Shown here: positions 1 to 32,914 of the stretch, one piece after another
Layout of the letters: each line of letters begins with the position of its first letter
Position numbering within the stretch: the first letter of the stretch is position 1
Virus record (IMG/VR): IMGVR_UViG_3300030430_004834
Span: 1-32,914 of that record
Source: a virus
Strand: one strand, 5' to 3'
DNA: 32,914 nt
Program-made: the position numbers and the translations under genes
Notes under the pieces: model-generated
Told to the model about the DNA's origin: nothing
The model's database searches: none
What the model saw: only the letters and a program-made list of their open reading frames with translations

Positions 1-561
1 GCAGTCACAGTGCGCAAGTACATCGCAGCGCTGCGGCGCGTCGATTATCACGTAGATATGCAGGCTTTCTTAGATGACATCGATCTGTATGACACTGCCG
101 TGTACCGCAAGCACCAGCGATCCGAAGAGGACTGCCACACAACAGCATGCGAGTTAGAAGCGCAGCTACCCCAGAGCGAGATCGCTAACGCAGTTAAGCA
201 GATGATCACCAAGGTCAACGCCCAGATAGATCTGGTCACCCCAGAGAACCACACCGACGATATCGATCACCAACAGAGCGATAGCTTCAATCCTCACGAG
301 CCAATCATCGATCCAAACGTGACCATGTCAGAGGACGGCTTAGTTAAGGAGATCAGATACATAAAACTACAAATCGAAACGAAAGCCCCCGCATGGGGAA
401 CCGACGCAGATATTTGCCAGTACTTGGCTGATCAGGTGATGGGGTTCGATATGAGTCCTGCAATGTGCCGACAGGTACTGAATCGGTTGGACATAGAACC
501 ATCCCCAGCGATTCTAAATATCTACGCTGACGCAGCAGCGAGATATGGATTTAACCTTTAA
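1..561 (+). CDS. hypothetical protein, probably 5'-partial
   Basis: The reading frame is open from base 1 to a TAA at 559-561. A GTG at 10 could be the start (183 codons), but the frame is also open through bases 1-9, so the gene may begin outside the window. The product is acidic and soluble, with an N-terminal part rich in charged helices (about residues 1-75), a polar Asp/His/Gln-rich linker (about 80-100) and a second helical part. I recognise no domain, membrane segment or signal peptide. It is the first of a run of small plus-strand early genes, and the next gene starts 27 bases downstream behind its own GGAG site. The function is unknown. Confidence 0.6.
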   Translation, partial: AVTVRKYIAALRRVDYHVDMQAFLDDIDLYDTAVYRKHQRSEEDCHTTACELEAQLPQSEIANAVKQMITKVNAQIDLVTPENHTDDIDHQQSDSFNPHEPIIDPNVTMSEDGLVKEIRYIKLQIETKAPAWGTDADICQYLADQVMGFDMSPAMCRQVLNRLDIEPSPAILNIYADAAARYGFNL

Positions 562-587
562 GCACCAACAACAACGGAGTACTGAAA

Positions 588-941
588 ATGGAATACATAA
601 CAATCACAGGCAGAATCAAAGAGATCTATGGGTTGGCTCGTATAGCTTCCGGTCTCTGCGGCGCACCTAGTTTTCTAATCAAGCTGGGCCATGTGTCTGA
701 CTGTTTAATTTTGAGCAACCACGACCACGGTCATCCTTTAACCGGCGAAGTCGTAGTCGAGACCAAATTAGATAGCAGCGAGGCTTGGGAGATACACAAC
801 GGGTTGCGACATGGCGAAATCGTGGAAGGCGACGTTTATCAGTTCTGGTGCCACATCGACCAAAAGAGCCGCGCCAACATCATCGACTCGTTTGAATGGG
901 TTCGCACCGAAGGTGTCATGTCTATATGGAGTAACAACTAA
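588..941 (+). CDS. hypothetical protein (117 aa)
   Basis: The ATG is preceded by a GGAG about ten bases upstream, which supports this start. The stop codon TAA shares its last base with the ATG of the following PP-loop gene (TAATG), so the two are probably translationally coupled. The protein starts with a beta-rich stretch and has several His and Trp residues (an HDHGH segment near residue 46), but no catalytic motif I can name. There is no membrane segment. It may work with the downstream PP-loop enzyme because of the coupling, but that is inference from position only. Confidence 0.6.
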   Translation: MEYITITGRIKEIYGLARIASGLCGAPSFLIKLGHVSDCLILSNHDHGHPLTGEVVVETKLDSSEAWEIHNGLRHGEIVEGDVYQFWCHIDQKSRANIIDSFEWVRTEGVMSIWSNN

Positions 942-1759
942 TGCGCGTTTTATCATTTGGCGGCGGAGTCGATTCCTCAGCAATACTCTTGCACCATCTG
1001 ATGGTTGCAAACCTTGGCATCGATGCAGTCGTGTTCGCGGACACTGGCGCAGAGTCGCGAGCCACCTACGACAACATTCAGTTTTTTGCTGACCTATGCA
1101 AAGACGCAGAGCTGCCGTTCCATATCGTGCGGCGATCAGACAAGAACGGTAACCCCACTGAGACCATCACCGAATGGGTCACCCGTTTAGGAATCGTGCC
1201 GGTCATGGCTGGCGGATCGCACGTATGCAGCAAGAAATACAAGGGCGATGTGATCCAGAAATGGGTCAGCACAAATTACCCTGATCAGCCGATCACCTAC
1301 CTAATAGGGATTGAGGCCAACGAGGGGCGCCGTACAGAGGCGTTCACCCCACCCAAGGGTGACACAGCCACCTACGAATACCCGCTCCAAAACATGGGCA
1401 TGACGCGCCAAGACTGCCTAAACCTGCTCGCTGCGCATGGCGTGACAGTCGCCAAGTCGAGCTGCGTCTTTTGTCCCTTCATGTCCCACGCTGAGATCCG
1501 CGAGTTGCGACATGATCCTGAAGCGTGGCAGACAATCAAGCTAGTCGAAAAGCGGTTCAGTGAGGAGTCGAGTCGCAAGCACCAAGCATGGCTAGATGCA
1601 GGGCAACCGCTAAACAAGGGCGGACGTTGCTTCGCTGGGCATTGGCGTAAAGACGCCTACGCAGAAGGCACCCGTCTATTCATCCGCAAACTCAACGGCA
1701 AGCAATTGTCTGTCGAGGAATGGGAGCAACTAATCGATCAAGAGGAGAGCGCAGCATGA
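941..1759 (+). CDS. PP-loop ATPase / PAPS reductase-like protein
   Basis: The N-terminus carries a clear PP-loop: SFGGGVDSS at residues 5-13, the pyrophosphate-binding motif of the adenine nucleotide alpha-hydrolase superfamily. It is followed by FADTGAE at 32-38, typical of PAPS reductase-like enzymes. Cysteines at 96 (VCSKKYKG) and in the pair C175-x2-C178 (SSCVFCPF) could hold a metal or iron-sulfur centre or act in sulfur transfer, as in DndC-like and phage PAPS-reductase-family proteins. These enzymes adenylate a substrate with ATP; in phages they are usually annotated generically, with suspected roles in nucleotide or DNA modification. The length of 272 aa suits the family. It overlaps the neighbours on both sides by 1-4 bases. 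The family is fairly certain; the substrate is unknown. Confidence 0.85.
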   Translation: MRVLSFGGGVDSSAILLHHLMVANLGIDAVVFADTGAESRATYDNIQFFADLCKDAELPFHIVRRSDKNGNPTETITEWVTRLGIVPVMAGGSHVCSKKYKGDVIQKWVSTNYPDQPITYLIGIEANEGRRTEAFTPPKGDTATYEYPLQNMGMTRQDCLNLLAAHGVTVAKSSCVFCPFMSHAEIRELRHDPEAWQTIKLVEKRFSEESSRKHQAWLDAGQPLNKGGRCFAGHWRKDAYAEGTRLFIRKLNGKQLSVEEWEQLIDQEESAA

Positions 1760-2226
1760 TGAAATACATGTACAGCGATGGCGGCAAGGCAGATGCGGGG
1801 CTGGGCAAAGCCAACTCTGCTGACTGCGGAATACGCGCTGCTGCAATCGCAGAGAATCAGGGTTACCGCAAAACCAAGGCTGAGCTGAACGAACTACTGC
1901 AAGATATGACCGGCGGATTGCAGCGATCATGTAACAATGGCACCCCTGTGCCGGTGCTCCACAAGTACCTCACTGATCGCGGTTACCGACTGTCTCTAAC
2001 CCCCAACAAATATCTATGCGATCTGTCAGACATTATGTATCTGCGCTTGATCGATGTGATAGTGATCGCGTGCATACCTCGTCACTTTGTCTGCGTGCAG
2101 CGCGGTGTTGTGCGCGACACTTGGGACTCACGTAAATCAAACCGCACCAAGTGCGGATCACCAAAGCTTGAGGGCTACTACTTCAAGTCAGCCTACGAAC
2201 CACATCCAAATAGGAGACTGAAATGA
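1756..2226 (+). CDS. papain-like Cys/His family protein (putative)
   Basis: I start it at the ATGATG at 1756, which overlaps the upstream TGA (ATGA) and has GAGGAG about ten bases before it; an upstream in-frame start at 1720 lies deep inside the PP-loop gene and has no such site. The product is 156 aa. It begins with YSDGGKADAGLGKANSADC, a pattern I know from a phage/plasmid hypothetical family. C24 (ADCGIRA) sits at the start of a predicted helix, and H110 heads a beta segment (RHFVCVQRGVVRDTWD) with D121/D124 after it. That Cys-helix, His-strand, Asp order is what papain-like thiol peptidases and amidases show. The fold is inference from the pattern, the function unknown. It lies between the PP-loop gene and an ArdC-like antirestriction gene. 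Confidence 0.65.
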   Translation: MMKYMYSDGGKADAGLGKANSADCGIRAAAIAENQGYRKTKAELNELLQDMTGGLQRSCNNGTPVPVLHKYLTDRGYRLSLTPNKYLCDLSDIMYLRLIDVIVIACIPRHFVCVQRGVVRDTWDSRKSNRTKCGSPKLEGYYFKSAYEPHPNRRLK

Positions 2227-3179
2227 AAGCGAAAATTGATCACGGTCAGCGAATGAATGACCAACTCACAGAGTCATTGCAGGCGATTGTCGATGCAATG
2301 GAAAACGAAAACGTGCGCAGCGAAGACTTTGTGCTGCCATTCTCAGGCGCCTACGGGCGCCCCTATAACCCAGCCACTGATCACCGTGCGAGCGGCGTTA
2401 ACGCGCTTCTATGCATGCTCAGGGGCATAACTTTCTACAGCACCTATGAGGGCTGGCAGAGGCTTGGGTATCAGGTACCCAGTGGTGCATCTGCTGATCT
2501 GTTTTTGTCGCAGCCGCGCATGTACAAGAGTGAGCGCGTAGATGATCTAAGCGGCGACAAGATACTGGAGAACAGACTTGGCGGGTTTAAGACTTACCCA
2601 GTGTGGGGATGGGACACAGTGAAGGATTCGGTCAGAACCGAAGTCGGCAAGCGTGACAAGCACCCAATCCCTGCCAAGCCGTGGGAGCCACCACAGATCG
2701 ATAAGCAAGACGCAACCGATACCCTACCGCTAGTGGACGAGTTCATAGCATCAACTCAAGCTGAGATCCTACAGTCGGACGAGGGCAGAGCATTCTACAG
2801 GCCTGCGACTGACACGATCACCATGCCAAAGCGTGAACTGTTCAAAGCAACTAAAAGTAGCACCGCGACCGAATGCTACTACAGCACCATGCTGCACGAG
2901 CTGGTGCATTGGACGGGTCACAAGTCACGCATGGACAGACTAGGTGATAAGAACAAGCGAGGCTATGCCTACGAAGAGCTGGTCGCAGAGATAGGCGCAG
3001 CACTGCTGTGTGCCGATCTGAACGTGTCGCCCAGCATTCGGGTGGATCATTTGCAGTACATAAAAAGCTGGCTGCAAGCATTAGACAACGACACTAAGTA
3101 TATCGTCAGCGCTGGAACACTCAGCCAGAAAGCAGTCGATTTCCTTCACAAAATGCAGCCGCAATCGCAGGCTGCTTAG
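2223..3179 (+). CDS. ArdC-like antirestriction protein with zincin metallopeptidase domain
   Basis: The 318-aa product has the ArdC layout. An N-terminal half (about residues 10-140) includes a GRPYNPAT-like stretch and LCMLRG-type segments as in the ssDNA-binding ArdC N-domain. A C-terminal zincin domain carries HELVHWTGH at 225-233, with H225, E226, H229 and H233. Downstream E256 in YEELVAE is the usual Glu ligand motif of the polyvalent-protein metallopeptidases. ArdC proteins enter recipient cells or are expressed early and protect incoming DNA from restriction. The start overlaps the previous stop (ATGA at 2223-2226). The family is well supported; protease activity on a restriction enzyme or another host factor is inference. 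Confidence 0.88.
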   Translation: MKAKIDHGQRMNDQLTESLQAIVDAMENENVRSEDFVLPFSGAYGRPYNPATDHRASGVNALLCMLRGITFYSTYEGWQRLGYQVPSGASADLFLSQPRMYKSERVDDLSGDKILENRLGGFKTYPVWGWDTVKDSVRTEVGKRDKHPIPAKPWEPPQIDKQDATDTLPLVDEFIASTQAEILQSDEGRAFYRPATDTITMPKRELFKATKSSTATECYYSTMLHELVHWTGHKSRMDRLGDKNKRGYAYEELVAEIGAALLCADLNVSPSIRVDHLQYIKSWLQALDNDTKYIVSAGTLSQKAVDFLHKMQPQSQAA

Positions 3180-3188
3180 GAGAAATGT

Positions 3189-3458
3189 ATGCAAACGATA
3201 AAAATTACTAAGACATTCTACGAAGACCACATTATGCGCGATCTTCCAGCGCCACCCGTAGTTAAGAAAACGAAGTCGCACATCTGGATTGACGCAACCA
3301 GCGAACACCTTTCAGAGCTGTTAGACGACGCAGATTATTACGCTGATCCTGAATCCTACGGTCGCCCTGAGTTCGGCAGTCCTCTAGCTGCGCTGATTAA
3401 GTCGGCAAAAGCGACCAAACGTGCAATCGAAAACTATTTCAAGGAAGTGCAGCCATGA
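3189..3458 (+). CDS. hypothetical protein (89 aa)
   Basis: AGGAG at 3178-3182 sits six bases before the ATG and fixes this start. The product is small, soluble and mixed alpha/beta, with no cysteine, no membrane segment and no motif I recognise. An acidic central stretch (about residues 35-55, Asp/Tyr-rich) is its only visible peculiarity. Its TGA overlaps the ATG of the following 47-codon gene (ATGA at 3455-3458). Early-operon accessory gene of unknown function. Confidence 0.6.
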   Translation: MQTIKITKTFYEDHIMRDLPAPPVVKKTKSHIWIDATSEHLSELLDDADYYADPESYGRPEFGSPLAALIKSAKATKRAIENYFKEVQP

Positions 3459-3598
3459 TCGATCAAGCCAAGAAATCAGTACGCGAGCAGATTAAAAAGC
3501 TCTACTCAATACCAAACAAAACGCCTGATCAAAACGCGAGACTAGTTAAATTGTATCGGCGATATCAGCAACTGGGAGATCAATATGCAAATGCCTAA
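3455..3598 (+). CDS. small basic hypothetical protein (47 aa)
   Basis: This short frame opens with an ATG that overlaps the previous TGA by four bases and closes with TAA at 3596-3598, fourteen bases inside the next gene. It encodes a basic helical peptide (about 10 Lys/Arg in 47 residues) with a central SIPNKTPDQNARL turn between two amphipathic helices, so it could be a helix-turn-helix-like or DNA-associated peptide. Coding is supported by the overlap pattern that every neighbour shows and by the sensible composition. There is no homologous family I can name. Confidence 0.55.
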   Translation: MIDQAKKSVREQIKKLYSIPNKTPDQNARLVKLYRRYQQLGDQYANA

Positions 3599-3875
3599 CT
3601 ATCGGATCAGCTACTACCTGTTGGCGAGCGATGAGCGCATGAGCCAAAAGGATCATGCCCCTGTGATTGAGGTGCTGCGCGGCGACAAGTACGGGCCAAT
3701 GGGCGCGTTAAACGATAGCGTGGACGCATTTGCGCGTGCCGAAAAGATCGCCGCCGACGGCGCCTACGATATTAGGGTCACCCAGGTGCACCCCAAAACC
3801 AAACAACCGATCAGCTCTTACAGCCTGATCGTTGACCCGATCACAAAAGGTCTTGCATGGAGCGCCGACAGATGA
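3585..3875 (+). CDS. hypothetical protein (96 aa)
   Basis: GGAG at 3575-3578 lies six bases before the ATG at 3585; a second ATG two codons later is possible. The protein has alternating beta and alpha segments (an RISYYLLAS strand, a helix around residues 42-57, a DIRVTQV strand, then a SYSLIV strand), so it is probably a small folded alpha/beta protein. I see no catalytic motif. The stop overlaps the start of the following gene (ATGA at 3872-3875). Function unknown. Confidence 0.6.
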   Translation: MQMPNYRISYYLLASDERMSQKDHAPVIEVLRGDKYGPMGALNDSVDAFARAEKIAADGAYDIRVTQVHPKTKQPISSYSLIVDPITKGLAWSADR

Positions 3876-4051
3876 GCGATGAGTTAGACCTAAACGAAAT
3901 AGAAGGCTTGGAAACCAAGCTTGTCGAAGACTTGCTGATGATGACTGCGGCCATTTTATGCAAGCACCCAACGACTAGGAGCGCAGAGTTCTTAGTCAAA
4001 ACCCTTGTGCATTGCCACAAAGAACTGAAAAAACGAAAAGAGGAACTGTGA
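3872..4051 (+). CDS. hypothetical acidic/helical protein (59 aa)
   Basis: I choose the ATG at 3872 because it overlaps the previous TGA and has GGAG at 3859-3862; a longer version from 3857 would start inside the neighbour. The 59-aa product begins very acidic (SDELDLNEIEGLE) and ends strongly basic (HKELKKRKEEL), and is predicted mostly helical. Its TGA shares one base with the ATG of the next gene (TGATG). No family recognised. Confidence 0.6.
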   Translation: MSDELDLNEIEGLETKLVEDLLMMTAAILCKHPTTRSAEFLVKTLVHCHKELKKRKEEL

Positions 4052-4758
4052 TGAAAGCACCAACAAAATCTGAGCTAGTGAAAAAGAACGAGCGTCTTGC
4101 GCAAAAAATACTTAAACAGGCAGAGATAATCGATAGCAAGGACAGAACAATTGAGAGTGAACGCCGTGAGCGCGAGGATCTAAGATTGAGATATGTCGAG
4201 GCCCGTAGGATCTATGAGCAAATGGACATCGAAGACGCCATAAAGATTGGTGATGAGGGAGAAAAGTATCAGACAGTTGATCCAGCCAACTCCGATTGGA
4301 TGGCCTCAAGCGATGCCTACATAAAGATCTGCACCACTGGATATGACGCAGACTACGCAAGACTGCCCAAGCAACGAGTGTGCACTATCCCCATCCCTGA
4401 CCTGACAGGCGGCATGCGTTGGAACACCAAACTGCCCGAAACTTATCGCTATAAGGCATCAGGTGATAGGTATGCCTACAAGGTATCGCCGCACTGGAAG
4501 CTTATAAAAGAAGATGAGGAAGGCCAGCACTGGTATCACCCCGAAGTGGAGACTGAAAAGCAGGTGCTCATGGAGCAAGAGTACCTGATTGAAAACCGTG
4601 ATCAGATTGATCGCCGTCAAAAGAAGGAGCTACGGCAGAGGATGAATGAAGTCATTACCCTCGCCGGTCAGATTCAAGATCTTTATAACAAATGCGGAGA
4701 ATTTCCAGATGCAGAAATCGAAGTGTCTACCGTCTTCGCAGTGCGCACAGAGGTCTAG
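4051..4758 (+). CDS. hypothetical coiled-coil protein (235 aa)
   Basis: The ATG at 4051 overlaps the previous stop and has AGAGGAA about seven bases upstream. An upstream in-frame ATG at 4012 would bury the start in the neighbour, so I reject it. Residues about 5-60 form a long charged helix (many Lys/Glu/Arg heptad-like positions), a likely coiled coil. The middle (about 70-165) is compact and Tyr/Trp-rich, with segments such as KQRVCTIPIPDLTGGMRW. The C-terminal part (about 170-212) is again helical and Glu/Gln/Arg-rich. I cannot assign a family. Largest of the unassigned early genes; it may be a structural or DNA-associated factor. Confidence 0.65.
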   Translation: MKAPTKSELVKKNERLAQKILKQAEIIDSKDRTIESERREREDLRLRYVEARRIYEQMDIEDAIKIGDEGEKYQTVDPANSDWMASSDAYIKICTTGYDADYARLPKQRVCTIPIPDLTGGMRWNTKLPETYRYKASGDRYAYKVSPHWKLIKEDEEGQHWYHPEVETEKQVLMEQEYLIENRDQIDRRQKKELRQRMNEVITLAGQIQDLYNKCGEFPDAEIEVSTVFAVRTEV

Positions 4759-4762
4759 TCCG

Positions 4763-4942
4763 ATGAGAAGTGTAGATCGACTGAGAGAGTTGCAGGATTT
4801 AAGCAATCCGGCGGCACCTTTTAACCAGCCTGATGCGGAGTACTGCCCGATCCACAATTGCGAAATGACATCCTTCGATCAAGAGGATGAGGATGGGTGG
4901 AACTATGTATCTATTTGCGAAATGTGCGAGGGCGAGCTATGA
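4763..4942 (+). CDS. small zinc-ribbon-like protein (59 aa)
   Basis: The ATG at 4763 directly follows the previous gene; earlier in-frame starts fall inside it in another frame. Two cysteine pairs, C28-x4-C33 (CPIHNC, with H31 between) and C52-x2-C55 (CEMC), are separated by an acidic loop. This is the arrangement of a small zinc ribbon or rubredoxin-like knuckle. Such phage proteins often bind nucleic acid or a polymerase subunit, but that is general family behaviour rather than something visible here. The stop overlaps the next ATG by four bases (ATGA at 4939-4942). Confidence 0.6.
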   Translation: MRSVDRLRELQDLSNPAAPFNQPDAEYCPIHNCEMTSFDQEDEDGWNYVSICEMCEGEL

Positions 4943-5193
4943 CAATCATGGATGACATGGCAGAAATATTGAGGCTTGCCAGCACAATTACTGACCCGCT
5001 GCCGCCAAAAAAAGTTGAAGGAGACCGTTACGACATGACCGTTGCACTGTCTGATTCAGACGGGAATATGGGCCTTATGGAGCAACACTTAGATATTGGA
5101 ATGGTAAAGGTCAGGAATATTCTGCACCTGTTGCAGTCCGATAACGTGACGATTAGTTCCGTAACGATCAAGCGACGTACTAAAATATTGTGA
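4939..5193 (+). CDS. hypothetical protein (84 aa)
   Basis: The start is taken at the ATG overlapping the previous TGA. The product has an acidic N-terminal helix (MDDMAEILRLAST), then a beta-rich half with a DSDGNMG turn and a basic C-terminus (KRRTKIL). No motif or membrane segment is visible. It is the last gene of the first plus-strand block before a 185-base gap. Confidence 0.6.
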   Translation: MTIMDDMAEILRLASTITDPLPPKKVEGDRYDMTVALSDSDGNMGLMEQHLDIGMVKVRNILHLLQSDNVTISSVTIKRRTKIL

Positions 5194-5378
5194 GGCTTGC
5201 AGTCGGTTCAGGCGAGCGTGGGCGTCAGGGCTTTGTTAGTTAGGGTTGTTATGTTCCCTGACTAGCACCTACTGAGAAACAGTGATGATGAAGTGGTGTC
5301 AAGCCTATCATTCAGCACCCAATCATCACATCCCACGCATTTCCAAACGAAAGGGTAGTTTTAAGTGGAGACAAACAA
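5194..5378. other. intergenic region with two inverted repeats
   Basis: The 185-base gap holds two nested-style inverted repeats: GTCAGGG (5224-5230) with CCCTGAC (5256-5262), and GTGATGAT (5282-5289) with ATCATCAC (5322-5329). Neither is followed by a T-run, so they do not look like terminators; they could be operators or RNA structure. A 35-codon frame starts at 5285 and runs into the next gene, but it lacks a good ribosome site, so I do not call it. I see no convincing -35/-10 pair. Confidence 0.35.
5363..5371 (+). promoter_or_regulatory. AAGTGGAGA ribosome-binding element
   Basis: AAGTGGAGA lies seven bases before the ATG at 5379. The identical 9-mer precedes the genes at 8810 and 10237, while other genes here use AGGAG or GGAG variants. 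It works as a GGAG Shine-Dalgarno with a shared extension. Confidence 0.5.
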
Positions 5379-5603
5379 ATGAAACTTTATAAAGTAGAAA
5401 TTGGTGGCGTTGGATATTTCGCAACGAGCAAAGAGAAAATAGCAAAAGCAAAAGCCGATCTAGTCGCGGCTCACGAACATGATGGTTTTACAGTGACAAC
5501 CCTCGACATTCCCATCAGCAAGTTAGGGATTTTGGACGCTCTCGATGAGGGCGCAGAAGCCGCTGGTGGGCATGAAATGGGGGGGTCAGTTGTATTGGAT
5601 TAG
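5379..5603 (+). CDS. hypothetical protein (74 aa)
   Basis: It has a strong ribosome site (AAGTGGAGA) seven bases upstream and its own upstream gap, so it may be a separate transcription unit. The N-terminal half is beta/alpha (YKVEIGGVGYFAT, then a Lys/Ala-rich helix). The C-terminal half has a DEGAEAAGG-type acidic and glycine-rich tail. The small alpha/beta fold could resemble a phage inhibitor or DNA mimic, but nothing specific supports that. It is the last plus-strand gene before the convergent minus-strand block. Confidence 0.6.
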   Translation: MKLYKVEIGGVGYFATSKEKIAKAKADLVAAHEHDGFTVTTLDIPISKLGILDALDEGAEAAGGHEMGGSVVLD

Positions 5604-5720
5604 GCAGCACTGTTTAGGTCAAGGCTGATGTCGCAATCTCGTTGTTGCAATTTGTGCGGCAGAGGTCGTTTCGAACCCTTTCCCGTCAGGGTGACCGAAG
5701 GCGGGGCTAACATTAAGAAA

Positions 5721-5774
5721 CAAGCAGCCCCCACGCACCTAAGTGGATACGGGGCAATGCGGGGGGCTAGCTTG
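5721..5774 (-). terminator. putative rho-independent terminator of the replication block
   Basis: A strong interrupted hairpin: CAAGC/GCTTG (5 bp), an A/TA bulge, GCCCCC/GGGGGC (6 bp), a one-base bulge, then CGCA/TGCG (4 bp) around a 20-base loop. On the minus strand the stem is followed by TTTCTT, and it lies 17 bases past the stop of the leftward gene that ends at 5791, so it fits a terminator for that operon. The T-run is short. On the plus strand no T-tract follows. The rest of 5604-5790 shows no convincing gene. Confidence 0.5.
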
Positions 5775-5790
5775 ACATCAGAACTAAATT

Positions 5791-6264
5791 CTATGCAGAA
5801 AACATGGCGGCGTCCACCGCATCTAAACACGCCCCGAATGTAGCAAGGTCAGCGCCAATCAAGTCAATGTCCCTAATCAAAACGTCGTAAACCAAGCTTA
5901 CATCCCGATCACTAAACTCTTCTGACAACACCTTGGTGATGTCGCGTAACCGCATAAGACCGTGGGTGTATTGATCCTTGCTCTTAGATGTAGATCTTAT
6001 AGCGCTGAAGTTAACCGTTCTGACAAACACCCCTGCATTCAAAAACACACCCAACAGATACTCCGCTGCACGGTGCTGACTCGCGTTGATTTGATCAGCC
6101 AACAACATACGATCAATCGCCAACTGATCAGCTACCCTGGCTCTGCTAATCTTTTCGCCATCATCCAGTTCCAACACCACGCGATGCTTGAGGTGTGTGC
6201 CTGGGTTGCCAACATCATTGATGTTAACGTCAGAAGCTGATGTCCCAGTCTTTTTCTGTTTCAT
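5791..6264 (-). CDS. hypothetical protein (157 aa)
   Basis: It begins with an ATG 35 bases inside the 3' end of the primase-helicase gene and ends at the TAG at 5791, just before the predicted terminator. The N-terminus is polar and disordered (KQKKTGTSASD), followed by mostly helical sequence with many Asp and Leu (RDVSLVYDVLIRDIDLIGADL). No catalytic or membrane motif is seen. Its overlap with the primase-helicase suggests a replication accessory role, for instance a partner of the helicase; this is inference from position. Confidence 0.6.
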   Translation of the reverse strand: MKQKKTGTSASDVNINDVGNPGTHLKHRVVLELDDGEKISRARVADQLAIDRMLLADQINASQHRAAEYLLGVFLNAGVFVRTVNFSAIRSTSKSKDQYTHGLMRLRDITKVLSEEFSDRDVSLVYDVLIRDIDLIGADLATFGACLDAVDAAMFSA

Positions 6265-8044
6265 TCCAGTCCCTGCGACGGTCTTGGGGCCATGTTACAG
6301 GATCGTTTGGATCAAAGTGACCTTCCCAATCAAGATACCTACCGCACACAGGGTCATACTGTAGCTTGCATTCACCGACAGTCCCAACCCATTTGAATCT
6401 ACATTTCCATGAGTGCACTGCAATGTGGTCACCCTCGCGCTGCACAGTGACGCCGCAATCTGCTTTAGCAAACCAGGCAGCAGATCCACTGATGTGATTA
6501 CCGTTTGGCACCGGCATTTTACCAGCGTCGTTAGCCCTCATCTTTGCAGGGTGTGCGATGAACCATATGTGCAGATCGTGACTACGTGCGAACTGAACCA
6601 TACGAGTTAACATTTCGCTGATCGACTGATGTTCGTTTTCGGTTTGGGTTTGGGCAATGTAGTTATACGGATCTATGACCAAACCTCTGCACCCCAGTCT
6701 TAGCACGGCCATCTTGGTTCGCTCTATGATTGAGTCTACTGTAGCCGGTTCGCCATCTTTAGAATCCAAGAAAGCAAAGTGATCGTTAACCCAAGACCTA
6801 GCCTCTGCCATTTGATCCTCTGTCATGCGCTCGTTACGCCCCTCAAAAAAAGGCAACCGCGCTCGCTTCTCACAAAGCTTGATGATGTGCAGAGGCGGTG
6901 GGTTTTCAAAGCTAGCAACAGCAAACTTCCAGTCATGTTGCTCAGCCAGATTAACCATTACCGCATCAACCCATTCGCTTTTACCTGACCCAGGCAGGCC
7001 GGTGACTACCGTTAGCTGCCCTTGCAGGACAGTGTACAAGCTATCTAAATCTTTGAATCCTGTAGACTTTCCGCCCATAAGCCCACGTTCATACAGGAAG
7101 TTAACGTCATCAGAATAGTCGGCCGCACTGTACACCCCGACCAAAGGTGTAGGTGTCGCTTCTCTGATCAGATCGACAAGCATACCGGCACCGTGCTTTC
7201 GCAAGATGTCGTTGCTGTCTTTGCAATTGTCAGGTAGCTCTAGGTGATAGCACTTAGCACGACCTACCCTGCGCATGATTTCTTCGCCAAGGGCCACCCC
7301 TGGTTCATCATCATCTAGGGCAAGAATGATTTTCTCGGCAGACTCAAAGATTTCTTTACTGTGCCATAGGTAACTAAACTTACGATCATCCTTGGCATCT
7401 ACACGCTTGTTAGATACACGTTGGGGCGCTCCGTTAGGAACAGACAAAACCAAACAGCTATCTGGATCAATGCCCTTGGTTGCAGCTTCGCTGTTGATGG
7501 CACTCACTACACTGAGGCAATCGATCTCACCTTCCGTAATGACAAGTGTTTTGATCTCTTGCTCTCTGTAGTTCTCTAAGCCCCAGAGAACCTTCGCACT
7601 GCCATCTTGGACAAAGTACTTCTCATGTATACCTCGCCATTTAATCGCCTCGTAATCGCCGTATACAAAGCCTAGCGCGTCCATCTCGCCGCCGTTAGGG
7701 AAATACTTAGTGCCGCCACACACTTGATACCCTGTGATCAGCTTGGGATCTATGCCGCGACTAATTAAATACTCGTTCATTAAACCCGTATCCACTTGCT
7801 TGGGTTTGCTGATGGCCTTGACCTTGGCTTTGTTGTCCCAGAAATCTAAACCTTTAGAACCCTTTTCATAAAACACCTTGCCGCTAATCTCGCAATGCCA
7901 GCATTGATACATCACACCCTCTTCATCAGGCTGTATATTCAATGTCTTTTCAAATCTCTTTTTCCGATCTGGAGAGCATTTCGGACAAACATATCGCCCA
8001 GGCTCCTGTGCCATTACAAAATGTTCTATCTCTTCTTTATTCAC
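6230..8044 (-). CDS. bifunctional DNA primase/helicase (T7 gp4-like)
   Basis: The 604-aa protein has the full T7 gp4 order. A zinc-binding domain has C20-x2-C23 and C48-x2-C51 (CPKC, CWHC). A TOPRIM fold shows TEGEID at 170-175 and the acidic cluster LALDDDEPG at 241-249. A RecA-like hexameric helicase domain begins around residue 325, with Walker A GLPGSGKS at 349-356, Walker B GLVID at 456-460 and a sensor-like FIAH at 497-500. It unwinds DNA and primes lagging-strand synthesis. The start is a GTG at 8044 with AAGGGGG just upstream. The length matches phage bifunctional proteins. It lies downstream of the RusA-like gene on the minus strand. No DNA polymerase is in the window. Confidence 0.93.
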   Translation of the reverse strand: MNKEEIEHFVMAQEPGRYVCPKCSPDRKKRFEKTLNIQPDEEGVMYQCWHCEISGKVFYEKGSKGLDFWDNKAKVKAISKPKQVDTGLMNEYLISRGIDPKLITGYQVCGGTKYFPNGGEMDALGFVYGDYEAIKWRGIHEKYFVQDGSAKVLWGLENYREQEIKTLVITEGEIDCLSVVSAINSEAATKGIDPDSCLVLSVPNGAPQRVSNKRVDAKDDRKFSYLWHSKEIFESAEKIILALDDDEPGVALGEEIMRRVGRAKCYHLELPDNCKDSNDILRKHGAGMLVDLIREATPTPLVGVYSAADYSDDVNFLYERGLMGGKSTGFKDLDSLYTVLQGQLTVVTGLPGSGKSEWVDAVMVNLAEQHDWKFAVASFENPPPLHIIKLCEKRARLPFFEGRNERMTEDQMAEARSWVNDHFAFLDSKDGEPATVDSIIERTKMAVLRLGCRGLVIDPYNYIAQTQTENEHQSISEMLTRMVQFARSHDLHIWFIAHPAKMRANDAGKMPVPNGNHISGSAAWFAKADCGVTVQREGDHIAVHSWKCRFKWVGTVGECKLQYDPVCGRYLDWEGHFDPNDPVTWPQDRRRDWNETEKDWDISF

Positions 8045-8148
8045 CGTACCCCCTTGTCAGTTAAAATTAAAAATGTTAAATCTGCACACGAAAGCCAGCT
8101 AGAAAGCCATCGCTACTCAACAAAGTTGAGTTCAGAAAGCCTTCTAGG
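8045..8148 (-). other. leader between hypothetical gene and primase, with perfect hairpin
   Basis: This 104-base gap is unusually long for this genome. It contains ACTCAAC-AAA-GTTGAGT (8115-8131), a perfect 7-bp stem with a 3-base loop. A 10-bp palindrome AGGCTAGCCT (8146-8155) straddles the upstream gene's stop codon. Neither has a T-tract, so a regulator site or RNA processing/attenuation element for the primase message is more likely than a terminator. Confidence 0.4.
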
Positions 8149-8460
8149 CTAGCCTTCGATACGCTCTACCCCTTCGATCCAAGTCAGGAAATCATTCAAC
8201 GCCCTCTGCTTTCGCACAGCGTGTGTCTCTAGCAAGATTGGCTTTACGTTGTCGCATAGCTGCACGATAAAATCCTGCTGCAAAGATTCCGACAAAGCTT
8301 CATCACCAAACACTGCGGCCCAAAATAAAGACGCCTCACGCCTTAAAGATTCTTTGTCAGCGACCAGATCCTTAGCGGCCCCGATCAACAACCTCTTTAA
8401 TCTAGTATCAAAGACTTTCGACTTTGATGTGCGCTCTTGGGTTTTCTTTGTCGAGGGCAT
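8149..8460 (-). CDS. hypothetical protein (103 aa)
   Basis: The ATG at 8460 lies 53 bases inside the end of the RusA-like gene. The N-terminus is basic and polar (PSTKKTQERTSKSK), followed by a predicted all-helical body (residues about 20-100) with regularly spaced hydrophobic residues. No cysteine-based or catalytic motif is seen. It sits between a Holliday-junction resolvase and the primase-helicase, so a replication or recombination accessory role is plausible but unproven. Confidence 0.6.
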   Translation of the reverse strand: MPSTKKTQERTSKSKVFDTRLKRLLIGAAKDLVADKESLRREASLFWAAVFGDEALSESLQQDFIVQLCDNVKPILLETHAVRKQRALNDFLTWIEGVERIEG

Positions 8461-8755
8461 GATAGATATGCTTTTCCTTAACTTGTCTGTCGTTCACGTA
8501 GGCGTATCCTTCCAATGCGTCCAAGATCACAGACTCATCTAAATCAGGCCTGCGCGTTGCGTACCAAATGGTCATGGTCACACGCACATCCCCATCCAAC
8601 AGCTCGTCCAGCTTGGGGCATTGCTTATTGAAGCCTTCAACATAGTCTCTGGCTTTCTTACTCTTTATGAAGCGCGGCTTGCCGCCGATTAACACCATCT
8701 TTCTACTGTTAGCTTTGCTAGCAGGTTCACCGTAAATAATTGCTTCAAAAGACAT
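8408..8755 (-). CDS. rusA: RusA-like Holliday junction resolvase
   Basis: The 115-aa product fits RusA length and layout: an N-terminal GEPASKANSRK segment, then the signature RRPDLDESVILDALEG (68-83) and VNDRQVKEKH (87-96). D71, D73 and D89 correspond to the metal-binding aspartates of E. coli RusA (D70, D72, D91). The usual Asn after DLD is Glu and the conserved Lys is not obvious; two residues are missing between DLD and DAL. This variant is one I associate with phage-borne RusA-like enzymes, so I do not read it as inactivation. The enzyme resolves branched DNA before packaging. First gene of the minus-strand block, starting at the divergent promoter region. Confidence 0.85.
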   Translation of the reverse strand: MSFEAIIYGEPASKANSRKMVLIGGKPRFIKSKKARDYVEGFNKQCPKLDELLDGDVRVTMTIWYATRRPDLDESVILDALEGYAYVNDRQVKEKHIYHALDKENPRAHIKVESL

Positions 8756-8784
8756 TGGACAATATACAAGCTACAGGGTATTCT
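8756..8784 (+). promoter_or_regulatory. sigma70-like promoter for the recombination operon
   Basis: TGGACA (8756-8761), a 17-base spacer and TATTCT (8779-8784) match the sigma70 consensus at 9 of 12 positions. Transcription would start near 8791, about 19 bases before the ATG at 8810, leaving room for the AAGTGGAGA ribosome site. It lies in the 54-base gap between divergently oriented genes. The call rests on the sequence pattern only. Confidence 0.5.
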
Positions 8785-8794
8785 TTACAACACT

Positions 8795-8803
8795 AAGTGG
8801 AGA
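8795..8803 (+). promoter_or_regulatory. AAGTGGAGA ribosome-binding element
   Basis: Same 9-mer as at 5363 and 10222, here six T bases before the ATG at 8810. It supports translation starting at 8810 even though that frame becomes implausible downstream. Confidence 0.5.
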
Positions 8804-8809
8804 TTTTTT

Positions 8810-9178
8810 ATGAGCAAGATAGGCGCATACGTTCTCAGCCTTGAAGAGGCTGGAATGATTGAGTTTAAAGAAAGTGAGAACATCTATGACTGGATCGATA
8901 AAAAGGGGCGTGGATATGAATATACCCCGCCGAAACAAAAATCACCTACCCGATATTCCATTCGACCAACTTTTTTTTCGCGATGCTTACGACATCGAAG
9001 CAACCGAAGAGGAAATAGATCGAATGGCAGCAGCCGCAAGGCAACGCTACAGACGGTGGCAACAAAAACAAAACACTCAGCCAGGGGACAAAGAACACAA
9101 AGAGTTCTACGTCGGCAAGGTCAAGACCGAAGAGGGCTTAATCGTGCGCGTGTATTGTCACGTAGGGCCTATCGATGA
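8810..9178 (+). CDS. N-terminal part of a possibly frameshifted gene
   Basis: This frame has the promoter and the best ribosome site, and its first 33 or so codons look real (acidic and hydrophobic, for example LSLEEAGMIEFKESENIYDWI). After about residue 40 it turns into an Arg/Ser-rich stretch typical of an out-of-frame reading, while the +1 frame becomes plausible (see the CDS at 8916). Dropping one A from the AAAAAGGGG run at 8900-8908 joins the two frames into a single protein of about 141 aa. Either a one-base indel, a +1 frameshift or two overlapping genes explains this; I cannot tell which. Function unknown. Confidence 0.4.
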   Translation: MSKIGAYVLSLEEAGMIEFKESENIYDWIDKKGRGYEYTPPKQKSPTRYSIRPTFFSRCLRHRSNRRGNRSNGSSRKATLQTVATKTKHSARGQRTQRVLRRQGQDRRGLNRARVLSRRAYR

Positions 9179-9233
9179 AAGTCACCAACGATCACAATCT
9201 ACCCTCTCCCGTAGTGAGGGCGCTGAGCCGTAA
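8916..9233 (+). CDS. hypothetical protein (105 aa), or C-terminal part of the frameshifted gene
   Basis: The ATG at 8916 has only a GGGGCG-type ribosome site, so it may not be the true start. The frame has sensible composition: an acidic stretch EATEEEIDRMAAAARQRYRRW (an amphipathic helix, about residues 24-44), then a basic/polar linker and a beta-like EFYVGKVKTEEGLIVRVYCHVG segment. It overlaps the nuclease gene by 59 bases. It may be the continuation of the frame that starts at 8810. No family recognised. Confidence 0.55.
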   Translation: MNIPRRNKNHLPDIPFDQLFFRDAYDIEATEEEIDRMAAAARQRYRRWQQKQNTQPGDKEHKEFYVGKVKTEEGLIVRVYCHVGPIDESHQRSQSTLSRSEGAEP

Positions 9234-10032
9234 TGATTATGACTCAGGTAACACACACTTATCTGTAACACAGCTCATAGACTCGCCTAGAGTACAAGCG
9301 CTAAGGCGAAAACATTGGGATGAGATTACAGAGGATGTAAGCGATAAGCTTTGGTCTGTGCTTGGCACCGCCGTGCACCGTGTATTTGAGGAAAATGTAG
9401 AAGAGGATGTAATTAGTGAAGAACGTTTGTTTTTGGATGTTAATGATTGGACTGTGTCTGGAGCTATAGATCTCCAAGACAAAGAGGGGCCGGTGGATTA
9501 CAAGTGCACAAGCGTGTGGTCTGTAATCTTTGAGAAAAAAGAGTGGGCCTTGCAACTCAACTGCTATGCCTGGTTGATGAGACACGCAAAAGCGAGGGCT
9601 AGCACTAAGCTGAAGATCGTTGCTGTGATGCGCGATTGGAACCGTCGAGAAGCCCAACGCAACCCAGACTACCCACAGGCACCAATACAGATAGTGGATG
9701 TACCTAAGTGGACTGATGAAGAGCAAGACCAATACGTTGCAGAACGGGTCAAGCTCCATCAAGACGCTCAGATAGCAGAAGCTATGGGTGAACGGTTGCC
9801 ACTGTGCACAGATGAGGAGCGGTGGCGAAAGAAATCCAGCTACGCTGTTCGCAAACCAACCAACAAAAAAGCAACTAGGGTGTTTGATGAACTGTCTTTG
9901 GCTGAGAAATACGTAGAAGACAACTCAGAAATTAAGTACGTGATAGATGAGCGTGTCGGTGAATACACCCGCTGTAAACAAAACTGGTGCCGTGTAGCAG
10001 AGTTTTGTGATCAGTACGAGGAGACAGAATGA
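9175..10032 (+). CDS. PD-(D/E)XK nuclease, RecB/Cas4-like
   Basis: Motifs in order: GTAVH at 64-68, SGAIDL with D99, VDYK with D108 and K110 (the PD-(D/E)XK core), and QLNCYAWL at 127-134 (the QxxxY motif of RecB-family nucleases). Four cysteines, C211, C267, C272 and C278, could bind an iron-sulfur cluster or zinc, though here the first lies after rather than before the nuclease core. Such phage enzymes act as exonucleases that make single-stranded ends for recombination. The annealing protein encoded two genes downstream supports a two-component recombination pair. The stop overlaps the next ATG (ATGA at 10029-10032). Confidence 0.88.
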   Translation: MKVTNDHNLPSPVVRALSRNDYDSGNTHLSVTQLIDSPRVQALRRKHWDEITEDVSDKLWSVLGTAVHRVFEENVEEDVISEERLFLDVNDWTVSGAIDLQDKEGPVDYKCTSVWSVIFEKKEWALQLNCYAWLMRHAKARASTKLKIVAVMRDWNRREAQRNPDYPQAPIQIVDVPKWTDEEQDQYVAERVKLHQDAQIAEAMGERLPLCTDEERWRKKSSYAVRKPTNKKATRVFDELSLAEKYVEDNSEIKYVIDERVGEYTRCKQNWCRVAEFCDQYEETE

Positions 10033-10310
10033 TAGAGATGGATAGGAAGGTATACGAGAAGATGGTGGGCATTTGGTCTATCACTCGTATGCCTAAGCTA
10101 GAGATGATCGTACAAAGCGATCATGTCTCGTTTACCTGGGTGAAAGGGCCGATCACAAAAGTGCCGTATAAAATTTTTGATGAACTGGCGCCTATCGAAA
10201 TAGTTAATTTAATTGAACAACAAGTGGAGAAACAACATGGCATCAACTGCAAAGTCTACCGATCCGACTTTCGCGGATATTTGGCAAACCCTTTCAGCTC
10301 TCAACGTTAA
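10029..10310 (+). CDS. hypothetical protein (93 aa)
   Basis: The start overlaps the nuclease stop and has GAGGAG about five bases upstream. The first 70 residues look like a small beta/alpha domain (KLEMIVQSDHVSFTWVKG, then a Leu/Ile-rich helix). The last 24 codons overlap the annealing-protein gene in another frame, an unusually long overlap for this genome (74 bases), so the C-terminus may be a by-product. The function is unknown; the position between nuclease and annealing protein suggests a recombination accessory role. Confidence 0.55.
   Translation: MIEMDRKVYEKMVGIWSITRMPKLEMIVQSDHVSFTWVKGPITKVPYKIFDELAPIEIVNLIEQQVEKQHGINCKVYRSDFRGYLANPFSSQR
10222..10230 (+). promoter_or_regulatory. 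AAGTGGAGA ribosome-binding element
   Basis: The third copy of the 9-mer, six bases before the ATG at 10237. It decides the start of the annealing protein against the upstream in-frame TTG at 10213. Confidence 0.55.
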
Positions 10311-10926
10311 CGATTTTGTTAAAACTCTTGGCGATGATTTGACCTATCTTAGCTGGGCTAAGGCATGGGAAGTGCTTATGGAACATTACCCGCAAGCCAC
10401 TTACCAATTTGATGCCAACGAAGTTCACCTTGATGGCACCATCACTGTGCACTGCTCAATCACGATAGGAGAGCACACCAGAACTATGTGGCTCCCCGTG
10501 ATGAAGGGGTACTCACATCGTGCGGTAGCTAATCCAGATGCTCGCTTGATAAGTGATAACAAGATGCGGTGCCTGACAAAATGTATGGCGATGTTTGGTC
10601 TTGGTCACTACATTTATGACGGCGAAGATTTGCCGAAGCCAGAACGTGTAGAGGAAGAGCAAGAGGCAGAACAAGAGGTAGAGAGCAAGACCATCTACGA
10701 GATGGGCGGCACAGAAGAAGAAGCTCGCCAGTATGTGACTTGGTATCTCCACGCTTTACAGGTGCAAGATAATGAGAATGGCGTAAGAGGACAGTGGAAA
10801 GACAACATCGGCCCGTTAAGGGCGATAGAAAAGGATCACCCGAAAGTCCATGCATTCCTTGTTCAAAAAAACAAAGAATATATAGCGGGACTGGACGGTA
10901 ACAAATCACAAACCAAGGAGAAGTAA
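10237..10926 (+). CDS. single-strand annealing protein, Sak3/DUF1071 type
   Basis: The core (about residues 1-133 of 229) matches the DUF1071/Sak3 pattern: DLTYLSWAKAWEVL (34-47), EHTRTMWLPVM (79-89) and SDNKMRCLTKCMAMFGLGHYIY (106-127) followed by GEDLP. These proteins belong to the Rad52-like group of phage recombinases; they coat single strands and anneal them to homologous sequence. A Glu-rich linker (about 137-150) leads to a C-terminal helical extension. The start at ATG 10237 is chosen from the AAGTGGAGA site. It pairs with the PD-(D/E)XK nuclease upstream and with the SSB-tailed protein directly downstream, which begins right after its TAA. Confidence 0.85.
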   Translation: MASTAKSTDPTFADIWQTLSALNVNDFVKTLGDDLTYLSWAKAWEVLMEHYPQATYQFDANEVHLDGTITVHCSITIGEHTRTMWLPVMKGYSHRAVANPDARLISDNKMRCLTKCMAMFGLGHYIYDGEDLPKPERVEEEQEAEQEVESKTIYEMGGTEEEARQYVTWYLHALQVQDNENGVRGQWKDNIGPLRAIEKDHPKVHAFLVQKNKEYIAGLDGNKSQTKEK

Positions 10927-11253
10927 ATGGCATATGCGAAGATGGAAAAATCAATGGGGCAATTGTACCCAGAGAAAGAACGTAAAAGTGATAAAGCACC
11001 AGCCTTTAAAGGGCCGTTCAAAATAACGAAAGCTCAGGCCCGTGCTCTAGTGAGGCACTTTGAGAACGGAGCAGAGGAAGTCACAGGCAGGCTAGCGGCT
11101 TGGAAAAATTCAGGCCAGCAAGGCCCTTATATTGGTCTTGAGTTAGAGGTGCCAGAGTATCAAGAGCAAGGTGCTCCACAGAGACAAAGACCTGCGCCAG
11201 CACCAGAGCCTGTGTTGGAAGAAGATCCCTTTGACGATGACATCCCGTTTTGA
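10927..11253 (+). CDS. small ssDNA-associated protein with SSB-type acidic C-terminal tip
   Basis: The 108-aa product ends in EEDPFDDDIPF, closely matching the conserved acidic tip (DDDIPF) by which bacterial SSB recruits partner proteins. A Pro/Gln/Ala-rich flexible linker (about 78-97) precedes it, as in SSB. The N-terminal domain (residues about 25-75, with KGPFKITKAQARALV and AAWKNSGQQGPYIGLELE) is shorter than a classical SSB OB-fold and I do not recognise it. The AAGGAG site lies about six bases upstream. The gene follows the annealing protein, so a single-strand binding or recruiting role is likely. The tail is seen; the binding function is inferred. Confidence 0.7.
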   Translation: MAYAKMEKSMGQLYPEKERKSDKAPAFKGPFKITKAQARALVRHFENGAEEVTGRLAAWKNSGQQGPYIGLELEVPEYQEQGAPQRQRPAPAPEPVLEEDPFDDDIPF

Positions 11254-11726
11254 TTGACACAGAAGATAAAGATACCTGGTGTGACCTGGGCGAGGATGAA
11301 GAAAGAAACTTCCTAAAGGCACAAGATTTTCATCTTGTTAACTTTATGCCAAACCCAGAGAAGGATAATGACAAGTACACCCATGACTTGCGCGTTTCCT
11401 TCCCTAGTGATCTCAAGACGGTGCGCACAGCTTGGCGCCGATCTCAAGAGATGTTTGGCTTAGATCCAAGTTACGCCATATCTTTGAATCGCAAGGACGT
11501 TGAACGGTACAACCGCCTGTATCCAAACATCATTATCGTGTTTGACATAGATATGGATGGGTACAAGGCGGTGCACTGGGCAGATCTAACCAGGATCAAC
11601 CGTTTAATCAAAAGTAATTTTGCAAAGGAACACATCTACAAAAACAGGGTGGACGATGATCAAGGCAATGCTAAGAGTAGCTTTGTCTTTGATTGCAGAT
11701 GGTTCCCTATTATGAGGAAAGAATGA
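11250..11726 (+). CDS. hypothetical protein (158 aa), TTG start
   Basis: The frame starts with a TTG overlapping the previous TGA (TTGA); no ATG occurs in frame until residue 33, so the rare start or the later Met must be used. The protein is acidic at the N-terminus (TEDKDTWCDLGEDEE). It then has a conserved-looking region NFMPNPEKDNDKYTHDL and a stretch NIIIVFDIDMDGYKAVHWADL with several Asp, His and Lys that could be a nuclease-type centre, though I cannot assign a family. It ends SSFVFDCRWFP. No membrane segment. It lies in the recombination operon. Confidence 0.65.
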   Translation: MIDTEDKDTWCDLGEDEERNFLKAQDFHLVNFMPNPEKDNDKYTHDLRVSFPSDLKTVRTAWRRSQEMFGLDPSYAISLNRKDVERYNRLYPNIIIVFDIDMDGYKAVHWADLTRINRLIKSNFAKEHIYKNRVDDDQGNAKSSFVFDCRWFPIMRKE

Positions 11727-12118
11727 TGGCAAATTTTCAGTATCGCGAAAGCAAAGACGATTGGAAAAGAGTAGAGATTAATCCTATGGACAAGGCGATA
11801 GACGAAATGTCTGAAGCTTTAGAACACTGGGAGCGGAAAGCTATTGAGTACCACAACGCGAAGACAAGTTTTGAGGCTTGGGAAGCGGGTACAAAGAAAA
11901 CTTTCATGCACGCTGGTATGAGCGGGGTAGCGGCTGAAGCGGAGATGAAATGCAAAGGGCAACATCAGCCAGGGCATGGCTCATCATGGGAAACGCATGC
12001 CAACAGAGTCAACGAACTTATGGTGCAAGAGAAGGCTGCTGCCAAAAAGATTCGGGTGGCAGAGATGAGGTGGGAAACTGAGAGATCAAAGAACGCAACT
12101 CTGAGAAACGTCAAGTGA
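11726..12118 (+). CDS. hypothetical helical protein (130 aa)
   Basis: Two adjacent ATGs (11723 and 11726) follow GAGGAA; the spacing from the AGGA core (7 bases) favours 11726, while 11723 would overlap the previous TGA as ATGA. The protein is largely alpha-helical with many Glu, Lys and Ala (DEMSEALEHWERKAIEYH; EKAAAKKIRVAEMRWETER), suggesting a coiled-coil hairpin. A central Gly/His-rich loop (KGQHQPGHGSSWETH) breaks the helices. No known family. The stop overlaps the next GTG start. Confidence 0.6.
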   Translation: MANFQYRESKDDWKRVEINPMDKAIDEMSEALEHWERKAIEYHNAKTSFEAWEAGTKKTFMHAGMSGVAAEAEMKCKGQHQPGHGSSWETHANRVNELMVQEKAAAKKIRVAEMRWETERSKNATLRNVK

Positions 12119-12360
12119 CAGAAGACGAATTGCGCAAAGAAGTGAGCCAGCCTGACCACTACACAGGCACTGCTGAATCAGTGGATGTAATTCGACAACA
12201 GTTTGGAGACAAAGCGTTGCGGCATGCGGCTTTGGTTCAGGCTTTTCAATACATCTTTAGGTGCATGAAAAAGGGATCTTTGGAGAAGGACATACGCAAA
12301 GCTATCTGGTGGCTGCATGTTGCTGTAGGAGATGACCCAAGGAACAAAGAAGTCCAGTGA
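12115..12360 (+). CDS. DUF3310 family protein
   Basis: The 81-aa product carries the DUF3310 pattern: QPDHYTG (12-18, the Pro-x-His-Tyr motif), then a helical bundle with AFQYIFRCMKKGSLEKDIRKAIWWL, corresponding to the conserved KYxxR-KKG-DLxKAxWYL block. DUF3310 proteins are common in phages and are sometimes annotated as nucleotide-kinase-like or SaV-like; the biochemical role is not established. The start is a GTG that overlaps the previous TGA (GTGA), and its stop overlaps the next gene's GTG in the same way. Confidence 0.8.
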   Translation: MTEDELRKEVSQPDHYTGTAESVDVIRQQFGDKALRHAALVQAFQYIFRCMKKGSLEKDIRKAIWWLHVAVGDDPRNKEVQ

Positions 12361-12995
12361 GTGAGCCAATATCTGTTAAGTGGCAGCTAGGACTAGATCA
12401 ATGCTCATTGCCTAACGGCGGTGTTCGCTTCGTAAATTTCGGGCAGAACGCTAGCCATTTAAAGTTTGAGAATGATGGATCTGTGTGTGGGCAGTTTGTC
12501 ATCTCTGATACTTTTAGCCAATGTCTTGCGATTGATTGGCAAAATAAAATCACCAGCGCTTGCATCAACGCAGGCGTCGGTAAACTACAGACATCAAATG
12601 GTAACCTACAGATACTAAATATTGATGATCGACCAATACTAGAAAAGCTGATCTTTCCTGATCAATCCATTGCAAACCATGCACAAATAGAAGCCCGTGC
12701 ACGCAAATATCGACTGCAAGAAAAGCGTCGAAAAAAAGGCATCAAAAAGGTTAGTGATCATTATCAGCGTACTGGTGTTTACCTGCTTTACGATGATGAT
12801 TATGAGGTTGTGTATGTGGGGCAAAGTGTCAGGCCCTTGCAACGAATCAATCAGCACTTAAAGAGCAACAAAGAGTTTTCTTATTTCAAAATTATATGGT
12901 GCTTGGATTCTAAGAAGCTGCACTGGGAGAAGAAGCTGACGCAGTACTATGATCCGAAGTTCAATAAAACTAACAGACCCCAAAAATATGTGTAA
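12357..12995 (+). CDS. GIY-YIG endonuclease with unassigned N-terminal domain
   Basis: The C-terminal third is a GIY-YIG nuclease domain: GVY at 140-142 and YVG at 153-155 stand for the two name-giving motifs, R163 and H167 follow on the next helix, E191 (HWEKKL) is the likely metal-binding glutamate, and N203 closes the domain. Residues 1-105 form a beta-rich domain with no match I can name, joined by a Lys/Arg-rich helix (112-132) that may contact DNA. It could be a free-standing homing-type nuclease or a phage recombination/anti-competitor nuclease. It starts with GTG overlapping the previous stop. The neighbouring genes are intact, so there is no sign of intron homing. Confidence 0.78.
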   Translation: MSEPISVKWQLGLDQCSLPNGGVRFVNFGQNASHLKFENDGSVCGQFVISDTFSQCLAIDWQNKITSACINAGVGKLQTSNGNLQILNIDDRPILEKLIFPDQSIANHAQIEARARKYRLQEKRRKKGIKKVSDHYQRTGVYLLYDDDYEVVYVGQSVRPLQRINQHLKSNKEFSYFKIIWCLDSKKLHWEKKLTQYYDPKFNKTNRPQKYV

Positions 12996-13263
12996 GTATA
13001 TTTCTGACCGAAGTTTTCCATCACTTCTCCTATCAACGTGCCTGTCCGTTGTGGTCAAAAAAGGCAGGCTAATCTTTGCTGCTCTTCTGATCTTGTCACC
13101 AATCACAGTAAGCGCTCATTTCCATGAGTGGCGTTTGGTTGATGTCAAAGAAGCAGAGGATGGCAGCAAAACATGCACCTACGTCTGCGATAAGTCAGGG
13201 CAGATACATGTTTTTGTGGATGGCAACTGTCAGATCTTAGTGCGGCCCACCCTAGAGTCGTAG
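12988..13263 (+). CDS. small secreted hypothetical protein (91 aa)
   Basis: The ATG at 12988 overlaps the end of the GIY-YIG gene; a GTG further in (at about 13051) would give a tighter signal peptide and is an alternative start. A basic stretch (VVKKGR) precedes the hydrophobic run LIFAALLILSPITVSA, with a likely signal peptidase cut after VSA. The mature part (about 45 residues) has three cysteines (CTYVC and NC), so it may be disulfide-bonded in the periplasm. No lipobox. It is the last plus-strand gene, and its 3' end overlaps the end of the convergent giant gene by 34 bases. It may be a lysis or superinfection factor, but this is a guess. Confidence 0.5.
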   Translation: MCKYISDRSFPSLLLSTCLSVVVKKGRLIFAALLILSPITVSAHFHEWRLVDVKEAEDGSKTCTYVCDKSGQIHVFVDGNCQILVRPTLES

Positions 13264-16200
13264 GCTTTGTTGAACTTGTTGTAAATAGAATCAATGCGAT
13301 CAAATAGATCCTGCTCTAACTTACCATACTTGAGTGCGTTTTCTGGCGATAAAGCCGCTCTTTGCTTTGCAACCTTGATTCTTTGACGCAACTCTCGGAT
13401 CTGTTTCTTTGCAAGCTTTAGTCGAGATAACATGGCTAACTGATCCCCATGCTCACGCCGGTAATCAACACGCTCTTGGCCTCTCAGAATCTCTAGCTGG
13501 CGTGATCGCTGCTCTATTCGATTGCTCCGTTCAAAGAAGTCCGCTTGGCTTTCAGATGCATTGGTTTCGCCTTTGAGCCTGCGCAAGAAAGGCTTCTCGC
13601 TTGGCAACAGATCTTCATCTTTTGCGTACTTATCGAATGCTGTGGCACTTCTAATCGCAAAGGTTCCAGCGCCACCCAGTATGAACTCGTAGAAATGCTC
13701 CAGTATGTCTGGCGATATATCTATGTACCCTGGCACATTCTCACTACCCTCGCCAAACAGAGCGTTTAGAGTCTTTGCCGTGTCAATAAATGGTTGCCTC
13801 GTTGATCCAAAGGCTAACGATGATTCTGGGAAAGGTGCCTGCCCAGGTATTAAATCTGGTTCACGATAGATTGGCCCACCAAAGAAGTTCTTGTTCCTTG
13901 CAACTTCAACAAATGGCTGTGAGGCCGTAGGGGCTAATGATGATATACCACTAAATCCTATGGGTGAAAACGATCCCATGAATGCGCTGGTTACATTACC
14001 CGCCGCTTTAGTTGGTGATATGTGATCTTGCGTCATCTCAAAAATGTTTTGACCCAAGACATGGAACACGTTGTATCCGTATGGCAGTGGCACGGTGTAG
14101 TAATACTGCTTACCTTCGTATTCGTTACCGTCATCATCGACATAAATATTGGATGCGCCCTCTGTTCTGGCGATATTAGGCTCAGCCATGATGACCATGT
14201 TTCTTTCTTTGATGTAGTCAGGTATCTCTGAGTAGTAGGATCGTCCAGTCTCTGGGTTCTCTTCGCTTTCTTCCTCTGCCCGAAGCGCAGACAAAGCACC
14301 CATAGTGATTAGGCCACCGATAGCAGCCTGCTTTACCCTGCTGGCCTCTTTACTAAACGGATTACCTTTTGGCCCAAACAATCCACGGGCAAAGTTTGCT
14401 GTGCCTTGAACGCTGGCATTAAAGAACAAGTATATGGCATTAACGATTTCACCCTGCATGCCTCTTCTGTTGAAGTTGATCGTAAGATTCTTGGCGAGAC
14501 TAGCTGCTTGGGCAACGGCCCTATCTCTAGGAATCCCTGAATCAATCAGCTCATCTCTTGATGCTTTGAAGGTCGCAAATCGTACAGCATTCTCTACCGC
14601 TGAGTTTGTGTCCTCTACAAACTGCAACACTGCGTCATAGCGCTTTTTAAAACTACCAAAGAAAGTGCCTCTAGACATGTTGATCATGTCGTTGATTGTC
14701 TTTACTTGCTCTTCTGGAGGTCTTGTGTGAAACCAATCCGCCTTGGCGCCAGCGCTTGTAAACTCATTGAAGTCCGCCTGATCTTTTGGACTCATACCAG
14801 TAAAGAACTCTTTAGCTAGCAGCGCTGGATTGACAGTGTTTGTTTTAGAGTCGTAACGCCTCAACCCTTTGTAGAAAGCACCCATTGATGGGATTACATC
14901 TTTAATAACTTTGCTGATTAGCGCTTGGTCTTTGGCCTTTCCTTGGGACATGTTTTGTTCACCAAGGATATTGAATATGGCGGTTTGAAGATCTTTGGTA
15001 AAGTTTCCTACAACAAACTCAGGGTTGAGCGAGGTGTTAACCATAGACAAGTATCTGTTTACGATTCCAAACTTAGTAAACAGGTTGTCAACTGTCCCTA
15101 CGTCAAACGATGCAATCGCCTCGCGCAACCGCTTGTCCTTTAAGAACACGTAGTACTGTTGGCCGTTTTCTTTGACGCCGATAAATTCTTTGTTGAAAGC
15201 TTTGCCTAGATTGTCGGGCTTGAAAACAACTTGCCTAATAAAGTCTTTGGGGTTCTGCCCAGGTGGCACACTGCTGTACTTCTGGTTTTGTAGCGCAGGA
15301 TCTGACCCCACATAGGTTAGCTTTGACTCCAAGGCTCGCACGTACTCTGGGTCACCTGGCCCTATCACACGCCAGTAATCTGCGTCTGGGTTTTCGCGAA
15401 CCAAGTTAAGTAGCTTCTGCCCAAACTCTTTGTTTTTCAGAGATCGCGCAATAGATCGCTCTGCATTAAACATAGCGTGACCAAGCGGAGACTGTGCAGC
15501 AGAGGTTCTGCCCTTCGCTGTTAAGTACTCTTTGCCTTTGGTACTCATGCTGCTACCTATGATTGCAGCTTCAGCAGCGTCTTCGTCAGGATCTTTACCA
15601 GACAAAGGTGCGTAATACTTGTAGAGATTGTCTATGTAGTCGAACCCGTCCTGATCGATCAGGCCCCCACGCAACAACTCCAAGTTTGATTCTCTGTTGA
15701 TCTGATCAAAGTCGGCTGCGATGTCTAAAAGCTTTTTGGTTCTTTTGTTCCCGCCGCTCCAAGTCTGTGTGGCGTCATCCCAACTCAAACCATAACGATC
15801 CATCATGCGCTTCTTTACAAACGAGTCTGTTAAAGCTTCCCCTGTTTGTAACTTACCAGAGCCAGGGTTGGTCTCTGGATCTGTTTGAGGATTGCGCTGC
15901 TGTATTCTTTTGTTTCGTTCAATCGCATGCCTGAGTATCAGGAACTCATCAACCTCATCTGTAGAAAAGTTGTTGTCTGCAATCTTATTTGCCAGAGGCT
16001 CAAGTCTATTTTGCTTAAACTCTCGGAACTTTTGCCCTAGCTTACCTGGGATTGACTCTTCACCAATGTACGGGTCTAGCTCTGGGGGAATGTTCGACAA
16101 ACCCAAAGACCGCCTGTACTTGTTTACATCTGCAACAGCTTTCTTCAGCCCAATAAACTTGTCTTGGAGCTGATAGATAATCTTGTCACCTATGGAGTAG

Positions 16201-19200
16201 GTGCCTGATTGGATAGATAAAGGAGGCTCCCCCCTCGCTTCGCTTTCTTTGAGAGGCTTTCTTATCTCAGGAGTTTGATCTAAGGAGTAAAGCGGACTGT
16301 CTACGTCGTTTCTTTCTTTCAGACTATCTACATATAAATCAGCAGCTTCGTCTGTTTTTAGAACTAAGTCTTGGTCTCTTTGGTCGTTGACCTCTTGGCT
16401 TGGACTTCGTATTTCTTCAACAATCTCTGCATCGCCCTCTCGCCTGCGAGCTTCGCTAGTTCTTCCATCCCTATTGATGTACCTGTTGGTGATTTCCGAG
16501 ATTGTTTCACTGGTAGAAGCTCCTCTGTATCCTGCTTTCTTTGCAGCGTCTATCATGTAGAACCAGCGCATAGCTTGCAAGCTTGCTGGATCAGCTTGTA
16601 CCCCGCTTAGCTTGTCATACTCTTCTTTAAATATTTTAGAGAAGTCTTGGAACAGAGCATCCTCTTCAACATTTGCAGGCAACCCTGTGTTTCTCTCAAA
16701 CAGGTTGTTGAAATAGCTTCGTATGAATCGTGATTCCCATACATCAATGGTTGTGTATCTGGGATCACCAGCTAAGTTTAAAGTGTAGGCACCAATCTTT
16801 TTGCCAAATATAAACATACGGGGGATCTCTTGATCCTGCCCTGTGGCTTGCTTGACCAGCGATTTGATGGCGCCAATGTTGGATACATTACTCTTGTATC
16901 CCATCTGCCGATTGAAGTCTTGCAGCTCTTTTGCGCTGACGCCCTCTTTCAGAAAATCTATGGCGCTCTTAACGGGAGTTGGGCTATTAGAAAAGTTAGA
17001 GATCAGTTCATCTATAACCTTTAGTGACTTAGCCTTTGTCGCGCTTGTAGTTCCTGAGATAGTAAAAGGAGCGCTCTTGATAACTCTATTACCTTTAGCA
17101 CTAAGCCCCAGTTCAATGTCATCTAAGTTTCCTCTCTGTTTGTACAGATCAAATATCTTTAACGCATCGCCAACATTTGCAGGCAGTGATGTGGCTGGTG
17201 AAGTCAGTCCATTGGCGACTTGATAAAACAGAAGATCGTCATCAGTGATCTGCCCGTACCTGCTTTCTAAGGCGCTGCGAGTAGCAGAAAGATCCTCTGC
17301 ATAGTAGTCACGATACTTTGGGTTTTCTTTTATAAAGTCTTCTATGTCGCGTATCGCTCTCTTAGAGGCAGTACGCACCTTGTCTGACGATACAGTGCCG
17401 CCAACTTCGCTCATCAAAGAGGGCCAGAACTTACCAAAGAACTCATCTTCGACAGCGGTGTTATAGTCGTTGTACTTCTTGTTGGCTAACCTGACCGCGC
17501 TTTCTATCGGTGTAGTTGACGGGCGTCTTTGGAAGAGCGGCTCATCAGATGGGTCTTCAATGAAGTCTGGAGCTACATCTCGCTCTCTACCTATTCCTCT
17601 TTCGGGAACAGCCAACAAAGACTTCTCTAAAGACCTCAGCGTTCTTACCTTGCCTCGTTCTCTGGCGCCAACTTCGCCACTCTCCAGCCTGTCTAGAACA
17701 TCCTCAAAGCTTTGGAATCCTGTGCCGCGCAAGGCATTGTTGGTCTTTTCAAAAAAGTTGAACATCCTTTCAACCATTGCTCTCGGCTTGCCAGCGATCA
17801 TCGCCTTGTCTTTGCGGCCTGATCGTATTAGCTCTGCAACAGCCTCTTCCATCTTGCCTACGGGGCTAAGATTTTGATATCCAGGGTTATCTATTATTGA
17901 CTGATAGAATGTAACATTGGGCTTGTCTGGCAAGGTCTTCTTTCTTGCAAGGTTTTCTAGCAGGCGCCACTCTTTGTCTTCCCAAAGATCCAGCTCTCTT
18001 GTTGCGTGGAGTACTTCATGGTCTAAAGTATCCATGATCGAAGCCCTCAAAGACTCTGGGCTATTGTCTCTGGACTTTCTCTTGGCTCTATCTATCGCAG
18101 TAAATATTGTTCTGGCAGACGGTAAGAAATAACCTGTTGTGTCTGCCGATAATTCTCTTTCAAAATCACCTAGAACTACTTCGCCCTCTCTTGTTACAGG
18201 GCCAAACTTTAATACGTCTAGAACCCTGCCTTTAATGTCAGACAAACCAAGGCCAGTTAGCTCTTTGTCTACAGATTCTTGTAGGTCTTTCAGAAGTGCG
18301 TCTTCGTCCCTCTTTTGCGTTGATGTAAAGGGAACTTTCTCTATAGGGGCAGCCACAGGCCTCTGATCTTCAAGAAGCGGCGTCACCGCAACCGTATCGT
18401 CCTCTCGGATCGTGCCTGCTTTCTTTAAATCATCTCTGATCGCTTTGGCGATTAGACCTACCCTCTTCTCAGATCCTTGATCAGAAAAAAAGCTTTCTAT
18501 GTTTTGTGATGTGCCGTCACCGGATTCAATAACAAAAGCTTGCGCCTCATCATATTGTCTGCGCGTGTATGGCTTAGGCCTAAAGTCTGGGATGTTTGTT
18601 GGCGTTGGCAATCTAGGTAGCTGACGTAACTCTGACGCCAAAAACTCCCCTTGAGATGGGGTCATTTTGTTAACGTCTTTTTCGTTAACTATCTTGTCAA
18701 AGATGTACTCTACCTCTGGCGTTTCTAAGCCTGAAGTTATGTTCTTATCTCTAAGTATCTGGCCTATCTCTCTTTTTGTTTTGAGTTTAGCCCCAACCTG
18801 CCCAAACTCCCTAATAGGCGCATTGATATCAGATGTCTTAGCATCTAAAAGCACATCAAAGACTTTAGGAAAATCCTCTCCTAAAACTTCTCTAGCCTCT
18901 TGTAAGTCAAAGTTTGATACTTCTTTCAGCCCTTTCTTTCTACGCTCAAAGTTTATTTTCTGTGCAGCAGTCAGGCCCGTAAGATCTTTGTATATTTTTT
19001 TGCCACGATCTGTAAGTGGCGGCACCCCATACTGCATTTCATGCAGCCGATCTATACTGACTCCTTCTGCAAAAGGGGTTTTTGGAGTGTCTATTGTTCT
19101 AGCAGCCTGATTAAGAGATGAGGCTGTGATGGTGAATCTATCTGGACGATTTAATCTTTGACCTATCGCATACAAACTTTCTGATTGCTCTGGGCTGTAC

Positions 19201-20918
19201 GGCTCAGGGGATAAGTCCATCGCATCAATTATGGATTGATTAACGCGACGGTTAATTATTTCGTTGTTTAGATTAGAAACTAAATGCGCAGTTTCTTCGT
19301 ATATCGGAGACCCAGATCCATACACTTCGTCGGATATTGAGTGCTTAGCAAAAAACTCCACTCCGTCAGGGGTTGTTCTTTGGTCTATACTGAATGTGCC
19401 TGCGTCAGGGAATTGGCCCCCTTTGCTTGTAACGTTCCTAGCAAGGCGTCTTGCGTAATCTTGCGCTTTGCCGGTTAAAGAGGTTTCTCCGCGACCTTGT
19501 TGCGATTCAACCAAATCTTCATAGGTTCTTTGTCTTTGACGCTCTGCCTCACGGCCTGCCTCTATAGCGGCCATCTCCCCCGCAAGCCTTCTATCTCTAG
19601 CGTCCTTGCGAAGATTTGCTTCAGCCTCTTCTTGCGCAGCTATCTCTTGCTGTCGAAGTTTTTCTTTTGCTGCATCAGCTTGATCTAGGAAAAACTGCCT
19701 AGATTCTTCCTCTTTAACTCTTAGCTCGGCTTCTTTTTGTTGTTCTATCTGTCGGCTGATCCTAGCCCTTCTGTTGAATAGGCCCGTCGTTATCGCATCA
19801 ACAGTGGCACCAGCACCAAAGCCGACGGTCAGGTCATCCCATAAAGAGTCTGTAAAGCTTACGCTATCATCGTATGTATAGTTCTGGATGGCGTCTTGAG
19901 CAACAGAGGCAACGGCTTCTTGAATAGCTTCTTGTGAACCTGTTTTAACAGCGCTTCTTACTGCTTCCAAACTGCTTTTTGCCGCTTTCTCATACCGAAC
20001 TTCTCTGAGTAATCGGTTATATATTTCTGTTGCTAAGCGCTCATCACCAGCCTCATTCGCAGCATCAAGCCTTTTTTTCAACTCTTTTATGTTTCGCTCT
20101 GGAGTTTTAAGGCCACGGATTTTCTTGAGCTGTCCTAGTGGAACAAGAGACTCGGTGGTGCCGACAAGTCCACCAGCTAAAATAGCTATGTCGGCGTCTT
20201 CATCACTAACTTCTATTCCTCGACTTCTCGCCTCTTCAATCCTAGCGACTTGCTCTGAAGCGCCAAGACCTGCACCAGCCGCTCCAGTAGCGCCACCTGC
20301 GCCAACTTTACCCAACAAACCAGCCGCTTTTGCCCCAGAAGCAGCTCTGCCTAAGAGGCCGCCAACACCACCAAATGCAAATAATGATCCAATACTTCCT
20401 ACTGCTTCTCCAACCTTAACTATGTAAGCGTCTTTGTAAGCATCACCTACACCAAGGTTCTCATCGATAGATTGTTTACCTTGGTTGGCTAGATTGATAA
20501 GAAAGTTTTCATCACCACTGTCTATTAGATCTTCAAAGCCAAAAAAATCCGTACCTGCATCTGCAAGCTCAGCAAGTCCTGCGCCAGCCGATAAAACACC
20601 AGAGCCAAACCCACGCACTATAGCCTTGCCTGTTTCACCGATATATCCTGGCACAGTAGGCTCAAGGTCAGGATCTAATGCCAGCACCTCTGGCGTCATC
20701 TTCGCTGCGTTTTCTGCAATGCTTGCTTCTGCTAAGTTTTGTGTGCCGAAAGAGGGATCATCAACCGTTAAACCAAACTCTCTGTACACATCGGCTTCTG
20801 GCAGGTCTGAATAAAATCTTTTATATAAGCCACGGGCAAGCTCTTCATCGCTTAGGTCGTTGTATGCAGGATACTTTTCCCTAAAAACTTGCAGTCTAGT
20901 TTTGGCTTGGGCGTTCAT
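13230..20918 (-). CDS. giant polyvalent-type virion protein with zincin domain (2562 aa)
   Basis: Layout seen: an N-terminal segment (15-40) with DLSDEELARGLYKRFYSD, found in large phage internal proteins; a Gly/Ala-rich hydrophobic stretch (about 165-222) that could enter a membrane; a charged coiled coil (about 384-473); a degenerate IYEETAH (539-545) resembling a broken HExxH; a true zincin motif H967-E-V-L-H971 with a downstream MEEAVAELI (E1024, E1025, E1029); and a very long C-terminal part with LRHAIERN (H1664) and VGNFTKDL (N1972) that resembles the LPD38-type region of large polyvalent proteins. Such proteins are thought to be packaged and ejected with DNA and to act on host defences. 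Last gene of the late operon; its ATG directly follows the previous TAA. Family by pattern, function inferred. Confidence 0.85.
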   Translation of the reverse strand: MNAQAKTRLQVFREKYPAYNDLSDEELARGLYKRFYSDLPEADVYREFGLTVDDPSFGTQNLAEASIAENAAKMTPEVLALDPDLEPTVPGYIGETGKAIVRGFGSGVLSAGAGLAELADAGTDFFGFEDLIDSGDENFLINLANQGKQSIDENLGVGDAYKDAYIVKVGEAVGSIGSLFAFGGVGGLLGRAASGAKAAGLLGKVGAGGATGAAGAGLGASEQVARIEEARSRGIEVSDEDADIAILAGGLVGTTESLVPLGQLKKIRGLKTPERNIKELKKRLDAANEAGDERLATEIYNRLLREVRYEKAAKSSLEAVRSAVKTGSQEAIQEAVASVAQDAIQNYTYDDSVSFTDSLWDDLTVGFGAGATVDAITTGLFNRRARISRQIEQQKEAELRVKEEESRQFFLDQADAAKEKLRQQEIAAQEEAEANLRKDARDRRLAGEMAAIEAGREAERQRQRTYEDLVESQQGRGETSLTGKAQDYARRLARNVTSKGGQFPDAGTFSIDQRTTPDGVEFFAKHSISDEVYGSGSPIYEETAHLVSNLNNEIINRRVNQSIIDAMDLSPEPYSPEQSESLYAIGQRLNRPDRFTITASSLNQAARTIDTPKTPFAEGVSIDRLHEMQYGVPPLTDRGKKIYKDLTGLTAAQKINFERRKKGLKEVSNFDLQEAREVLGEDFPKVFDVLLDAKTSDINAPIREFGQVGAKLKTKREIGQILRDKNITSGLETPEVEYIFDKIVNEKDVNKMTPSQGEFLASELRQLPRLPTPTNIPDFRPKPYTRRQYDEAQAFVIESGDGTSQNIESFFSDQGSEKRVGLIAKAIRDDLKKAGTIREDDTVAVTPLLEDQRPVAAPIEKVPFTSTQKRDEDALLKDLQESVDKELTGLGLSDIKGRVLDVLKFGPVTREGEVVLGDFERELSADTTGYFLPSARTIFTAIDRAKRKSRDNSPESLRASIMDTLDHEVLHATRELDLWEDKEWRLLENLARKKTLPDKPNVTFYQSIIDNPGYQNLSPVGKMEEAVAELIRSGRKDKAMIAGKPRAMVERMFNFFEKTNNALRGTGFQSFEDVLDRLESGEVGARERGKVRTLRSLEKSLLAVPERGIGRERDVAPDFIEDPSDEPLFQRRPSTTPIESAVRLANKKYNDYNTAVEDEFFGKFWPSLMSEVGGTVSSDKVRTASKRAIRDIEDFIKENPKYRDYYAEDLSATRSALESRYGQITDDDLLFYQVANGLTSPATSLPANVGDALKIFDLYKQRGNLDDIELGLSAKGNRVIKSAPFTISGTTSATKAKSLKVIDELISNFSNSPTPVKSAIDFLKEGVSAKELQDFNRQMGYKSNVSNIGAIKSLVKQATGQDQEIPRMFIFGKKIGAYTLNLAGDPRYTTIDVWESRFIRSYFNNLFERNTGLPANVEEDALFQDFSKIFKEEYDKLSGVQADPASLQAMRWFYMIDAAKKAGYRGASTSETISEITNRYINRDGRTSEARRREGDAEIVEEIRSPSQEVNDQRDQDLVLKTDEAADLYVDSLKERNDVDSPLYSLDQTPEIRKPLKESEARGEPPLSIQSGTYSIGDKIIYQLQDKFIGLKKAVADVNKYRRSLGLSNIPPELDPYIGEESIPGKLGQKFREFKQNRLEPLANKIADNNFSTDEVDEFLILRHAIERNKRIQQRNPQTDPETNPGSGKLQTGEALTDSFVKKRMMDRYGLSWDDATQTWSGGNKRTKKLLDIAADFDQINRESNLELLRGGLIDQDGFDYIDNLYKYYAPLSGKDPDEDAAEAAIIGSSMSTKGKEYLTAKGRTSAAQSPLGHAMFNAERSIARSLKNKEFGQKLLNLVRENPDADYWRVIGPGDPEYVRALESKLTYVGSDPALQNQKYSSVPPGQNPKDFIRQVVFKPDNLGKAFNKEFIGVKENGQQYYVFLKDKRLREAIASFDVGTVDNLFTKFGIVNRYLSMVNTSLNPEFVVGNFTKDLQTAIFNILGEQNMSQGKAKDQALISKVIKDVIPSMGAFYKGLRRYDSKTNTVNPALLAKEFFTGMSPKDQADFNEFTSAGAKADWFHTRPPEEQVKTINDMINMSRGTFFGSFKKRYDAVLQFVEDTNSAVENAVRFATFKASRDELIDSGIPRDRAVAQAASLAKNLTINFNRRGMQGEIVNAIYLFFNASVQGTANFARGLFGPKGNPFSKEASRVKQAAIGGLITMGALSALRAEEESEENPETGRSYYSEIPDYIKERNMVIMAEPNIARTEGASNIYVDDDGNEYEGKQYYYTVPLPYGYNVFHVLGQNIFEMTQDHISPTKAAGNVTSAFMGSFSPIGFSGISSLAPTASQPFVEVARNKNFFGGPIYREPDLIPGQAPFPESSLAFGSTRQPFIDTAKTLNALFGEGSENVPGYIDISPDILEHFYEFILGGAGTFAIRSATAFDKYAKDEDLLPSEKPFLRRLKGETNASESQADFFERSNRIEQRSRQLEILRGQERVDYRREHGDQLAMLSRLKLAKKQIRELRQRIKVAKQRAALSPENALKYGKLEQDLFDRIDSIYNKFNKAYDSRVGRTKI

Positions 20919-22616
20919 TTACGTTTTCAGCGCATCCCTTACACCGCCAAGAGGATCTTTAGGATCATTGCCCAAAAGCTCATCTGTGGCTCGACCAACT
21001 GATCCTACCAAGCTGTCAACTAGACTATTTGCGTACTTCTTAATTTCTTCTGGTTCTGCGCCAGCACCTTCACCCTTCAGCCATTCTTCCATAGCATCAT
21101 TAAAGGTATCTTCTATAAAGTTCAGTTGCGATCTAACAGTCGCTTGCTCTTCTTCGCTTCTTAAATCTTGGAATCGTAGTATCTGGGCTTCTTTAAATAG
21201 TCGGTCTATAGCAAACTTTCTTTGCTCTGTTGTATAAGCTTGTCCTGCTAATGCAGCAGACTCTAAGCCTTTAGCCAAATTTTCTGCTGCTGTTTGACTC
21301 AACCCTGCGGCTTGATATTCCAGAGTTTTATTAGCCACATACTGCTTTGTTTGAAGCTCTCTGTTTTGCTCTTCGTTCTTAATCGCTTGCTGCTTATCAA
21401 GAATGCCAAGCTGCCTCGCTGTTTGCATTTGCGACATTTCTGTTTCTTGCTGCAATCTTTCTTCAGCAGTAATGTCTTTTCTGGCTTCTTTTCTTATATC
21501 CGCTGCTGTTTGCCCAGCCTTGCTCAACCCAGAGGCTAGATTACCCGCTGCTATACCTGCTCCAAGTTGAATCAAAGCCTGAGAAGCAGCCTCTCTTTTA
21601 GCATCATCGCGAATCTGTCCAGCTCTCGCTTCTGATTTCGCAATCAATCTAGAGTAATCAGGAGCTAGGCTTGCAAAATCAGACGTTATGTCTGTTCTGA
21701 ATTGTTCATAGTCGTAGGGTTTTAAGCTTTCAGCATACTTCAAAGCGTCTCTGCGCACCGTTTCACTGTCTGAATAATCGGCTTGTGTGGTTGATGGCAA
21801 GCCTTTGCTGCGCAGCTCGCTTTGAATATCAGAATACGTTCTTGCATCTTCAGTTAATGCGTTATTTGGTTCACCATCTGTAGTCACAAGGGCAGATGGA
21901 TCAACGCTGGGGCTAGACACAGCTTTTATTACATCACCAGTTTGACCGCTGCGTTGTACAAATGGGTACAGCTCTGGTTGATCCTCAACAACATTTCTAA
22001 ATCCACCCATATTCTTATCGTACATCTCTTGAGGTGACGGTGTTGGCTGAGGAGAAACCATACCCTCGTTGTAGACAGTCGATAAAGCTTCATAGGCAGG
22101 ATTACCTGGCCTCAACAAATCAGTCATTGGTATGTTTTGAACAGCACTTCCGACATCCATAACATTAGGCGGTCTTACTGTTGATTGACTCTGATCAGTT
22201 ATTTGGAACGGTGCGCTGGTTTCACCTGCCGTGTCTACATAAAGGCCCTGCAATCGATTGATCACGTCTTCCATTGTCACTCCCTGGTCGCGCATTCTTT
22301 GGAGATACGCAATCCTGGGATCATCAGAGTACGGAGTCTTGCCCCCTCCGTTCATTGCTATTGTCGGGGCAACACCCATAGCAGATTGCATCGCTGGTTG
22401 AGGTGGTGCCATTGCAGCAATGCCTTCATTGACAATCTGATCCTTGATGGTGCCTTGTGGTTGTCGCTCTTGGAACCTCTTGCGCATGTCGCTTCTGCGT
22501 TTGATCTCAGAAATAACAAGGAACTGAGGCACCCTGCCTGTGGGTTGAGTGGCTTCCTTTCTTAAAGCCATGTCAGGCAACCCTTTGATCATGTCTTCAA
22601 CTTCTAATATGTTCAT
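20919..22616 (-). CDS. virion-associated coiled-coil protein (565 aa), probably internal
   Basis: The N-terminus carries KGLPDMALRKEA and VPQFLVISEIKRRSDMRKRFQE, a pattern I associate with internal virion proteins of environmental podovirus-like phages. A Pro/Gly-rich stretch follows, including GIAAMAPPQP at 65-74. The middle is polar and disordered. The C-terminal half (about 310-530) is mostly helical, Ala/Gln/Glu-rich and likely coiled coil, with an Ala/Gly segment near 350-365 (LIQLGAGIAAGNLASGL). It lies between the 788-aa repeat protein and the giant protein, with 1-base or 0-base junctions, so all three are probably made together and packaged or ejected together. No enzyme motif is seen. 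Confidence 0.75.
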   Translation of the reverse strand: MNILEVEDMIKGLPDMALRKEATQPTGRVPQFLVISEIKRRSDMRKRFQERQPQGTIKDQIVNEGIAAMAPPQPAMQSAMGVAPTIAMNGGGKTPYSDDPRIAYLQRMRDQGVTMEDVINRLQGLYVDTAGETSAPFQITDQSQSTVRPPNVMDVGSAVQNIPMTDLLRPGNPAYEALSTVYNEGMVSPQPTPSPQEMYDKNMGGFRNVVEDQPELYPFVQRSGQTGDVIKAVSSPSVDPSALVTTDGEPNNALTEDARTYSDIQSELRSKGLPSTTQADYSDSETVRRDALKYAESLKPYDYEQFRTDITSDFASLAPDYSRLIAKSEARAGQIRDDAKREAASQALIQLGAGIAAGNLASGLSKAGQTAADIRKEARKDITAEERLQQETEMSQMQTARQLGILDKQQAIKNEEQNRELQTKQYVANKTLEYQAAGLSQTAAENLAKGLESAALAGQAYTTEQRKFAIDRLFKEAQILRFQDLRSEEEQATVRSQLNFIEDTFNDAMEEWLKGEGAGAEPEEIKKYANSLVDSLVGSVGRATDELLGNDPKDPLGGVRDALKT

Positions 22617-24982
22617 TAGCTTACTCCAGCAAGCGCGTTATACAGGCCAACACCGCCAATACCTGCACCAAGAAGCTGCTGAGCCTGACTTGGGCCACCA
22701 AACGTTGTGGTTTGAGAGCCTGGAGTAACAGGCAATCCTTGCAATAGCTGGCTAAAGAATGCCAACTGTTCTCTTGGGAAAGCTTGTTGCCTCAAGAAAT
22801 CTTGATATCCAATGTCTAACCCGCGCTGCGTTAGATTCCTTTGTATCTCGCCAGCGGCTTGCAAGTTTCTTAATCTTTCAAAAGCAAGTCTTTGCTCGTC
22901 GCCACCAAGGGCGCCCAGTATCCTTGCGGCATCAAGTCGCTGAGCTTGAGTTGCTCTGTCAGCATCTAATCCAGCAAGACCAAGTCTAGCCCTGGTCTCC
23001 TCTAGTGCAGCCTGTTGCTGCCTTGCTGCCATACGAGCTTGGTTTTCAGCCTGATTAACACGCTCTTGTAGTTCTTGAGCGCTTAGCCCAAGCCTTGCTG
23101 CTTCTTGTCTTGCAGCTTCACTCGCTTGGAATGCAGCACGATCTTCCTGTTGCTGGGCGATTCTAAGTTGCTCGTTTTGAGCAAAGGCTTGTTGTCTGAA
23201 ACTCTCTTGTGCTTGCCGAGATGCGTCCTCTTGCTGTTGTGCCGTAAGCCCAAGTTCTGCTGCTCTCTGCCTTGCTTGCTCTCCGATCTGAAATGTTTGT
23301 TGTTCTAACTGCTGCTGCTGTATTCGCCCTTCTTGAGTGATACTAAACGCAGCTTGTGAGAACTGCTCTTGCGCTTGCCTTGCAGCTTCTTCTTGTTGCT
23401 GTGCAGTGAGGCCAAGTTGTGCAGCTTGTTGTCGAGCCTGTTCTCCAGCTTGGAAAGCTTGCTGAGCAAACTGTTCTTGTTGAGCCGCAACATCTGCCGT
23501 TTGAGCAAAAGCTGATTGTCTAAATTGTTCTTGCGCTTGCTTAGCTGCTTCTTGCTGTTGCTGAGCAGTCAGGCCCAACTCGGCAGCTCTTTGTTTAGCC
23601 TGCTCGCCTGCTTGGAACGCTTGAACATCAAGTTCTTGTTGTGCTCTGCGACCAGCCTCTGTCTGCTCAAATGCTCTTTGCGAGAACTGTTCTTGAGCCT
23701 GACGCGCTGCGTCTTCTTGCTGTTGAGCAGTTAACCCTAATTGAGCAGCTTGCTGCCTTGCAGATTCTCCCGCTTGGAAAGAATCTACAGCCATTTTTTG
23801 TTGTGCTTGACGCGCTTGCTCTGTCGCTTGGAAAGCACTCTGCCGTAACTGTTCTGCTTCCCTTGCGGCAGCATCACGCGCCTGACCAGCGGTTAAGCCA
23901 AATTGTGCTTCTTGTAATCTAGCAGCCCGATCTGCTTCAAAGGCCTGCATAGCTTGTTCAAATCCTGCTTGACCGCCGCGAGCCTGTATGTCCGCTAATT
24001 GCTGACCCAAATTGCGCTCTCGTTCAGCCTGAAGGATCGCCTCTCGGTATCCACCAAGTCCGCCAGCCTGCGCTGCTTGCTGAGATATATCAGCAGCCTG
24101 TATATCAGACTGACGCTGTGCCTCTCGCTTTTCTATGTCCGTCACCAACTGCTGGTACGGATTCATGTAGGATTCAAGAATCGCAGGATCTGCTATCGTT
24201 CCTGCTTGAAAGCCAGCACCAAGATCTATATCTCCTGTGTACTGAGACTGCAAATCTCTGGCCGTGTAGTCTTGCCCTAACTCTCTAGCAACATAACCAG
24301 GATCAAAGTCGCCTGCCTGATAATCGACGCCTAGCTCTCTTGCTTGAAAACCCTGATCAACTTTTCCAGCTTGATAACTTGGATCAAACACACCGGCTTG
24401 ATACTGACTTGTAAGCGGCGCTACATTGAAGCCAGACTGCCTCGCTTGCGCCACATAGCCTGGGTCAAATTGCCCAGCCTGATAAGTTGGAGATAAGGCT
24501 TGAGCTTGGAATCCTTGATCTAAAGTACCGGCCTGATAGGACGGATCAAATGTTGTGGCTTGAAATCCAGAGCCTCTTTGACCTGCCTGATATCCTTGCC
24601 CAAGACCGCCAGCGGTATATCCAGACCCTATATCACCAGCAGTGTATCCAGAGAACTGCATTGGTGGTGTAAAGCCAGCAGCTATATCAGCTCCAGCACC
24701 AACGGGCTGATATCCAACTTGTGCGGCTATATCAGAGGCAAAACCTATTTGTTCAGGCGCACCCCTAGCGGCGATGTCCGCCATGCCCTCCATACCAAGC
24801 TGCTCAAACTCAGTAAAGTCTGCCAGTCTTTGCCCAGGAAAGGCTTCGTAAGGCCTTGTAGATTCATAAACTGTACGGCCTAAAAGCTCTTCATAAAAAG
24901 GCTGAGCGTACTCTGGTAAATTTGTCTGTGTGACAACGCTTTCTTGAACGCCGCCTCCGCCTCCGCCGCCTTTCTTACTCAT
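22616..24982 (-). CDS. tandem-repeat virion protein (788 aa)
   Basis: The start follows AGGAG within the end of the GNAT-like gene. After a GGGGGGG stretch (5-11) and an NLPEYAQPFYEELLGR segment, residues 111-254 hold sixteen consecutive 9-residue repeats, consensus xxY-Q-A-x-x-(L/F)-(D/G). A linker with YMNPYQQLVTDIEKREAQRQ leads to residues 348-671: six consecutive 54-residue helical repeats, each with FQAGE-type and LGLTAQQQ landmarks at fixed spacing. The last 120 residues are Ala/Leu-rich and end in a Gly-rich tail. The helical array would be about 490 angstroms if fully extended. Role: a fibre-like or DNA-ejection-channel component by its position beside internal proteins; this is inference. 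Confidence 0.8.
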   Translation of the reverse strand: MSKKGGGGGGGVQESVVTQTNLPEYAQPFYEELLGRTVYESTRPYEAFPGQRLADFTEFEQLGMEGMADIAARGAPEQIGFASDIAAQVGYQPVGAGADIAAGFTPPMQFSGYTAGDIGSGYTAGGLGQGYQAGQRGSGFQATTFDPSYQAGTLDQGFQAQALSPTYQAGQFDPGYVAQARQSGFNVAPLTSQYQAGVFDPSYQAGKVDQGFQARELGVDYQAGDFDPGYVARELGQDYTARDLQSQYTGDIDLGAGFQAGTIADPAILESYMNPYQQLVTDIEKREAQRQSDIQAADISQQAAQAGGLGGYREAILQAERERNLGQQLADIQARGGQAGFEQAMQAFEADRAARLQEAQFGLTAGQARDAAAREAEQLRQSAFQATEQARQAQQKMAVDSFQAGESARQQAAQLGLTAQQQEDAARQAQEQFSQRAFEQTEAGRRAQQELDVQAFQAGEQAKQRAAELGLTAQQQQEAAKQAQEQFRQSAFAQTADVAAQQEQFAQQAFQAGEQARQQAAQLGLTAQQQEEAARQAQEQFSQAAFSITQEGRIQQQQLEQQTFQIGEQARQRAAELGLTAQQQEDASRQAQESFRQQAFAQNEQLRIAQQQEDRAAFQASEAARQEAARLGLSAQELQERVNQAENQARMAARQQQAALEETRARLGLAGLDADRATQAQRLDAARILGALGGDEQRLAFERLRNLQAAGEIQRNLTQRGLDIGYQDFLRQQAFPREQLAFFSQLLQGLPVTPGSQTTTFGGPSQAQQLLGAGIGGVGLYNALAGVS
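22970..23941 (-). repeat. six tandem 162-bp coding repeats (54 residues each)
   Basis: Landmark LGL(T/S)A or FGLTA occurs at residues 361, 415, 469, 523, 577 and 631 of the 788-aa protein, and the Phe of (A/S/T)FQ(A/I)GE at 348, 402, 456, 510, 564 and 618: always exactly 54 apart. The outer copies are more diverged than the inner four, as expected for expansion by duplication. Confidence 0.9.
24221..24652 (-). repeat. sixteen tandem 27-bp coding repeats (9 residues each)
   Basis: Residues 111-254 of the 788-aa protein divide without gaps into sixteen nonapeptides with an aromatic residue (Y or F) at position 3, usually Ala at 5, and Leu/Phe then Asp/Gly at 8-9. Examples are SGYTAGGLG, PSYQAGTLD and QGFQARELG. 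A Pro or Gln often opens the repeat. Regular aromatic spacing suggests a beta-strand repeat, perhaps intertwined in a trimer. Confidence 0.88.
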
Positions 24983-25490
24983 CTTCTAAACTCCTCTCGT
25001 ACACAACGAAAGATCTTGTAAAATCGTCTTGCTCTAACCATTTCCAGAAACCCATTCTTGCGGTGGCCTCTATCCCGCTACACTGATTGTCTCTGCCCCA
25101 GTCTTTAAGACGCTCAAGCATTGACCAAACCCACTCGTTAAATTTGTCTCCGCCCAAAAACTGCACGGCTAACATTTTTTTCTGTGGATACTGAACAATT
25201 TCTGTAGTGCCTACCCCGTTGATGTTGTTGTCTTCATCAAAAGCCAACCATAGTTGCTGCTTTCCGTTTTGAATCGACGCATACAAGAACTCTAAATTCC
25301 AGCGCCCATAGGATCTGTATACAGCTCTCGCCAACTGCTCTCTTACATCAGGCCAAATACTATTTAAAAATGTAGGCGGAACCAGCGTTATGGTGTGAGT
25401 GCACTCTTTAGCATCTATCTTTCTGCGCACTTTATGCTCGCGTGAGATGTCTTTTATCTTGCTTGCGTCAAAGTCTAATAGTGCGCTCAT
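24975..25490 (-). CDS. GNAT-like acetyltransferase-fold virion-cluster protein
   Basis: The 171-aa protein has the look of a GNAT fold: the strand block QLWLAFDEDNNINGVGTTEIVQYP, then MLAVQFLGG, then a helix with a WGRDNQCSGIEATARMGFWKWLEQ segment and a final strand FVVYERS. The canonical acetyl-CoA loop (Q/R-x-x-G-x-G/A) is not clear, so catalysis is uncertain. Proteins of this kind recur in the head/tail gene clusters of podovirus-like phages, where their role is unknown. The start is an ATG overlapping the previous stop (ATGA at 25487-25490). Confidence 0.65.
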   Translation of the reverse strand: MSALLDFDASKIKDISREHKVRRKIDAKECTHTITLVPPTFLNSIWPDVREQLARAVYRSYGRWNLEFLYASIQNGKQQLWLAFDEDNNINGVGTTEIVQYPQKKMLAVQFLGGDKFNEWVWSMLERLKDWGRDNQCSGIEATARMGFWKWLEQDDFTRSFVVYERSLEDE

Positions 25491-27874
25491 GCAGGCATTA
25501 CCTCACTGCGGACGTTGTTTAGCGGTGCCGGTTGCTGGGTTGTCCCAGTGCGCTGCATGCGAACCCTATTCATCATGTCTTCTAGCTCCTTGGCGCCTGC
25601 ATCAGAGTTACCATCGCCTAGCCCAGAAACAACATCGCCTGGCACGATAAACTCACCAGGAGACACAGCAACTCTTTGTGAGTCGCCAATCATTCCTTTA
25701 ATTTCATCATCCATCCCGCCACTAGTCCCAGGTATCAGACCTTCTTTGACTGATCCTGGCACCACATCTTCTAGCACCCTGTTGCGGAGCATCTGGAACG
25801 CCTCTGTGCCAAACTCGTCAATAAACCTTTTTATGACAACATCAGCTTCTTTTTCTGGCAGTCTGCCTAAGAGAGCCATAGTCGTTCTTTCTATTAAAGA
25901 TCTTTCTTTAGCTTCTGTTTGCGCCACGGCCCCGCCCTCGGCTTTTCTTTCGATCATCATGTCTGATTCAAAAGCTTCTACTTTAGACGGCGGTAAATCG
26001 CGGCTAATTAAATCGTTTATCTCTTTAGGTATGGGCATGCCAGATCTGACATAAGGCTCAGCGAGTGTGTCAAACAATCGCACCCTTTCGTTGTATTCAG
26101 CCATTTGCTCTTTGGTAAAGCCACCCTCATCTTCTCTCAAGGGCCTATTACGATATATACCCCTGAACCCATCGCCTTCTATGCGCTGCTCGTCGTATAT
26201 GCCATCTCCAAGATCAACCGACCTAATTGGACTTCTTACATTAGGAACTTGTTTGCCCTCTTGCATTATTGCCTCTGGCATCATATCTGCGTAGTTCAAG
26301 ATGTCCCTGGATCGCAAAGCAAGATCAGGGACTATTGGTTGATTAACCGCCCGTGTGTCTCTCGTTGCGGTGACTATGTTTCCCATAACATCGGGTGATA
26401 CGCTTTCGATCTGATTCATCATCAGGGGGTCTATACCTCGACCTCTGCCAAGGGCAATGCTACCGACTAATCCCTGCAAAGCAGCTCCAGCTTCAGGAGA
26501 CAAAGCTGCAATTCCTGAAGAGGCAACGTCTGTATCTGTGGTCGTATCTGCATCTTCTGTCGCTGGATCTCTAAAGTACATGATCTCAGGATCAAATCCT
26601 GGTCTGTAGCCTCGTAGCTCATCTGGAGATATAACCTCTGGGCCTCTCAGTGATCTTTGCACAGAAGCCGCCATGAATTTTTTTACCGGATCATTTATTG
26701 GATCAAACAAAGGGCCTCCCTCTGTTCCTTCATCCCTATCTCTTTCGCGAGTAGTTGTAGTGCTTGTACGGCCCCCTCTAAACATATCTTCCGTGCCTAA
26801 GTTTTTAGAGTCCTCGTACTTCTCTACGAAGTAATTTGGATCGACAGAGGTTATGCCACCAGTGACAAATCCGTATGGAGAGGTTTGTTTGAATCGATCA
26901 TATCCAGTTCCCTCAACGGCACCAAACCGGCTGCTACTTAACAAGTTTTTAGCTCTGCGTTCCTCCTCTTTACGCTTTTCGGAAGCGGCCCCGTACAATC
27001 GATCCATCTCCTCTTGTCTCTCCATCTCCGCTAGCTGACCTTCGCCAACAGCAATTGGAATCATGGACTGAGCGCTTGTGAGTGATTTTAAAAAAGCACC
27101 AGGCTCTCGGAATGGGGCTGTTGCTACATCAAAACCAGATTGCTCTGCTCTCAAATCTGCAACTCTCTTGGTAAGACCAGCGACTCTCTGATCAGCCGCC
27201 AACTTTGCAGCATTGGCTGCATCAAGCTGTGAAAGAGGAGCGCTGGCCGCTTGTTGTAATGGGCTTAGAGCTGGGTTAGAAACAGCGCCCGTTATAGGAT
27301 CAGTAACCGCCACAGGAGAAAACGCCTGATTGACGGCTTGTCCTGTAACTGGATCTAAAGCACCCTGCACCGCTTGATCTATTGGTGCCGCCGCTCCAAC
27401 TTGAGCTGTAGCAACATCCAACCCTGCTTGGGCTGCATCTTCTCCTGCCTTAGATAACAACTCTTGAGTTGCACCTATCTCTGGATTTAGAGCATCACTT
27501 GCCGCACCTAAAGCTTGACCAACACCGTAACCTGTCAACCCTGATACTAGGCCCTTTTTGAGATCGCCTGTTATCGCAGCAGTTGTTAATCCTGAACCGA
27601 TAGCCCCCGCTATCGCACCGCCTAAAGTTTTACCGAGTAAAGCTTTCCCAGCCAAGCTACCAAGCATTGGCGCTAGAAAAGGTAAAAACGCTTCTGGCTG
27701 ACCTGTTACAGGGTTGGTTGTTAAGTTGCCAGTTGGCGACAATGCAGCAATCCCAGCAACTTCAACAGGGTTCATGTGAACCATCATGCTGTCACCAAAT
27801 CGCCCGTATTGCGCCATTTGATCAGCCATAGGCTGTAATGGTGCCTGCTGCATTTGTCCTTTCACATAATTCAT
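25487..27874 (-). CDS. large virion protein with hydrophobic N-terminal region (795 aa)
   Basis: An N-terminal Gly/Ala hydrophobic region (about 64-125, with PFLAPMLGSLAGKALLG and GGAIAGAIGSGLTTAA) could insert in a membrane during DNA ejection. Short motifs recur: GIAALSP at 41-47 and 454-460, and [ND]P(V/I)TG at 54, 174 and 192. A helical AADQRVAGLTKRVADLRAEQ segment and a long polar middle follow. The C-terminus has RVAVSPGEFIVPGDVVSGLGDGNSDAGAKELEDMMNRVR, a closing motif that I associate with virion proteins of uncultured marine phages. No enzyme motif. It begins one base after the overlap with the 109-aa gene (TAATG). Internal/tail protein is the best guess. Confidence 0.75.
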   Translation of the reverse strand: MNYVKGQMQQAPLQPMADQMAQYGRFGDSMMVHMNPVEVAGIAALSPTGNLTTNPVTGQPEAFLPFLAPMLGSLAGKALLGKTLGGAIAGAIGSGLTTAAITGDLKKGLVSGLTGYGVGQALGAASDALNPEIGATQELLSKAGEDAAQAGLDVATAQVGAAAPIDQAVQGALDPVTGQAVNQAFSPVAVTDPITGAVSNPALSPLQQAASAPLSQLDAANAAKLAADQRVAGLTKRVADLRAEQSGFDVATAPFREPGAFLKSLTSAQSMIPIAVGEGQLAEMERQEEMDRLYGAASEKRKEEERRAKNLLSSSRFGAVEGTGYDRFKQTSPYGFVTGGITSVDPNYFVEKYEDSKNLGTEDMFRGGRTSTTTTRERDRDEGTEGGPLFDPINDPVKKFMAASVQRSLRGPEVISPDELRGYRPGFDPEIMYFRDPATEDADTTTDTDVASSGIAALSPEAGAALQGLVGSIALGRGRGIDPLMMNQIESVSPDVMGNIVTATRDTRAVNQPIVPDLALRSRDILNYADMMPEAIMQEGKQVPNVRSPIRSVDLGDGIYDEQRIEGDGFRGIYRNRPLREDEGGFTKEQMAEYNERVRLFDTLAEPYVRSGMPIPKEINDLISRDLPPSKVEAFESDMMIERKAEGGAVAQTEAKERSLIERTTMALLGRLPEKEADVVIKRFIDEFGTEAFQMLRNRVLEDVVPGSVKEGLIPGTSGGMDDEIKGMIGDSQRVAVSPGEFIVPGDVVSGLGDGNSDAGAKELEDMMNRVRMQRTGTTQQPAPLNNVRSEVMPA

Positions 27875-28203
27875 TAGCTTGTCTCCACCCCGAACAGGTT
27901 AAAACTTACATTGGCGGCACTGGCATAAACCTTCACCACATCTGCTTGAGATAAACATATCCCTATCACAACCGTTCTGGTGGTTGTTGCTGCGAGATCT
28001 TCATCGAAAAATATAAATTGCTTGTCATCGGCTGTTGCACCTCCGACATGAATGCTGACCCTAAACGTAATTGCAGAGCCGCCTCTGTTGCATATGACCA
28101 AAGAGCTGACAGTGGTCTGTGTTAAATCAGGGGCTGTATACAAGGTTGTTGTGGTAGTCGCGCTGACATCAACCTGACCAAGCACCTTGATAACGTCTGT
28201 CAC
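27874..28203 (-). CDS. small beta-sandwich virion protein (109 aa)
   Basis: The protein is almost entirely beta-strand in composition: Thr/Val-rich with the order SSLVICNRGGSAITFRVSIHVGG, KQFIFFDEDL, RTVVIGICLSQADVVKVYAS and VSFNLFGVE. This strand order, with CNRGG and the closing SFNLFG, is one I recognise from small structural proteins of podovirus-like phages. It may decorate the virion or form part of the tail hub. It starts with a GTG overlapping the previous TGA (GTGA). Confidence 0.75.
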   Translation of the reverse strand: MTDVIKVLGQVDVSATTTTTLYTAPDLTQTTVSSLVICNRGGSAITFRVSIHVGGATADDKQFIFFDEDLAATTTRTVVIGICLSQADVVKVYASAANVSFNLFGVETS

Positions 28204-28394
28204 GATGCACCCATAAGCAAAAACTGGAACCTACGCATTGCCAAAGATCCTGGTTTATCACCTTGAGTCTTCGCTAAATTTACATCGTTTTCTATCTGAT
28301 CTAAGGCTTGTTCTATGGTTCTACGAGTAGTCGCTTCGTTGTTAACGTTATAATCTGGCGTCGGAACAGGTAGCGGATTTTGTCTTGTAGCCAT
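28200..28394 (-). CDS. small conserved virion-cluster protein (64 aa)
   Basis: The 64-aa product starts with a Pro-rich stretch (NPLPVPTPDYNVNNEATTRRTIEQALDQIENDV) and then forms a single amphipathic helix. The sequence DYNVNNEATTRRTIEQ is a signature of short proteins found beside tail genes in environmental phages, probably a small trimerising or adaptor protein. Its ATG overlaps the stabilisation-protein TAA (TAATG at 28394-28396). Confidence 0.7.
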   Translation of the reverse strand: MATRQNPLPVPTPDYNVNNEATTRRTIEQALDQIENDVNLAKTQGDKPGSLAMRRFQFLLMGAS

Positions 28395-30250
28395 TAGCGC
28401 CTACCATCCTGTCGCATATCAAATCTAAGATCACCGAGTCTCCAACCATAACCGCTTCCACTGCTCTCAATGCGGACAACTGCGTGTCTTGCTCTTGTTC
28501 TTATATTTGATTGGGTGGTGCTAGATGTTACTGTTGCCGTAGCTTGGCTTGTTGGTGTTTCCAGTGGGAAGTTACTACCCTTAATAGTGAAATCAACTGA
28601 TGCATCTGAAGCAAGGCCGCTAAATTTAAAGTCTGGAACAATACGACTTATCATCATAAAGCGATCACCTTCGCCTATTTCTAGATCGCCTGACTCCACA
28701 AATGCAGTCATTGCCGATCCGTCATCATCAAAGCCCGTTTCATGGTTGTATAAATAGTTCGCGTCAGTGACACCAGTGTTCACGCTAGATGCTATTGGGT
28801 TAGAGTTCTTTGAATAACCAATCCATGCACCACGATTCAATGTCCCTACAGCCCAAAGATTTTCTGCGTAGTTGTAAGAAACATAGTTGGTTATTTCTGT
28901 GTCATCGGTGCCTACAGGGTAAAACCAAATTACCTCAGAAAAGTCATTGTTCTCTGCGGCAAAAACCTTGAACGCCTGGCCTTTGTTTAGATTAGAAAAC
29001 ACATGTTCTTTTACGCTGCATGGCAAAGGCTGCACTGAGCCGTTATAAACATAGAAACCACCAGAATCCATAAAGTACACGGAGCCTCTAGCGTTAACCG
29101 CTGCGTTTGGCGAGATCATAGAGATATCGGTGCTTAACGTAGAAAACTGAAACGTAAAAGGAGCGCCCGTAAATCTCATTGAATGCAAGCTTACATCTGT
29201 AAAAACAAGTATTTCTTGCCTAGTCTGGATCGCACCAATTATTTCTGAGCCAGAGTTTATTCTTACCCCACCGGCTGTATTGGTCGCAGTTGGCGTCCAA
29301 TCTGCTGCATTCTCCTGATCAGAAAATCTAACGAGCAATGGATCAATAGTCGAAGAGCCAATTGGATTAGAGCCAAAGGCGATAACGTGCTGATCCACAT
29401 CAGAGACTAAAATTTTTAAAGCAACCACGGGGGTGTTTGAAGCCCCTGCAAGAGACCCGATCTCTATAGCTCTAGTGCCTGTCCCAGAACTTTCATCCCA
29501 GTAATAAACACCCCCACCCCTGACGTTAAATACTAAGTCCTCACCAAAGTTATCTTGGCTAAAAAGTCTTAGCTGACCGGCAGCGGCTATACTACTTGAG
29601 CTACCCCAAGTGCCAGAACTCCAGGTGCCAGCGCCCCAACCAGTGCCTTGAACAAAGGTGTTTAAACCAGTGTTGATTTGATAAGCCGCAACGGTTGAGC
29701 TTCCACCGTTGCCAGTGTCGCTAGAGTTTGCAATTACTTCAGTGCCGTTTGTGTCTTTTGCAGTTATGGTGAAGGTATTTGTCGTTGGAACAGAAGTAAT
29801 CTGATACTCCTGATTTAAAACGGCTGCTGTAATTAAGCCGCCCAAAGAAGCAGCGCTACTAAAAGTAACAAAATCATTAACAACTGCGCCATGACCATTC
29901 TCTGTGACTGTTATAGTTGACGAGCCGTTTGTCGCTGCAAAAGTGGCATCTCCTGCTCCAGTTGTCAGACGAAGAGGGGTAACGTCGTTGTAACCAGCAC
30001 CTTCTGCAACATAAAACTTGAGATTAGTGCCAACGCCTAAATAGTTTATTGACTCTAAAGATGACCAATTGTGCAAAGATCTACACACGCCCAAAAAGCT
30101 TTGATCTGTATACTTCTGCCATCCACCAATCTTTTCTACGCGACCTTTCCTAAATCTTATCTTGTCCGAGTCAAACCATCCTGCATCAGCGGTGTACTCT
30201 GTGCCTTCTTTGTTAACTCCTGGGGCAAAACTAACTTTAGTTAACGTCAT
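28394..30250 (-). CDS. packaged-DNA stabilisation / tail protein (P22 gp10-like)
   Basis: I take the ATG at 30250 (618 aa) rather than the ATG at 30298, which lies inside the upstream gene; the ribosome site is weak in both cases. The N-terminus, MTLTKVSFAPGVNKEGTEY, then AGWFDSDKIRFRKGRVEKIGGWQ, is typical of the family that includes the P22 gp10 DNA stabilisation protein and related tail hub proteins. The body is beta-rich and likely a propeller. An inserted domain with ITVTENGHGAVVNDFVTFSSA sits at about residues 130-195. The role is closing the portal/neck so that packaged DNA stays in the head. The assignment is by pattern and position. Confidence 0.78.
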   Translation of the reverse strand: MTLTKVSFAPGVNKEGTEYTADAGWFDSDKIRFRKGRVEKIGGWQKYTDQSFLGVCRSLHNWSSLESINYLGVGTNLKFYVAEGAGYNDVTPLRLTTGAGDATFAATNGSSTITVTENGHGAVVNDFVTFSSAASLGGLITAAVLNQEYQITSVPTTNTFTITAKDTNGTEVIANSSDTGNGGSSTVAAYQINTGLNTFVQGTGWGAGTWSSGTWGSSSSIAAAGQLRLFSQDNFGEDLVFNVRGGGVYYWDESSGTGTRAIEIGSLAGASNTPVVALKILVSDVDQHVIAFGSNPIGSSTIDPLLVRFSDQENAADWTPTATNTAGGVRINSGSEIIGAIQTRQEILVFTDVSLHSMRFTGAPFTFQFSTLSTDISMISPNAAVNARGSVYFMDSGGFYVYNGSVQPLPCSVKEHVFSNLNKGQAFKVFAAENNDFSEVIWFYPVGTDDTEITNYVSYNYAENLWAVGTLNRGAWIGYSKNSNPIASSVNTGVTDANYLYNHETGFDDDGSAMTAFVESGDLEIGEGDRFMMISRIVPDFKFSGLASDASVDFTIKGSNFPLETPTSQATATVTSSTTQSNIRTRARHAVVRIESSGSGYGWRLGDLRFDMRQDGRR

Positions 30251-30251
30251 A

Positions 30252-32012
30252 CTATATGCCTGGCGGCGGAATAAACCTGGGCAACCTTGGATCTGCAACA
30301 GCCTCTATGCGTCTTCTAGGTGTCTTAGGCAAAAGAACGGGGGCTACTGGCGGCAAAGCTGGGATGTTCGCAGGGGGAGTAATCCCAACAAAAGATGCAT
30401 CCGCAAGCTGTGGCTCTGCTCCGCCCTTAGATCCTGCCATAGACCCTGCACTTACTGGCGCTGGCGCGACAGGCAACATTGGTGGCGGTAAAGGTGCTAC
30501 AGGGGGTGGAGCTACGTCAAAGCCTATTGGTTGAGTTATAGGTGTAGCAGCAGCTCTAACTATATCCGGCACTGGCATAGCCATAGGCACAGCCGCTTCC
30601 CTAAGATCCGCTGGCGTCATCATTGGTGGCGGGACGGGCGGTGGCGGCGGTGGCGGCGGGGGTAGTGGCGGTCTTATCACTTCTGCTCTAGGCGGCAACG
30701 CTGGTGGCCTTTCAATCACAGGTGGCGGTGGCGGCGGTGGCGGCGGTGGTGGTGGCCTCATAATTGGTGGTTGAGGCGTAAAGATGATTGTCGGCTTCTC
30801 AGTCACAGGCGGCGGCGGCGGTGGTGGCGGCAACGGAACTGGCAACGGTAAAGGTTCAGCAACTATCGGTGGACTAACCACTGGCGGCACAGGCGGTGGC
30901 GGTGGCGGAGTTGGCGACGATAATTGATCTCTTAACTTATCCGTAAAACCTTTAGACAATTTTGGCGAACTAAAAGGCGGCAAAGTTGGCGGCTGAGCAG
31001 GAGTTGGTAAGGGCTGTGGCGTAATGCCTGACGGCTCTCTTCCACCGAATAAAAATTCTGTATCAATGCGAACATCAGGTGGTGGCGGAGGCGGTAATGG
31101 AGCAGGCTCAGAAACAGACGCCTCTATCGTCTGTCTTATTGCTTCTGGTTCAAGACGGTCAACTGGGGGTGGAAGTGACGGCGCTGGCTGTGTTTGCGCT
31201 GAAGAAAAAGGGTATCGACCATCAAAGTTACCCTTAGAAGCTACGAACCCTCTTGGCCCTGTTGGCTCAGCCGCCGCTGCTAGCTCTTCATATCCCACAT
31301 CGCCAGGAGCAACTACATTAGCAAACATACCGCCCATACCACGCAACCTATCCCCAAGGCCAATCTCAGGCTCAAGAACTGGGGGGATTAAGGTTGGTGG
31401 CGGCGGTGGCGGCATGACCACATCCTCTCTAGGTTGAGGTGGCGGTCTATCTTCTATTTTTGGAGCCTGCTCAACAGGCGTTGTATCAGAAATTGTTGGT
31501 AAAAAATAACCGCTTTCTGGATCAAAAGAACCAGGAGCTAGTTGACTCGCTACGGCTGCTTGAACAATATCCGGCTGTGCTGACATTCCTGTTTGAGGTG
31601 CGACAACAGGAGCCGCAACCGGCGTAGGGGTGGCAACAGGCGCTGTAACTTGTGATGCTGCTTCTATTAAACTTGAAGGCACATCTACACCCACTTCAGC
31701 CAGCTCTTCAGATTCTGCCTCTGTTAATTTGCTAGGTTCTGAAGCAATCACTGGAGCTGAAGATGCTGCACCCCCCTTTGATCCAAAAAGCGATCCTGCT
31801 TGTGGGGGGGATAGATTAACTGCTGAAAAAGCCTGACCTGTGATAGGGTTTATTTGAGGGGGAGAAGCAACACCAACTCCACCTTTTATTCCTGTTGAGG
31901 TCTGAGGGGACTGTAGCTGTGAACGGCGACCAAGAGCAGCTATCCCTGGCGTAACGCCATATTGCTGTTGCGCAGCGGGACTTTTCAAGTACTGCTCCCT
32001 ATAGTCAATCAT
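30252..32012 (-). CDS. polyproline-rich virion protein (586 aa)
   Basis: The N-terminal 30 residues include a GIAAL motif (23-27) also seen in two other virion proteins here. After about residue 190 the sequence is dominated by proline, with runs of six to twelve prolines and a clear twelve-Pro block (IMR followed by 12 Pro, then VIERP). Repeated SKGG and PLPP patterns occur. A domain of about 200 residues has no predicted fold; it would form extended polyproline helices. Such a protein needs host EF-P for translation. It may be a flexible spacer or an ejected factor. The function is unknown. The ATG overlaps the endolysin stop by one base. Confidence 0.75.
   Translation of the reverse strand: MIDYREQYLKSPAAQQQYGVTPGIAALGRRSQLQSPQTSTGIKGGVGVASPPQINPITGQAFSAVNLSPPQAGSLFGSKGGAASSAPVIASEPSKLTEAESEELAEVGVDVPSSLIEAASQVTAPVATPTPVAAPVVAPQTGMSAQPDIVQAAVASQLAPGSFDPESGYFLPTISDTTPVEQAPKIEDRPPPQPREDVVMPPPPPPTLIPPVLEPEIGLGDRLRGMGGMFANVVAPGDVGYEELAAAAEPTGPRGFVASKGNFDGRYPFSSAQTQPAPSLPPPVDRLEPEAIRQTIEASVSEPAPLPPPPPPDVRIDTEFLFGGREPSGITPQPLPTPAQPPTLPPFSSPKLSKGFTDKLRDQLSSPTPPPPPPVPPVVSPPIVAEPLPLPVPLPPPPPPPPVTEKPTIIFTPQPPIMRPPPPPPPPPPPPVIERPPALPPRAEVIRPPLPPPPPPPPPVPPPMMTPADLREAAVPMAMPVPDIVRAAATPITQPIGFDVAPPPVAPLPPPMLPVAPAPVSAGSMAGSKGGAEPQLADASFVGITPPANIPALPPVAPVLLPKTPRRRIEAVADPRLPRFIPPPGI
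30630..30912 (-). repeat. CCN/GGN low-complexity tracts encoding polyproline
   Basis: Within the 586-aa gene the plus strand reads as clusters of GGC/GGT triplets (about 30631-30672, 30721-30757, 30805-30832 and 30884-30908). Synonymous codons vary from unit to unit, so the runs are not simple trinucleotide slippage products of recent origin. Confidence 0.75.
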
Positions 32013-32437
32013 TACGCATATTCTCCGGTTCTAATTATCTCCGTAACCTCTACCGCCCTGTTTCCCACTTGCTTACTCCAGCGACTATCCATGAACTCAT
32101 CTGCTGCAATATCAAACTGTTCGCGGGACATTGCTTCCAATGCTTTTACAAACCCGCGCAGTCTTGTGAGACCAAGGTTAAAACAAATATCAATCATCGC
32201 ATCTTGTCGAGCTTCATTGAGTGCGCGAAACCAAAAGTAAGTATCTTCAAGCTCTTCTCGCACACGCTTTATGTCGTTAGCCAGAAGATATTCTATTTCT
32301 TCTTCAGATAACCCAAGACCGCCGTTTTCGTCTATATTGCGCCCGACACCCACGGTAATCATATTTTCTGAACACTTATATGCATGGCTACGCACACCTT
32401 CGTGGCGTTTCAACATGCCTATCAATTCAATACCCAT
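32012..32437 (-). CDS. endolysin, T4-type lysozyme (GH24)
   Basis: I start it at the ATG at 32437, behind GGGAG and overlapping the holin stop (TAATG); the longer frame extends out of register into the holin gene. The 141-aa protein matches T4-type lysozyme: IGMLKRHEG with E13, the following YKCSENMITVGVGRN with C22 at the place of T4 Asp20, and T28. The rest, with SEEEIEYLLANDI and DAMIDICFNLG, fits the helical lobe. It cleaves peptidoglycan glycosidic bonds after holin opens the membrane. The Cys in place of Asp occurs in several phage lysozymes and, as I recall, a T4 D20C variant stays active, so I do not call it dead. No signal peptide. Confidence 0.88.
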   Translation of the reverse strand: MGIELIGMLKRHEGVRSHAYKCSENMITVGVGRNIDENGGLGLSEEEIEYLLANDIKRVREELEDTYFWFRALNEARQDAMIDICFNLGLTRLRGFVKALEAMSREQFDIAADEFMDSRWSKQVGNRAVEVTEIIRTGEYA

Positions 32438-32820
32438 TATTTCTCCCGACTTACGCCTTGAACTTTTTCGTAGGATCTCATCGCGCCAAGACCCAACATT
32501 CCCATCATAACGGGGACGAGCAGCGTTGTGTCTATTTCTGGCATCTCTACCCAGATACCCAGTATGTTTGAAAGGATCGTGTTGTAAAAAAGCCCCAGCG
32601 CACACACCCACCCGATACAAGGGCGCCACCCAGCCACAAACAAAGACTTGGAAGCAGCCTCTACCTTGTTTACTTCTAGCTGGCCTTTGGCAAGCTCTTG
32701 AGCATGTCGCTCTGCTAGAGTGCTTAGCTCAAAAGCAATACGGTTCTTTTCGTCCTTATCTTCAATTACCTTGTCTAATAACTGAGTAGCTGGGCCTATA
32801 AGAGATCCGAGTATGCTCAT
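32437..32820 (-). CDS. holin, 3TM family
   Basis: The ATG at 32820 is preferred over the GTG at 32823: the AAGG ribosome site is better spaced. The product (127 aa) has a charged N-terminal helix (about 15-58, KVIEDKDEKNRIAFELSTLAERHAQELAKG) and then the hallmark FVAGWRPCIGWVCALGLFYN membrane segment. A second segment, LLVPVMMGMLGLGAM, is followed by RSYEKVQGV, matching the Holin_3TMs family. It permeabilises the inner membrane and sits directly upstream of the endolysin, a standard lysis cassette. No spanin pair is visible. Confidence 0.85.
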   Translation of the reverse strand: MSILGSLIGPATQLLDKVIEDKDEKNRIAFELSTLAERHAQELAKGQLEVNKVEAASKSLFVAGWRPCIGWVCALGLFYNTILSNILGIWVEMPEIDTTLLVPVMMGMLGLGAMRSYEKVQGVSREK

Positions 32821-32891
32821 CACGCCACCTTAAAAATAACGTTGAAACAGCGAGGGCATAATGTTGTCGCTCTAAAATGTACAAACTTCAT
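32820..32891 (-). CDS. putative 23-aa peptide with CxxC motif
   Basis: Minus-strand ATG at 32891 and TGA at 32820-32822, which shares one base with the holin ATG (TGATG). It encodes MKFVHFRATTLCPRCFNVIF and three more residues. CPRC could be one half of a zinc knuckle, or the peptide could act as a translational coupler. Support comes from the matching start/stop overlaps on both sides, since the upstream gene ends TAATG onto this start. The peptide is short, so this is tentative. Confidence 0.35.
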   Translation of the reverse strand: MKFVHFRATTLCPRCFNVIFKVA

Positions 32892-32914
32892 TACATGCCC
32901 TTTCTTTCTGCATC
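32891..32914 (-). CDS. 3' end of an upstream late gene (partial)
   Basis: The last 24 bases, read on the minus strand, form an open frame ending in DAERKGM and a TAA that overlaps the next ATG by one base (TAATG), the junction used throughout this operon. The gene itself lies beyond the window. Seven codons cannot identify it. Confidence 0.35.
   Translation of the reverse strand, partial: DAERKGM

Follow-up and report, generated by a model that had tools for sequence, protein, structure and literature searches.

Polyvalent proteins (Iyer et al. 2017, PMC5512222) have been proposed as a widespread means of delivering several activities at infection, and few of them have been examined experimentally. 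The DarB-like protein gp69 of phage JC1 was detected with 51 unique peptides in CsCl-purified virions by mass spectrometry and carries an LPD38 domain at its own C-terminus (PMC9144972). In P1 DarB, the first 30 residues suffice to target a reporter to the capsid (PMC9024508).

The window analysed here, i.e., the whole stretch of 32,914 bases, is an entire IMG/VR record that is classed as linear and is likely a fragment. Its largest gene encodes a protein of this kind:

13230 to 20918, minus strand: giant polyvalent-type protein, 2562 aa (ORF call, full-length homologues)

The ORF starts with ATG, runs over 2562 codons and takes up 23.4% of the window, which confirms the preliminary description of a single gene filling about a quarter of it. 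Such a length, combined with homologues that are 51-54% identical across nearly the whole protein (L009, L012, L013, L014 and L017), means that the ORF is not due to chance. Its ATG comes immediately after the TAA stop that ends the preceding gene (taaATG), and it is the final gene of a minus-strand run extending from 32823 to 13230, the structural operon at whose end it had been placed from the start. It converges with the plus-strand early genes, overlapping the ORF at 12949..13263 by 34 bp. Terminase, portal and major capsid protein were not seen among the genes examined, the record being linear and probably incomplete. The giant is a further member of the known LPD38 polyvalent family, with a modular layout that is clearer than it appeared on first reading. 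The polyvalent-type reading is upheld as far as LPD38, the zincin and the structural operon carry it. The N-terminal tag, the fixed frame with its variable slot and the conserved domain at aa 1129-1499 had been missed.

The minus-strand run that includes the giant also encodes a holin, a lysozyme, a phrog_3287 head/stabilisation protein and a match to a 'DNA ejection protein' family; the giant is thus encoded within the virion/ejection module. Its neighbours are the following:

28394 to 30298, minus strand: 634-aa head/stabilisation protein, phrog_3287 (PHROG E 5e-69)
25487 to 27874, minus strand: 795-aa ejection-cassette protein (kept gene order)
24975 to 25490, minus strand: 171-aa protein in the GNAT position of the cassette (HTVC023P gp80 homologue, E 7e-18)
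22616 to 24982, minus strand: 788-aa repeat-rich protein, PHROG 'DNA ejection protein' (E 2e-5)
20919 to 22616, minus strand: 565-aa protein adjoining the giant, a conserved partner (kept gene order)

The order 634-(109)-795-171-788-565-giant is preserved in relatives and partly preserved in the isolates Pelagibacter phage HTVC023P, Roseobacter phage CRP-902 and phage DSL-LC04, which also hold homologues of the 788-aa protein. The latter shows many YQAG-type repeats followed by long Q/A-rich repeats resembling a coiled coil. The last cassette position is occupied by proteins of 868 aa in HTVC023P, 676 aa in CRP-902 and 1068 aa in DSL-LC04, likened to the giant by position alone; the DSL-LC04 protein is annotated 'DNA transfer protein'. 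Upstream of the cassette, a 586-aa protein (30252-32012, minus strand) has long poly-proline runs and no family match.

The C-terminal part of the giant links it to virion proteins:

13233 to 16196, minus strand: C-terminal carrier module, aa 1575-2562 (conservation, JC1 homology)
13587 to 14234, minus strand: LPD38 domain (PF18857), aa 2229-2444 (Pfam)

LPD38 is matched with 125 bits (E 4e-36), above the curated cut-off of 27 bits. The preliminary description spoke of a huge C-terminal region of LPD38 type; the domain is real, but it covers only aa 2229-2444, and the rest of the module is conserved without a Pfam domain. In a Pfam search of the giant at E-values up to 10, LPD38 alone was found, with methyltransferase and helicase domains absent, and NCBIfam gave no match. 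The module of about 990 aa is some 30% identical to giants of cultured Escherichia, Vibrio and Ruegeria podoviruses, and Burkholderia phages are also among the records matched. Its profile matches JC1 gp69 at E 1e-45. Because gp69 is present in purified virions, packaging of the giant is likely, as had been suggested earlier, with the C-terminal module as the only part shared with gp69. Virion proteomics was found neither for this phage nor for a near relative. JC1 gp61-gp64 and gp68 were rejected as homologues of the upstream genes, since phmmer found none and the PHROGs differ; hence JC1 shares the C-terminus of the giant only. The JC1 virion module includes an annotated PAPS reductase; on the plus strand of the window, the protein at 941-1759 has an SFGGGVDSSA motif of PP-loop type and resembles a PAPS-reductase-type ATP pyrophosphatase, which Pfam did not confirm. 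The model of the C-terminal module is largely helical and poor (pLDDT 69), and neither a fold search with this low-confidence model nor a profile sequence search matched a solved structure. Rather than an array of effectors, the region resembles a carrier module that is conserved and largely helical; besides the zincin, the giant has one further enzyme-like domain only, the DUF7178-like one.

At the other end of the protein, three segments were distinguished:

20766 to 20894, minus strand: N-terminal tag, aa 9-51 (FREKYPAYNDLSDEELARGLYKRFYSDL...), candidate capsid-targeting signal (recurrence at giant N-termini)
19662 to 20690, minus strand: N-terminal region 'nt', aa 77-419, Gly/Ala-rich, weakly hydrophobic at about aa 172-190 and 244-262
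19494 to 19778, minus strand: coiled-coil-like charged stretch, aa 381-475 (composition only)

The tag of about 45 aa occurs in 12 distinct copies among 2234 ORFs, every one at the N-terminus of a giant. It is also N-terminal in large proteins of Ruegeria 45A6, Vibrio 41E34.2 and Pelagibacter HTVC106P. Among the giants with a complete 5' end, 13 of 116 carry it, and the remaining ones carry other heads. The tag is portable and, by analogy with P1 DarB, is a candidate capsid-targeting signal. The Gly/Ala richness described earlier was found again (30-36 G+A per 100 residues in aa 101-300), but the label 'membrane-active' is unsupported because the best 19-residue hydropathy, 1.53, is borderline. 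The proposed coiled coil fits aa 381-475 by composition, with no Pro, three Gly and an abundance of E, R, Q and A.

The middle of the chain holds a predicted zincin metallopeptidase domain:

17583 to 18317, minus strand: zincin-like metallopeptidase domain, aa 868-1112 (conservation, model, fold search)
18006 to 18020, minus strand: HEVLH, aa 967-971, in predicted helix 954-975
17832 to 17849, minus strand: EEAVAE, aa 1024-1029, putative third zinc ligand, in predicted helix 1019-1036
17589 to 17612, minus strand: AVPERGIG, aa 1103-1110, conserved peptide at the zincin exit (20/20 occurrences here)

The motif H967-E-V-L-H971 lies exactly where it was first reported, and the zincin call gains support from conservation and modelling. 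HExxH is kept in 76 of 76 relatives, and each of them has a downstream EE, 74 by pattern and two (L076 and L077) by inspection, 48-66 residues past it. In the AlphaFold2 model of aa 868-1499, which is confident (mean pLDDT 87.6), both HEVLH and EEAVAE are helical; H967, E968 and H971 lie on one helix and E1024/E1025 on the next. In a Foldseek search against the PDB, the listed entry of highest probability was selecase 4qhf, a minimal HExxH metallopeptidase, a weak match (probability 0.54, TM 0.44 to the target) that was accompanied by two related entries, all without a significant E-value. The MPTase-PolyVal profile of Pfam (PF18818) had no match in the giant, and the zincin profile found nothing credible among the sequences of solved structures. 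The AVPERGIG pattern occurs 20 times in 319,223 aa of giants, each time at the zincin exit, where predicted order ends; since the giants are mutually related, this count does not translate into a probability. The peptide may be a processing site, a hinge or the mere end of the domain.

Elsewhere in the window, an ArdC-like protein (2223-3179, plus strand) matches ArdcN (Pfam, E 6e-5) and the MPTase-PolyVal zincin (E 6e-39), so the phage encodes a second polyvalent-type zincin in its plus-strand gene set. The same strand encodes a protein with a GIY-YIG nuclease domain near its C-terminus (12357-12995, E 6e-6) and a PD-(D/E)XK nuclease-like protein (9175-10032, E 2e-4, slightly under the curated cut-off).

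Viral contigs were scanned for the segments of the giant, and 130 non-redundant ORFs were found to contain one or more of them. The recurrent order in these relatives is a variable head, the 'nt' region, the zincin, a slot and the C-terminal module. In the 64 relatives with both zincin and C-terminus, the slot holds kin of the domain of the window in 15, DUF7178 in 25 (two of them weak) and other contents in 20, and is nearly empty in four. DUF7178 and its DUF7178-like kin thus fill 40 of the 64 slots. One of the 20 others, L139, has a marginal Pfam match to DUF7178, and in the nearly empty cases (L005, L093, L137 and L140) 63-124 aa separate the zincin from the C-terminal module. Some slots show weak Pfam matches to ADP-ribosyltransferase (ART-PolyVal), methyltransferase, ASCH and Phage_L5_gp82, most of them below the curated cut-offs. 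Besides the differing slots, domain exchange is seen as two alternative C-termini on a common body. Over aa ~88-1520, L001 and L002 resemble the giant, mostly at 39-42% identity (29% in one part of L002); their C-termini belong to another clade in which LPD38 is still present. The exchange falls in a variable linker:

16197 to 16421, minus strand: variable linker, aa 1500-1574, exchange point of the C-terminal module between relatives (relative comparison)

Domain order, conservation, the variable contents of the slot and the homology to a virion protein are thus seen directly. To judge from the sequences, a fixed frame (head, Gly/Ala region, zincin and LPD38 C-terminus) holds a slot that is filled by differing enzyme-like parts.

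In this phage, the slot is filled as follows:

16422 to 17534, minus strand: slot domain, divergent DUF7178-like, aa 1129-1499 (conservation, profiles, model)
16728 to 16805, minus strand: motif GKKIGAYTLNLAGDPRYTTIDVWESR, aa 1372-1397, with invariant K1374, D1392, W1394, E1395 and R1397

Identity within the closest set is 62-71%, the highest conservation in the giant, and AlphaFold2 assigns most of the domain a pLDDT above 90. The pattern [IV]PRxFIFxxKxGxYxxNxxGxxxxxTxDxWExR is kept in 38 of 38 relatives. DUF7178 (PF23802, phrog_3842) matches 17 of 25 members, weakly but consistently (best E 0.004), whereas each other Pfam family matches at most three. The copy in the window reaches 15 bits (E 0.02), below the curated cut-off of 27 bits, and hhalign aligned it with DUF7178 at E 0.002 over just 20 columns (probability 13). 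In the same slot of sibling giants, five of ten scanned reach 40-93 bits for DUF7178 (E 5e-10 to 3e-26). The domain is therefore named DUF7178-like rather than DUF7178: matches are weak in its members and clear in the siblings, and the profile match spans 20 columns. The copy in the window is much longer than DUF7178. In a BFVD fold search, its strongest matches were other phage polyvalent proteins. A direct search of 50,697 phage records gave no match, a scan of the genome collection no relative, and the slot profile nothing credible among the sequences of solved structures. DUF7178 had no match in 369 bacterial genomes, a result that is uninformative as the controls were equally silent. No paper on DUF7178 was found in the literature searched, and we know of no report of a DUF7178-like domain in a polyvalent-protein context.

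An identity as HhH-GPD DNA glycosylase was considered and rejected as an established assignment. K1374 and D1392, invariant in 38 of 38, have the 18-residue spacing of the catalytic Lys and Asp in E. coli EndoIII (aligned by eye only), and SPQT/SPAT of the slot was likened, also by eye, to LSAQATD of EndoIII. Pfam gave no EndoIII, MutY or AlkA family match, and the hhalign scores against EndoIII/MutY/AlkA-type sequences lay inside the range of block-shuffled decoys. No HhH-GPD glycosylase was among the top 50 of the PDB fold search; in BFVD, a viral Endonuclease III (R4T712) ranked 37th (probability 0.51, TM 0.40 to the target, E 0.65). The resemblance is only suggestive. We regard as unlikely the wider idea that a standard injection frame, consisting of a capsid tag, a zincin unloader and an LPD38 carrier, has a loading slot whose commonest load, the DUF7178-like domain, is a DNA-glycosylase-type enzyme delivered with the phage DNA.

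It seems fairly likely that the giant is a polyvalent virion protein of LPD38 type, that it occupies the last ejection-protein position in a marine phage resembling podoviruses, and that it works as outlined below. Alternatively, it could be mainly a structural component of DNA transfer, with a zincin that only matures the virion and a structural or DNA-binding slot without host targets. Ordinary ejection-type proteins of 676-1068 aa hold its position in CRP-902, HTVC023P and DSL-LC04, a Gly/Ala-rich segment and a C-terminal module made of helices would suit such a role, and some relatives have only 63-124 aa in the slot. However, the slots of relatives hold unrelated enzyme-like domains (ADP-ribosyltransferase-like, methyltransferase-like and ASCH-like, with weak scores), and the K, D, E and R that the slot domain here keeps invariant in 38 of 38 suggest an active site rather than a scaffold, so that we consider this account rather unlikely. 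That the giant is made late and acts unpackaged in the producing cell only, e.g., as an assembly or maturation protease, would agree with a protease-like domain encoded last in the late operon, but it is very improbable, since peptides of the C-terminal homologue were readily found in purified JC1 virions and the tag is confined to the N-termini of giants.

For the polyvalent virion protein, we infer a course of packaging, ejection, cleavage and effector action. The tag would target the giant to the capsid, as in P1 DarB; the particle would retain it through its Gly/Ala region and helical C-terminal module, which would also take it out along with the DNA. JC1 gp69 is the basis for packaging and the polyvalent-protein concept that for ejection, in which the giant probably passes into the host together with the viral DNA. 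Once inside, the zincin may cut the chain, possibly at the AVPERGIG exit, and free the slot domain, here a DUF7178-like one, which could then act early on a host or nucleic-acid target. The family offers a simple testable case, with a short tag that may be sufficient for packaging, a conserved protease-like domain, a peptide that may be its cut site, and slots that can be compared between otherwise similar phages, and it puts DUF7178 into a context where study is possible.

Compared to the polyvalent proteins of Iyer et al. (2017, PMC5512222), the giant shares a very large size, a multi-domain build, a setting among virion genes, the combination of zincin and LPD38, and domains that vary among relatives. 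It differs in having two enzyme-like domains only, the domains assigned in its chain by sequence and model being the zincin, the DUF7178-like one and LPD38, and its zincin matches no polyvalent MPTase profile of Pfam. JC1 gp69, from a Bcep22-like phage (PMC9144972), has the C-terminal LPD38 module in common with it, and in both phages the protein is encoded downstream of virion proteins, as the last large gene of their module. In contrast, gp69 alone has transglycosylase-like, methyltransferase/helicase-type and LPD3 domains, and at 4515 aa it is nearly twice as long. The giant of Ruegeria phage 45A6 (ANH49087.1, 3912 aa) has a homologous tag, zincin and C-terminal module but no slot domain, so that the C-terminal module follows almost directly after the zincin. 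P1 DarB (PMC9024508), likened here by description, is also large, resides in the virion and is believed to pass into the cell; it has an N-terminal capsid-targeting sequence, for which the giant has a candidate. It belongs to another phage type and has other domains. The general kind of protein is already known; what is seen here is a single slot that is filled by differing enzyme-like parts across viruses, most often by a DUF7178-like one.
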